Made by a program: the position numbers and the translations under genes
Part shown: in pieces, positions 1-64,000 of the stretch
Position numbering within the stretch: position 1 is the stretch's first letter
Layout: every line of letters starts with the position of its first letter
Assembly: GCA_036245525.1 (NCBI GenBank)
Contig: BTPG01000003.1
Span: 190,453,838-190,517,837 of the forward strand
DNA length: 64,000 bases
Reading direction: 5' to 3'
Origin: Semisulcospira habei
Taxonomy: Eukaryota; Mollusca; Gastropoda; Semisulcospiridae
The notes under the pieces: generated by a model
Databases searched by the model: none
What the model was told of the DNA's origin: nothing
Seen by the model: only the letters and a program-made list of their open reading frames with translations

Positions 1-235
1 ACTTTGGTACCGGTTTCAGGCCATTTTTATAAATATCAAACACAAACGATCAAAATTTCCGAAACCTCAGTAGTTGAGCTGACCCTTCGCACCATGTGAA
101 TGTGCTGTGTTTGTCGAGTTCTGTGTTTGTCTTCAAAGTGAATGTGTGTGTGTCACGTGAGCGTGCGTGTTGGATTCAGTTCGCGGCGCTTTGAGCCGAT
201 TCGCAGAATTGGGTAAAGCGCCTATATAATAACCT

Positions 236-268
<33 letters not shown>
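1..268 (+). mobile_element. SINE/L2-type 3' end with (TTA)n tail
   Basis: This is the 3' part of a dispersed retroelement. It ends in a short GC-rich stem and a (TTA)n tail at about 241-268. The same sequence is present on the minus strand at about 18601-18850, with matching body and tail. The closing stem plus ATT-rich tail resembles the 3' end of L2-type elements, such as the one ending at about 39110. The 5' end is cut by the window edge. Confidence 0.6.
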
Positions 269-269
<1 letters not shown>

Positions 270-277
270 ACTCGCAG

Positions 278-483
278 ACAATGCTTTCGGCACCTCCGGT
301 GACTGGTCCCTGAGACAGAAATCCAACATGCTGGCCATCGCGTACGAGCTTCAGCCCGACAGGAACGTCATCACGTCCACGGCCGGCTTCATCAGGCCTG
401 CCAGCGAAATCATCTCCACCGGCAAGGAGTATAGCGCCAGCCTTGTGGCCCTCGGCAGATACGTCCAGCAGAACGGCGTGTGA
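278..483 (+). CDS. 3'-terminal coding exon of an upstream gene, product unknown
   Basis: The acceptor CGCAG ends at 277. The exon starts with the last two bases of a codon and is open for 67 codons to TGA at 481-483. The peptide begins NAFGTSGDWSLRQKSN and ends GRYVQQNGV. It is globular-looking, GC-rich at third positions and free of repeats, unlike the long gene downstream. The well-formed acceptor, the coherent amino-acid composition and the clean stop argue for a real exon. I do not recognise the family. The upstream exons lie outside the window. Confidence 0.65.
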
Positions 484-578
484 GCTGAGCGCCTCTAAGT
501 AGATTTCGTTCGATCAGAAGAAGGGTTTTAAAGGATAGATGCACAAAAGTTGAAGGACGATTTTTTTCCAATAGGATG

Positions 579-692
579 TGCCCAGTAAGGAAAGATTCTC
601 GGACCAATGGTCGGGCACAATGGGCCCGCGCACGACAGTGCGCGGGCCCCACTGCGCCGGACGTCGGCTCGAGGGATTTTTGCTAACTGGGT
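579..692. repeat. palindromic element, family D
   Basis: Family D is an inverted repeat of about 80-115 bp. Its ends are CCCAGT...ACTGGG and its GC-rich arms contain GGGCCGACGTCGG-like and GGCCCGCGCAC motifs. This copy lies in the probable 3' UTR or flank of the upstream gene. Its inner stem (about 620-650) is perfect and its outer arms have diverged. Confidence 0.75.
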
Positions 693-866
693 AGTCACGT
701 GTTGAAGCTCTTTCATGTCCAGTGTCAAATGGCTAGCTTTTTGTGTCGTCTGCTGCGCGCTATGCAGCACGAGCTAAAATTCACAACTCTCGGTAGGATT
801 TTTTTTTTCATCGCTGTCAATGCGCACTAGATAGTGGGGGATTGATCGACTGCGATATCTCATGGA

Positions 867-925
867 CTGTGCCTAATTAGCTTAGCATGTAGGCGCCAAG
901 CTAATTAGGCACAGCTCTTGAGCTA
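867..925. repeat. short palindrome, diverged family B-like
   Basis: GTGCCTAATTAGCTT and its complement surround a GGCGCC-containing centre. The AAGCTAAT core resembles family B, but the arms are otherwise different. Confidence 0.5.
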
Positions 926-1003
926 ACACGTTCGTTCCATCTCCCTTAGTTGGATCTGGAAGTGACGTTTTTTGTAAATGGACAGAGGTTTACTGCATGT
1001 GAC

Positions 1004-1009
1004 GATAAA
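1004..1009 (+). promoter_or_regulatory. possible variant polyadenylation signal GATAAA
   Basis: GATAAA is followed at about 1030-1060 by a T/GT-rich stretch, as expected downstream of a cleavage site. It would end the 3' UTR of the gene whose last exon is 278-483. No canonical AATAAA lies nearby. This rests on motif and position only. Confidence 0.3.
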
Positions 1010-1349
1010 GGTCGATTTCAACGAATCTAATGTTTGTTTCTTTGGTTGCTTGTTTGGATGGTAAATGGTTAGTTAACTGGCTGGGTGGTTGGTTTGTTGG
1101 TTCACTGGTTGACTCTGCACATTGTTGGCTGGCTGGTTGGCTGGCTGGCTAGTTGGTATACGTTCCTGGTCGGCTATACGGTTACTTTTGGCGCAACGGC
1201 AGTTGGCAACAGACATTTTATGACCGTAAGCAATTTTGCAGCGAATTCTTTTCGGTTGTGGGTGACAGCGAAGGTTTATCTACACACCTACATTTCCAGC
1301 AAAGCTATCTGATGAAATCGTCAATAGTTATAACAAGAATCGCGCGCGC

Positions 1350-1660
<311 letters not shown>

Positions 1661-1926
1661 AGAGAATTCTAAGAACAGGCGATGCCGAAATCTGAACTTA
1701 GTCACAAACGAAGGACGTCTCCGCTCTTCAGTTCTCCCTGTACGCCGTAAGAGCGAGTTCCACCAATGCACATAAAGGGAAGTGGACGACCTCTGTTGCG
1801 GCGCGTGCTCACTGACATGGATTGTGAAAGGAAGGATGGGAAGTCTTTGTTGAGGCAAGATAAACTCTGAAAACCCGTTGTATCGATCAACTTCAGCAAC
1901 CAAAGCCTGCCGTGGTACACATTTCA

Positions 1927-2017
1927 TTAACCCTTTGGCTGTCGGTAGCGCTTTTTGTCGCGATGATTCCGAAGGAATCATCGCGACAAAAAGCGCTACC
2001 GACAACCAAAGTGTTAA
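1927..2017. repeat. palindromic element, family A, TTAA on both sides
   Basis: TTAA-CCCTTTGG...CCAAAGTG-TTAA bounds a hairpin with arms of about 42 bp and a GAA loop. The core of the arms is TCGCGATGATTCC. Family A has five copies in this window. The TTAA borders with CCC-starting termini match a piggyBac-type MITE. Confidence 0.8.
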
Positions 2018-2790
2018 GCTATCAACCTAAACTGTAATGCAGTGCTTCAACACTCACTCCTTGGCCTCCATTTTGCCCCACTTGTACAAGTGACTATCTT
2101 TGCCGGTCCCAACCAAGTCCACGCTGTTGTTGACAAATATACAGCTGCTGTAAGCTTCTACCCGACACTAGTGAAGCCAGCCTCAAACTCAGACTGCCAG
2201 CAGAATCAGTCGGCGCGCTGTGGTTTTACAGGCTCTAGCATCCTGGTTTCTGAGAAACAGACGGCGTAAACAACATTAAAAGTGTGTTTTCGGATCTTTC
2301 TCAACAAAAAGTACCGTCGTTTGGCCGGCACGGCGCCACAGAACTCGTTAGCCAAATATCTCTTCTGTTTACAAACGACCTCACCAACCCGGTCATCCTG
2401 TCGCACACAACACACTTTCCTCTTTTCAGGACTGAAAAATAGTGTCTGCTTTATGGCAGAACTGATTAGAACAGAACAGGATATCTTATCAGGCCTCAAT
2501 TTTCAAACGACCCTCTACCCCATCCTATCCCCTCCCATCCATTCACCCCTCCCCTCCCCTCCCCCCACCCCCAACCCACTCCCACTCCCAGACACATGAA
2601 CATACAAAATCCACTTTCTTCTCTATACACCCTTCGATCCGCAAGTCTCTTCCGTCCCTTCAGTTCCTATCCATCCACCCATCCAACCATCCATCTATCC
2701 ATCCATCCATCCACTTGGTCAAACCGAGACAGATCACGTGCTAAGTGTCGGTCAACAAGTCTGTACCATGAATTCGTCGTCATCGAATCG

Positions 2791-3060
2791 TTAGTGAGGT
2801 TTGGTTTGCAACAAGCGACTGCCAACAACGAACGAGAGAGAGGTCACGGCGGATGGCAAGCTTGTACCATAAGCATAGACAACACTCCAAACATCTCCAA
2901 GAGGCATAGATCCTCGTGAGCCCGGAGAGCTCACGAGGATCTATGCCTCTTGGAGATGTTTGGAATGTTGACTATGCTTATAGTACAAGCTGCTTATCAA
3001 CGGCGATTTCTCTCTAGTTCCTTGTCGGTAGTCGTTCGTTAGCAAACGAAACCTCGCTGT
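2791..3060. repeat. 270-bp palindrome containing a family C core
   Basis: The two arms of about 130 bp are complementary with scattered mismatches. The centre (2908-2958) is the family C hairpin GGCATAGATCCTC...GAGGATCTATGCC. Most family C copies show only this central hairpin, so here the inverted repeat extends much further. Confidence 0.8.
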
Positions 3061-3221
3061 CTGTAGGCTGGTCGTTGTTGTAGGTGATGTCACAGTCATT
3101 GACCTAACTGTGAAAACCTTGATCTTGAGCGTTCTGTCCCGGTGGCACAGACCTCGTGGCGATAAAAAAAAAAATGTGGTTTAAAGTGTTCCACTCCTTC
3201 ACCAAATATCACGCATGTACA

Positions 3222-3283
3222 AGGGGCTTAGATCCTCATGAACACCCACAGCCTGCGGGGACTAATCGTGACCTACGTCTCTA
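3222..3283. repeat. degenerate family C fragment
   Basis: One arm of the family C hairpin (TAGATCCTCATGA) is clear. The other arm is eroded. Confidence 0.45.
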
Positions 3284-3531
3284 GCTTCACATTTCAGTGG
3301 GGTCCATTTCACTCACACGTATGATGTCGGACTCTGTCTGCGATCCAGCCTCAATGTTACTGGACGTCTTACTGTAAGGATGGAAAACTGGGAATGGGGA
3401 TGAAGGGGGTGGGGGGGGGGGGGTAGTCGAAGGGGGTGGTGAGGGTTATGGCTAACTTGAGGAATAAATGTGTGTGAGCGTGTGTGTGCGCATGTGGGCT
3501 TGTTACGTTTGCGTGTATGTGCGTGCGTGCA

Positions 3532-3534
<3 letters not shown>

Positions 3535-3564
<30 letters not shown>

Positions 3565-3668
3565 GCGTTTGCCTGTTGTGTATGTGTGAATTTGCGTGTT
3601 TGCGAGCGCGCGCGCGTGTGTGTCTGTGTGCGTTTGCATGTTGTGCATGGGTGAATTTGCGTGCTTGC

Positions 3669-3753
<85 letters not shown>

Positions 3754-3755
3754 TG
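3535..3755. repeat. (TG)n microsatellites
   Basis: TG runs lie at about 3535-3558 and 3672-3752, joined by imperfect GTGCGT units. A G homopolymer tract lies upstream at about 3410-3422. Confidence 0.95.
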
Positions 3756-4029
3756 TGCATGCGAGCATGTGTGAGTGTGTGTGTGGTGACTATGAAGAAC
3801 TCATCCACTGCATGATGCACGATTCTATGGTCACTTCACTGCCACTGCACGGACTAATATAACCTTCTAACCTTGAGACGTTTACCAGAGACGTTTAGAG
3901 TGAGATTTCCTGATTCTTGAAAGTAGTGCAGTGACCAATGTGCATGAGACTTACCTCACTACATCACGTGTAGGAGTCCTAGGTAAAGTCGAAATAATAC
4001 AAGAATGCCACCGTTAAATTTGCCCTGAA

Positions 4030-4135
4030 AAGTCAAATAGACAGTAAGTCCATTTTTGTTAAATGCAAGATTTTCATTGACATACAAACAAACAAAATAT
4101 TGCTTTTCACAAAAATGGCCTGTTACTGTCTTTTT
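4030..4135. repeat. palindromic element, family I
   Basis: The arms GACAGTAAGTCCATTTTTGT and its complement flank a copy of the GCAAGATTTTCATTG motif. That motif recurs at 8464-8591, 9791-9846, 13650-13725 and 20575-20662. Confidence 0.6.
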
Positions 4136-4761
4136 CCTGCAGAAGATGTCTCGTGCATGCAATATCATGTCGAAAATAGAATTAAAAAACAAACAAACAA
4201 CTTGCGTAGCAAGTGACGACATTTCGAAAATTTGGACATATCGTCATCTTTCTGACGTCACTTATGTCATGGACACTGGTGGGTACAATCTTCCGTGAGG
4301 GGCCCTTTTTTTCCATATCTTTTTTTCCATCTCTCCCATGCCATTTCTGCAATACCTTCAGAACGTTCATGCGGAGGTGGGATAACAGCAAAAAAATACC
4401 GCTGTGCGAGAATGGGGTAGCCACTGAAACTGCGTATACCAGCTAAGTTTGGTGGAAGCATCTCACGTGCCAAGCATGTTCCATTTTTTTAAGAAAAAGA
4501 AGGTAAGTCAAGTCAAACTATTTTTTTAAAAAAAATCCCACGTTCAAATTGGACGGGGGCCATAATATCTAGTCTAATAATAGTCTATATTGCACAAACG
4601 TGGCTGGAATAAAGACAGAATATTTATATGTCTTTATAGCCACTACCTACAAGACAAATATTTATGTTGGTATCACGTATTCACATCACTCTGGCAAAGC
4701 ATCTCACCTCGAAGCTGTTATCTTTCCTTTCTTCTTTTGTATAGGAATGTAAGCAACGTGC

Positions 4762-4853
4762 TTATCCCTTTGGGTGTCGGTAGCGGTTTTAGTCGCGATG
4801 ATTCCTACAGGAATCATCGCGACTGTAACCGCTACCGACACCCAGATGGTTAA
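4762..4853. repeat. palindromic element, family A
   Basis: This is a family A hairpin with arms ending GATTCC/GGAATC around a TACA loop. The left border is TTAT (one change from TTAA) and the right border is TTAA. Confidence 0.8.
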
Positions 4854-4891
4854 CAGGTTAGTGTTGATGCACCGCGGTTGGGGGTTACTTC

Positions 4892-4895
4892 GATA

Positions 4896-4926
<31 letters not shown>

Positions 4927-4945
4927 CTATAATAATAACAATAAA
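4892..4945. repeat. (ATA/ATG)n A/T-rich simple repeat
   Basis: ATAATGATAATG units end in ATTATAATGCGC-like sequence. This may be the tail of a retroelement on the minus strand. Confidence 0.6.
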
Positions 4946-5011
4946 TCACTCTTATAATGCGCAGAGTCCATTACAAAAATGCTCAAAGCGTAACACTGTG
5001 AAACACATACA

Positions 5012-5065
5012 ATGCACGCAAAGATAAAACAGAGGGGAAAAAACTTCCACATATACACAATGCAG
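5012..5065 (+). CDS. possible first coding exon of the large gene (speculative)
   Basis: An ATG at 5012 opens 18 codons that end ATG CAG in front of a strong donor (CAG|GTACGTG) in phase 0. That is the phase required by the acceptor at 5809. No promoter or cDNA evidence exists here and short matches like this occur by chance. The true first exon may be elsewhere. Confidence 0.2.
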
Positions 5066-5357
5066 GTACGTGAAAATAGTTACGTTTATACATACTACAT
5101 AAACATTAACATTTGTCTTTCCGCCCAGGGGAAGCTTCTGAAAACAGTGAAGCGACAATTATTTGTTTTTGTATTATTTTATGTGGTCATTTTCTATCAG
5201 ATTTAGATGCTGTCAATAGAGTAAATTAATACAAGGCTTTTTGTTTTTCAGCTGCGCAACTCAACTCCTTATGTCAGTAGTGTTCATTGTCAGACAGAAA
5301 CAGATTAAGAAACAGAAAGGGTCTTATCTTTTGAATACTACATTAACGTTCAGGAGG

Positions 5358-5430
5358 ATAGTTCGAGGGTGGTACAAAGTCAGCTTGGCGCCAAAGGCGC
5401 CAAGCTATTCTGGCACCACCCTCAAACTAT
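5358..5430. repeat. palindromic element, family B
   Basis: Family B is defined by AGCTTGGCGCC...GGCGCCAAGCT at the loop and TAGTTCAAGGGTGGTGCC-like arms. This copy has diverged in the left arm. Confidence 0.75.
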
Positions 5431-5580
5431 CATGGTCGATCCACATTTTGTCGTTGTGTATCAGAGCTGAATGTTTGGACCTCCTTGGGCATGTAGCCAC
5501 AGGTACTGGGAACGAAAGCGGTTTGCTAGAGGTACTGGCTTTTTCCATAAGACAGTGGCTACACACGCAAGCAGACAACC

Positions 5581-5787
5581 ATTTAGCCTGAGTCCCTACA
5601 GCAGGAGATGGACTGACCATAATAATATTAAGGATAGTGCCAGATTAGCTTGGCGCCTGAAGGCGCCAAGCTAATCTGGCACTACCCTTGAATTATCATG
5701 GTCATTCCATCTCCTGCAACCGGTACATAGTCGTTAGGCAACAACTCCAAAATGTGAGAAATGGGACCTTGGGGCTAAAAGGGTTAA
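5581..5787. repeat. palindromic element, family B, near full length
   Basis: The core hairpin (5601-5717) pairs over about 55 bp with a TGAA loop. The right border ends GGG-TTAA at 5784-5787. The left end resembles TTCAGCCCTGACGCA but is eroded. It ends 22 bp before the first well-supported exon of the large gene. Confidence 0.75.
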
Positions 5788-5809
5788 ATAAACTTGCGCG
5801 TGGGTGCAG

Positions 5810-5943
5810 GTGTCATATGAAACTAGAAATGAAGCAGACAGCAACCGGGACTACAATGTCAGTGGACTGCAGCCCGACCCTATGGGAGAGAGCCCCTCAC
5901 ACGTACCGCCACAAGGACAGTCTCCTCCGCCCCAAGGGAACAG
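5810..5943 (+). CDS. large gene, exon 1 of the model
   Basis: The acceptor GGTGCAG ends at 5809 and the donor AG|GTACAC follows 5943. The exon enters in phase 0 and leaves after two bases of a codon. The peptide is polar and Pro/Gln-rich (VSYETRNEADSNRD..., PPQGQSPPPQGN). The split Arg codon is completed by the first base of exon 2, giving QGN-R-FPSGGQSPEG, a seamless continuation of the same composition. Earlier exons probably exist because no ATG opens this one. Confidence 0.7.
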
Positions 5944-6014
5944 GTACACTTTTGAGAACAAAGCCGCTGCACGAAACAACTACGACGGACAGAAAGTGCG
6001 CGATTGAACATAAG

Positions 6015-6073
6015 AGTGCGCAAAATGCCATCGGCCTGACATCGACCCGATTGTTTTTTGCGCATTGGGTTAA
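6015..6073. repeat. half of a family D palindrome
   Basis: It contains GCGCAAAATGCCATCGGCCTGACATCG and a terminal TTTTGCGCATTGGGT. The central stem is missing. Confidence 0.5.
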
Positions 6074-6136
6074 AGATAAAATGAACTGAAAATTCGTGCT
6101 CGCAAACGCACGGGGTACGCGCACGCACGCACGCAA

Positions 6137-6138
<2 letters not shown>

Positions 6139-6202
<64 letters not shown>
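6139..6202. repeat. (AC)n microsatellite
   Basis: A run of about 31 AC units lies in intron 1. It produces long Cys/Val frames on the minus strand that are not genes. Confidence 0.95.
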
Positions 6203-6204
<2 letters not shown>

Positions 6205-6309
6205 GTGCACTCACACACGCACGCACACTACGGTCGACGTAATCCCAAACATTTACTTACTGCGTTCCTCTTCAACAAAGAACTTTCTTCTTTTCTTTTT
6301 TTTTTTTTT

Positions 6310-6625
6310 GAGTCCGAAATAGCTCAGGCGGTTAAGCGTCAGAGCAGGAGAGCGAAGGGAATCGCCGGGTCGTGGGCCCGAATCCCCGTCCCGGCCCCGG
6401 TAGCTGGACTCGCAATCCAGGGGGAAAAGACGGGCTTGTTCAATAGCATGTCCGTTGAAAGGTTCTGGTAAATCAAAGTGGGACAGTTGGAGTGCGCCTG
6501 AGTTGATCAGTGTTCAGGTCGTACTCCATAGGTAATAGATTCCCCTGTCCCCCATAACCCGCCCGTCAGGACCGTCCATTATCATTTCGGTGCCGTGGAC
6601 GTTAAACCCGAACTAACCAACCAGA
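6310..6625 (+). mobile_element. tRNA-derived SINE
   Basis: The head carries an A-box-like TAGCTCAGGCGG (6320-6331) and a B-box-like GGGCCCGAATCCCC (about 6374). An unrelated body follows, with a tail GTGGACGTTAAACCC plus AACCAACC. This is a pol III SINE layout. It has no intact tRNA fold or acceptor stem, so it is not a tRNA gene. Its end lies about 20 bp before the acceptor of exon 2. Confidence 0.75.
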
Positions 6626-6646
6626 GAACATATTTTTCATCAACAG

Positions 6647-7401
6647 ATTCCCCTCTGGAGGTCAGTCTCCGGAAGGAGCCTTCCCACCTCAATTTTGGAG
6701 GTCATTTCCACCCCCACCCAGCTCGCCAACTTTTCGAGAAGCTCCGTTTCCTCCACCCGAGAGGGACAGATTCTCCCTCCCCCCGAAGGCCCAGAGATTT
6801 AGAGTCACACCACCATCGGAAGACCGAGGTCATGGTCCTGCAAACAGAGAATCTTTTGAAGACAAATCAAGGCAACATGACCCCAGGCAGAGCGGTCCAT
6901 CTGAACATGCAGTCCGCGAACAGACGTGGAAAAATGACCCTGATGAGAAAGAACCACCCCTTGAGCGTAAGGACAGCAGAGGTTCAAATGTTCAAATTAA
7001 CAGTTCTCAGCAGCTCACGTCAAGAGTCAGTGACAGCGGATTCGATTCACCAGCACCGACCGATCGTACTTTGATCGACAGACAGATCAGTCAGCCTCAA
7101 CGTGCCAGTTATGAGGAAGAGTCCACTATATTATCAGCCGCGGGCGAAAGAACAAATGACGCATACACACAATATTCGGATAATACATCGTTAGTGTCAG
7201 TGCCGGTGACGTCGACACCAGCGCAGGACACTCGTTTCTCGATACGGATCATGAAAGAAAGACAGTCGGAACCTATCTTCGGTAGGAATCCACGTCCCGT
7301 GGAATGGTACAATACGAGGGCCAGTGCCCCGGAGTTTAAGCGTGCAGCGCCTGACGACCGCCATCTGCTTGTTTCTCCAGTTCTAGCACCGCCGCCAGCA
7401 G
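6647..7401 (+). CDS. large gene, exon 2: Pro/Arg/Ser-rich disordered segment
   Basis: The acceptor CATCAACAG ends at 6646 and the donor CAG|GTAAAG follows 7401. The 755 bases are fully open in the one frame that joins exon 1. They encode about 251 residues of low-complexity, charged sequence (FPPPPSSPTFREAPFPPPERD, later QLTSRVSDSGFDSP, SEPIFGRNPRPVEWYNTRAS) ending in APPPA. The exon leaves after one base of a codon. No domain is recognised. The length and clean openness between matching splice sites make it convincing. Confidence 0.8.
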
Positions 7402-7416
7402 GTAAAGCGCAAAGCG

Positions 7417-8110
7417 TTTTTGGCTCACGTGCGAAGCAAAAGTGAGTCTATGTTCGTGGCCAGTGGTAGTGCGTCCGTCGTCCGTTTGCCGTCGTCTGTC
7501 GTCCGTCGTCCGTGGTAAACTTTAACTTTGGCATTTTCTCGGAGACTATTCAAGCCACCGTCTTCAAACTTGGTCCAGCAAAACCTTCTAAACATACAAA
7601 TTTAAGTGACCTTTCACCAAGGTCAAGATCACAGGGGTCAGGAAATAGGTCCCAAAATAGCTATATTTTGACATACTTTATTTTATCACAAATACTATTC
7701 ACAATATCAAACCCAAGCTTAGTACAAAGATACCTGATGGTAAGACCTTTCTTACGCATACTAATTTGGTTGATCTCTCGGAACGGTCAAGGATCATAAG
7801 AGGGCAGCAAATGTGTGTAAAATATTGTTGATAGAATTGTAGTTATTGTCAACAGTTTTGCAAACGTTTCAATCAAATTTTGCACAAAGGTAGCTGATGA
7901 TGATAAGACCTTCCTGTCTATACTAATTTAGTTGACTCATCGCAAAGGTCAAGGGTCACGGGGGTTTGATAGATATGTGAAAACTGATTAAATGAAAACA
8001 TGGATTTTGCTGGTGCAGAAGCCATTCCTTTACTTATTGTCGCAAAGGTCACAAGTGTAGATCGGTCATACACTTGAGCCAAGGGCTTTGCCTTTCTTGT
8101 TTTCAAATCA
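7417..8110 (+). repeat. dispersed repeat family Q, copy 1
   Basis: It starts TTTTGGCTCACGTGCGAAGC. Phrases such as TTCTCGGAGACT, CAAACTTGGTCC, AAGGTCAAGGTCAC and TACCTGATGGTAAGACC recur through it. It closes with GAGCCAAGGGCTTTGCCTTTCTTG, roughly inverse to the start. The same order is seen at 14537-14735, 51368-52450 and 63176-63960. It has no coding capacity and its class is unknown. It begins 15 bp after the exon 2 donor. Confidence 0.75.
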
Positions 8111-8293
8111 GCACGAGATTGTCACTCTTTTCTTAATCGCGAACAAACAGTTTTAGCTTCACGGTGGCAGCATGCGCAAGGAGCCTGAATGTCAAACCCT
8201 TGTAATAATCAGGAAACAAAATTCCAGATTCCAGTTCAAATACCGTGATGGTTGGCGGACATTGCAGTAACAAAATTAGGCAGTGCATGCTTT

Positions 8294-8354
8294 TGCGGGT
8301 AATACCAAGAACAGCTTGGCGCTTATAAACGTCTAGCTCTTCTGGCAATACCCG
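8294..8354. repeat. palindromic element, diverged family B
   Basis: GCGGGTAATACCAAGAACAG and its complement surround AGCTTGGCGC. Confidence 0.6.
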
Positions 8355-8463
8355 CTAATTGTCATGATCGATCCATTTTCTTTTTTGTGTGCGTCAGCTT
8401 AATCTATGCCTCTTACAGATGAAACGTGCTGAATATGCGACTGATAGGACGTAATATACACTC

Positions 8464-8591
8464 CGCCGTGTGAAAGTAAAAAAACAGCAAGTCCAATTTT
8501 GTGAACAGCGAGATTTTCATTGTATTCCAATGAAACTCTCGCGTTTCACAAAAAAAAAAGGACTTGTTATCGTTCACCTTCACACGGCAGC
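8464..8591. repeat. palindromic element, family I
   Basis: The outer arms are CGCCGTGTGAA...TTCACACGGC. The inner arms are GCGAGATTTTCATTG and CAATGAAACTCTCGC around a five-base loop, with an A-rich bulge in one arm. Confidence 0.75.
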
Positions 8592-8708
8592 GTTTTCCAT
8601 TGTCTGGTGGTCTCTAGAGCCACAGGTCAAAAAAGACTAGAACGCCCCCCTTATCCGTAGAAATGTGAGTAATTTTTTTTAAAAATGAGCAAAATGCGGC
8701 ATGCTCGT

Positions 8709-8819
8709 GCCCGTTGCGCAAAGGACATCGGGCCGACGTCGGGCGCCGTTGGCCCGCGCACCCCCGTGCGCGGGCCAATGGTGGTCGACGTCGGCCCGAT
8801 GGCCATTTGCGCATTGGGT
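8709..8819. repeat. palindromic element, family D, nearly perfect
   Basis: The arms are GTTGCGCAAAGGACATCGGG and its near complement, with a perfect GC-rich inner stem GGCCCGCGCAC/GTGCGCGGGCC. It ends 12 bp before the first base of exon 3, so it lies inside the acceptor region. Confidence 0.85.
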
Positions 8820-8831
8820 ATCTGTATCCAG

Positions 8832-9058
8832 CCTCCCAGCCACCTGAGACACCATCGTGTAGCGCCTGCAAAGCGAGAATGGCGAGGCAGGCTGGCGTGA
8901 TGGACAGCAGTAGCGATGCTTTCCAAGTAACACCGCCCATTGTCACTTCTGCAGACCGCACTCCAGTTTCTCCCGCTGCAGATCCACAGTCTTGTGCCTG
9001 CACTGCTACGAAGAAACTTGGGTCCTCCGCAGAGAACAGGCTTCCAGACTACAGACAG
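8832..9058 (+). CDS. large gene, exon 3: first Cys-containing module
   Basis: The acceptor GTATCCAG ends at 8831 and the donor ACAG|GTGCGC follows 9058. The exon enters with two bases that complete the codon left by exon 2 and leaves in phase 0. The peptide contains CSACK, then DSSSDAFQVTPP, then SPAADPQSCACT. Exon 4 repeats this order (C-x-[24 protein letters not shown]), so the two are paralogous exons. The paired cysteines could bind metal or form disulphides. No known zinc-finger spacing is matched. Confidence 0.8.
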
Positions 9059-9282
9059 GTGCGCCGTTACAAGACAGTGTATCCACTTGTGAGAAAATGC
9101 GAGTGTTACGTTTGTGGGTGTGTTATTGTTTTTGAGAGCATGCGTGTGTTGATCATAGGAAAGATCCGATATTCATTTGAGTTATTTTGGATAAGAATTA
9201 CGTACCTTTTTAGTATGATTCATTTTCTTTTGCACGGAGAATTGCGATCGATTTTTGTTGTGACGCGTATTTTCGCTACAAT

Positions 9283-9729
9283 GTTGTAAAGTTTGACCTA
9301 CATTAGGCTGGAAGGTTCGAGCAGGGTCGCGATCTTTCTAGTGACTTCAGATATGACGTCACAGTAAACATGTTTTGATACAGTTAGCAACAATTACGGA
9401 AGGATTTTCCAGAATTAGTCGAAGCTCGAAGAAAGTCGTAGGCAGATCTAGAGTGTTCTTTCTCATAAATATTAATGAGTTTTGTTTACGTTTTCTTTCT
9501 GATTGGTTGAGTTGTATAGTTTGCCGGATTGTTGTGATAGAATAAAAGGGGCTGTTAGAGAAGTTTGTGTGTACATTGTATCAGAGACGCAGTGTGTCAA
9601 AAGTGTTGATGCATTGTAGAGGAGACAGTGTATCAGTGTTGGTGCATTTGTGGATGCATTGTGCTGAGAGTGCAAAAAAGAATTAAAATATTGTTGGACT
9701 AACTGTTACTTCAGTGTGGTCTACAACCT
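9283..9729 (+). mobile_element. possible solo LTR
   Basis: This stretch begins TGTTGTAAAG and ends near GGTCTACA. It holds a TATA-like AATAAAAGG (about 9540), an AATTAAAATA polyadenylation-like motif (about 9683) and a terminal GGACTAACTGTTACTTCAG as in many Metaviridae LTR ends. No target duplication, primer-binding site or internal region could be shown. Confidence 0.3.
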
Positions 9730-9790
9730 TGTGCCATGTGTGATGAGTTGCAGCTGAGTGAACATTTATAAAAACCCAACGCGCGTGCGA

Positions 9791-9846
9791 CTGTGAAAGC
9801 GAGATTGATCATTCTTATAGGATGAAAATCGCGCTTATAAATGTAC
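9791..9846. repeat. short family I palindrome
   Basis: GTGAAAGCGAGATTGATCATT pairs with ATGAAAATCGCGCTTATAA around a short loop. Confidence 0.45.
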
Positions 9847-9893
9847 ATGCTGGCGTTTGCCAAATCAGGGTAGTATGAGCGTGAGCACTTGCT

Positions 9894-9907
9894 CTTCTTC
9901 TTCTTCT

Positions 9908-10001
<94 letters not shown>
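9894..10001. repeat. (CTT)n/(CT)n microsatellite
   Basis: CTT units pass into about 45 CT units directly at the 5' truncation point of the LINE that follows. Confidence 0.95.
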
Positions 10002-10005
<4 letters not shown>

Positions 10006-10019
10006 ACACTTCGCCACTG

Positions 10020-12894
10020 CTAGTTGGCTTTGTGTATAGGAATCCAGCATCCACCGCCGAGTGGTATGACGACTTTGTACAGGTGATAGATAAAGTGAAT
10101 GACACAGGCAGGGATATACTCATTCTCGGTGATTTTAACATTGACATCTCAAAACCCCACTCGATGTGGCAATGTACAACAATGCTGTTTGGACTAAAAC
10201 AGATGATTACCACTGCAACCAGAGTTAACCCACTCTTCGTGTACTTTGATTGACCACATCTATACTAACAACCCTCAAGCTATCACGGAAACTGATGTCC
10301 CTTCACTAGCTGTCAGTGACCACTTTCCCATCACCTGTACATGGTCAAGTTATGTTCCTAAACAGAGCCGAACCCAACATCTATACATTACTTACAGATG
10401 TTTTAGAAAAATAGATAGAGATAGTTTCCTTCATGACCTCAGTTTTTTGCCGTTCCATGAAGTTTACAATCACAATGACCCCGATGTAGCGCTCTCACTG
10501 TGGCTTGAGCTGTTCCTCGGAGTGCTAAATAAGCATGTCCCTTTAAAAAGGAAACGAGTCCGGTGCCGTGAGCCCCCCACCTGGATTACGGAAGAGATTA
10601 AACAAACCATGGAAGCCAGAAATCGAGCCAAGAGGGACAAAGATTTTATTAAGTTCAAAAGGTTACGTAACAGAGTCAAATACCTTATCCGGGAGGCACA
10701 AAAAGCACTGGTAGAGAAAACCATACGTGGCGAGAATCCGTCTTCAATATGGAAAGTTTTAAACTTACAAACCAACTCTAGTAAAAATCATTCTGCAAAT
10801 TACGACTGCCAACCTTACAGCCGATGCTTTTAACGACCACTTTATTTTAGCCCCGAAATCTTTACTACATGCTGAAGGTTAGGATCAGGTGGAACATGTC
10901 GCATCGCAGAAGCTTAGTGACTTTTGTAAGCAAAGACTGTCCGCGGGCGATGCTTTTAATATCCCCTTCATCGCTGTACATGACGTGGGCAGATTTATTT
11001 CTAGTCTCAAGAACAAAAAGTCAGCTTGCATTGATGGCATCAATGGTTTTATCCTCGAACTTTCTCTTCCATACATTGTGGAAAGCTTAACATATATTTA
11101 CAACCTATGTATTCAAAATAATATTTTTTTTTCCGGCGGCTTTCAAAAAATCTAAAGTGGTACCTATACCCAAAACAACAGACACATCTGATCCAAATAA
11201 TTTTCGGCCTATATCCATATTATCTATTCTGTCGACGCCTATTGAGAAGCATGTACACAAACATCTTCTAGAATTCCTCGAAGAAAAGTCTCTCCTGAAT
11301 AAATATCAATCTGGTTTTCGCCCTAAACATTCGTGTGACACTGCCTTGGTTCATATGATTGACACTTGGCTGCTCAACATCAACAAAAACAAAATGTCTG
11401 GTGCTGTCTTTCTAGACCTAAAAAAAGCGTTCGACCTTATAAACCACGAAATTTTATTAGAGAAACTAGACTGCTACTTTAACAATAACAGCCCAGGGAC
11501 ACTCTCATTCTTTCGCTCATATATCATAGGGAGAATTAAAACTGTGTACATCAATGCTACCTTCTCTTCTGAAAAGCGTGTTGAGTATGGCGTGCCCCAG
11601 GGATCTATACTAGGACAGTTACTTTTCTGTTTGTTTATAAATGATCTTCCACTTCATATATCAAATCCAAATACCGAATGTGACATGTTTGCCGATGATT
11701 CAACTCTTCACGCTGGCCGGAAAACTGTACCTGAAATATCAAGCAATCTTCAGCGTAGTCTTCAGGATGTCTCACTGTGGTGCAAAAATAATCAAATGCT
11801 TGTTAATCCATCCAAAACGAAAAGCGTGCTAATCACAACACGCCAAAAGCATCAGCTCCGCCCCCATTCACTTATCCTCTCTTTTGATTCAGTTCCCATT
11901 GAGCAAGTCAAGGAATATCGCTTCCTCGGGGTAATTGTTGATGACCAACTGTGCTGGTTGCCCCATCTAACACAACTAGGGAAAACATTATCAAAGAAGC
12001 TATTTTTACTGTCAAGATGAAAATCTATCATTGATACTAAGACACGAAAGCTATTTTTCAACTCCTACATAAAACCTCACATTGACTACGCATCTACTAT
12101 TTGGGACGGCTGTAGTAAGGCTAACCTTAAGCGGATTAATTCTCTATACAATCGCGCAGTTAAACGGATCCCCCCCAATCTCCTCTCTAACTTTGGAGGA
12201 AAAGTTTCAGGCAACAGCGCTCCTTCCTTTAAATCAACACCTTACGTTAAATAAGTGTGTACTTATGCACAAAGCACTGAACGGGAAAGCCCCCCTCTAC
12301 CTAGCTAAGCTTTTCACTGAAAGCGAAAGGGTTTACAGCACTTTGAGGAACAGTCTCGTCATTGAACGGCCCCGAATTGACTTGTTTAAATCCAGTCTTT
12401 CGTACGCGGGTGCCTATTTATGGAACTCACTTCCTCCACATATACAGCAAACGAGACATCTTCCATTGTTTAGGACGAAAGCTTTTAAATACATCTCTGA
12501 GCAAACTTGAAAGAAACGTAGATAATATGTCCAAAAGAGCCATGTCAATGATTTCCTGTGGTCCTCCGTTTTGCACTTGTTAACTTTTACATAATATCTC
12601 TCTTTATCGTAGTGTTTTGCCTCCTCACTAAATCCTACATATGAGTAGCTGTATCATAAGCGTGCAGTCGCTTTCTTTAAACACACTTTACATCGCACCC
12701 CCCCCCCCCAAGACCCTGTCATTTTACTGTGTGTGTGTGTGTGTAATCTTCAGCGACTTTGGAACTTGTATCAGAATGTAACACAAGTGGCCTTGTTGTG
12801 TGCTGTTAGCAAACTGTTTTAATGTTGTAGTTTAGCAAGGACAAACATGAAAAGAGGCCTGTGCGCCTATTGTTTCCATCCTTGAGAAATAAAT

Positions 12895-12915
<21 letters not shown>
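10020..12915 (+). mobile_element. non-LTR retrotransposon, CR1/Jockey-like group, 5'-truncated and frameshifted
   Basis: The C-terminal part of an AP-type endonuclease is present (GDFNID near 10125, SDHFPI near 10310). The reverse transcriptase follows with NNFRPISIL, YQSGFRPKHS, FLDLKKAFD, GVPQGSILG and the active-site FADD (about 11690). The C-terminal region includes AYLWNSLPPHIQ. Frame breaks occur near 10250, 10835, 11155 and 12020, so no full protein can be made. It ends AAATAAATAATC followed by (ATTC)n, a microsatellite-type 3' tail. It lies in intron 3 of the large gene, in the same orientation. Confidence 0.9.
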
Positions 12916-13150
<235 letters not shown>

Positions 13151-13179
13151 GTGTGTCTGGTGTCAATCATGTACCATCG

Positions 13180-13278
13180 CAATGCGTAAACCGGCCATCG
13201 GGTCGGTGTTCGCCTGTATACGGCCCTGCGCGGGCCAACGGTGGCTGACATCAGCCCAAAGGTTTTTGCGCACTGGGA
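13180..13278. repeat. palindromic element, family D, degenerate
   Basis: ATGCGTAAACCGGCCATCGG and ATCAGCCCAAAGGTTTTTGCGCA form the outer arms. The inner stem is partly lost. Confidence 0.65.
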
Positions 13279-13485
13279 TGGAACCCGTTTTCTCCCTTGA
13301 CACATAGCAACGCGAAGTGCCACATTGTTGCAATGGCATAAAATGGCACTCCTTTACATCGCTAAGCTTCAAGGGTAAAGGCATTGCGGATAAAGTCAAA
13401 ATGGCACAATGACATGTCTATGTGTATGGTATCTTTTTGAAATAACGTGAACGTTTTTCATTCGGTACTGTGCCTTTCCTTCCAG

Positions 13486-13632
13486 TCGATACCATGCAAA
13501 GCCTGCGAAATGAAAATTGCAAGTCAGGAGGCGGCGACGGACAGCAAGAGCGAAGCTTTCCAAATTCCCCCACCCTTAAGACGTCCCACCGCAGGTTCTC
13601 CGGTAGATCCACAGCTTTGTCCATGCAGACAG
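13486..13632 (+). CDS. large gene, exon 4: second Cys-containing module
   Basis: The acceptor CTTCCAG ends at 13485 and the donor ACAG|GTACGT follows 13632. The exon has 49 codons in phase 0 at both ends. The peptide starts [13 protein letters not shown], continues [12 protein letters not shown] and ends DPQLCPCRQ. It aligns with exon 3 over most of its length, which indicates exon duplication. Symmetric phase lets it be skipped without a frameshift. Confidence 0.8.
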
Positions 13633-13649
13633 GTACGTTGCCCAAACGT

Positions 13650-13725
13650 CGGTATATCCATTTTGAGAAAGCGAGATTATCATTGCTATTCAATGAAAAT
13701 TGCGCCTTTCTCATAAATGGTCATA
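13650..13725. repeat. family I palindrome
   Basis: AAAGCGAGATTATCATTG and its near complement CAATGAAAATTGCGCCTTT flank a CTATT loop. Confidence 0.55.
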
Positions 13726-13726
13726 C

Positions 13727-13836
<110 letters not shown>

Positions 13837-14106
13837 GTACGAGCCAGCGTGCGTTCGTGAGTGTGTGTGTGAATGTGAGTGCCTGCGCTAATAATTATGT
13901 GTGTTTGTGTGTGTGTGTGTGTGATTTTGTTTGTGCGTGCGTATGTGTGTGTACATTGCTCGAAATGAGTTAGGTATTAGAGCATTGTGGTGTTTGTGAT
14001 CATGTGTATGGACAGTCGGTAGTTTAGTTGTAGCAACGGCAAGTTTGACAATTAGTCATGTAATCAAATGCTTTTACAGTTGTAAAATAAAAGTTCATTG
14101 TTCATT

Positions 14107-14230
<124 letters not shown>

Positions 14231-14324
14231 CGGTCTGTCTGATGTGTTTTTCAGCCTTGTACCATTATCCCGACATTGTTTTAATGGGAGAAAAATGGCA
14301 CTTTACATCACTAATCATCCTGGT

Positions 14325-14430
14325 TTAACCCTTTGAATGTCGGTATCGGTTTTGTCGCCATGATTCCTGTAGAAATTATTCCTGTAGAAATCATCGCGAC
14401 AAAAACCGCTAACAAAGGTCAAAGGGTTAA
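14325..14430. repeat. palindromic element, family A, TTAA on both sides
   Basis: The borders are TTAA-CCCTTTG and CAAAGGG-TTAA. The loop holds a duplicated CCTGTAGAAAT segment, so this copy is longer than its relatives. Confidence 0.75.
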
Positions 14431-14536
14431 GGAATTGTGGGTAAAGTCGAAATAGCGCAAGAATTATGTCTGAGTGTATTGTATCTTTCTGATATGATGT
14501 GGCCTGTCTTAAGTCTGTCTCAATCTTATATTATGG

Positions 14537-14735
14537 CATTTTTGGCTCACGTGCGAAGCAAAAGTCGACTCATCGCAACGGTCACGGGGGTTTCACAGAT
14601 GTGTGAAAACTGATAAATATTTTTTGAAAACATGGATTTTGTGGGTGCAGAAGCCATTCCTTTACTCATTGTCACACATGTGTGGATCGGTCATACTCGT
14701 GAGCTGCGAGGGCTTTGCCTTTCTTGTTCTAATAT
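14537..14735 (+). repeat. dispersed repeat family Q, copy 2, internally deleted
   Basis: It has the family start TTTTGGCTCACGTGCGAAGC and the family end (GATCGGTCATAC, GGGCTTTGCCTTTCTTG) but lacks most of the centre. Confidence 0.7.
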
Positions 14736-15005
14736 ATTTATATAAAGTGGACGTTCTTCTTCGGTACTGTCTCAGACGTAAGCAGCTGCAATACAATACA
14801 ATTTTCACGATACACAAATGTTTGTCTTGCATAGTTTGGACGAACATACAGCATACAGAACAATTTGGAAATGAAAGTGACTTGGAAGTGTTTATACTTT
14901 TAACTTCTATTATAAGGAGAAAAAAAAGCCTAATATCGACATTTCCAAATTGTTGTGCTTTCCTCTGAAGAATATTCATACCAGTTCAGCAAAAAGAACG
15001 GCCAT

Positions 15006-15089
15006 GACTGTTCAAGGGTGGTGCTAGAATTGTTTGGCGCCTCTAGGTGCCAAGCGATTCTTGCAGCACTCTTGAACTATCATAGTCGA
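15006..15089. repeat. palindromic element, family B
   Basis: GACTGTTCAAGGGTGGTGC and its complement surround GGCGCC/GGTGCC. Confidence 0.7.
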
Positions 15090-15204
15090 CCCGCCATATC
15101 TTCTTGTCGTGTGTCTGCGCTGAACTTTTTTTTAATTGTGTGAATGAGACGGACACCTTGATTTGCCTATTTTTCGGAACGAATAATCTTCCATCTTGAA
15201 CGAA

Positions 15205-15285
15205 TTATCTCATTCTGGACGTGCCTTCTCCGGATACGCGGCATAGAGCCGCGAATCCGAATGCAGAATGTCTCGAATGTGTTAA
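15205..15285. repeat. palindromic element, family H
   Basis: The arms GGACGTGCCTTCTCCGGATA and its diverged complement end in CTCGAATGTG-TTAA. The right TTAA (15282-15285) is also the left border of the adjacent family B element. Confidence 0.65.
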
Positions 15286-15452
15286 CCCATTCAGCCCTGA
15301 CGCACTACAGCAGGAGATGGGTCGACCATGATAATTCAAGGGTAGTGCCAGATTAGCTTGGCACCTGTCGATCCATCTCCTGCAACAGGTGCGTAGTCGT
15401 TAGATGACGCCTGCAAAATTGGGAAATACGTGCGTCGAGCTGAGTGAGTTAA
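15282..15452. repeat. family B element with half of the core hairpin deleted, TTAA on both sides
   Basis: The left end TTAA-CCCATTCAGCCCTGACGCA and right end GTCGAGCTGAGTGAG-TTAA are intact. One side of the central stem is missing after GATTAGCTTGGCACC. Confidence 0.75.
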
Positions 15453-15769
15453 ATGATTACAGTCTACCTCGCTTATCGTACAAGTTCGGATATAACAAAT
15501 GGGATATAAAAACGCTTTATCAGAGGTGCCCACGACACTACATGTATGTGTAAATTACTTTGCTTATCGTGAACTTCAGCAAGAAAAACTGGGTCCCCTT
15601 GCGATTTGATGTATCCGAGGTTTTCTGTATTTTCATGCATATATATTAAATTAAATTAATTACTGAATTAAATTAAATTCTGAGAATGCTCTTGCTACGC
15701 TAATGCCATGGAATTCCAGGCTGGTAAACTTGCATTGTGTCATCAGGACATCAGCTGCCCTGTTTGTGA

Positions 15770-16170
15770 TTGCATCGCCTACTAGTTCTAGAAAGGAGAT
15801 GGGGTTAGTGGGAGAGAAGGAATGACAGATCCATCATTTTAAGCCTTCCACTAAATACCTGCTACATAAAGTAGTAGGGACTACCCCCAGGCGCCCGCAA
15901 TCCGCTGGAGAATATCCAGTCCTCCCCCGAGAGGGGAGGCTAGTGCATGAATATTCCCAAACAGATCTTGGACCTGCTGGATAGATTTTAGTTTTTTGCC
16001 ACCTACAACCGGTTTCGCCCCAAGGGGGGGCTCTTTAGGTAGGCATACGGCGTAACCTTTTAGTGGTTGCATCGCCTACTAGTTCTAGAAAGGAGAGGGG
16101 GTTAGTGGGAGAGAAGGAATGACAGACCTATCATTTTAAGCCTTCCACTGAACACCTGCTACATAAAGTA
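15770..16170. repeat. 401-bp element with 103-bp direct terminal repeats
   Basis: Near-identical copies of a sequence starting TGCATCGCCTACTAGTTCTA occur at 15770-15873 and 16068-16170. They enclose about 194 bp with a GC-rich palindromic centre. The layout resembles a miniature LTR element (TRIM) or a local duplication. No primer-binding site or TG...CA ends were found. It lies just upstream of exon 5. Confidence 0.55.
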
Positions 16171-16241
16171 AAGAAAGAAGAAAGAAAGAAGTATATCACG
16201 CGTTTCCTTCGAAGCCTTACCTCAGTACATTTACTTTACAG

Positions 16242-16452
16242 CAAATCCCAGTTCCCGCTCCACGCACGGTGTGCGTAGCCTGCCAACCGCCCCTCCCGTC
16301 CCCGCCTCCCTGGCTGGTCCAAAAAGTGCCCAGCAACATAAGCATCCCCGTGATGAGCGTGAGACTGCATCCCGTCCCTATGCGGTCCGTGGGGGTGGGG
16401 GAAGACAAGCCGGCCACGGCCGCCGAACCTGAACCGGAAAAGATGGTCATGG
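16242..16452 (+). CDS. large gene, exon 5: Pro-rich, CVAC motif, acidic end
   Basis: The acceptor TTTACAG ends at 16241. A second AG at 16251 would give the wrong phase. The donor ATGG|GTGAGA follows 16452. The exon enters in phase 0 with QIPVPAPRTVCVACQPPL, echoing the FQIPPP start and C-x-AC pattern of exons 3-4. It ends ATAAEPEPEKMVM and leaves after one base of a codon. Confidence 0.7.
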
Positions 16453-16560
16453 GTGAGAGCACTGAGCTATTCACGCGTCATTTCACTCTCTTTAGGCTGA
16501 TCACAGGTCCGGGGAGCCTGTCAACGAGTCATGTGCGCCGTCTGTTTTTGTGTTCACGTA

Positions 16561-16766
16561 TTAAAACCCTTCACTGCCGAGAAAAACTGAACACCCAGCT
16601 GCAAGAGGCATAGATCCTCATGAGCCCCCGCGTAGCGGGGCTCATGAGGATCTATGCCTCTTGCTGAGACTATTTTGCATCCATGTTCTTTTGACGGCTG
16701 CGAGTCTGATGCTGAATTTACGATTTCAAAAACACATTCTACGACCATTCGCAGTGAAAGGTCTAA
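16561..16766. repeat. family C element with TTAA-like borders
   Basis: The left end is TTAAAACCCTTCACTGCC and the right end GCAGTGAAAGGTCTAA. The perfect core hairpin (16597-16667) is built from AGAGGCATAGATCCTCATGA and its complement. Confidence 0.75.
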
Positions 16767-16831
16767 GACATTTCAACGAGCGATTCACGTGGCGACTGGT
16801 TGGCCCACATTTCATAAACTTTATGATTAAT

Positions 16832-17188
16832 AGACCGAAAGGGTTGACTGCCAGTGCTTGTAATTTAGAAAAAAACTACCAAGTGAGTAGGAAAAGCACT
16901 GTCAAGACCGAAACAGCTGTCCAAACCGGTTCAATATCTGGACCCCCACTTGGGGGACCTAGATTTAAATTTCCATGCACCTAGGGGCTGGAACAGTGGA
17001 TATGTGATACGCCCCCTTTCGGGGGGGCTTCCATATGCATTGCTTTCAGTCTCTTACTTAGCGGCCCCCTCTTTCCTATCTTTTTTTTTTTGTGTGCTTG
17101 GACCAAAGTAGATCTATGATCATTGGTCTATCATGCACACTTCTCTCCCTTGACAGTGCTTTTCCTACTCACTTGGTAGTTTTTTTCC
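16832..17188. mobile_element. 357-bp insertion with terminal inverted segment and 13-bp direct flanks
   Basis: TTTATGATTAATA occurs at 16819-16831 and again at 17189-17201, as expected of a target-site duplication. Inside, AACTACCAAGTGAGTAGGAA (about 16870) pairs with its complement near 17170 over some 37 bp. A 13-bp duplication suits retroposition better than cut-and-paste transposition. The class is unknown. Confidence 0.6.
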
Positions 17189-17940
17189 TTTATGATTAAT
17201 ATGTTGTGGCATATAATAGGTGCAGGTAAGAGGCAATGTTGATTATTACATTAAACCACATTTTGCTCGAAATAGTGCCGATAACCGACAGACGTGATTA
17301 CTCGACCCGAATCACAATTTCAGTCCGAAAAGAAACTTTACCTCAAGTCCTTCAGTTTGCGGGTCATTGCGGTGTTCAGGCGAAAAACTAGCAGACGACT
17401 GCGTTTTTTTAGACATCAGTGCCGGGTTCTATTATCGACGTGTTAGTTAGTGAATTCTGCTTGTAATTACATCAAGGATCATGACGGTAAATGCCAGCAG
17501 GATTTGTCTATTTAGTGTTGTTAAACGCGATCGCTTTCGTGAGAAATGCAAGCTGACATCTAATCTAGTGAAACGAATTGTTTCGCATACATGTTTCTGC
17601 TGATGTCTGTCCCCCGTTCGTTTGTGTGCATGGGTAAGATATTTCGAGAACACGTACCAGTTGCCATAAGGAGCTTGTTCACATAGTAGTATGGACATAT
17701 TTTGCGTTCTCGTTCTGACAAATGCAAGTAGAGAGATTGTATCATCTTGGCCTGCAAGGGCTTTTGGGAAGGAAAGTTTATTAAGCAAATTCATGTATAG
17801 TAATGTGTGTGTTGTATGTTAATTCATGTGTCAAAGAAGGGAAAACTGTATGGGGTGGGTACATACTGAAATAGGTTGCTGAATTTCACAATTGCCAAAT
17901 CAAAAACATCACCACCATCAACATCATAGCATTTATCCAG

Positions 17941-18111
17941 AGAAAAGCACACGGCTGGGAGGGGGTACCCGCCTAGCCCACCGTCGTGAGGTCAGCATCT
18001 GGCGGCGAGACGACCAAGACGTTGACCTCAGGGATGACCTGCAGAAGATCATCAACGGCGCATGGGAGGGTCCCGGCAAGCCCCGGGGCAGGGCATACAA
18101 ATCAAGACCAG
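17941..18111 (+). CDS. large gene, exon 6: basic segment
   Basis: The acceptor TATCCAG ends at 17940 and the donor CCAG|GTAAAC follows 18111. Two entering bases complete a Glu codon with exon 5. The peptide EKSTRLGGGTRLAHRREVSI continues WRRDDQDVDLRDDLQKIING and ends GRAYKSRP. It looks folded or helical rather than low complexity, and it may be one of the conserved cores of the protein. Confidence 0.8.
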
Positions 18112-18329
18112 GTAAACTATACGTCTAACAGTAATTTGTGTAAAGAAAAGTAAAATATGATAGTAAAGAAGCTATAAAAACCGAAGTAAATCCAAATCGC
18201 CTCCCTCCCAGCCCCACCCCCTTGAAACGAAAGAGCTTTTACTGCTACTCCGCCCAACGACTCCGCTGATACTACCATTTGGTAGTTTTAGTAAAAGGCA
18301 TCTCGAGAGGCCAAGGAGGAGAGTCCCTT

Positions 18330-18410
18330 TGCCCAGTGCGCAAAGGACATCGGGCTGATGTCAGCCGCCGTTCGTGCGCGGGCCAACGGGGGTCGACGTG
18401 GGCCCGATTG
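18330..18410. repeat. palindromic element, family D
   Basis: CCCAGTGCGCAAAGGACATC begins it. The inner stem is GTGCGCGGGCCAACG with a shortened left side. Confidence 0.7.
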
Positions 18411-18600
18411 TGAGGGTGATTTTGAGAATGAGGGGGGGGGGGGGAAGTCCAGCCACCCCCCCCCCCACCTCCCCGAACGCTCACCCAAAATTTCTTTAAA
18501 ATGCTATAACAAAGTCCCTTTTTAGGGAGTTGGCCACCACCCCCACCCCCACCCCTTTTGTTAGATTTTTTGCGAGAGTTTTCACACGCACACACGCTTA

Positions 18601-19316
18601 ATAATCATCGTCATCATCATCATCGTCATCATCATCATCATCGTCGTCATCGTCATCATCATATTACTAATACAGGCCATTATATGGCTAAAGGCGCCTC
18701 GAACTGAACCCTGATGGACGCTGTCGTGAAAAACACGCATTCACTCTGAAGACAAACACAGTACACGACAGTGCAGGACATTCACGTAGTGCAAAGGGTC
18801 AGCTAAGTTATTGAAGTTTAAACCTGAAGCCGGTACCAAGGTTAAGGGGGAGGAAGAGCCGGAGCACCCGGAGAAAGAACCCTTAACGGTCCGCCCGAAT
18901 TAACGGTGACACTTACTGGAGGAGAAAAGTTCGACTCCGGAACCGGGTATCGAACATTGCACCTTTAGAAAAAAGAAGATAGTGGTAGAAAACCCTTTAA
19001 AATAGAAACAAATAACGACGTTTCGGATCAAAGATCCTTCCTCGGGTGACATGGAAACAAACGTAGAACAGAAAAGAACACGACAGAAAGAAAAGACGTC
19101 ATCCTGTATAGAGAGAATTTAGAATGACGTAAAAAAAACAAAACAAACAAACAAACACAAAAAAACAAAAACAAAACAAAACAAAAAAAAAACCCACACA
19201 CACATAATGAGGCAAATACACATGCACAAAACACGTAGCACAAAACTTACGTCGCTATACATACACGTCACTGCATACACTCGCATTCACTCGTGCCTGC
19301 TGCAGCTCACGCACAT

Positions 19317-19398
<82 letters not shown>

Positions 19399-19412
19399 TG
19401 GATGCTACCTTT

Positions 19413-19467
<55 letters not shown>

Positions 19468-19832
19468 AGCTGCATGTATGCAGTGACGTGTATGTATAGA
19501 GACGTAAGTTTTGTGCTACGTGTTTTGTGCATGTGTATTTGCGTCATAATGTGTGTGTGTGTGGTTTTTTTTTACGTCATTCTAAATTCTCTCTATACAG
19601 GATGACGTCTTTTCTTTCTGTGGTGTTCTTTTCTGTTCTACGTTTGTTTCCATGTCACCTGAGGAAGGATCTTTGATCCGAAACGTCGTTATTTGTTTCT
19701 ATTTTAAAGGGTTTTCTACCACTATCTTCTGTTTTTCTTTCACGTGAAACCCTAGCGGCAACAGTTTTACTACATTGCACCTTTAGAATTGGTGGCAGAC
19801 GCTTTATCACTGCGCCCCTATCTGATACAAGG
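18601..19832 (-). mobile_element. minus-strand SINE, split by a younger insertion
   Basis: Read on the minus strand, a tRNA-like head (19832 to 19789, with GATAAAGCGTCTGCC) continues at 18970 with a B-box-like TGTTCGATACCC. The body runs to about 18665 and matches 1-268. It ends in a (GATGAT)n-type tail (18601-18660). The two parts are separated by an 801-bp insertion. Confidence 0.6.
18971..19771. mobile_element. 801-bp palindromic insertion, Penelope-like terminal motif, 17-bp target duplication
   Basis: Two arms of about 350 bp are almost perfect inverse copies, joined through (AC)n (19318-19394) and (TG)n (19415-19462). The duplication ACATTGCACCTTTAGAA lies at 18954-18970 and 19772-19788. 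Each arm carries CTGAGGA-AGGATC-TTT-GATCC-GAAAC (right copy 19659-19684). This is a hammerhead-like core of the kind known from Penelope-like element termini. No coding region remains and ribozyme activity is not implied. Confidence 0.65.
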
Positions 19833-20161
19833 CTATCTCAATTCACATGTCCTGATAAAGCCTGTGCTGTCTCCGAGTCCACAGTTCCCCATTTCGTTGC
19901 ACTTTTGACATAGTGATCGGCAACGACTTTAGTCACGAGCAAGGCATGTGACATCGCACAGTTTCGAAAGGAAAAATATGTCGATGTAAGGTAAACACAC
20001 TTTCGAAAAGTAGTATAAATGAATACAAAATTATGCGTGATTACAAGTGATCAGTTCGACAGATACATTACAATGCGAGTCAAACCTCGCATTGTATCGA
20101 TGGAACTAAACACGTGTGATTTATTTTGGTAACGAGAGGCCAGGCATAATTTTATCTCTAT

Positions 20162-20271
20162 ACCCAGTAGGCAAAGGATCTCGGGCCCACGACGGCGGCA
20201 GTGGGCCCGCGCACGGCTGTGCGCGGGCCCACTGCGGCCGTTGTGTGCCCGAAAACGTTTTACTACTGGGG
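20162..20271. repeat. palindromic element, family D, nearly perfect
   Basis: CCCAGTAGGCAAAGG...TACTACTGGG bounds the element. The inner stem AGTGGGCCCGCGCAC pairs perfectly. It ends 26 bp before exon 7. Confidence 0.8.
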
Positions 20272-20297
20272 TACTGTTGTTTAATATGATACCTTAG

Positions 20298-20468
20298 GCA
20301 GTAGAGGGCGGAGCCCTGCGCGTTGGAAGAAAGAACGTGGACCGGTGGATGTGGAGGTTGCCGATTACTACACACTGGTGGACGGGGACGGCGCGGAACA
20401 AGATAAGGACGAGGTGGAAGAGGAGGAGGATGAGAATAGCGTATTGAGCGATGAAAGAATACTTGAGG
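20298..20468 (+). CDS. large gene, exon 7: acidic segment
   Basis: The acceptor ACCTTAG ends at 20297 and the donor GAGG|GTGAGT follows 20468. The entering GC completes a Gly codon. The peptide starts SRGRSPARWKKERGPVD, then becomes strongly acidic with DEVEEEEDENSVLSDE. It leaves after one base of a codon. The acidic stretch could mediate binding to basic partners. No domain is recognised. Confidence 0.75.
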
Positions 20469-20574
20469 GTGAGTGCAAGATTAAAAATATAAGACTCCAT
20501 GTTTTCAAGTACTGCGCACAAGGACTTCATAGTAATTATTATTTGCATGTAATTATTATTAGTAATTCTGTACT

Positions 20575-20662
20575 GTGAAGGAAAAAGACAGTCAGTTTGG
20601 CGAAAAGCAAGACTTTTAATGCAATACAATGAAAATCTCGCTTTTTACAAAAAATGGGGAGG
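20575..20662. repeat. family I palindrome
   Basis: AAAAGCAAGACTTTTAATGC and its partner with TGAAAATCTCGCTTTTTAC form the arms. Confidence 0.55.
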
Positions 20663-21072
20663 CATATTGAATGTGTATCTCCAGCCTGTTTAATATGCAA
20701 AATAAACCTAAGACATACTATTCACGCTGCACCTTCGTGCACATTTTTCGACCCTTAGTATGCAAAGAGAGTAAGAAATCATTACAGTTACACAGTGTTA
20801 TACATTAAATGCTTTTAACCGCAAACAAATAAAGTATTATCTCTTAGGTGCGGCAGACCATTTAGTAACGCACATCCAATATCAAGAACTACAGACAGCA
20901 CAGACAGTAGGGAGACTTAAAAAAAAAATTCAGGTGCCGAATGGACCACGATTAGACAGGGTATACAAGAAGAGAAACCCCACTCTGTGGGGCTGAGCAT
21001 GGTGACTCCGGGAACTACAAACATAGTTAATCCCACTCAAGTCGCTCAGGGCAGACCGGGGGAGGGGGGGGG
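20663..21072 (-). mobile_element. SINE-like dispersed repeat P, copy 1
   Basis: It is collinear with 50239-50612. Both share CCAATATCAAGA(A/G)CTACA, GAATGGACCA, CTGTGGGGCTGA and the G-rich end. The orientation is taken from the GGGACGTTAAGCAA-type tail seen in the second copy when read on the minus strand. Confidence 0.6.
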
Positions 21073-21532
21073 GGGTGAAGTTGAGCAGAGAAACGTGCAA
21101 TTTTTTAATGTGTTCCTCAGTTATAAATGCATTTTTTTGTTGCTTCTATAGAGCAAAGTGAATAGGCACGTTATGTAAATTAATTAATTTTATTGTTTCT
21201 TCTTCTTCTGCTCCTTCTTATTGGTTGTTGTTGTTAAACGAGATAAAATGAAAATATTGTATTGCAGAAGCACAGTAAGAAAATCAGTCGTCCCGCAAAT
21301 CAAAAACGAACAAAACAAAACAAAACAAAAATCCACCAAACAGTATCAGCTGTATTCATCACCCATTTTTTCATCAACACGGTGGCGGCAAAACAAGCCG
21401 TAAAACCGGTTTTTTTTTTCTTTTCTTATTTACTATCACATCACTGCCGACACATTCACAATAAATTTAGTAAGTTAATTGAACACTTACAGTACTTCGT
21501 TTGATGCCATGCGGGGTGTTTGCGGGACTGGG

Positions 21533-21618
21533 GCCAGTTGCATAAGAGAGCTTAGTCCTGCCCCAGCCACTAAGCAAAGTGGTTGGTGCAGGACTAATCT
21601 CGCTTATGCAACTGGTTC
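21533..21618. repeat. palindromic element, family F
   Basis: The arms CCAGTTGCATAAGAGAGCTT and complement enclose CAGCCACTAAGC. A second copy lies at 39597-39667. Confidence 0.75.
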
Positions 21619-21747
21619 CTGGACCATTAGCCCTGGAAACTGAGTCCTGAAGCGCATTTGCATATACATGTATATGTATGTAGCCGTAAGGTACAAAATC
21701 AGCACACTATGGACAAATCCTTCGCGGAGTTGCAATATCACAGCATA

Positions 21748-21839
21748 TTAACCCTTTGCGTGTCGGTAGCGGTTTTAGTCGCGATGATTCCTACAGGAAT
21801 CATCGCGACTAAAACCACTACCGACACGCACAGGGTTGA
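21748..21839. repeat. palindromic element, family A
   Basis: The left border is TTAA and the right TTGA. The arms are almost perfectly complementary, with a TACA loop. Confidence 0.8.
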
Positions 21840-21899
21840 AACCTTTTCTTTAAAACATCATAATAATAATATGTCTTGATTCTTTCCTTCTCACATCAG

Positions 21900-22140
21900 A
21901 GGAAGTGAGCGCCGCCTTACAAAGCGCCCAGTCGAGAAGAGGAAGAAAGCGACAACGCCAAACTACCAGCACTTCAAGGTCACGCTGCTCGACTCGATCA
22001 AGGTCGACTCGGTCAAGGTCACCCACCAATTCCTTCAGGTCACGGTCAAGGTCAAGATCGCGACGTGCTGACGATGAGCAGATTGCGGAACTGGAGGCCA
22101 GGAGCGAAACGCTGGAAGCAGAAATTGGTGAACTGCAAAA
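21900..22140 (+). CDS. large gene, exon 8: RS-rich segment then coiled coil
   Basis: The acceptor CACATCAG ends at 21899 and the donor AAAA|GTAGGA follows 22140. The peptide has EEVSAALQSAQSRRGRKRQR, a run of Arg-Ser dipeptides (FRSRSRSRSRR), and then a heptad-like helix DDEQIAELEARSETLEAEIG. The RS repeats resemble those of splicing-factor tails and are a possible SR-kinase substrate. This exon starts the coiled-coil part of the protein. It leaves in phase 2. Confidence 0.75.
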
Positions 22141-25100
22141 GTAGGACTAACTTTTCTACGCATATTCACTGAGATTTTTAAGGAGCTCGAGAACAGTAGA
22201 ATATCATGTTTAGGTATAGGTAAAATCGACCTCACGTCACTCAAATTATAGACTGAAATTGTACCGTGAAATTCTAGTTTTGTCACTGTTTCTCAAGTCT
22301 AGACGGCAATGCCCCGTGAAACTCTTATCACGTAAAATATAAAATTACGAAAAAACTAAAATTACGTCATTGCAAATGACGTTTTTAAACCAATGATTGG
22401 TATGCACTGTGCCCCTTATAGAGCTCCCCATAAAGTCTATTACTATTATTGTAATAGACTTATTAGTCTAGCAGCTGCCCTTCATAGACGATCAGCCGTT
22501 TACGAGATAGTGATTTTCTAGAGAGTAACAAAGGTTTGGGCATATCAAAATGAAGTCTAGTAAGAATAAAAGCAGTGCGCACTCGTTTTAAACCGCCGAA
22601 GGATGGAGACATATTTCTGTAGCACATGTTGTTTCCAGTATGGCTGCAGACGAAACCAGGACTGTCGCAGCCATGTTCACTGGGGATCAGTAGTTTACAG
22701 GGGCTTCATTGTTCCTGTATTCAGTGGTAGTATGCACTATATGTCACTTAAAATGATTTAATTTGCATTTTAAGTAAAGTTTCACACCTAGTTACATTAA
22801 GAGAAGAAATAATTACAATAAAGCTTGCCTTGAGCTCAAATATCGTTACTCAGCAATAAGGTATCCCAAATCACGTGATCGGCACAATGATACACGATAC
22901 GCGCGGACAGAATTGGCATGAATTTCGGTGTTGCGACGAGTTCTTTTTGATTTGTTCTACATAAGCTTGTTTGTTTCCCAAAAACGCGAACGTGCAAAGT
23001 TGCTTTGTGCATTTTTACGTCTTGATAAAGTTTGTCACGTTCATTTTCATTTACTTTACCATCGCTTTGCCCGTTTCATTTCGACACCACAGCACCAAAA
23101 CAAACGCTATCTTCGAAACATATGTCCGAAGTGCAACATGCTGCATGCTGTAAAAAAGAAAGAGTGCCAAACACTTGCTATTAACTGTCATGGCTGAACA
23201 AAGTTTCGGAACTTGATTAATAATTTATTACTGTAACACTTAATTCAATCAGTTGCACTGGCAGCTATGTTGTGATGTGCGATTACTGCCAGTGCCAATA
23301 ATCACTGATGGTACAGTACAGTTCACACAGAAAAAATACACAGCACAGCTTGGAAGTTCATGCAATGCTTTGTTTAAATTTAAACCCTATCTTGCTAGCA
23401 GTAGCCTACTGCACGAAAGAGGAACTATTTTGCTGCTGCATAATTTGCAGTTTGTCTGCATATAGACATTTGCAGTTCTCTGCAAGGATTCCTAATTAGC
23501 AGCTGGCATTAGCAATGACACTCATATATATTGGGATTAAAATGAGAAAGAAAACGGAGAAAGGTGACACAGAGATAATTTAATAAATCTGTCAGTCAAG
23601 TGATCAAATGAATGAGATATATGTTTTATGATGAACAGCAAGTTAAAGGGAAGGGGTGGGGAGGGGGGGTGTGGGGGGGAGGGGGGTGGGGGGAGAGAGA
23701 GAGAGAGAGAGGAGGCATATACTTTATAATGTACACGTACTATTTCTTTCAGTGTTTCCATCACCCACTCATAACACCATTGGGCTTGATAAGTTTTCAT
23801 ATTTTATTTGAGTGATTTACAAAATACATGTACTTGCTGCTGTTATATTATTTTCTTACTGACTTTGACTGACATTTCACTGTAAGATTACAGTCCCATA
23901 CTTTAAGCCTGTCCCTCCTAACGCACATGGAGATTGACTTTATCATTGATAGCGTAGCGTATTATTGTTTGAGGTGGCAGTTGTGGCCTCACCTTTAACC
24001 CTTATCATTCGGAATACATCAGAGTGTTTGAAATAAGCTTGACTAAAACAGTTTAAGGGTGGTGCCAGAATAGCTTGACGCCCTCTAGGCGCCAAGTTAT
24101 TCTGGCATCACCCTTGAACTAAAGCCATTGGTCTATATCCTTATCTGTAAGTACTATAATGTAGCTTGCATATGGCAGTGTACAAATTTGAAGCTGTTAG
24201 CCTCAGTATGATATGGGTTAAGTTTGGTGCCCCTGTGCATGTGACCACCAGTACTATTTACAAAACTGATGGCTGCATGTAGAGGTTAGTTCATGGTATC
24301 ACTGATCAATGTGAACTGGGCAGCCTATTGTTTGAAGTGATCGGTGGTGGCAAGATCCATGATGTCTGTGTGCATTTGGCCACTGGTACTGTTTACACAG
24401 GTGCTGTTTACAGGACTAGTGGCCGAGTATGCATATTAGTTCTGTTATTGTTATCAGGTGTGGCCTTATCTCTAAGTTTTGGTGCCCCTGTGCATGGGAC
24501 CAACAGTACTTTTCACAGAACTGATGGCTGCATGTGCAGTGTCATTAACTGTACACATGAGATTTGTAGATGGGCAGCTAAAATACAGGCTCCCAATACA
24601 CGCCACTTTCTTAACGAATAACCTCAAGTCCGAGTTCTATGGGCAAGGCTATTTTCAAGACCAGGAAAAATAACGTATATGACGTTGATAAGATGTACTT
24701 CAAAGTTCAAATACGAAATAATCTCTGTTTCACTTCAGGAGCAAAGTAAAGTTGCATCAACCGTGCGCGTGTGATTGACTTCTTTCGAAGGCATCTCACT
24801 GTCCGCCATTTTGAAACTAGCGACGCGAGTACGCTTACGGAATTAAAAATATTACTTTTAAAATTCTTTTATTATAAATATGTATGCATGTTTACTTGCT
24901 CATGATTTTAATTTACTCACTTGAATAAACTTGAAACTTGTATGCTTGAAATTTTCAATGCTTTGCACAAAAAAATGTCTTGTACCTTATCCGGGCCGTG
25001 TACGAGGAAAAATAGCTTTTGAAAAACACTTCTACAAAAGTGTCTCCATCCTAAGGACAAATATTGTTGCTATGCATAAACCCTATGGCATTAGTACTTT

Positions 25101-25374
25101 CGTTTTGTACCTGCAAACCATTGTTACTCTTTTGACGAACTACTTATCTTTGCAGAAAATGCGTAAGCTGCTAGACTATATGAGCTCACTGACGCATTGG
25201 CAGATCTGCGATACTTTTTCAATAGGAGATACTTCAACACCAGAATCAAGTCAAAGAAAACAGGTAGAGACCCTTGACAGCGAGGACTGCTCGCAAATAA
25301 AAGGGACTTTGTGGGTTATGGCTCTCGTATAGAAGAGACTTTGTGGGTTATGGTTCAACCCACCTTGTTTTCAG
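22141..25374. other. intron 8, 3.2 kb
   Basis: It holds a short perfect AAGTCTATTACT...AATAGACTT hairpin (about 22434-22470), a G-rich tract (23650-23700), a 227-bp TTAA-bounded element (23995-24221) and a direct duplication of about 67 bp (24217-24282 and 24471-24540). Open frames here lack supporting splice phase. Confidence 0.6.
23995..24221 (+). repeat. TTAA-bounded 227-bp element with family B core (subtype B')
   Basis: The ends are TTAA-CCCTTATCATTCGG and CAGTATGATATGGG-TTAA. The core hairpin with AAGGGTGGTGCCAGAATAGC is at 24051-24122. The same element is present in inverse orientation at 59349-59560. Confidence 0.8.
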
Positions 25375-25455
25375 TTCTATGGCGTACATGTCGCAGTCCA
25401 AGGGACATCTTGAGAAAGGCCTAGCGGAGCTATCGCAGGAAGTAAAATTCCAAAG
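25375..25455 (+). CDS. large gene, exon 9: coiled-coil segment
   Basis: The acceptor TGTTTTCAG ends at 25374 and the donor AAAG|GTACGA follows 25455. One entering base completes the codon left by exon 8. The peptide SMAYMSQSKGHLEKGLAELS continues QEVKFQ in an amphipathic helical pattern. The 81 bases preserve phase 2. Confidence 0.75.
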
Positions 25456-25534
25456 GTACGAATTCACTCACACTGTTTCCTTGGAACAGTTACACTTTTT
25501 AATTCGAAAAAACAAAACAAACAAGAAACAAACT

Positions 25535-25606
25535 TGTGTATGCTGGTCTGTACATTTGGACCTTACGGCTTGAGCCGTAAGGTCCCAAAACACAGACCAG
25601 CACACA
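25535..25606. repeat. palindromic element, family E
   Basis: GTGTATGCTGGTCTGTACAT and its complement enclose CCTTACGGC...GCCGTAAGG. Family E has at least four full and three half copies in the window. Confidence 0.8.
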
Positions 25607-25738
25607 ATTTTGCAGTACCTTTTTCTTACGTTGCTAACTGCTTACTTTTTGTTCTCTCCCCATGGTGAGATAGTTTCCGTTACTTGAACGGCGGTAAACT
25701 CAAGTATCTAACTTCTCGTTCTTCTCTATTCGTGACAG

Positions 25739-28700
25739 AGAACTAGCGGACAGGAAAATACTGAACGAGAAGATGAAAGTTGAAGACAAGAAACAAAAGC
25801 TGCACGACGAGAGGGACAAGATTAAACGCATGAAAGAGACACTCGACCAGGAGTGGAAGGTCGTTCGAGAGATCAAAGACAAGATTGAGAAATACAAAAC
25901 GAAGATGGACGACAAGGCGTCCAAGCTGCGTGATCAGAAGTCACTGCTGGACACCGAGAGAGTGAACATGACGAACGAGAAGACTAAACTGGAGAAAGAA
26001 CGTTTTCTTCTTGAGAACGAGAGAGCAAAACTACAAGAAGAGAACGTGCGGCTCATGGCCCACAAAGAGGTGGTAGAACGCGAACAATGGGCGTTCGAGA
26101 AGGAGAAATCGGCTCTGGCTAAAGAGGCGAGAAATGCAGGAAGTCAGTCGAGTACGCGCGATGCGCGCCGCTTCAACCAGAATCGGGAGAGAAAACGTAA
26201 AACTGAGGACGAGGACAGCGATGAAAGCTACAAAAGCTCCCGCAAGCGGCGCAGAGACAAGGTGCAGAGATACGTACAAGTGTGTTCACCCGAGGAGGAC
26301 ACTTCCCTAGGCGCCACGTCGAGTGATAGTCTGACACAGGTCAAGCGTTCTCGTAATCGGGTGAAAAAGGCCGAAAGGTGTAGGCGCCGTAAAGAGAAAG
26401 CGCCTTGCACGTGCCCAACGGACGACACACGAGATAATGACGCCAGTGAGTCTGGCAGTCGCCGCAGAAAAGGCACGCGTCGAAAGAGAAACGCCTCACG
26501 CTGTAAGTCTGTCGACAAAGGACGTTCCGATTACGCGTGCAGTGATGCCACAGACACCTGGTCTCGCCAGCATCATTGTCAGCGTGTGCGCTGTGCAAAG
26601 CATGGTGAGATTACTGCCCAGTCCTTCCACGAAATACATCCTAACGGAAAGCAGATTGTGGGTGAAGGCAGAGAGAGGTCCCGTTCACCGTGTTGCTGTT
26701 GTCAGACTGTGGGTGAAGGCCGAGAGAGATCCCGTTCACCGTGCTGCTGTTATCAGACTATGGGTGAAGGCCGAGAGAGATCCCGTTCACCATGTTGCCG
26801 TTGTCAGACTGTGGGTGAAGGCCGAGAGAGATCCCGTTCACCGTGCTGCTGTTGTCAGACTGTGGGTGAAATCCGAGAGAGATCCCGTTCACCGTGTTGC
26901 CGTTGTCAAACTGTGGGTGAAGGCCGAGAGAGATCCCCTTCACCGTGTTGCCGTTGTCAGACTGTGGATGAAGGCAGAGAGAGATCCCGTTCACCGTGTT
27001 GTCGTGTCAGACTGTGGGTGAAGGCCGAGAGAGATCTCCTTCACCGTGTTGCCGTTGTCAGACTGTGGATGAAGGCCGAGAGAGATCCCGTTCACCGTGT
27101 TGCCGTTGTCAGACTGTGGGTGAAGACCGAGAGAGATCCCGTTCACCGTGTTGCTGTTGTCAGTCTTCCAAGAAGTCGTGTTCACATTGCTATTGTCGGA
27201 CGCCCACTGAAAAGCCCCCACAGGAAACAGAACGTGGGCTGCATTCTGGCGAGCAAAGCAAATTTTCACAATGGCATTGCACACTCTGTTGTCCCAATGC
27301 TAATAAAAACCTACCACTCTATACTAAAGCTAATGAAAAACTACAGGAGAAATCGCAGAACACACCTACGGCAGACGTGAAAGCACACCCGCATAACACC
27401 AAGCAATGCCTGGCATATGAAAGGCATTGTGAACACATTCACTGTCAAACGCACGGTGAGCTCAGCACTAGGTATTCGCACGAAAAACGATATAACAGAA
27501 ACAAGGATATGATTAACAGTACAAATGCTCCTGACAAATCGCGTCTCCCGGTTGATAATAAGACGAGTGAAGTACTCTCACAGGAAACTATCTGCGAATT
27601 TCCTCCGGAGGCTGAAAGAAACCAACCGGTATGTGTCGTGAAGAAAGCACACGATCAGGCAGAAGGTTTGAACTGTAGAGAAAAATATAATTATGGCAGT
27701 TTGTGCCCATGTTGTCTTTGTCTAAACTGGTCGCACACCATTACATCTGAACTACAGCGTGATAAAAAGAACGATGGGGTCACCACGACAGGTTACCACA
27801 TAGTACCAAGTGTCCAAATGCCTGCCACGCGACAACAATCTCTACCTTTTAACGTCAGCAAAAGCTGGTCCCACGAACGACAACGTGAACATGTGAGTGG
27901 TCAGGACTGTGGTGATGTCATTGCTGTCAGGGCACATGATCGTCGCCATCAATACAGTCCGCCTCAAAGAGTCCGTCAACCCGAAAGAAAGGCACTGGTT
28001 CAGAATGAGCAGGTCGCCGTCACACACCAACGAAGTCCTATGAACGGCATCAATAATTCACTTGGCCACAGTCGCCAAAGCTTGCACAGTAATGCGTCAA
28101 AGAGAGACACACAAGAACAGTCGCTTCCTTACGGCGTTAGCGAGAGCTGGTCACACGAGAAAATAAGAGAATACCAAACAGATGACGACTGTGATAAAGT
28201 GGTGACGGTCAGGAAGCACGATCAGCGCCAGCAGAGACGTGGTGATCGTAATCCCAATATTCACGTTAACCGTCTGGACAATAGCATAGCGGTCACTGCA
28301 AGTGATCATGTGAACTCGAACAGTTTGTTGCCATGTCAGAGCTGTCAAAGTTGTAAAAAAACGGCGCCAGAGAGAGATGTACCTGATCAGTCTTCACCGG
28401 AAATACAGTCGAAACATCACAAAACGCGCACTGGAGCTACGGCTCGTGGAATACCCAAAAAGCAGCACCAGCAGCTGCACCGGGGATCGACAGATAGGAC
28501 CCCTCTCGCGGAGGATGCATTGGCTGACGTCAGAGACAGCTGGTCTCGTGAGAGACTTCGCACCCACACCCGCAATCAGCAGCGCGATGACGTCGTCACC
28601 ACCACCACTCGTCAACGGAGACGGACACCAAGCAGAGATCGGGTTCATGAGAACTTGAAGAGTACTGCAAATGATGAGATCCGAGGTAAAGAACAGACAA

Positions 28701-29646
28701 CACTATCCCGACAGGAGCTGAACCCACTTGCTCATGAAACCGCCACTTCCAGCGTCAACAATGGGGTTAATCAAGTGCCCACGGACGTTGCCGTCCAGGT
28801 ATTCCAACAGCCGCCGGCGTCATACAATGCAGAGGACATACGTGGGGCTCAGTTTGAATGCGCCATGACGGAGAATGAGTGGACACAGGAGGCGCCCGAC
28901 ACACAGGTCGTGTGTGACCCTGACGGTGTCACAGTGACCAGAATAACCCGCAGCATATGGCACCGTAGAACACCGGAACCTCCCGCAGTAGAGACAAAGT
29001 CGTCCAGTCGCGTCCGCCTGGATAATCACGCCCCAAAGAAAGACAGGAGCAGGAGCAGGTCGCGCAAGAGACAAAAAGGCAAAGAACGAGATTCACCCAG
29101 CAGCAGCCGATCACGAGAAACCCTCTCAAACACCAAGCGTTCGCGTAAGAAGCGGAAAGGCGACGACAGCGGAAGTGTGTCACGCGAACAGAGCCCATAC
29201 GATTACAGTTCACCTGACTACAACCCATATGAGTATTCGTTACGTGACCAGAGTCCACGTGACCGAAACTCACCTGACCAGACTGCGCGAAGTTACAGCC
29301 CACGTAACCTCAGTTCACCAGTGGCGGAATGTTCTTACAAAAAGATGACAAAGCGAGCGCCGAGTCCGCACGCCATAGCGGACCCTATTAACCCTCAGGA
29401 GCGAAGCGTGATCCTCAACAGCTGGTCGTGCGAGGAGTGGCAGGCGGTGTCGCAGGACGTCAACACTGGTGACGTTGTCGCACGCGAAGGTCGTCAGTAT
29501 CACACGATTCAGAACGCCAAGCCTCCCCTTCAGGAAGAGAAAGGAAATGACGAGCCAGACACACCCAGCGATCCTATCCCTCCGAAGGACAAGCCAGACG
29601 CGGAAGTGGCTCTCTTGCCGGGCAATGACGTGGCCCTGAAAGACAG
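25739..29646 (+). CDS. large gene, exon 10: coiled coil then giant RS/Cys-rich disordered insert
   Basis: The acceptor GTGACAG ends at 25738 and the donor ACAG|GTATGT follows 29646. It begins with about 130 residues of Lys/Glu coiled coil (ELADRKILNEKMKVEDKKQK). Next come ten copies of a 17-residue repeat, VGEGRERSRSPCCRCQT (26658-27166), and then about 800 residues of charged, Ser/His/Gln-rich disorder. A single base is missing in the repeat near 27001-27006, so the frame changes there. Adding one base makes the exon 3,909 long, keeping phase 2 on both sides. It can be skipped, since exon 9 joins exon 11 in frame. Confidence 0.8.
26658..27166 (+). repeat. coding tandem repeat, 51 bp x 10
   Basis: Each unit encodes VGEGRERSRSPCC(C/R)CQT. 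Copies differ by a few substitutions, such as VDEGRER and RSPSP. One copy lacks a base (TTGTCGTGTCAG instead of TTGCCGTTGTCAG). Confidence 0.9.
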
Positions 29647-29687
29647 GTATGTCTGGTTGCATTACATTCATATTTCTCCTTTGTGTG

Positions 29688-29795
29688 CAGGCCATCGGGC
29701 TGACGTCAGAGGTTAGCGCGGACGTCAGCCTTAGTTAGCCTGCGCACAGGAGTGCATGGGCCAGCTAAGACTGATGTTACCCCGAGGATCTTTAG
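29688..29795. repeat. family D palindrome, degenerate
   Basis: GCCATCGGGCTGACGTCAGAG and ACTGATGTTACCCCGAGGAT are the outer arms. It begins 42 bp after the exon 10 donor. Confidence 0.6.
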
Positions 29796-29906
29796 CTCGG
29801 TGGATAAGCACTTTAGAAGCCCGAGACTTCTCCGCGTTATATCTGATTTTGCTTGTTTTAATACTGAAGCTGACTTGCATAAATCGGCTGCTTTGTGTTG
29901 TTCCAG

Positions 29907-29958
29907 TCACACGAACGCCGGCCCAACGGTGGAGGAGTTGCAGTCCACAATACAAGTG
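29907..29958 (+). CDS. large gene, exon 11: short helical segment
   Basis: The acceptor TTGTTCCAG ends at 29906 and the donor GTG|GTAGGT follows 29958. One base completes a Ser codon. HTNAGPTVEELQSTIQV follows and the exon leaves in phase 0. It is short, but both sites and both phases fit. Confidence 0.6.
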
Positions 29959-30332
29959 GTAGGTTTTCGAAAATAATGCAGACGCACTTTTGTCAAGCTG
30001 ACGAGTCAGAGCACAAGGCTATCGAATGATAGTTAGACAGGCTTGTGGTCAGAATTATTATATTATAATAGTGCGCAGGATTAAGCAAAAAACCCACGTC
30101 TTTTCAGTTGCTTTTCAATATGACTTGTGTAAAATTGATCTCTTGTTCATTTTCTAAGTATTCTTACATAGTAAAGAGAAGAGTTTCATACCTGGTATGG
30201 CCGAGATGTTTGAGTTGAGTTTATATCAACTGCGAACGATTCATGCGACCATTTTGCCTGTCAAAGCCTCGGACAATTCATAGGCGTAATATTAAAACTG
30301 TTTGGCATAAATATAGGATTTATATTAAACTG

Positions 30333-30552
30333 TTAACTCCTTCACTGCCAGTGGACAAATATTGTTTTTATTTCTGAAATCTTTGTTAATTCAACGCCAA
30401 AGATCCCTGCCCGTCAAAGGAACATGGATACAAAGCGGTTTCAGGAAAGGGAATAGATTCTCATGAGCCCCCGCACCTGCGGGGGCTCATGGGGATTTAT
30501 TTTTGTGCAGTTGAATTGTGTTCAGTTTTTTTCTGGGCAATCAAGGGGTTAA
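30333..30552. repeat. family C element, TTAA on both sides
   Basis: The ends are TTAA-CTCCTTCACTGCC and GGCAATCAAGGGG-TTAA, with the core hairpin at 30450-30503. The right TTAA is shared with the family A element that follows. Confidence 0.8.
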
Positions 30553-30650
30553 CCCTTTGCCTGTCGGTAGCGGGTTTGTTTTTGTCGCGATGATTCCTGC
30601 AGAAATCATCGCAACAAAAACAAACCCGCTACCGACACGCAAAGGGTTCA
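30549..30650. repeat. palindromic element, family A
   Basis: The left border TTAA is shared with the preceding family C element and the right border is TTCA. The arms pair over about 45 bp. It ends 53 bp before exon 12. Confidence 0.8.
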
Positions 30651-30703
30651 TGAATTTCTATCTGGCTACTGTATTCTGAAAATAGATTTTCGTGTGCTTG
30701 CAG

Positions 30704-30811
30704 ATGGAGGCAGAGAGAGAGGATTTGAAGCGAGAAGCTCGTCTTATGCAAGAAGCTTTGGGACTGGCGGCCATGAAACAGCTCAGGGTCAATGTACTCA
30801 CTAATGCACAG
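30704..30811 (+). CDS. large gene, exon 12: coiled-coil segment
   Basis: The acceptor GCTTGCAG ends at 30703 and the donor ACAG|GTAACT follows 30811. The 36 codons are in phase 0 at both ends. MEAEREDLKREARLMQEALG continues LAAMKQLRVNVLTNAQ, a clear amphipathic helix. Confidence 0.85.
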
Positions 30812-30833
30812 GTAACTCTGTCTCGGGGTGTAT

Positions 30834-30838
<5 letters not shown>

Positions 30839-30902
<64 letters not shown>

Positions 30903-30910
30903 CGCGCGTG
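30839..30910. repeat. (TG)n then (CG)n microsatellite
   Basis: About 28 TG units are followed by a short CG run. It starts 28 bp after the exon 12 donor. Confidence 0.95.
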
Positions 30911-31105
30911 CGCGGGCTCGCGCAAGCGAGCGTATTCTCTAAATTGCGTCCAGTTAGCCAGTTCACGAATTAGACAACAGGAAAATAAATATTCACCTCT
31001 GTTTGCTGGACCGAATGCTGAGGTCATCCTGATTCTAATCTTATTGCAGTCCTGATGTTCAGTCTACGGTGGTTTTCAAGGGTACGTGTCTTCTCGTGTT
31101 CGCAG

Positions 31106-31189
31106 ACATCTGTGTCCGACCTGGCCAAGGGGGTTGTCTACACCTCCCGCAATGTTGGATCCTCCCGACAAGACTCCAGTACGGACACG
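31106..31189 (+). CDS. large gene, exon 13 (short form)
   Basis: The acceptor TTCGCAG ends at 31105 and a consensus donor ACG|GTGAGT follows 31189. The 28 codons are in phase 0 on both sides (TSVSDLAKGVVYTSRNVGSS). The phase fits exon 14. The reading frame does not close at the donor but stays open for another 1.4 kb (see 31190-32626). Confidence 0.75.
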
Positions 31190-32626
31190 GTGAGTGGCAA
31201 TGCTGTATCTTCTTCCAAATCCCTCTCCCGCGCGTCCTCTGACAAAAACCAAGTTGTCAGCGTTTCTAGCAAGACCAGCGTTTCTAGCAAGTCAAGCCGT
31301 AAGCCGTCTCTTGGGACAGTAATTGAAAAACGTTCTTCTAAACGACTTCGATCGGATCAGGAGCAGGGCACCGGCACCGGCTTTGAGTCAAACTGGGATA
31401 TCCCAAAGACGGCAGAGAAACCATATCATCCTTCACCTTTAAAGGTAGCAGAACAGCGTCCGTCAGAGAGGTCTGTGTGCAGCACAGGAGGCAGGTGTGA
31501 ACTGGGCGTGGAAACACCAGAAAGTGACGTGTGCTGTAACTGTAAGCTCAATCATCTGGAAGAAAAAGTGGCATCTGTAAAGGATCTCTGTGCACAGATT
31601 GAACAGTCAGCAAAACGAGAACAGAATACCACAGGTACAAAGCAAGCAGATCCACATGGACCAGTAGCTAGTTCTCGCTGTTCCATCGTAGGCGCAGCGT
31701 CGATGTTTCCTTCAGGACGTGACGCAAGGTCTTTGGAACGCGTATCCCCTAATCAGCGCGCTTTAGACGGGGAAGATGAGAGCCATACATCATCCGACCA
31801 CATCTCCGCTCTCATTCACTCTTGTGTGAACACTTCAGGTGAAACTGCGAGCCATTCTTCCTCCGACCGCATCTCCGCTCTCATCCGCTCTTGCGTGAAC
31901 GTCTCTGGCGAAACTGAGAGCCATACGTCCTCCGACCGCATCTCTGATCCCATCCGCTCTTGTGTGAACCCTTCAGGTGAACGTGAGAGCCATACGTCCT
32001 CCGACCGCATCTCCGCTCTCATCCGCTCTTGTGCGAACGTCTCTGGCGAAACTGAGAGCCATACGTCCTCCGACCGCATCTCCGCTCTCATCCGCTCTTG
32101 TGCGAACGTCTCTGGCGAAACTGAGAGCCATACGTCCTCAAACCGCACCTCCGCTCTTGTCCACTCTCGTGTGAACCTTGTAGCCAAAAGTGAGGGCCAT
32201 ACTTCCTCAGACCGCACCTCTCCTCTCAACTACTATTGTGTGACCCCCTCAGCCGAAAGTGGCCAGCCCGGAAAGGCCATCTCCCAAAAAGAGAAAGCCA
32301 GAATCCAACCTGAAAAGCCCAATGCACAGCGTGATGCGACTGATACTCGAGCCGTGAAAAAAGGCGGGCTACAGCAGACGCACAATGCAATACTCGCAGA
32401 AGGCCGTATAGTACCAGACATGACCAAAGGCAGGATAATCAATGATAGTGGCACGAATCCATATTCTTCTGTTTTCGTGATCGGCGAAAGCTGCAGCTTG
32501 TTTTCCGGCGTCATCAGCGAGCAGGACGTCAGTCTGAACCGCGCCGCTTCCAATGCCTATACAGACCCTGGCGATGACACATGCAACAACTCGGCCGACT
32601 ATCCTCCCTATGTAACTATGTTGTAA
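31190..32626 (+). CDS. large gene, exon 13 extension: alternative 3' coding end
   Basis: If the GTGAGT donor after 31189 is not used, the frame continues for 478 codons to TAA at 32624-32626. The sequence is Ser/Arg-rich (SSSKSLSRASSDKNQ, SVSSKSSRKPS). It contains seven copies of a 23-residue repeat beginning SHTSSDRISALIRS (31781-32263) and a CCNCKLNHLEEKVASVK segment. Such biased, repeat-built openness is not expected of intron sequence. It is therefore probably coding in an isoform that ends here. Alternatively it is a former exon now spliced out. Confidence 0.6.
   Translation: MSGNAVSSSKSLSRASSDKNQVVSVSSKTSVSSKSSRKPSLGTVIEKRSSKRLRSDQEQGTGTGFESNWDIPKTAEKPYHPSPLKVAEQRPSERSVCSTGGRCELGVETPESDVCCNCKLNHLEEKVASVKDLCAQIEQSAKREQNTTGTKQADPHGPVASSRCSIVGAASMFPSGRDARSLERVSPNQRALDGEDESHTSSDHISALIHSCVNTSGETASHSSSDRISALIRSCVNVSGETESHTSSDRISDPIRSCVNPSGERESHTSSDRISALIRSCANVSGETESHTSSDRISALIRSCANVSGETESHTSSNRTSALVHSRVNLVAKSEGHTSSDRTSPLNYYCVTPSAESGQPGKAISQKEKARIQPEKPNAQRDATDTRAVKKGGLQQTHNAILAEGRIVPDMTKGRIINDSGTNPYSSVFVIGESCSLFSGVISEQDVSLNRAASNAYTDPGDDTCNNSADYPPYVTML
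31781..32263 (+). repeat. coding tandem repeat, 69 bp x 7
   Basis: Each 23-residue unit follows SHTSSDRISALIRSCVNVSG plus three residues. The central copies are nearly identical and the last two have diverged. Confidence 0.9.
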
Positions 32627-32647
32627 TAACTTGGTGGTGTTTACACA

Positions 32648-32750
32648 CTCATCAAAGGTCCTCGGGCCGACGTCGGCTGCTGTTGGCCCGCGCATGTCTG
32701 TGCGCGAGCCAACTGCGGCCGACGTCGGCCTCAGGATCTATTGCTTACTG
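32648..32750. repeat. palindromic element, family D
   Basis: AGGTCCTCGGGCCGACGTCGG and its complement surround GGCCCGCGCATG...TGTGCGCGAGCC. It lies 22 bp after the stop of the exon 13 extension. Confidence 0.8.
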
Positions 32751-32785
32751 AAATCTTACTGGGACATTAATGGACAGTACTGGGT

Positions 32786-32830
<45 letters not shown>

Positions 32831-32892
32831 TACAGTCATGTTAAAGGTGCAAATAATACACTATGATATATGATCTATATATCTATATTATC

Positions 32893-32940
32893 AAGCGCTG
32901 GTCTGAAGCCGTAAAGTCCAAAATCAGAGATCAGTAAACT
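32893..32940. repeat. half of a family E palindrome
   Basis: GCCGTAAAGTCCAAAATCAGAG is recognisable. The opposite arm is shortened. Confidence 0.5.
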
Positions 32941-33464
32941 TATTCAGTTTGTAATCACTCGGAGCTAGTGTGTTCTTAGATTGTAAGTATATTTCTAGTA
33001 AATGTACATTTCATAGCGTAGTGTATGACTTTGTAGTCGGCGGGCGAAATCGTTTATCCATTCGGGATACTAGAAGAATACATTGACAAGTCAAACGTCC
33101 GACACAGGACATACATTTATTTTTATTTAAACTTTGATCTCCCTTACAGCAAGACCCTTTTTTTGAATAACTCATGGCACTGTAATGATAAAATGTTTAT
33201 TTCATGTGTCTTTTGGCACTTTAATGTTAAAACGTCTACTTCATGTCGTTTTTGTATTTATCACAAAAGTGAAAAACGTGACCTGCTAGCTGTCTCCCTC
33301 GATTCGCTGCGCTGATGAGCCAGCGTGACATAAAGACCTTCACTTAAATATATAAAGTGCAACTATATGGAGATTTGCCACATTTTTTAAAGCTGTATGT
33401 AACCGTGTCCCAGCATAATGTTGATTCCTGAAGGTAAGGGCCTGAATTTCGTCGACCCTGACAG

Positions 33465-34003
33465 GATCAGACAGGCGGCAGCAGGGCGTTAAGGCGGAGG
33501 GCCCCGAGGATGGACTCCTCACTGAGCTCCTCAAGCAGGCACCCACCGACACCTGCCGTCAGGACTGTGATGACCCACCACAAAGCATCAAGCAGCGATA
33601 CGCCATCGCCTAAATCGTCCACCCAGTCAGCAATATTATATTGCACGTGTGCGTTTCCAGAAGTTGCTTCGGATGAAAACTTTGGCAGCACTCGCATGAG
33701 GTCTGTAGGTCAGCAAACATCTACTCAAACAACTGAACAGTTGTCCAATCAGGAACCTGAAGGGAATCAGAAGGCACAACCGGTCAGTAACCCAACTTGT
33801 GCTTCATCAAATGTCACTTTGGTAGTGAGAAACGATTACTCCAACCCTCAAGCCAAACTCCCTTTGCCTTTCCCTGGAACACGCTGCGTCTCGCGCAAGA
33901 CCCGCAGCGGAACAGACCAGCCCTGCGACAAGCCTTGTGACAAAGTACACGTGATCGAGACAACAGAGACAACAGAAGAAGTCTTCACCAGGCCCAAACA
34001 CAG
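33465..34003 (+). CDS. large gene, exon 14: Ser/Thr/Gln-rich disordered segment
   Basis: The acceptor CCCTGACAG ends at 33464 and the donor ACAG|GTATCC follows 34003. It enters in phase 0 and leaves after two bases. The peptide is DQTGGSRALRRRAPRMDSSL, later QQTSTQTTEQLSNQEPEGNQ and a Cys-containing QPCDKPCDKVHVIE. Only this frame satisfies both neighbours. It has no recognised domain. Confidence 0.7.
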
Positions 34004-34028
34004 GTATCCGGACTCTCCTTCCTTAGGG

Positions 34029-34139
34029 CCCAGTACACCTCAGGTCATTGGGCCGATGTAGGGTGCAGTTTGCCCACGCACATTGTTGTGCGGGGCAACT
34101 GCATCACACGTCGGCCCGATGACCTTTGGCGTACTGGGA
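34029..34139. repeat. palindromic element, family D
   Basis: CCCAGTACACCTCAGGTCAT...ATGACCTTTGGCGTACTGGG bounds it. It starts 26 bp after the exon 14 donor. Confidence 0.8.
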
Positions 34140-34763
34140 GAGATGTTTCGTTACCCTTTTACATCACCCCTTTCACCGCTATTATATATCTGAAACCGGT
34201 TTAAAGTCAAATAACCTTTGAGCGAGGAAGGCAAATATAGATGGAGACAGCAAGGTTCATTGGGATCGAGTTATGCCTCTTGCGTTTATTCGGTGTATCC
34301 TGGCACAGGAATGTTTTTTTTTTTTTTTTTTTTTTTTCATACCTTTTCGAATTTGAGGACGCAATGCATTACGATGCCATCCGCCCCGGGTATACGTCAG
34401 TTGCCCCCTCCCCCCCTTTTCTGATGGGCGGGGTGTGGTTGTTGTTGTAGTTAGAAGTTGTGTTCCGAAATTTACTGCAGGTTTATGCAATAAAATTGCA
34501 TGACAAAGACTGTACTGCCTTCTTCATGTATATTCACGCAGTTGATCTCCTTCATGAATGTGTAATCAGTCGATGTTGCTCATCAATACGTGATCAGTTG
34601 ATATTCCCTTAAAGACATGTAATCAGTTGATATTCCCTTAGGAAAATGTGTAATCATCTAGACATTCCTTATGCATTTGTAATCCATCAATGTTCCTCAT
34701 AAAACATGTATAGAAAATGTATAATCCAGACATTCCTCATGAATATGTAATTGCAACACTCAG

Positions 34764-34896
34764 CCGCAGCGCCAATGATCTGGAGCTTGTAATGGCCAAA
34801 AACGAGGCAACTCGCGCCACCCAGGACCTGGAGCGCATGCGCCGCCTGCACCATAAAAAGTCGGAACTCTTGAGGAAGAAACTTCAGTCACTCAAG
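34764..34896 (+). CDS. large gene, exon 15: coiled-coil segment
   Basis: The acceptor CACTCAG ends at 34763 and the donor CAAG|GTAAGA follows 34896. One entering base completes a Ser codon. The peptide RSANDLELVMAKNEATRATQ continues DLERMRRLHHKKSELLRKKL with strong heptad character. It leaves in phase 0. Confidence 0.85.
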
Positions 34897-34919
34897 GTAA
34901 GACCCTTGTATGCAGAAAG

Positions 34920-35000
34920 TCCCGCGGCTCGACGTCGGCCTTCGTTGGCCCGCGCACGGCACAGCCGTGCGCGAGCCAACGAAGGCCGACGTTGTTCACG
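34920..35000. repeat. palindromic element, family D, perfect inner stem
   Basis: CGACGTCGGCCTTCGTTGGC and its exact complement enclose GCACGGCACAGCCGTGC. It starts 24 bp after the exon 15 donor. Confidence 0.85.
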
Positions 35001-35001
35001 G

Positions 35002-35283
35002 TGATTCAACGCTGTCACTGCCAATATCAAGTCTCTGGTACAAGTGGTAGCATGGCAAATGCACTGTCGCATAACCCCGTCAGCATGACTGGGGCTCCCG
35101 GACAAAAATATGGCCACCAAGAGGCATAGGTCCTCATGACCCCTCCGCAACTGCGGGGACTCGTGAGGATCTACGCCTCTTGCATTTGGGTGCTGATAGC
35201 CGTGTTCCCGGACACGAGCTATTACTACACTAGCCCTGTGCATATGTGTAAGCTGCAAGCTATAGTCATTGTACAAGTCTTAT
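35002..35283. repeat. family C element
   Basis: The core hairpin (35118-35182) uses AGAGGCATAGGTCCTCATGA and its complement. The left flank has the family CACTGCC motif. Its right end abuts a family B element. Confidence 0.65.
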
Positions 35284-35489
35284 AGTAACCCTTTTTACTC
35301 CAAGGCCGCATTTCCTGAGGTGTCCCTTAACGAGATGTGCCAGCTGCAAAAGATGGATCGACCGTGATAACTCAAGGGTAGCGCCAGATTAGCTTGGCGC
35401 CGGATGGCGCCAAGCTAATCTGGCACTACCTTTGAAATATCATGTTCGATCCATTTCCTGTTATAGTGCATCCGGGCTGAATGGGTTAA
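35284..35489. repeat. family B element
   Basis: It ends GGGCTGAATGGG-TTAA (35486-35489). The hairpin 35352-35454 pairs over about 50 bp around GGCGCC-GGAT-GGCGCC. The left end AGTAACCCTTTTTACTCC is eroded. Confidence 0.75.
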
Positions 35490-35634
35490 CAATGAAACTA
35501 AAATATGGAGGTGTTCCAGGAGTTTTGGAACACTTCACAGAGAGAAAAACAGAGAGATTGAATAAATGAATAATAAAAGATAATGTGTCCAGATTCCAAA
35601 TACATTGAAACACATGAACGATTGAATGTGCCAG

Positions 35635-35760
35635 ATACGATCGAAGCAAATGACGGCCAAGGTGCGGCAGGACTGCCTAAAGATTGTACGGGCAGAGCTG
35701 GAGGAGAGCGATGCGAAACTACTGGAGGAGAGGAAGTGTCGATCTCACCTACAGAACGCA
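35635..35760 (+). CDS. large gene, exon 16: coiled-coil segment
   Basis: The acceptor GTGCCAG ends at 35634 and the donor GCA|GTAAGG follows 35760. The 42 codons are in phase 0 at both ends. IRSKQMTAKVRQDCLKIVRA continues ELEESDAKLLEERKCRSHLQ, a helical Glu/Lys-rich sequence. Confidence 0.85.
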
Positions 35761-36107
35761 GTAAGGCCGACCACAGGCGATCGAACACGAATGTTTTGTT
35801 TCAGTTCTATAAGTCCAAGGCCGGAATTTAAACCCAGTTTGTACGAGACATGACCGGCAAGAACAAGCACGTTTCGCGTTGCGTCTTCTTCTACTGGTAA
35901 AAAGAAGGTGCAGCCCGAAATGTGATTGGTTTTCGGACCACACATCCTTCTGGTCACAAAAATCTGTTTACATGAAATATGGTTAGCAAGACATACAATT
36001 GCAGCATTACATTTTACACATTTACAGCATCAACCCACTACAGCCACAATAGTACTTGTTATAATGACATTCTGTGATTCTGCGTGTCACGTGGTGTGCG
36101 CGTGCAG

Positions 36108-36187
36108 GTGGCCTCACTTCAGAAGAAGCTCACGGCCATGGAAGAGGAGGTGTGGCAGGCGACGGTGGCTAAACGGACCATAGAAAC
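36108..36187 (+). CDS. large gene, exon 17: coiled-coil segment
   Basis: The acceptor CGTGCAG ends at 36107 and the donor AAAC|GTACGT follows 36187. The peptide VASLQKKLTAMEEEVWQATV continues AKRTIE. It enters in phase 0 and leaves in phase 2. Confidence 0.8.
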
Positions 36188-36197
36188 GTACGTCATG

Positions 36198-36266
36198 CCC
36201 AGTGTACAAAAGGTCCTCGGGCCGACGGCGGCCGCTGTTGGCCCGACCGGGGACCATTTGCTTCAC

Positions 36267-36301
<35 letters not shown>
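36198..36301. repeat. half family D palindrome followed by a T homopolymer
   Basis: CCCAGTGTACAAAAGGTCCT and GGCCGACGGCGGCCGCTGTT are one arm and the start of the stem. The other half is replaced by about 33 T at 36269-36301. It starts 11 bp after the exon 17 donor. Confidence 0.6.
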
Positions 36302-36303
<2 letters not shown>

Positions 36304-36390
36304 CGCTTTGTCCCTGGTGTCGACTCGCGAGGAGTTGTTCGTATTTCGTTGTTGTTCTTAACCATAACCTTGGGCCTAATACCCGTTGTT

Positions 36391-36530
36391 ACACTGGTTG
36401 TCTGCCTCGATTCGCCGTGGCATGTTAAATCAGGCCACACTGGTTGTCACAGTGGCCACACTGGTTGTCTTCCTCGATTTGCTGCAACAAATCGAGGGAG
36501 ACAACCGGTGTGGCCTGATGTAACATGCCA
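36391..36530. repeat. unclassified palindrome
   Basis: TGGTTGTCTTCCTCGATTTG pairs with CAAATCGAGGGAGACAACCG, and outer arms with GGCATGTTAAATCAGGCCAC pair with their complement. An internal duplication of CCACACTGGTTGTC is present. Confidence 0.6.
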
Positions 36531-36965
36531 CAATGATCCTGTGCAATTGTGACGTGGGGTTAATTACTTCAGAGTGGGCCAGATCAACCCCTGGCAATTT
36601 TATGTGAGGAGAATAACACGCCGAAACGACTCATGCCATTTCGACAACGGTTACACTGGTGTATATCGTTGTGAGCCGGGATTAGTCTGATGTAACAGTC
36701 ATTTTGTTTGCTGGACCCGATTACGTCATCAAAAAACCTGTATTAAGTAGGCGCTCTGTAAACTTCACAATTTAAAAACCACACAGGAGCCATAGGAATG
36801 ACTTCCGTAGGTTCTCCCAGCCCTTCATTAGACACAGTGTCATATTTTACCCAAGTTCTCCTAACACCCCTTATTTCCCGTTTAAAGAACATAGACCAAT
36901 ATAGATATAGATTCGTATTTGTAATTCTTTTATTGACAAAACATTCTCTCTTGTCTGCATCCGAC

Positions 36966-39110
36966 CCCCCTCCCCCTGGCTCACTGACGACACAGCTGAG
37001 GCCAAGCGCGAGCGCCGACAAGCAGAACGCCGCTGGCGCTCATCTGACCTCACCGTTTACAAACAGATCTTCCAGACAACTAGATCCAAAGTCTGCAGAA
37101 TGATCTCCGACTCCAAACGTAAACACCTTCAAAACAAAATCCTGAAATCCACTTCTTCCAAAACCCTCTACGCCACCATGAACTCACTCCTAGGCATTTC
37201 TAAAGATTCACCTCTCCCCAACACATACAGCAAAGAAGAACTCCCGTCCGCTTTTTCCACCTATTTTCCCGACAAAATCCAAACTCTGCGCAACACACTC
37301 GACACTCTTCCTTCTCCGCCTTGCCCTCCCGACACCCCCTTTTCCGGCACCCCCCTCTCGTCCTTCCAGGCCGTCTCTCAGGATGAAGTCCTCAAGACCA
37401 TAAAGTCCATGTCTCTCAAAACCTGCGAACTAGACCCTCTCCCAGCTTCTCTCTACCGGGACGGCCTTCCAAAACTTCTGCCATTCATTACCGACATCAT
37501 GAACACATCTCTAGAGAACGGTTCCGTCCATGACATCTTCAAGTCCGCCATCGTCCGTCCTCTCCTCAAAAAACACAACCTCGACCCAAACGAACTCAAA
37601 AACTATCGCCCAGTCTCCAATCTATCTTTCCTGTCCAAGCTTCTTGAGAAGGTCGTCTCAACCAGCTCAACCTCCATCTCGCCGACAACAACCTCCTCAG
37701 TCCCTTCCAGTCTGCCTATCGCAAACATCACAGCACTGAAATAGCCCTTCTACATATCTTAAACGAGCTGCTTCTCTCCACCGACTCGGGCAACATCTCC
37801 CTTCTTACGCTACTCGACCTCTGTGCCGCCTTCCACACTACAGACCACTCTATCCTCCTCCACCGCCTTCACCGTTCCTTTGGCATCACTGACTCTGCTC
37901 ACTCCTGGTTTCTCTCCTACCTCTCCGACAGACAGCAGTCCGTCACCATCTACGGCGTCTCCTCCAACCCAGTCACGCTCTCCTGCGGAGTTCCACAGGG
38001 GTCCGTCCTGGGCCCGGTCCTTTTCACACTCTACACCTCTCCCCTGTCCAACATCATCCAGTCTCACCACATACACCACCACCTCTACGCTGACGACTCA
38101 CAACTACTAGACAAAGACAAACTCGACAACACTCAGTCACTACTGACTCGCACGGCTGACTGCTACGAAGACGTGAAAAACTGGATGACAGCAAACAAGC
38201 TTAAACTGAATGACGACAAAACGGAAGCCATGCCGGTAGGCACTCGCCAGAAACTTTCCCAGTTCCCTCCCTCCCTCCACCTTCAACTCGACAGCACCCC
38301 CATCTCCCTCTCTGACTCGGCCAAAAACCTCGGCGTTATCCTCGATTCCTCTCTTTCCATGACCAGCTTTGTTTCCGCCACGGCCCAGGCATGCTACTTC
38401 CACCTCCGCCGCATCGGTCAGATCAGAAAATACCTCACTACCGAAGCTGCGACCAAACTTGCTGTCTCTCTCATCCTATCTCGCATCGACTACTGCAACT
38501 CTCTCCTTTCCGGCCTCCCTCACTCCACCACTTTCACTCTCCAACGCGTCCAGAACAATGCTGCCCGCCTCGTCCTCAGAAAGAAAAAATCCGACCACAT
38601 AACTCCCCTGCTCAAACTCCTTCACTGGCTTCCCATCCCCCAACGCATCCAATACAAGATTCTGTCTCTCTGCTACAAATCCCTGAACAACTGCGCTCCC
38701 GCTTATCTCTCAAACTTACTTCACCCCTACACTCCTCCCCGCTCCCTCCGCTCCGCCTCCGACCCTCTCCGCCTCCACATCCCCCGCACTAAACTCAGCA
38801 CTTTCGGCCCCCGCTCCTTCTCAGTATACGGTCCATCCATCTGGAACACTCTCCCACTCTCTCTCCGTCAGAAACACTCTCTCTCCTCCTTCCAGTCCGC
38901 CCTAAAAACTCACCTCTTTCAACAGTTCTAGCACTATACCACCACACTCCCCACCCTAAGCAGACTGTCGTAATGTTTTCACTATTTGTGGTTCGTGAGT
39001 CGTTGTCTAAAGCGTGCGATTGCGTGCGCGAGTTGTGAGTGCGCGCTTAGAGTTATAATTATTATAAGATAAGCGCATTATAAATACCGTAATTATTATT
39101 ATTATTATAA
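36966..39110 (+). mobile_element. L2-clade LINE, 5'-truncated, nearly intact reverse transcriptase
   Basis: It begins inside the linker region (AEAKRERRQAERRWRSSD). The reverse transcriptase has LKNYRPVSNLSFLSKLLEKV, FQSAYRKHHSTE, LDLCAAFHTTDHSIL, GVPQGSVLGPVLF and LYADD (about 38090). It ends in the L2-type C-terminal region (WLPIPQRIQYKILSL, FGPRSFSVYGPSIWN, THLFQQF, TAG at about 38931). One frameshift near 37655 is the only clear break. The 3' end has the GATAAGCGCATTATAAATAC stem and an ATT-rich tail. It lies in intron 17. Confidence 0.9.
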
Positions 39111-39411
39111 ACCACGTGCTTGTTTCAAGGGTGACAAACAGCAACGAATTTGGCAAGGCCAGCCATTTTTGTTCCAAACAATCAAATTGAGATTGGCCTA
39201 GGATCGCGAGTTTTGATTATACGCCGTCCCAAGAAAGGCAGCCTCATTCCAAAGCGTGTGTTTTTTTTAAAATCTTTTACGGTCATTAGCACCGCAAACG
39301 GATATGTAACTCATAAATAAGCCTTCGGGACATGCCCAGCTCTTACAATACACAGTATTCAACATTCTCTGAAGGTGAAGATGCAGTGTTTCAGTGTTTG
39401 CGTATGTGCAG

Positions 39412-39496
39412 GCAATGGGAGAAGGACAGGGCAGATTTGGAGGTGCGGATGAACAGAATGGACGCAGAAGCATCTGCTGCCTTTAGAGAGAAAGAG
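39412..39496 (+). CDS. large gene, exon 18: coiled-coil segment
   Basis: The acceptor TATGTGCAG ends at 39411 and the donor GAG|GTACGA follows 39496. One base completes a Thr codon. QWEKDRADLEVRMNRMDAEA continues SAAFREKE. It leaves in phase 0, which fits both exon 19 and exon 21. Confidence 0.85.
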
Positions 39497-39596
39497 GTAC
39501 GACTAAGTTTGTGCACACAATTTGCCAGTTCAGTTCAGGCATAATGCCGCATGACACAAAAGAAGGAATGAAGTTTGTTCTAAACATCAGTGACAT

Positions 39597-39667
39597 GAGT
39601 GAGCTTAATCCTCCGCCAGCCACTAAGCAAGTGGCTGGCGCAGGACTAAGCTCACACTTGCAACTGA
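39597..39667. repeat. palindromic element, family F
   Basis: GAGTGAGCTTAATCCTCCGC and complement enclose CAGCCACTAAGCAAGTGGCTG. Confidence 0.75.
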
Positions 39668-40025
39668 TCCCTGTTCTCATGAGGCTTTCTTTCTACCAGA
39701 ATGACCTTTGGGCGCACGTTTCAACCCTTGCTAAAGCAATGTATTCACCGCATTTCATTCTCGACTTGCATGCGAATTTGAATTGTAATATCAATGTTTT
39801 TTCCAGGCCACACAAATGCTTCAAACATATTATGGAGGCAGGACGGGTCATGTATAATTTTCAGTTGGTTTACTTTCACATTTCTATCTATAAACACAGC
39901 ATTACAATGGTGAGGAAATCAGTGGTGTGCTCAAAACCAGGAAAATGACGGCTAAACAGCATGCAAATGTTTTTATTCATACCTCCGTCAAAGGTAAGTT
40001 GCAGCCAATTTTATCATTAAAAATG

Positions 40026-40100
40026 TCATAGTAATCTGAGTGTCACTATCAGTTACTGACAGTAATTGATAATGACACTCGTATTACTATAAAACTGACA
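40026..40100. repeat. unclassified palindrome
   Basis: CATAGTAATCTGAGTGTCAC and GTGACACTCGTATTACTAT-like arms surround TCAGTTACTGACAGTAATTGA. It ends 75 bp before exon 19. Confidence 0.65.
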
Positions 40101-40175
40101 TAACACATCTGGAAATGGTATCAACAGACGCCCGATAAGAACCCAGAGAGGTTGACGTCACGATAGGTGTATCAG

Positions 40176-40347
40176 AGGCAGTACCATCAGCCTGGAGGGA
40201 AGATGCCAGTTGTTCGACGTGTCATCTGTAGAACAAACTGGTACTATGGACAACAACAGGACGAGGACGAGAAAGATGCAGCAAAGCACGGGCTACTCAA
40301 GAACGGGTCGGACGAAGAGACAGAGTGGCCACACAGTAACGGGTCAG
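40176..40347 (+). CDS. large gene, exon 19 (short form)
   Basis: The acceptor GTATCAG ends at 40175 and the donor TCAG|GTGAGG follows 40347. It enters in phase 0 and leaves after one base. The peptide RQYHQPGGKMPVVRRVICRT is followed by an acidic, Gln-rich stretch ending PHSNGS. The two bases at the start of exon 20 complete a Gly codon, giving NGS-G-GTEIERSW. Confidence 0.75.
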
Positions 40348-41147
40348 GTGAGGAGACAGAGCACGTCGTAACAATCACATTTCAAGACACTAACCAGCGG
40401 AAGACACAGCAACAGGAGGTGGACCAGCAGCAAGGGAGCAATACTACCCCGGTTGAACAAGGCAAACGGCCTGAGAAACCTGTGGAAATTGAGGAAACAT
40501 CGGATTATGACACAGACGTCCAAATGCGCCAGGATCTCGACAACTGCATACAAAAGCCCAGGGAAGACACCGCGACATTGCAGAGCCAAGTACAAATCCA
40601 GGAACCCAAGATAAGAAAGAGTGAACAAGATCAAATTCAACACCAACAAGAACAGCTAGGCGCGACAAGGTGGTCGGAAGAAAAGATCCAGAAAGAAAGG
40701 ACAAGAGAGTGTGAACAAGATAAAAGCCAAAAGCACAAGCAGCAACCGAATACCACAAAGTTTCTTCAAGAAGAATCCAGTGACCGTGACTGCAACAGAA
40801 AAGAATTTGAACGAACTCGAGAACAACAGCAACCCAAAGCTACACCGGACCAACCCACGCATCAGCTTTGGCAAGCCGAGGAAACGTCAGAGTCCGAGCA
40901 AGACGAAATCTTGCCCTTCTGTGACCAAGAACAGCAAAAGTACCAGCATAGTCACAGCAAGGAAACGCAATTCAATAAAGAGCAAAGACAGGAAAGCATG
41001 AAAACAAGGCAAGACCGAACAAAAGAAACCGGGCAATTCTACCATCGTCAGCAGCCCATTAAAAAGCTGACTTTCCAGAGAACTGATGACACAAGCTGCC
41101 TTAATTATCAAGTGAAAGAGTGTTCCTGCGCATGTTGGACTTTGTGA
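40348..41147 (+). CDS. large gene, exon 19 extension: Gln/Glu-rich alternative end
   Basis: Beyond the donor at 40347 the frame stays open for 266 codons to TGA at 41145-41147. The sequence is dominated by Gln, Glu and Lys (RQDLDNCIQKPREDTATLQS, HQQEQLGATRWSEEKIQKER), like the early part of exon 20. This is either a coding alternative terminal segment or a once-coding segment now spliced out. Confidence 0.55.
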
Positions 41148-41218
41148 CATGTCCCTCTCATTTTAGACGTGTATGCTGTACATCTACTGACAGTTCTTGA
41201 GATATGAATCGACATGAC

Positions 41219-41449
41219 GATTAGCTCCTTGCCTGGGCAAGGCGAACGCTACCCCGCTGCACGAAACATGAACCCTCATGAGCCACCGCAGTCGCGGGGG
41301 CTCAAAAAGATTTATGTTTCTTGTTAGTCCTGTGTTCTTAACGCCTATTTTTGGTCCTATTTTCTTTTCTTTTTTTCATACGCGAATGTCGTTCACTGAC
41401 CAATTGTTTCAAAAGCACAATTTCTGATCACCAACAACAAAGGGGTTAA
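41219..41449. repeat. family C element
   Basis: The core hairpin 41262-41325 has ACATGAACCCTCATGAGCC and its complement. The right border AAAGGGG-TTAA ends at 41449. The left end GATTAGCTCCTTGCC is an eroded form of TTAACTCCTTCACTGCC. Confidence 0.65.
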
Positions 41450-41540
41450 AGGGTGCTTACAGATTTGCTTGGCGCGTTTCGGAAGGCTCTAAGCTAATCT
41501 GACACTTCCCGTGAACTGGCTTGGTGGATCCACGTCTTGC
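41446..41540. repeat. degenerate family B element
   Basis: GATTTGCTTGGCGCG and CTAAGCTAATCTGACACTTCC are recognisable. It starts at the TTAA that ends the preceding family C element. Confidence 0.5.
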
Positions 41541-41723
41541 TGTGAGCTGTAACGGCTAGATAATCATACCAAGAATATTTTTAGAGTACATGGCACCAGT
41601 TCGTATCAGTAAAGCTCACCAGTCAGGACGATGTAAGTATTACGGTCGATCCATCTCCCGCAAGTTGAGCTGGGAGTGGATCTACCAGCAGGCAGATTAG
41701 AAATTGTCGCTTTATCTCCTCAG

Positions 41724-44700
41724 GTGGTACAGAAATCGAAAGAAGTTGGCGTGACCCAATCCCTTCACACAGGGACGCGGAGTGTACACCAGGCCCTACC
41801 TTCGTCAGTTTCAACCCAGAGTCGTCGCAGTACGAACGAACCCGGAACGGCAGAACCGCATCCAACGAACGCAAAATGCACGAGAAGCAACATGTCACAG
41901 AAGAAAGGTTTTCGTGGAACCCAAAGCGAGAGGCTAGTTCGTTAGAGTCAGGCCTGGAACAGGACCTCCTTTGTAAACGCAAAGAGCACGAGAAGCGAAA
42001 TGGCACAGACAAAAAGCTTACTTTGTACCCAAACCGAGAATCTAGTTCATCAGAGTCCGACATGGAACAGCACCTTTTTAAAGATTGGACACAATGGGCT
42101 AGGCCAAAGCAAAACGAAAGCAGACAGTGTCACTACGATCAGGAAAACGAAGTAATAAAGATCGTGTGTGAACAAACTCATTCCAAGCAAGAAAATGGTG
42201 GCGAGTTTGTGCCAGATCTTAACCTGCGTGTTCATGCCGTCACCGGCACTGTTTACGGTACCTGTGGCTGCATACAAAAGGGGTTTACAAGGGAACCCAA
42301 TATCACTCAATATAAACAGGCTCAGAGCCGAACAGCCAAATACAGAGCAAGTAAGCGCGTCCAGGACGCAAAACGTTATGAACCCCTCCAGAACCAAGCC
42401 TGCCGGGACAAAGAAGCTCAGCGATTCAAGAAGCAGCAGGATAGTGACAAAACCTGGAGCGAGAAACCCCGCAAGAGTTTATGTGAAGAAAGCCGTAACT
42501 GTCAGCGTGATAACACAGTATCAGAGCAAGACAAGAACTTGCAATTTAAGAGCACATCAAGCGACCACGATCAAAAGTCACGAGATACTGGCGCAAATTC
42601 AAGACAACAACGAAACTCACAAACTGAAGAAAAATACGAGAAGAGAAATCATAAAGAGCAAGACAATGTTGTTGAAAAGAAGAGCAAGCAGAATTGCGAA
42701 ACAATGCAAGACCAGAAGCAGAAATGGGATGTTACAGATTGTGAGCAGGACCAATGCCGGCCGGCCTACGTTGCCGAGTGTATGCAAGATCACAAGCGAA
42801 AAACAAGCGAAACAAAATGTGAGGGACAAGGCCGGAGTACAGAGACAGCAGAATGCGCGCAGGACCAGATCAGGGAAAGAACCAAATCTAAACGTAAGAA
42901 CGGTCAAGACCAGAACAACCCAGAGCAGAGCTTTAAGAAAAGAGAGCACGAGCAAGGCCACGGCAGCAAAACTGAGAGAGCCGAGTGCTTGCCGGATACC
43001 AGTAAAAAACCCGTGCCAAAACAAAGGCATTGTCGCCAAGACAGTGATAGACCCCCCCGTGCGCGCAACATCATTAGGCCAGTGTCGGCCACGGTTGACT
43101 CGTGCACAGCCGTGCACTGGCTAAACACGGCCGACGTTGGTCTGGTAACCCTAGATTACTGCATGACTGATTATGCAAGTTGGCATGACCGACAAACTAA
43201 CGAAAAAGAACAAAATGGAGAAACGCAAATGCAGAGCACGGGACACAGCCATGTAAGGTTCCAGGAAAAAGTTAACCAATATGAAGACAAACATGCAGAC
43301 AAAACCACCGAGTGTGCGTGCCAGGAATGCCAAGGTAATAACGGACACAGCGTTGACATGGAGGGAACTGAAATCGATGAGCTCACGCATCATCTTCTTG
43401 GGCTTAGAAATGACCGGCAACATTCGTGGGGACGGCCGCATGCCCCAGATAATACAGCTCACAAATTCACACAAGAACGGCCTTGGACTCCGAACGCAAC
43501 CTCTGGACACTTCGAAGATTGGCAACCATATCCTGAGGTGCCATTGAACAGAAGCAAAAGATTTCTGATCTCGTATAGACAGAAGGAAAAATCAAAACAG
43601 CGAAGACAAGAATGCTGGAGCGGTCTTGCCAAGACTAGCACACGGTCTATGGAAGACACAGCAGAAACATCGGAGTGCCCAACTGTACCTGAGGCGCATA
43701 TTCACGCAGGATGGGACACGCTCATAACAAGTACAGAATGGGACACACCCAGAAGAAGTACACAACGGGACAAACTAGACACAAGTAAAAAATGGGGTCC
43801 ACCAAACGCAAGCAAAGAATGGGATACACCAGACACAAGTGAAACAAGCACAGAAGAGGACAGACCACACACTAGCACAGAACGAGGCACACCCAGCGCC
43901 AACACAAAATGCATCACACAGAGAACAGGTATCGAACGGGACACACCAAGAATAAGCAAAGAACGGGACACACCAAGAATAAACAAAGAACGGGACACAC
44001 CAAGAATATGCAAAAAACGGGACATGCCTGAAATGAGCCCAGACTTTCAAACGCGTAGAACACATATGGAACTGGACATTCGTGAAACAAGCAAGACACT
44101 AAACACAAACATAACACGCACAGAACTTGACACTCCCGAAGAATATATAATGTCTTATACGCCCAGAGTACGTGCAGTCATGCTAAGAGCATGCACAGAC
44201 TCTTACAAATCTACACCAAGCAGAAAATCAAAGTCACCTAGAGCTGGTGCAGACCTTAACCCGTGCGTGCATGCAACCACACATACTGCAAACAGTACCG
44301 GTGACTGCATGTTCAGTGGGACTGACACACTTGAAACAAGTACAGATTTAGGCACACCCAAAGCCATTGTAAAATCGAACATCCCAGGTACAAGAACAAA
44401 ATTTAACACACCTGGAACATTAAAAGGGCCATACTCACCTGAAATAATCACAGAGTCTAGCACACGAGATACAGGCATAAAATCAAACACACATGAAACA
44501 AGCACTAATTTATACCGACTTGGATCAAACATAGAGATGTACGTACTAGATGCCAGCACAGACTCGTTCACACTTCAAACAAGCACGGAGTCGTACGCAC
44601 CTCAAACAAATACAGACTCGTACACACCTGAAGTAAGCACAGATTTGTACACACCTGGAACAAGCATTCACTCAGACATCCCAGATGCATGCACACAATC

Positions 44701-47700
44701 AACCACGTCAAGCTCAGAATCAAACATTCTTGATACAAGCATAGACACTTATATTTTACCAGAATTGAGCTCAGGTCCCTACAGCCCTGAAGCAAACGCA
44801 GACTCATTCACACCTAAAGCAAACCCAGATTTATACACAAGCAGAACAAGCAAACATCTGAACGTCCCAGATGAAAACACAGAATCAAATACACTTGAAT
44901 CAAACGTAGGTTTGACTAGACATGACACAAACTTAGAGGCGCACGTAATACAAAACAGGTCAGAATTCAAAACATCTGAAATAAGCCCACAGTGGAACAC
45001 ACACGACACAAGAATAAACCTGGATGCATCGAGCGCATGCGCAAAGTCAAAGTTACTCGGAACTGGCAAGGACTCGTATTTGTCCCAAGCAAGCGTGGAA
45101 TCAAAGATGCCTGAAACAAGCGTAGACTCCAATTCACTCACAACCAGCGTGCAATCAAGGATATCCCAGACAAACTTGGAATCGAATTCACACCAGACAC
45201 GTGCAGAATCGAACTTGCCCGGGAGCAGCATAGGATCGTATTTATTGCAAACAAGCGTGGAAATAAAGATACCCAGAACAAGTATAATGCTGTGTTCATC
45301 CCAGCAAAGCATTGGAATAAAATTCAAATCAAAAATAGCCAAAAGAAGCGTATGGACACCTACAAGGAAAACAGAAACAAACGCCTCTGAAACAAAGCCA
45401 CGGTCAGAAGCACCTGACACGAGTGCAGAGTCACACGCTCATGAAACATGCGCCGAATCAGAAACATCTGCAAAAGGCGCAGCATTAGATTCTCCTAAAG
45501 TAAGGCCAGAATTGGACACACCTGAAACAAGACGAAAATCATACACACCTGAAACAACCAAACAAATGAGCGCACCCGATACAAGCACAAAATCAGACGG
45601 ACCGGAGAGCAGCACAGAAGTAGACATACCTAATGCAAGCATACACGTGAACACTTCCAGAGAATACATACATCCAGACACAACAAGAGCAAGCATGGCT
45701 TTGGACACACCAAGAGCAAGCATGGATTTCGGCACACCAAGGTCAAGCATGGATTTTGGCAGACCAAGGTCAAGCGTGCATTTAAGCTCAACAAGAGCAA
45801 GCATGGATTTGGGTTCACCAAGAACAAGCATGGATTTGGGCACACCAAGAACAAGCATGGATTTGGGCACACCAAAAGCAAGCATGAATTTCGGCACAGC
45901 CAGAACAAGCATGGATAAGGACTTACCACGAGCAAGCATGGATCTGGGCACACCACGAGCAAGCATGGATTTGGGCACAGCGAGAACAAGCATAGTTATG
46001 AGCACACCACGAGCAAGCCTGGATTTGGAGATACCACGAGCAGGCATGGGCACACCACAAGCAAGCATCTATTTTGGCACACCGCAAACAAGCATGGATT
46101 TGGGCACTCCAAGGTCAAGCATGCATTTGGGCTCACCAAGAGAAAGCATGGATTTGGGCTTACCAAGAGCAAGCATGGATTTGGGCTCACCAAGTGCAAG
46201 CACGGATATGGGCACACCAAGAGCACGCATAAATCTGGGCACAGCCAGAACAAGCATGGATAAGGGCATACCACGAGCAAGCATGGATCTGGGCACACCG
46301 CGAACAAGCATGGATTTGGGCACAGCAAGAACAAGCATGGATATGGGCACACCAAGAGCAAGCATAGATTTGGACATACCACAAGCAGGCATGGCTTTGG
46401 GCACACCGGGAGCAAGCATGGATTTGGGCACACCAAGAGCAAGCATAGATTTGGGCACACCACGAGCAAGCATGGATTTGGGCACACCACGAGCTAGCAT
46501 GGATTTGGGCACACCACGAGAAAGCACATCTTTGGGCACACCACGAACAAGCATAGATTTGGGCACACCACGATCAATCATGGATTTGGGTACAGCGAGA
46601 ACAAGCATAGATTCGGTCACACCACGAGCAAGCATGGATTTCGGCTCACCAAGAGCAAGCATGGATTTGGGCATAACAAGAGACAACATGGATTTGGGCA
46701 CAACAAGAGCAAGCATGGACTTAGGCGCACCAAAAGCAAGCGTGGATTTGCACACAGCGAGAACAAAGGATATGGGCACACCACGAGCAAGCATGGATTT
46801 GGGCATACCACGAACAAGTATGGATTTGGGCACAACGGGAGCAAGCATGGATTTAGGCACACCGGGAGCAAACATGGATTTGGGTACAACACGAACCAGC
46901 ATGGATTTGGGTACACCAGGAACAAACGTGAATTTGGGCACACCACGAACAAGTATGGATTTGGGCGCAAGAGGAGCAAACATGGATTTCGGCAAGGAGA
47001 GAACAAGAATGGATCTGGACAAACCACGATCAAGCATGGATTTAGGCACACTATTAGCAAGACTGGTGTTTGGCACACCACGAACAAGCATGGATTTTGG
47101 CACACCACAACCAGGCGTGGATTTGGGCACACCACGAACAAGCATGGATTCGGGCACACCACGAACAAGCATGGATTTGGGCACGCCACTATCAAGCATG
47201 GATTTGGGCACAGTGAGAACAAGCATGGATTTGGGCACACAACGAGCAAGCGTGGATTTGGGCACATCACGAGCAAGCACGGATTTCGGCTCACCAAGGG
47301 CAAGCATGGATTTGGGCACAACAAGAGCAAGCATAGATTTGGGCACACCACGAACAAGCATGGATTTCAGCACACCAGGAGCAAACATGGATTTGGGCAA
47401 ACCAAGAACAAGCATGGGTATGGGCACACGAAGGGCAAGCATGGATTTGGGCTCACCAAGAGCAAGCATGGATTTGGGCACAACAAGAGCAAGCATAGAT
47501 TTGGGCACACCACGAACAAGCATGGATTTCAGCACACCAGGAGCAAACATAGATTTGGACAAACCAAGAACAAGCATGGGTATGGGCACACGAAGGGCAA
47601 GCATGGATTTGGGCTCACCAAGAGCAAGCATGGACTTAGACACGCCAAGAGCAAGCATGGATTTGGACAAACTACGATTAAGCATGGATTTAGACACACC

Positions 47701-48484
47701 AGGAGCAATAATGAATTTAGGCACACCAAACACAAGCGTAGATTTGGGCACACCAAGAGCAGACATGGATATAGATACACCAATAGCAAGCATGGATTTC
47801 AGCACAAGCGTAGATTTGGGCTCACCAAGAGCAAGCATGGATTCGGGATCAACAAGAGCAAGCATGGATTTGGGTTCAGCGAGATCAAGCTTGGATTTGG
47901 ACAAACGAGCAAACATGGATTTGGGCACACCACGAGCAAGCGTTGATTTGGGCACACCAGGAACAAACATGAATTTGGGCGCATCAAGAGCAAGCATGTT
48001 CGTAGACACACCAAGAGCAAGCATTGATTTGGGCAAACTACGTTTAAGCATGGATTTAAATACACCAGGAGGAAGAATGGATTTGGGCACACCAAGCATA
48101 GATTTGGGCTCACCAAGAGCAAGCATTGTTTTGGGCACACCTAGAGCAAGTATGAATTTGGACACACCAGAAGCAAGCACGGATTTGGGCACATTACGAT
48201 TATACATGAATACAGACACACCAAGAACAAGCGTGGATTTGGGCTCACCAAGAGCAAGCATGGATTCGGTCACACCACAAGAAAGCATGAATTTAGACAA
48301 ACCAAAAGAAAGCATGGATTTGGGGACACCGAGGGCAATCATGGACTTTGGCACACCAAGAGGAAACGTAGATTTAGACATACCAAGAGCGAGCATTGGT
48401 TTCGGCACACCACGATTAAGCATAGATTTAGACATACCAAGAGCGAGCATTGGTTTTGGCACACCACGATTAAGCATGGATTAA
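41724..48484 (+). CDS. large gene, exon 20: giant exon with 9-residue repeats
   Basis: The acceptor CTCCTCAG ends at 41723. The exon enters with two bases completing a Gly codon and is open for about 2,250 codons to TAA at 48482-48484. Residues up to about position 43700 are Lys/Glu/Gln/Asp-rich (EHEKRNGTDKKLTLYPNRES). From about 43720 on, everything is a 9-residue repeat. First come diverged copies (SKERDTPRI, TSTESYAPQ), then about 103 copies close to SMDLGTPRA. The repeats are rich in Thr-Pro-Arg and have no strong hydrophobic core, so they are likely extended or disordered. An in-frame family D palindrome lies at 43060-43147. The exon has no donor before its stop, so transcripts using it end here. 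Confidence 0.8.
43060..43147 (+). repeat. family D palindrome inside coding exon 20
   Basis: The D-type arms can be followed (GCGCAACATCATTAGGCC...GGCCGACGTTGGTCTGGT) with a GTGCACAGCCGTGCAC centre. The reading frame passes through it without a stop and encodes about 29 residues unlike their Gln/Lys-rich surroundings. Confidence 0.7.
43720..45691 (+). repeat. old part of the 27-bp coding minisatellite
   Basis: The nine-residue register is still visible (ERDTPRISK, TDSYTPEVS) but units differ at most positions. Codon-level periodicity is conserved, with Thr-Pro or Ser-Pro and Asp recurring at fixed places. Confidence 0.8.
45692..48484 (+). repeat. young part of the 27-bp coding minisatellite, about 103 copies
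   Basis: The unit is AGCATGGATTTGGGCACACC plus seven bases, encoding SMDLGTPRA. Copies vary mainly at the last codons (RA, RT, RS) and include higher-order duplications. An example is the block with TTRASIDLGTPRTSMDFSTP, which occurs twice at about 47300-47630. The antisense strand is also open over most of it because the unit contains no antisense stop. Confidence 0.95.
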
Positions 48485-50960
48485 GACACACCAAAAGCAA
48501 GCATTGATTTAGACATATCATGAACAAGTATGGAATTAGGGACACCAACAGCATGATTGGATTTCGGGACACCAGAGGCAGTATGAATTTGAGCACACCA
48601 AGAGCAGGCATGGATGTAGACACACCTATAGCAAGCATAGATTTCGGCACACCAAAGAGATAGTATGGAAATAAGCACACCAAGTTCAAGTATAGTTTTG
48701 GGTACACCAAGACCAAACATCGATTTAGATACACCAAGAGCGAGCATGGCATTTGGCACACCACGATTAAGCATGGATTTAGACATACCATGAGCAAGTA
48801 TGGAGTTAGTGATACCAACAGCATGCATGGATTTCGGCACACCAGAGGCAGTATGAATTTAGGCACACCAAGAGCAGGCATGGATGTAGACACACCAAGA
48901 GCAAGCATGGATTTGGGCAAACCACAATTAAACACGGATTCAAGCACACAAAGAGCAAGCATTGATTTAGACATACCAAGAGCAAACGTGGATTTCGGTA
49001 CACCACGATAAAGCATGGATTTAGACAGACCAAGAGCAAGTATCGATTTAGACACACCAAGACCAAGCATGGATTTTCAAACACCACACGCAAAAATGGA
49101 TTTGGGCACACGAAGAGTAATTATTTATGTAAACATACCAAGCGTAAGCTTAGATATGAGAACACCATGATTTAAACGTCGATTTGGGCACACATGGAGT
49201 TCGACACACCTAGAGCAAGCATGGCTTTCAGCACACCTAGAGCAAGCGTGGGGTTCGGCACGCCAAGAACAAGCACTGATTTAGAGACACCAAAAGCAAC
49301 CATGGATCAGGGCACACAACGAGCAAGCGTGCATTTTGTCACAACTGGAGCGAACATGGATTTGGGCACACCAAGAGCGAGCATGGATGTACATACAGCA
49401 AGAGCAAGCATGGACTTGGGCGCACCAAGGGCAAGCACAGATTGGGGCACACCAAGAGCAAACATGGATTTGGTCACACCTAGAGAAAACTTGGATATGG
49501 GTACACAACGAGCAAGCATGGATTTAGACACACCAAGAGCAAGGATGGATTTGGGCGCACCAAGAGCAAACACAGATTGGGGCACACGAAGAGCAAACAT
49601 GGATTTAGTCACATCTAGAAAAAAAACGTGGATTTAGGCACACCACGAGCAAGCACGGATTGGGCCACACCAAAAGCAGACATCGACTGGGGCACACCTA
49701 GAGAAAGCATGGATTTGGCAAATCAAGAGCAAGCATGGACTGGGGCACACCTAAAGCAAGAATGGATTTGGGCACATCAAGAGCAAGTACAGATTTGGGC
49801 ACACTCAGAGTAAGCATGGATTTAGACACACCAAAATCAAGCATTGGTTTAGGCACACCAAGGGCAACATAGATTTGGACACACTTAGAGCAACTTTGGA
49901 TTTGGACTCATGAAGAGCAAGGAAGGATATGAGAACACCAAAAGGAAGAATAGATTTGGACACACCTAGAGCAAGCATGCATTTAAACACACCAAGAGCA
50001 AGCATGGACTAGGGCACACCAAGAGCAAGCATGGATTTGGGCACATGAAGACCAAGTATCGGTTTGGGCATGCCAAGAGCAAGCATGGATTTGGACACAC
50101 TTAGAGCAGGAATGGATTTAGGCACACCAAAACAAGCATTGGAGTAAGCATGGATTTAGACACACCAAAATCAAGCATTGGTTTAGGCACGCCAAGAGCA
50201 ACTTACATTTAGGCACACCTATAGCAACTGCATTGTACATTGCTTAACGTCCCGACAGCAGCAAGGCTTTCTCAGGACGTGCCTGCACTGCTTGTGAAAA
50301 CAAAAATAAACAGAATATTGAATGTATGTCGCCAGCCGGTCCAATACGTCAAAATAAACCTACGCCATGGCGCCTAAATAAAGCTACGACCATTTAGCAA
50401 CACACACCCAATATCAAGAGCTACAGGCAGTGCAGACAGTTGGGAGAGTTTTAAAAAAGACAAATACAGGTGAATGGACCAAGGGTGACAGAAACACATG
50501 CCCCAGAATAGGGGAAAAACCCACCCTGTGGGGCTGACCAGGGTGACCCTGGGAACTAAAAAGTAGTTAACCCCACCCAAGTCCCCCAGGGCAGACCCGG
50601 GTGGGGGCTAGAGCAACTATGAATTCGGACGCACCAAGAACAAGCATGGATTTAGGCACAACAAGAGTAAGCATAGATTTTGCCACACCAAGAGCAAGCA
50701 TGGATCTGGACACTCAGAAAGCAAGCATGGATTGGGGAACACCACGATTAAGTATGGATTAGGGCACACAAAGAGCAATTATTGATTTAGACGCACCAAG
50801 AGCAAGCATGAATTTGTGCACACCAGAAGCAAGCACACCAAAAGAAAGCATGGATTTGGGCACAACAATGTCAAGCTTTGATTTTGGCACACCACGAGCA
50901 TGTATAGATTTGGGCACACCAAGAGCAGGCATGGATTTGTGCACACCAAGAGCACGCGCA
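48485..50960 (+). pseudogene. decayed 3' continuation of the 27-bp minisatellite
   Basis: The repeat goes on past the exon 20 stop, with units such as GCACACCAAGAGCAAGCATG still obvious. The frame is broken by many stops and indels. Short frames retain the protein pattern (for example 49194-49620). The array resumes after an inserted SINE-like element (50239-50612). This is the former 3' part of exon 20. Confidence 0.8.
50239..50612 (-). mobile_element. SINE-like dispersed repeat P, copy 2, inserted in the decayed array
   Basis: AGCAACT lies on both sides of the insertion, a 7-bp duplication. On the minus strand the element ends CAGGACGTTAAGCAATG-like, resembling the GACGTTAA tail of the SINE at 6310-6625. 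It is collinear with 20663-21072. Confidence 0.65.
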
Positions 50961-51101
50961 GTGGAAGAAAGAACATTACAATTCGACACACCCGATGACA
51001 GCAAAAACCCTTACAAGAAAACAAAGAACTTGGATATGAAAGATCTCGGCGGCAGCAGCGTACTAAAAACAGTGTGTAAAGTTTTACATTTCTGCTATTA
51101 A
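50961..51101 (+). pseudogene. remnant of the ancestral end of exon 20
   Basis: The last repeats (IDLGTPRAGMDLCTPRA) run without a break into unique sequence RAVEERTLQFDTPDDSKNPY, then a Lys-rich stretch and a stop at about 51101. This unique tail looks like the original continuation of the protein, now separated from the live frame by the decayed array. No strong donor is visible. Confidence 0.5.
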
Positions 51102-51367
51102 TTTAATAATATTGTATCTCAGAAATGACAGTTTTCTTATATGATTTAGATAATGTAGCAAGCAAACTAAGTTTATTATTGCAGTTATGCAGTGGTAGCT
51201 ATTTTCCGCCATTAAGGATTTGATACTTTACTATAAGCAATCATATATTCTTCCAGTCTTTTGAGTGGTAAAGTCTCGTATATCTTTAACTCTATCTCAT
51301 CGTTATCACACGACCATGAATCTTCACCAAAAAAAAAAAAAAAAACCGCGTTGTTAATGAATAAATA

Positions 51368-52450
51368 CTTTTTGGCTTGCGTGCGAAGCAAACGTGAGTT
51401 TATGTTCTGGGACAGTGGTCGTCCATCCGTCGTCTGCCGACTGTCGACCGTCCGCCCCCCCCCCCCCCCCCCCAAAAAAAAAAAAAAAAAAAAAAAAAAC
51501 CCAAACAAAACACTTTCACGTTGATATTTTCTCGGAGACTCTTCAAGCCACAGTCTTCAAACTTGGCCCACGGATACTTTGTGGCCAGACCTGTTTAAGC
51601 ATACCAATTTGAGTGACCTCTCACAAAGGTCAAGGTCACAGGGGATCTGAGAATAGGTAAAAAAAATAGCTATATTTTGACATAATTTATTATTTCTCAA
51701 ATACTATTGATAACTTCAAACCCAAATTTGGTACAAGGATTTCTGATAGGAAGACCTTTCTATGCATACTAATTTGGTTGATCCCTCGGAAAGGTCAAGG
51801 TCACAATAGCTCAGGAAATCTTTTTTTTAATAGCCATATTTGACAAAAGATTTTTTTCCCAATACTATTCACAACTTCAAACCCAAACTTGCTACAAAAA
51901 TACCTAAAGGTAAGACCTATTTATACATTTTAATTTGGATAACCCCTCGGAAAGGACAAGGGTCGCAAGAGCACAGGAAATAGGTAAAACATATATATTT
52001 TGACAAAAGATTCTTTTTCTCAAATACTATTCACAACTTCAAACGCAAACTTACTACAGAGATATCTGATGGTAAGACCTATCTATGCATACTAATTTTG
52101 ATGAGCCCTCGGAAAGGTCAAGGGTCGCAAGAGATCGGCAAATGTGTGTAAAATGCCAATTTTGGATAGAATTGTATTATTATCAACAGTTTTGCAAACT
52201 TTTCAATCAAATTATTTGGCACAAAGGTAGCTGATGATGGTTAAGACCTTCCTATGTATACTAATTTAGTCGACTCATTGCAAGGGTCAAGGTTCACGGG
52301 GGTTTGACAGATATGTCAAAACTGATTAAACTTTTGGAAAACATGGATTTTGCAAAAGTCATCCCTTTATTATTGCACAAAGGTCACACATGTAGATCGG
52401 TCATACACGTGAGCCATGAGGACTTTGCCTTTTTTGTTGTCGTTTTTTTA
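51368..52450 (+). repeat. dispersed repeat family Q, copy 3, longest
   Basis: It has the same order of motifs as 7417-8110, with an extra C/A homopolymer tract (51457-51500) and extra rounds of the CTACAGAGATATCTGATGGTAAGACC module. It ends GCCATGAGGACTTTGCCTTT. Confidence 0.75.
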
Positions 52451-52736
52451 AAAAAAAATATTTTAGTCTTCCTCGATATCCTTGACATAGTTTTGTATTG
52501 GTTTAATGTATTGGATGTTTTGCTCTCTCTTTGGGAAATCCTTATCTGCAACTAGAAATATTTCTTCCCTCACTGAATAATTAATCAAGAAGTTTCGAAT
52601 AATATATTTTGCATTGGTATCATAGAAATATTGTATGTACCGTCTTACTAGTGTTTTAAGCATTACAATGTATTAGCACCCCGAGGGCATATTCTTCTAG
52701 TGTCTATGCAGTTTCTATAAAAGTCATTTGTGACCG

Positions 52737-52880
52737 TTAACTCATTCAGCCCCAACAGACCACAGCAAGACACGGATCGAGCAAGATAGTTCAAGGGTGG
52801 TGCCAGAATAGCTTGGCGCCCATAGGCGCCAAGCGATTCTGGCACCACCCTTGAACTATCATGCTCGGCTGATCTGTCTC
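52737..52880. repeat. family B element
   Basis: The left border is TTAA-CTCATTCAGCCCC. The core hairpin pairs perfectly over about 45 bp around GGCGCC-CATA-GGCGCC. The right terminal part is diverged. Confidence 0.75.
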
Positions 52881-53212
52881 CAGAATTTTGATACAGTCCT
52901 TCAGAGGGCAGTTTCAAAATTGGGGGATTTTAGTCCTGGGGCAGAATGTGTGAAATAAATTTCTTGTCCGTAGGTGGAGTGTTGGTCGAACTAAACAGAC
53001 ACTTTGATGTAATAGAGTTTTCCTATCGTTACCCCATGATCTTTAGACATTAAGGCTTTTCTAGCTTTTTTGATAAATGTTCAATGTGCAGTCTCCTCGA
53101 TAACAGGATTAAAATATGATGCTAAAGAAAACGGGTGTCGAGCGCGTGTTGGCGCAGAGATCCCATCTTGACCGAACTGAACTCCACACGTAATGCAATA
53201 GAATATGATACA

Positions 53213-53284
53213 TGTGTGCTGGTCTGTGATTTTGGACCCTACGGCTAGAAGCCGTAGGGTCCAAAATCACATACAAGCACACAG
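53213..53284. repeat. palindromic element, family E
   Basis: TGTGTGCTGGTCTGTGATTT and its complement enclose CCTACGGC-TAGAA-GCCGTAGG. It ends 21 bp before exon 21. Confidence 0.85.
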
Positions 53285-53305
53285 TCAGCATGAATAACGT
53301 TGCAG

Positions 53306-53362
53306 GATATGGGTGCCCGCCTACAGATGGTGCAAGAGCGGGCCGCGCGACTGGAGAACAAG
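53306..53362 (+). CDS. large gene, exon 21: coiled-coil segment
   Basis: The acceptor CGTTGCAG ends at 53305 and the donor CAAG|GTAAAG follows 53362. The 19 codons are in phase 0 at both ends (DMGARLQMVQERAARLENK). The phase accepts a direct join from exon 18, bypassing the two repeat-rich exons. Confidence 0.8.
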
Positions 53363-53607
53363 GTAAAGCTGTGCCACAAACACTGTACGCGCGAAATTAG
53401 GATGGCCGCATTCGTGACACGAGTTCAGAGTATAATGTGAGCGGCACATTACTGTAGAGAACCTGCCAAGTAAGCTAAAAGTCCTCTGGCCGACCTCATA
53501 ATAATATTTAGTTATCTGCTTTACTCTTTGGCGTTAGACCTGTTCATTTTTGTGTATTATATCTCTCCCCTTCCTCTTTTACCATTATGATGCCCTAAAA
53601 GTTTGTT

Positions 53608-53658
53608 GGGGTTTATAACCGGGCAGGCGACTAAGGCCATCTCATGGTGGTGCTGCCT
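53608..53658 (-). mobile_element. SINE tail fragment
   Basis: GGGCAGGCGACTAAGGCCAT is the reverse complement of ATGGCCTTGGTCGCCCGCTC at 55790-55855. Both belong to a SINE tail of the GCCGTTAAAC type. Confidence 0.5.
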
Positions 53659-53871
53659 TAACTCATTCAGCCCGACGCAGGTATTTCCCAAATTTTGGAG
53701 GCGTCATCTAACGACTATGCACCTGTTGCAGGAGATGGATCGACCATGATAATTCAAGGGTAGTGCCAGATTAGCTTGGCCCCGACAGGCGCCAAGCTAA
53801 TATGGCAATACCCTTGAATTATCATGGTCGACCCATCTCCTGCTGTAGTGCGTCAGGGCTGAATGGGTTAA
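53658..53871. repeat. full-length family B element, TTAA on both sides
   Basis: The ends are TTAA-CTCATTCAGCCCGACGCAG and CGTCAGGGCTGAATGGG-TTAA. The core palindrome carries GCAGGAGATGGATCGACCAT and its complement. Confidence 0.85.
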
Positions 53872-53958
53872 AAGCACCTTAGACGTGTCTCATTGTCGAA
53901 ATTGACGCGCTGTTCGGAATGAATTAGAACTGGATTGAATAGATAATCGCTGTACATG

Positions 53959-54104
53959 AGACGCAGGTCAAAACTGGTTTGCACGTGTTCGACGCAAACG
54001 GTGGATTAAAAGCCAGGACAAACATGCGATATCGCATGTTTGTCCGGGCTTTTAATCCACTGTTTGCGTCAAACACATGCAAATTTTAACTTACGTCTGT
54101 TGGA
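53959..54104. repeat. palindromic element, family G
   Basis: Arms containing GGATTAAAAGCCAGGACAAA and complement meet at the perfect centre ATGCGATATCGCAT with no loop. A second copy is at 55119-55254. Confidence 0.85.
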
Positions 54105-54231
54105 CTTAATGATCGACAGGCAAAGAGATGCTAATTTCGTAAGAAACAGAATGCTTGGAGGCAGTATGTAGCTACTTGACATTTAGGACAAAACCCGTGG
54201 CGTGTAAACTTTGATGTTAATTTATTGGTAG

Positions 54232-54351
54232 CTTATGGACATGAGCGAGACGGCCCAGGAGCTGAACCGGCAGGCTAGCCTGCAGGAGAGAAAGATCAAC
54301 ACGTATCGAACAGTGGCCGATGCCTGTCAGGCCAAATACGCACAACATAGG
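54232..54351 (+). CDS. large gene, exon 22: coiled-coil segment
   Basis: The acceptor ATTGGTAG ends at 54231 and the donor TAGG|GTACGT follows 54351. The 40 codons are in phase 0 at both ends. LMDMSETAQELNRQASLQER continues KINTYRTVADACQAKYAQHR. Confidence 0.8.
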
Positions 54352-54612
54352 GTACGTATTCAACAGGGCGGGTAGCAAAAACACAACGCTGGTGACAATA
54401 GTGATAATGATTATGTCGACACGATGAATTATGACGACGACGAGACGGTAATGATAATGTTGGCGATGCTGATAATGGTAAGGGTGCTACACTTTAAAAT
54501 GAAGAAAGAAAAATAAATACTAGAAGTGTTATGCTACGCTTTATAATGAAGTTAGGAAAATAATAACAGAAGCCGTTTGTTAGTGCTGCCGCCATTTGTC
54601 TGTGAGTTTAGC

Positions 54613-54660
54613 ACCATATATGGCTTCAGCCGTAAAGTTCGAAATCACTTACCGTCTCAC
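54613..54660. repeat. half of a family E palindrome
   Basis: GCCGTAAAGTTCGAAATCAC is one arm of family E. Confidence 0.45.
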
Positions 54661-54708
54661 TTATGGACACACAAGATCTCTGCTCACGTGACCAATCATT
54701 GTACTTTC

Positions 54709-54790
54709 CCAATGCGCACAAGGCCATCGCGCACAGCCGCGCGTGGGCCAACGGCGGCCGACGTCGGCCCGATGGCCTTGTGCGTACTGA
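54709..54790. repeat. family D palindrome, left arm partly deleted
   Basis: CCAATGCGCACAAGGCCATC and GATGGCCTTGTGCGTACTGA form the outer arms. GGCCAACGGCGGCCGACGTC survives on the right side only. Confidence 0.7.
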
Positions 54791-54909
54791 GTTGGCAGTT
54801 ATTATTGTCGAGACAGTGTATGTCTGTTCGTCCTGTGTAATTACATCAAGGGTGCCTGTGATACACGTTGGTCCCTATAACTTTCCGAAATAATATTTTC
54901 TTCCCACAG

Positions 54910-54956
54910 AGCGCGGCAGAGAAACTGCAAAGGCTGGTGGAGGATATCTCGAGCAG
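54910..54956 (+). CDS. large gene, exon 23: coiled-coil segment
   Basis: The acceptor TTCCCACAG ends at 54909 and the donor GCAG|GTGGGG follows 54956. The peptide is SAAEKLQRLVEDISS, entering in phase 0 and leaving after two bases of an Arg codon. Confidence 0.75.
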
Positions 54957-54976
54957 GTGGGGTGTATTTCTGATTA

Positions 54977-55057
54977 TTAACACATTCGAGACGTGCCGCC
55001 TTCGGATACGCGGCTTAATGCCGCGTATCCGGATGCGACATGTCTCGAATGAGTTAA
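54977..55057. repeat. palindromic element, family H, TTAA on both sides
   Basis: TTAA-CACATTCGAGACGTGCC...CATGTCTCGAATGAG-TTAA surrounds a GGATACGCGGC hairpin. It begins 20 bp after the exon 23 donor. Confidence 0.8.
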
Positions 55058-55118
55058 GTAACTGTCGAGGGAGCCGTTGTACTTGGCTTATCTTGCCAAC
55101 TCTAGCTGTGGGAAATCA

Positions 55119-55254
55119 GAAGTAGGTCGAAATAACACGTGCTTCGACAAAAACACATGGATTAAAAGCCAGGACACACATGCGATATCGCATGCTTGTC
55201 CTGGCTTTTAATCCATGTGTTTTTGTCGAAACACCTATAATTTGTACCTACTTC
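55119..55254. repeat. palindromic element, family G, nearly perfect
   Basis: GAAGTAGGT...ACCTACTTC are the ends. ACAAAAACACATGGATTAAA and complement form the inner arms around ATGCGATATCGCAT. Confidence 0.85.
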
Positions 55255-55399
55255 GGGTATCCGTAAATCGTCTATTGGATAAACTTTTAAGCGCAGTGCC
55301 TGATTCGCTCGGTCCTTCTGTAGTCTGCGTATGTGCTGGTCCATGCTTAATTGGATTTTGAAGTCGTCCTATGAAGACTGCGCGTTGCAGTGCAGGACA

Positions 55400-55500
55400 C
55401 AGATCGACCATGATAGTTCAAGGGTGATGCCAGAATAGCTTGGCGCCCATAGGCGCCAAGCTATTCTGGCATCACCCTTGAACTATCATGGTCTTGTGTG
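55400..55500. repeat. family B palindrome, near perfect
   Basis: GACCATGATAGTTCAAGGGT and complement pair over about 48 bp around GGCGCC-CATA-GGCGCC. Confidence 0.85.
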
Positions 55501-55546
55501 AAGTCGCTGATGATGAGCACACAAATAAGGCTTTCAGCTGAAACTA

Positions 55547-55753
55547 TTAACCCATTCAGCCCTGACGCACTACAGCAGGAGATGGGTCGACCAAAGTAAT
55601 TCAAGGGTAATGCCAGATTAGCCTGTCGGCGCCAAGGTAATCTGGCACTCCCCTTGAATTATCATGGTCGTTCCATCTCCTGCAACTGGTGCATAGACAT
55701 TAGATGACGCCTCAAAAATTTGGGAAATACGGCCGTCGAGCTGAATGAGTTAA
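55547..55753. repeat. full-length family B element, TTAA on both sides
   Basis: TTAA-CCCATTCAGCCCTGACGCA...GTCGAGCTGAATGAG-TTAA. The core stem has lost a few bases at GCCTGTCGGCGCC. Confidence 0.85.
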
Positions 55754-55789
55754 ATTGAATGTTGTACGAGTTGGGCACTAGTAATGCTT

Positions 55790-55855
55790 CTCCGCCGTGA
55801 GATGGCCTTGGTCGCCCGCTCGGCGTTAAACCTAAATAACTAACTAGTAGTGCTT
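55790..55855 (+). mobile_element. SINE tail fragment
   Basis: GAGATGGCCTTGGTCGCCCG is followed by CGGCGTTAAACCTAAATAAC, the same tail style as the SINE at 6310-6625. Confidence 0.5.
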
Positions 55856-56145
55856 CTCAAGCAGTTCTAAAGTATATAAGTAAGATTTTGAAGCTGAAAC
55901 TCGACATGAAACAAAGAAACACGCGCACTCACAGAAGCACAAACGCTCACATGCACGCATATTCGTTTGATATTACAAGAGTCTGAGAAGCACGATCTCT
56001 TTCCTCTGCTTCATATTTCTAGCAAAATGCCCCCATTTGGACCTCTGCCCCCCTACAAATCGCTGAGCCCCCCCCCCCCCCCGCTCCCCCCCCCCCCCCT
56101 TCTGCTTTACCCTTTGCCGTGGATTTTTTTTTTTCTCATGGGAAG

Positions 56146-56281
56146 ACTTGAGGAGCGAGAGAAGGATGTGGAGACGATGAGGAACAAATTGCGCAGGATG
56201 AAACGAATATCCCTCACACACAAGAAGCAGGTGGAACGCCTGAAAACCCTGCAAGTCAACACGCTGGCCGAGCGTCAACAG
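56146..56281 (+). CDS. large gene, exon 24: coiled-coil segment
   Basis: The acceptor ATGGGAAG ends at 56145, preceded by a C-rich (56071-56099) and T-rich tract. The donor ACAG|GTATGA follows 56281. One base completes an Arg codon. LEEREKDVETMRNKLRRMKR continues ISLTHKKQVERLKTLQVNTL with strong heptads. It leaves in phase 0. Confidence 0.85.
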
Positions 56282-56533
56282 GTATGATACATGTGAACGC
56301 GGACTGTTATCAAAACCTGACCAGAGCCAGAAGTCCTAGCCTACTTTCGCAACAATAGGCTAAGACTTTTAGCTTATACCACTGTTGTAAAAGTAGCCGA
56401 TGACTTATAACTTAGACCTGGCCGACGGCCGGTTTCAGTTCATTGTCACTATCAAGCATAGCACTCCAGGTTTGGGATTGGACTATCCAGCAATCACCAC
56501 ATTTGTATTAGATGATTGTATGAAGCAGAATAT

Positions 56534-56605
56534 TTGTCTGCTGGTCTAGATTTTGGGCCTTACGGCGTGTAGCCGTAAGGTTCAAAATCAGAGACCAGCG
56601 CACAT
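56534..56605. repeat. palindromic element, family E
   Basis: TTGTCTGCTGGTCTAGATTT and complement enclose CCTTACGGC-GTGTA-GCCGTAAGG. Confidence 0.75.
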
Positions 56606-57126
56606 ATAATCTGTTCGTGTCCAAGAACAAACGAGGACCGCTTGATGTCAGTCAAACATTAAATGGCGTCCACAGCAAAAAATAAAATAAAATCCTTTTA
56701 CCTCAAATCCTTCAAATCAAGGGAAATGTTAGCTTTTGGTCAGGTGGCTGTTGTAGGTCTTTACTTTCTGTAATGTGAATGACAAAGCTGTTTATGGTTA
56801 TTTCTGATAATAGGTCTTTTGTTTGCAAGTACTTGCAAGCAAACATTTGTTACGGTTAAACCTTGTTTTTTTTTTTTTTCTTAGGTACATTACGTTGCTG
56901 CGATTAAAAAAAAAATTCCGTTACTATAAGTATGCTTGTTTTTGTCTATCGTATTGAAAATACGGTAGACTTTGAGACTGGGCTGGTCGGAGCACGTTCT
57001 GTAGCATGCAAATGACGAACATAGGCGGGCATACATCAGACTCTGACAGTGAAGTAACACGATAAAAATTACTTCATGCCTAGCTACGCCGAACCGCGCT
57101 GTTGAACGTACATTTGGCGGGAAACG

Positions 57127-57193
<67 letters not shown>
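57127..57193. repeat. (TG)n microsatellite
   Basis: About 33 TG units in intron 24. Confidence 0.95.
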
Positions 57194-57194
<1 letters not shown>

Positions 57195-57626
57195 ACACGA
57201 GTTCTCCTGTGTCTGTGCACGTACAGGTCTGAAAATTTAGGGAATGCTTCCTTTAAGATGTATCACGGAGTAATTTTCAGCATTTTTAGATTGGATTACT
57301 CATTAAAAAGAAAACAAAATGACGTTTATACAAGGTTGACCCGCATAATATGAGTCCGTAATTTGTGTTATATTCATCCGAAATGTTGAATACCGCTAGC
57401 TTCGAAAAAGATATTGGATGAGTTAGTAATCAGCTTTGCATTTATTTAATGTTTTTGTAAAAAATTCATCGCAGAAGAAAATGTCGACACGAAGAATTCT
57501 CGACTTCAGAGTGGCCGTGACGTAAAAGCGCTAGCCACATTTTACATTGTTGCTGGTGTTATACATTGTTGCTGAACTGACGCAAAGCACCAGACACGTC
57601 ATTGCTATACATAAATTGACAAAGAA

Positions 57627-57694
<68 letters not shown>

Positions 57695-58332
57695 AGTTTG
57701 ATTTAGGAAGACCGCGTATAGAAAGTCGGCTGACCCACATCTGAGTCTGTAATTTTCGTTCTATTTACTTGGAATTTTGGATAACTAGCTTTGTAATAGA
57801 CATTGGATGAGTTCGTAATCCAGCGTTGTCAGTACCTCTTCAACTGTTTGATTAATAATTAATTTATATTTGCAAGTTTTGGATCAAGTATATACTTCAG
57901 TCAAACAGTCAGCCCTGCGTGGAAGAAAACAGTCAGCCCTGTAAGAGGCTGCGCGCCTTTCGGGTGGTTGACGTGAAACATCAAATGCGTCACTGTGTAC
58001 ACAGCATCGTGAGACTAGCGATGCCATGACGTCTAGCTCATAGTGACGTCATTTTGCTGCTCGTGCTGTTATTCTTCAAAATTCCTTTCGCTACACGAAC
58101 CCACAGAGTGTAATAATGGCGGGAAGCGCCGTGTGTCCGTCTTTATTTGTTTGCGCCGGCATGTGTGTTGATCTGAGATTGGCTTAGAGAGGAGGAAAAT
58201 GGATCAGAAGGATAAGCATAAAAATATGAACAACTCTGAATATTCCTAAAAGAAAAACGCATGTGAGCTCCAAACAATACGGTAGACTTGGGATGAAATC
58301 CTCACCTTGTTTTGTTTTCTCTGCACATACAG
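57194..58332. other. rest of intron 24
   Basis: Apart from the (CT)n tract at 57631-57691 nothing recognisable is seen. GGCGGGAA(A/G)CGCCGTGTG occurs twice (about 57117 and 58119), and TTGGATGAGTT(A/C)GTAATC twice (57414 and 57804). This suggests an old duplication of about 400-1000 bp. Confidence 0.5.
57631..57691. repeat. (CT)n microsatellite
   Basis: About 30 CT units. Confidence 0.95.
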
Positions 58333-58406
58333 GAGAGAGAGGCTCGCATGAAGATGGAACAGGAAAAGCTGGAAGCAGAAAGCGAACTTTTCACCGAGAG
58401 AATCAG
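58333..58406 (+). CDS. large gene, exon 25: coiled-coil segment
   Basis: The acceptor CATACAG ends at 58332 and the donor TCAG|GTAAGC follows 58406. EREARMKMEQEKLEAESELF continues TERI. It enters in phase 0 and leaves in phase 2. Confidence 0.85.
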
Positions 58407-58459
58407 GTAAGCTTACATCAAGTAACGTCTGTTTTGTTTGCATCGTGGGGTGTGTATCA

Positions 58460-58640
58460 TTAACCCTTTCAGTGCGATCGGCTTTGACTGACGTCTGATG
58501 CCATTGCACACAGACTCCCCAGATAATCTTCTAAGCCTGAAAATCACACATGTATACGGCGCCGGCAAGAGGCATAGATTTCCGTGAGTCTCCGCGACTG
58601 CGGAGGCTCATGAAAATCTTTGCCTCTTGCAGTCGGAACG
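58460..58640. repeat. family C element
   Basis: The left border is TTAA-CCCTTTCAGTGC. The core hairpin 58566-58630 is made of CAAGAGGCATAGATTTCCGT and complement. The right end is not clear. It begins 54 bp after the exon 25 donor. Confidence 0.7.
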
Positions 58641-58742
58641 CTCTTTGTTTCTTTGTTTTTTCAGCGAATTTTAAAGGCAACAGATTTACAGTCTTAACTG
58701 CGAGGTCTGTTGGGCGTACGTTTGCGGATAACTGCAAATAGA

Positions 58743-58954
58743 CATAAATTCAGCCCGACGCACGTATTTCCCAAATTTTGGAGGCGTCACCTAACGACTA
58801 TGCACCTGTTGCAGGAGACGGATCGACCATGATAATTCAAGGGTAGTGCCAGATTAGCTTGGCGCCCACAGGCGCCAAGCTAATCTGGCACTACCCTTAA
58901 ATTATCATGGTCGACCCATCTCATGCTGTAATGCGTCAGGGCTGAATGGGTTAA
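58743..58954. repeat. full-length family B element
   Basis: The right border is GGGCTGAATGGG-TTAA and the left border is eroded (ATAAATTCAGCCCGACGCAC). The core stem of about 95 bp is almost perfect. It ends 59 bp before exon 26. Confidence 0.85.
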
Positions 58955-59013
58955 ATAAAATAATCAGTTGTGTGACATTTATTATCATTACGATTATCAT
59001 TTTACTTTTGCAG

Positions 59014-59083
59014 ATACCAGAAGCTGTTGACAGATGTGGAAAATCAGAGACACCGGTTGTTCACCGTCCGTGCAAAGATGGAG
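59014..59083 (+). CDS. large gene, exon 26: coiled-coil segment
   Basis: The acceptor TTTTGCAG ends at 59013 and the donor GGAG|GTAATA follows 59083. One base completes an Arg codon. YQKLLTDVENQRHRLFTVRA continues KME. It leaves in phase 0. Confidence 0.85.
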
Positions 59084-59348
59084 GTAATATTGTCACACAG
59101 ACTCAAACGTCCTTTCGAAACTCTCGATTGCAGAGTAGCCTTTCAAAATCAAACCAAATTTGTGGAAGGCCGACACAGATTTAAATAGAGAAATTAATGA
59201 TGTTATCAGTTCCTGCAGTCAATGAACCATTTAACACTCCACATTCCCACTCCCACCCCCCACCCCACGCCAACCCCACAAAGCCGCCCCACCTTTCCCC
59301 TAATACCTCCCCACCCCTGTTCCACCTTCTCGATCACCGCTAATCCCT

Positions 59349-59560
59349 TTAACCCATATCGTACTGAGGCTAAAAGCTTCAAATTTGTACACTGCCATAT
59401 GCAAGCTACATTATTGTACTTACAGATGAGGATATAGACCAATGGCTCTAGTTCAAGGGTGGTGCCAAAATAGCTTGGCGTCTAGAGGCGTCAAGCTATT
59501 CTAGCACTACTTTTGAAACTATTTTAGTCAAACTTATTTCCCACTCTGGTTAAGGGTTAA
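59349..59560 (-). repeat. TTAA-bounded element of subtype B', inverse copy of 23995-24221
   Basis: TTAA-CCCATATCGTACTGAGGC begins it. The family B hairpin is at 59448-59524 and the end is CTCTGGTTAAGGG-TTAA. Read on the minus strand it follows 23995-24221 over the whole length. Confidence 0.8.
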
Positions 59561-59680
59561 CGATAAGGGCTAGCAGCGAGGTCACCAAACCAAAGACTAA
59601 TCAGCCCAAATTCCTTCTTTTTCCATCTTCCATCGCAGAACAATCGGTCAACTGCCCGAGCAACCCCCTAAACTAGCACG

Positions 59681-59754
59681 CTGTGTGCGTTGGTCTGTGA
59701 AATTGGACTTTACGGCCTAAGGCCGTAAGGTCCGAAATGACATACCAACTCACG
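59681..59754. repeat. palindromic element, family E
   Basis: CTGTGTGCGTTGGTCTGTGA and complement enclose CTTTACGGCC-TAA-GGCCGTAAGG. It ends 18 bp before exon 27. Confidence 0.8.
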
Positions 59755-59772
59755 TATCCCTTTAATCCACAG

Positions 59773-59949
59773 TCACTGGACCCTACCCGTGTGCGCCGCG
59801 AGCTGGAGTTCCAATACCGAGCCGACATAGGTCAGGTACTGCAGACCATCAACAGTTTCCTGGCCAATCGCCAGGCAGCCATGGAGGAAGCGGAAATGAC
59901 AAAAAACGAGATGAACTTCCGACAGCGTGTGGATGAAGCCAATGCTAAG
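59773..59949 (+). CDS. large gene, exon 27: longest single coiled-coil exon
   Basis: The acceptor ATCCACAG ends at 59772 and the donor TAAG|GTATGC follows 59949. The 59 codons are in phase 0 at both ends. SLDPTRVRRELEFQYRADIG continues QVLQTINSFLANRQAAMEEA and ends FRQRVDEANAK. It is the least repetitive coiled-coil segment here and the best query for finding homologues. Confidence 0.85.
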
Positions 59950-60042
59950 GTATGCAGCAATATGTTGGGATGGTTTTTGGAGTGGGGATTACTCTGTGTG
60001 TGCGTGCGTGCGTGCGTGCGTATGGTGCAAGGACAAGGATAG

Positions 60043-60098
60043 CTAATTGGTGCCAAGTTATTCTGGTCCCACCCTTGAACTATAACGGTCGATTTATA
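60043..60098. repeat. half of a family B palindrome
   Basis: GGTGCCAAGTTATTCTGGTC and ACCCTTGAACTATAACGGTC form the right arm only. Confidence 0.5.
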
Positions 60099-60180
60099 TT
60101 TTGTTTTAGTATGCCAAGGTTGGATAAGCTTACTCATTATCTTTTTTAGCTAATGTCGCAGTCCTGTGTTTTTCTCCCAG

Positions 60181-62943
60181 AACGTGGCCAGCCGTCAACA
60201 GCACATGAAAGCCATGAAGGAAGCCGCCGAGATAGAGTCACGCTTTATGCGAGATATGGATCAGCATAGTCGACTGGCCCCCTCTCCTGAACCCGATGAC
60301 ATACACTTCTGGCTTCCCGGGGCTCCAAACCTGCAGCAGAACCCGCACAGTCAACCCTCATGGATCCGTCAATGTAGAACACCCATCTGCCAGCAATGCC
60401 CACAAACTCAGCCAGCTTGGATGCACAGAGCTCCAGCTGGGCCACCCCACAATCATCAATCTCAACAAAAAAATCATCAAACTCAACAAAATCAGTCATC
60501 CTTGGTCCGCCAGTGTAGAGGCCCGGCTCGTGATGATTTCAGGGGCGACATGTTGGGACCTGGCCAGCAGCAAGGAGAAAATGTGAATAATTTCAGACAG
60601 GCCAGAAACTTTCAGACAGCGGATGATTTCAATTCACAAAAGAAACACCTAACACCGGTCAGTTACAAGCCTGTAAGAGACTACTCCCAAGTTGACAGTT
60701 ACAGGTCGTTGCGAGAACAACCTCCTGTTGACAGTTGCAGGTTGTTGCGAGAACAACCCCCTGTTGACAGTTACAGGTCGTTGCGAGAACAACCCGCTGT
60801 TGACAGTTACAAGTCGTTGCGAGAACAACCCCCTGTTGACAGTTACAGGTCGTTGCGAGAACAATCCCCTGTTGACAGTTACAGGTCGTTGCGAGAACAA
60901 CCCCCTGTTGACAGTTGCAGGTCGTTGCGAGAACAACCTCCTGTTGACAGTTACAGACCGGCAAGAGAGTACGTTCCGCTTGAGAGTTACAGACCAACCT
61001 TGAGGGAATATTCCACTGCACCTCCAGAAGGGTGGCCATTGTCTCATGGAAATTTAGCTGACATCTTTATGTCTCATCCATGTGGCCTGGGATCTAATCG
61101 ATTTGATTTTCACGAGGGTACTGTGCCACCTCGTGTTCATCCTGCAGCCCCCGAAATTTCACAATCGGAGCTTGGGTTCTATGGGGACTATAGACACCAA
61201 GGTGCCCATACAGCGGACCCTATTCACGTTTCCCCGCATTGCAGATATGATTCCAGCCCCGATGCTTGTGGTACAATACACAGAGGACCAGTTCAACTCC
61301 CGTGGAAAGCACCAAATGGAGTGCAATCGCACACAGTCCGAGGGATAGTGATGCAACACCAGCAACAAGGAGATTCTCGTGATTTATTTCAAAGCAGATC
61401 ACAAATGCCTGAGGCAGCGATCCCCACAAGACCTCAGCCAGATTTTCATCATTCACAAACGTCCAGAACAGCAAACCCACTGGGATCAGCAGCTCCACAA
61501 GACGTTGTCCCTGCCAGATCACCCCAAAATGCAACATTCAATAAATCAAACGACGCCGCCCCACTATCAGACCACATGAAATCAGAGCGAGACATGGACA
61601 CGATGTCATCACCCCCTCTCAGTTTTCTGGACATCGTCACCCCAGAACCCAGCTACCAGAATCTCCAAACGAGCACCCCACGTACCGGAACTACGTCAGT
61701 ACCACAGCAAGATCAAGGACGCCTTACTCTTGAGGCTTCCACTCAAACCTTAGCCGGTGAAAGAGCGATAGTGCCAGTCACGCGAGAGATGTCCACTGCA
61801 GACACGCAGACAGTAGACGGTGATACCACCATTCCTTCGCACAGACTTTGGAACGTGGATCCATCGTCCAAGAGCAGGTTGTTGTCACAGACCTTCCTGA
61901 CTATCGAGTTGCGACCAGATGACACAGGCAGTCCGTCCGGTACCAACGTGATCGTGAGGATCCAGTCCAACACAGAGCTCACAGGACCAGGTCCACTGCC
62001 AGAGTACGAATCCACGTGGTCCGGCGGTATCGTCACGTCACCTGGCAAGGGTCCCAAGACCGCGCAAGAGAACACGACAGAATCGCAGTCGTACAACACC
62101 AACAGGACAAAGTATGAATCGTTTTCGTCTTCGGAGTACAGATACCAGTCTCCAACATCCATCCAGGGAGCTTACAGCTCCAGAGGCAAAGATACTGACT
62201 TTGACTACTCGGCCCAGCCTTCCGAACCGAAGAAAACAGAGGATTGGGATCCTTTGGCAAATGTCTCGGCTTGGCAGTCTTCCTGCAAAGGATCTGCAGT
62301 AGAGCAAGCAGGAGGTAATGTTCTCGTACAAGACACTTCAGCAGCCCAAACAGCTGCAGAAGGTTACGAGGTAAGGAGTAACGCTCCTAGTGACACTCCC
62401 GGAGAGCACTCCCGGGTCCAGCGGTATGACAGAAGTCAGAAAGCGGGGAGTAGTGCGCCCAGTGAAATCAGCCCAAAAGCAAGACAGCCAGTAGAGACTG
62501 TTGTTAGCCAGTGGCCGGTCCATGCCCGCATGATGAACTACTCTAGCGGCGGCGCACCCGCAACCATCGTTGACCCCACCTTGGTTCATGCTCCACTAGA
62601 TCAATGGGGTGCCACGACCATTCTCAGCTCCGCTCTAATGCAGCCTCAGCTACACCAGCTCTATCCCGAGCCTGCGACCATCCTTAACCCGCTGGTTCAA
62701 GCCCCACTCGAGCAGTTCGCAGGACAGCCCGCAGCTGGTCTGAACCCTGCTTTCACCCAAACCCACGTGGAACAGTTGACTAGTCCCTCCCTGATGCACG
62801 CGCACATACCACCATGTCAAGTGCACATCCTGTCAAGTCCGGCCTTCATCTCCGCCTGCCGACACGATCATCCAGGTCTGCTTCCGTGCCAGATGTCGGG
62901 GTTGGGCTGTCACTGTGGCGGGCTACCCGGCTATGTTACCACT
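60181..62943 (+). CDS. large gene, exon 28: helix then long Pro/Gln/Ser-rich segment
   Basis: The acceptor TTCTCCCAG ends at 60180 and a strong donor ACT|GTAAGT follows 62943. The 921 codons are in phase 0 at both ends. It opens with a helix (NVASRQQHMKAMKEAAEIES), then Gln/Asn/Pro-rich sequence. Seven copies of a 12-residue repeat VDSYRSLREQPP follow (60691-60942), then Ser/Thr/Pro-rich disorder with a Cys/His-rich end (HDHPGLLPCQMSGLGCHCGG). The frame stays open to 63021, but that stretch runs into a family B element. The GTAAGT donor is therefore the likelier end, and the gene continues beyond the window. Confidence 0.8.
60691..60942 (+). repeat. coding tandem repeat, 36 bp x 7
   Basis: The unit starts GTTGACAGTTACAGGTCGTT and encodes VDSYRSLREQPP. 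A diverged eighth and ninth copy follow (VDSYRPAREYVP, LESYRPTLREYS). Confidence 0.9.
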
Positions 62944-62980
62944 GTAAGTAAGGCTGAAAATGTACAATCTGCACAGCATT

Positions 62981-63173
62981 CACACGCACGTATTTCTCAA
63001 AATTTAGAAGGTTTCATCTAACGATTATGCACCTGGTACAGGAGATAGATCGACCATGATAATTCAAGAGCAGTACTAGATTAGCTTGGCGCCGCAAGCT
63101 AATCTGGCACTACCCTTGAATTATCATGGTCGACCCACCTCCTGCTGTAGTGCGTCAGGGCTGAGTGGGTTAC
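62981..63173. repeat. family B element
   Basis: It contains CAGGAGATAGATCGACCATG and complement, with a shortened loop GGCGCCGC. The right end is GGGCTGAGTGGG-TTAC. It starts 37 bp after the exon 28 donor. Confidence 0.8.
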
Positions 63174-63175
63174 AT

Positions 63176-63960
63176 TATACTTGTTTACGCGAACTTTCGG
63201 ATCACATGCGATAGCAAAAGTGTCTACGTACTGGGGCCATCGCGCGTCCGTGAGTCGTCGTCTGTGGTAGATCGTAACGTTGGTATTTTCTCAAAGACTG
63301 TGCACGCCACAGGCTTCGAACTTGGCCCTAGGATACTTTTTAAACATATCAATTCCAATTACCTCTCAAAGGTCAAGGTCACAGGAATCGAGAACTAGGT
63401 CAAAAATAGCCATTTTGAGAAGACATTTTTATAGCTAAAACTAGGTCAAAATAACCATTTTGAGAGACTTTTTTCTAGGTTAAAAAATAGCCATTTTGAG
63501 AAGACTTTTGTTTTCTTTACAAACGCTATTCACAACTTCAGATCCGAACTTGGTACAGAGATACCTGATGGTAAAACTTTCTTAATTTGGATGGCCCCTC
63601 AGAGGTCAAATGTGTGAAAATGGCTGGGAAAAATTTAGTTTTTATCAGCTATTTTCAAACGTTTCAATCAAATTTGGCATAAGGGCTGGAAGATAAGACC
63701 TTTCAAAGATCTTTGGTTGACCCATTACAAAGATCAAGGATCACACGAGTCTGAGAAAAGTGTGATAAATGCAACAGGTTTGACAAAACGGGAATTTTGC
63801 AACCCTTTACTTGTATTAGGAAACTTGAACCTTTAGTTACCTGCCGGAAAGGCCAAGGTCATAAAGGTCAGATTAATTATGTGGATCGGTCATGCACAGT
63901 CATGCGTTTTCCGTTATTCGTATGTCTATGTTCTAAACCGCTGTAGGCAAATTTTCCATC
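63176..63960 (+). repeat. dispersed repeat family Q, copy 4
   Basis: GATCACATGCGATAGCAAAAG replaces the usual start. The modules GAACTTGGTACAGAGATACC, TGATGGTAAAAC and the CAAATTTGGCATAAGG region are in the usual order. It may run off the window. Confidence 0.7.
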
Positions 63961-64000
63961 ATGGGAAATACATTGTAATTAAAACAAAACACATTGACCA

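Follow-up and report, generated by a model that had tools for sequence, protein, structure and literature searches.

A tandem array of a 27-bp unit, about 7.2 kb long (approximately 43,705-50,957) and made up of about 250 related nine-codon repeats, is found in the window, i.e. the whole stretch of 64,000 nucleotides of Semisulcospira habei DNA that was analysed. The division of the array into a coding and a non-coding part is confirmed. The explanation that accounts best for it, to which a probability of roughly two in three can be given, is that the open frame is selected and the peptide drifts; the array would be a probably disordered tract that a stop codon has cut into a frame-protected part and a neutral part. 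The contrast between the two parts at the sequence level points to much stronger guarding of the open frame than of the repeated peptide.

The array and its blocks

The position, length and unit size of the array had been proposed in a sequence-only reading of the window and are borne out. The contig to which the window belongs is 254 Mb long, in a genome assembly of 1.98 Gb and 507 contigs, and a genome-wide search with the exact 27-base pattern gave one match, the present locus. The blocks of the array are as follows.

43,705-45,691, + strand: 5' block, old, some 74 diverged units of 27 bp, in frame, consensus STESDTPET
45,692-48,472, + strand: middle block, 104 in-frame units, consensus SMDLGTPRA, five indels
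48,473-50,957: 3' block as a whole, 78 scored units, split by a 382-bp mobile element, consensus that of the middle block
48,473-50,229, + strand: first part of the 3' block, no longer in frame, its first in-frame stop being at 48,482
50,612-50,957, + strand: last part of the 3' block, units in register, one TAG (unit 180)

Fragments 0, 173, 174 and 188 were left out of the counts, and units 1-3 were assigned to the 5' block, where 64 of the 75 rows (those with no gaps or insertions) were used for the stop test and 68 for the identities. The 5' block has 64.8% identity to its own consensus and a mean pairwise identity of 49% (68 of the 75 aligned rows), and its alignment score is 656 versus at most 37 in 20 codon-shuffled controls. 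Identity to the shared consensus is 85.7% for the middle block and 82.5% for the 3' block (p = 0.001). Because of its low identity, the 5' block is clearly older than the other two, as had been claimed. The 3' block differs from the middle block in being broken, and is not much older; it had been described as decayed and non-coding, and its frame is indeed lost, but it is only slightly more diverged than its neighbour. Equal divergence across units, the outcome that would speak against an age gradient, is nearly what is found when the middle and 3' blocks are compared, but is clearly not found for the 5' block. The middle block had been taken as young and uniform, with about 103 copies. The count of 104 agrees with this, and the block is better preserved than the 5' block, but its mean pairwise identity of 76% means that it is not uniform: exact SMDLGTPRA is found four times across the entire open frame.

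Tandem units of about 10-100 bp, as expected of a coding minisatellite, are present (27 bp; 104 middle and 78 scored 3' units). The combination of an open frame with a unit length that is a multiple of three is also present, only for the 5' and middle blocks.

Reading frame and repeated peptide

A single open frame (41,669-48,484, 2271 amino acids in the list of open reading frames) spans the 5' and middle blocks and is closed by a TAA at 48,482-48,484. No stop codon is seen in the 64 scored 5' units or in the 104 middle units, and there are ten in the 78 3' units; the numbers expected under random change, obtained by scattering as many changes as were observed randomly over the consensus in 300 runs for each block, are 16.1, 7.8 and 7.2, respectively. 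Taken together, the 168 units of the 5' and middle blocks thus contain no stops where about 24 would be expected, whereas the number in the 3' block is at the neutral level. The zero of the middle block is to some extent a matter of definition, its end being set at the first stop, and the fair measure is the length of the clean run: by our own arithmetic, 168 clean units at the 3' rate (10/78) would have a chance of about 1e-10, a figure to be read with the units being related by descent and recombination and the counts not being independent. Indels point in the same direction, in that all five in the middle block are multiples of three versus two of the 12 in the 3' block (Fisher p = 0.003); the other ten break the frame and represent about eight independent events, two pairs being duplication copies. 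Relative to the neutral control, frame constraint is found for the 5' and middle blocks (168 units), and on the unit tree the middle block alone does not reach significance, with two reconstructed stop-type events, neither surviving as a stop codon, versus 4.8 expected (p = 0.14). An antisense open frame of 803 amino acids (46,069-48,480) was set aside as a by-product of a repeating unit with few antisense stops.

Is the repeated peptide also under selection? On the unit tree, the middle block shows 135 non-synonymous to 37 synonymous changes, a ratio over neutral of 1.30, and the 3' block shows 127 to 43, a ratio of 0.97; compared in pairs, the units give 1.32 (5' block), 1.26 (middle) and 1.09 (3'). 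Purifying selection on the unit peptide was not found between units by either the tree or the pairwise ratios; the comparison of synonymous and non-synonymous change that had been proposed for the middle block thus gives a value that is about neutral or above. Strong constraint between units appears unlikely. Entropies at codon positions 1, 2 and 3 are 1.35, 1.28 and 1.37 in the 5' block, 0.84, 0.64 and 0.61 in the middle block and 0.73, 0.88 and 0.89 in the 3' block. The third-position excess that coding constraint would give is absent in the middle block, nearly absent in the 5' block and present in the non-coding block, a reversed pattern that may perhaps represent inherited unit variants.

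The Thr-Pro-Arg motif had been thought to recur about a hundred times and to offer a dense target for proline-directed kinases. Exact TPR is present 38 times across the open frame, and it is carried by 33 of the 101 middle units and 29 of the 75 3' units. Thr-Pro is found in 50 of the 101 middle units versus 44 of the 75 3' units (p = 0.28), and Ser/Thr-Pro in 60 and 44, respectively (p = 1.0). As Thr-Pro is retained to the same extent in coding and non-coding units, selection for a kinase target was dropped.

Repeats within a protein are reported to show accelerated evolution (PMC5120217). In human proteins, according to the same study, valid repeat pairs overwhelmingly have a dN/dS ratio below 1 (PMC5120217), and so the present array, with a ratio about neutral or above that was obtained by another and simpler method, seems to lie at the loose end of the range.

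The surrounding gene and the fate of the last third

The array is situated in a predicted large exon, F, of what would be a long gene for a coiled-coil protein. The gene model comes from a simple splice scan, and several of its exons have weak splice scores. The main features are listed here.

25,739 and 60,181, same strand as F: predicted large repeat-bearing exons
34,764 and 36,108 (upstream), 54,232, 56,146, 58,333 and 59,773 (downstream), same strand as F: other predicted coiled-coil-like exons
39,412-39,496, + strand: predicted coiled-coil-like exon that precedes F, ends in phase 0, acceptor 1.6, donor 2.1
41,724-48,484, + strand: predicted large exon F, acceptor before 41,724 (score 3.5 in the splice scan), open to the TAA
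about 50,230-50,611, no strand assigned: mobile-element insertion, 382 bp, with three AATAAA
50,958-51,076, + strand: tail, open, in register with the array, single-copy
53,306-53,362, + strand: coiled-coil-like exon predicted downstream of F, phase 0 at its start, acceptor -0.2, donor 2.8
60,181-62,943, + strand: predicted large exon H, with a 36-bp coding repeat, exon still open

In the genome, the part of F that precedes the array (41,724-43,690) is matched over its full length once; of 152 candidates 40 were scored, and the remaining 39 of these are fragments, about 47-84 bp in size, of dispersed repeats, so that there is no second full copy among the 40. A search with residues 1-700 of the array frame yielded 3665 candidates and no protein relative at E ≤ 0.01, and none was found either among the 7996 candidates listed for exon H or among the 7983 listed for residues 160-670 of the joined coiled-coil exons. 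A search of PDB with 25,698-26,600 gave one weak match, to an amantadine-binding protein (E 0.21). When nine pieces were scanned with Pfam, seven had no match; DUF6470 and DUF4236 match the array above their cut-offs, with no single stretch passing, and these are read as repeat artefacts. PKD_5 on 31,022-32,623 (E 0.053) falls below its cut-off. There were no Rfam matches at gathering scores, and none from ARAGORN with the bacterial code.

How can a stop codon at 48,482 be reconciled with the frames downstream of it, which remain open? Exon F could be a cassette or an alternative last exon, one transcript ending in the array and another skipping E/F (39,412-39,496 to 53,306-53,362). Skipping would preserve the frame, because the first of these exons ends and the second starts in phase 0; from these matching phases and the open downstream frames we infer that F may be an alternative or skippable exon. 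The three AATAAA in the insertion would suit a transcript that ends there. On the other side are the exon calls, which are those of the simple scan with its weak scores. Such an arrangement would be compatible with the best explanation, and on the gene model as predicted it is possible, with a chance somewhat short of even.

The insertion is flanked by AGCAACT (50,223-50,229 and 50,612-50,618). A target duplication is suggestive only, because the same seven bases are also present in the array unit at 50,197. A 92.8% identical copy over 377 bp is found at another locus, and a diverged partial copy (76-81%) lies in the window at 20,664-21,067. Neither the mobile element nor the open tail that follows the array had been mentioned in the sequence-only reading. 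The tail is coding-like, in that 1.2% of 3132 overlapping non-coding windows score equally high, and it may be the old end of exon F; the splice donors at its end are weak (best -0.02).

The open tail and the intact downstream exons, which include a 955-codon frame, would also fit a 3' block that has become intronic; splicing from within the array would then connect its open part with the tail or with the exon that follows, and the protein would continue beyond the array. There are weak donors in some middle units (e.g. GTATGG, scores up to 1.0) and a better one at 45,500 in the 5' block (2.9, phase 0), the use of which would remove the whole middle block too. The acceptors in 48,400-51,080 are weak, however (best 0.88, in the mobile element, and 0.17 in array units), and the strand is pyrimidine-poor (AT skew 0.30 to 0.37 over 48,001-51,000). 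An intron of this kind is unlikely.

Duplication, decay and a local neutral yardstick

The sequence-only reading had seen in the array an age gradient, with units born in the middle and dying at the 3' end, together with the dense Thr-Pro kinase target. The slightly greater similarity of the middle units (85.7% vs 82.5%) agrees with a gradient, and so does the location of the cleanest recent duplication. Growth is not confined to one place, however, as the following duplications indicate.

47,303-47,464 versus 47,465-47,626, + strand: latest clear duplication of a block, 162 bp (six units), units 64-69 versus 70-75
48,500-48,930, + strand: first duplication in the non-coding block, 270-bp shift; the same TGA and one-base deletion are present in units 109-113 and in units 119-123
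49,813-50,226, + strand: second duplication in the non-coding block; units 158-160 and 170-172 have another one-base deletion in common

In the first of these, five of the six unit pairs are identical, and the two differences are both in the sixth pair. The copies in the non-coding block arose after the loss of frame, or were later homogenised; their shared TGA and frameshifts show that duplication is independent of coding status. Thus, the clearest recent birth is in the middle as had been thought, but the non-coding 3' block was itself duplicated after losing its frame, and Thr-Pro is kept equally in coding and non-coding blocks. The gradient with its kinase target is quite improbable as an explanation of the whole.

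Sequencing or assembly errors as the source of the 3' frameshifts are still less probable. The 51-bp coding array near 27,000 also has a one-base shift, which single-base errors or alleles might produce, but each of the ten stops of the 3' block is an in-register substitution, duplicated copies carry the same indels, a mobile element lies inside the block, and errors give no reason for an onset at 48,482. That the entire locus is a decaying pseudogene with a frame open by luck, a notion to which a one-base shift in exon B and the lack of purifying selection on the array peptide between units would lend themselves, is scarcely credible given 2271 codons without a stop and large open frames on both sides.

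The best explanation, selection on the open frame with a drifting peptide, would envisage the following course. Within a large exon of a long coiled-coil gene, the array would form a tract that is disordered and can expand, and local duplications of one to several units would have lengthened it without a shift of frame, because the unit is nine codons. Selection would purge stops and frameshifts and tolerate nearly any amino-acid change within the unit. The array would formerly have been in frame up to an exon end near 51,076, until the stop at 48,482, or an altered splicing or transcript end, placed the last third outside the protein. This third would then have collected stops, frameshifts and the mobile element at about the neutral rate, and would have gone on duplicating. 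Against this course stand the tree-based stop count of the middle block, the reversed codon-position pattern and the weak donors near 51,076. A stricter form of the proposal, where the array is a sequence-free spacer of which only the frame is kept, the encoded residues being almost unconstrained, in a skippable exon of the coiled-coil gene, and the lost third is a built-in neutral control, is put forward tentatively and must be regarded as doubtful.

In involucrin, too, the repeat segment combines diverged blocks with better preserved ones inside a single exon. The present array is similar in its blocks of unequal preservation, but growth confined to one end was not found in it; the comparison is one of array pattern, not of protein kinship. 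With coding minisatellites such as the Prdm9 zinc fingers (PMC3890296) and with protein tandem repeats (PMC5120217), it shares in-frame units, local duplication and rapid change between units, but here a stretch of the array itself is non-coding. Long internal exons with tandem repeats (PMC12457776) are alike in the very long exon, in indels that keep the frame and in a probably disordered product; in the present case, unlike those repeat-rich exons, the array takes up the greater part of the exon, and a third of the array lies outside the frame.

Coding minisatellites and repeat-rich long exons are thus already known, and it is the array's own neutral control that is useful here. Related repeats in one exon, some of them probably translated and others untranslated, would constitute a local neutral yardstick, whereby selection on the frame can be separated from selection on the peptide with no need of a second species. 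This may help to find out whether it is the sequence of a repeat tract that is required or merely its presence.

Further coding repeats in the window

Repeat scan and translation place three more coding repeats in the window, each with a unit length that is divisible by three:

26652-27163, same strand as the 27-bp array, coding repeat with a 51-bp unit
31777-32258, same strand as the 27-bp array, coding repeat with a 69-bp unit
60691-60956, same strand as the 27-bp array, coding repeat with a 36-bp unit

Each is open in a single frame over the stretch translated, except at about position 27000 in the 51-bp array, where the open frame moves by one base (frames 25698-27380 and 26972-29716). This shift may be a sequencing error, an allele or a real break.

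Codon positions in the 27-bp array

Of the three codon positions, the third is the most variable in the dead 3' block (48473-50957) and the least variable in the coding middle block (45692-48472), a pattern opposite to that of coding constraint.

Dispersed and neighbouring elements

Genome matches reveal two palindromic dispersed elements inside the open frame of exon F, the large predicted exon that holds most of the 27-bp array, together with a distinct fragment elsewhere in the exon:

42219-42287, palindromic dispersed element
44268-44311, palindromic dispersed element
43067-43140, dispersed-repeat fragment, 81% identity to genome locus L007

Copies of the palindromic elements elsewhere have TTAACCCC-like ends, as judged by eye. 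The second element coincides with units 20-22 in the 5' block, which are disrupted although the reading frame stays intact.

Directly downstream of the exon is a 162-bp tandem repeat (51587-52133, 3.4 copies) containing AAGGTCAAGGTCAC-like stretches. The ORF list also includes two frames that we take to resemble LINE-type reverse transcriptases:

10207-12510, open frame
36911-38931, open frame

Extent of the gene

A strong predicted donor at 40348 (TCAG/GTGAGG, splice-scan score 4.8) lies within the open frame 40167-41147 and matches in phase the acceptor at 41724. Past the donor, the frame itself stays open until it reaches a stop at 41147, which may be an alternative end. Past the window end, a further large predicted exon is found at genome locus L002 (68774-69680 in window-continued coordinates), and the gene may therefore extend further.
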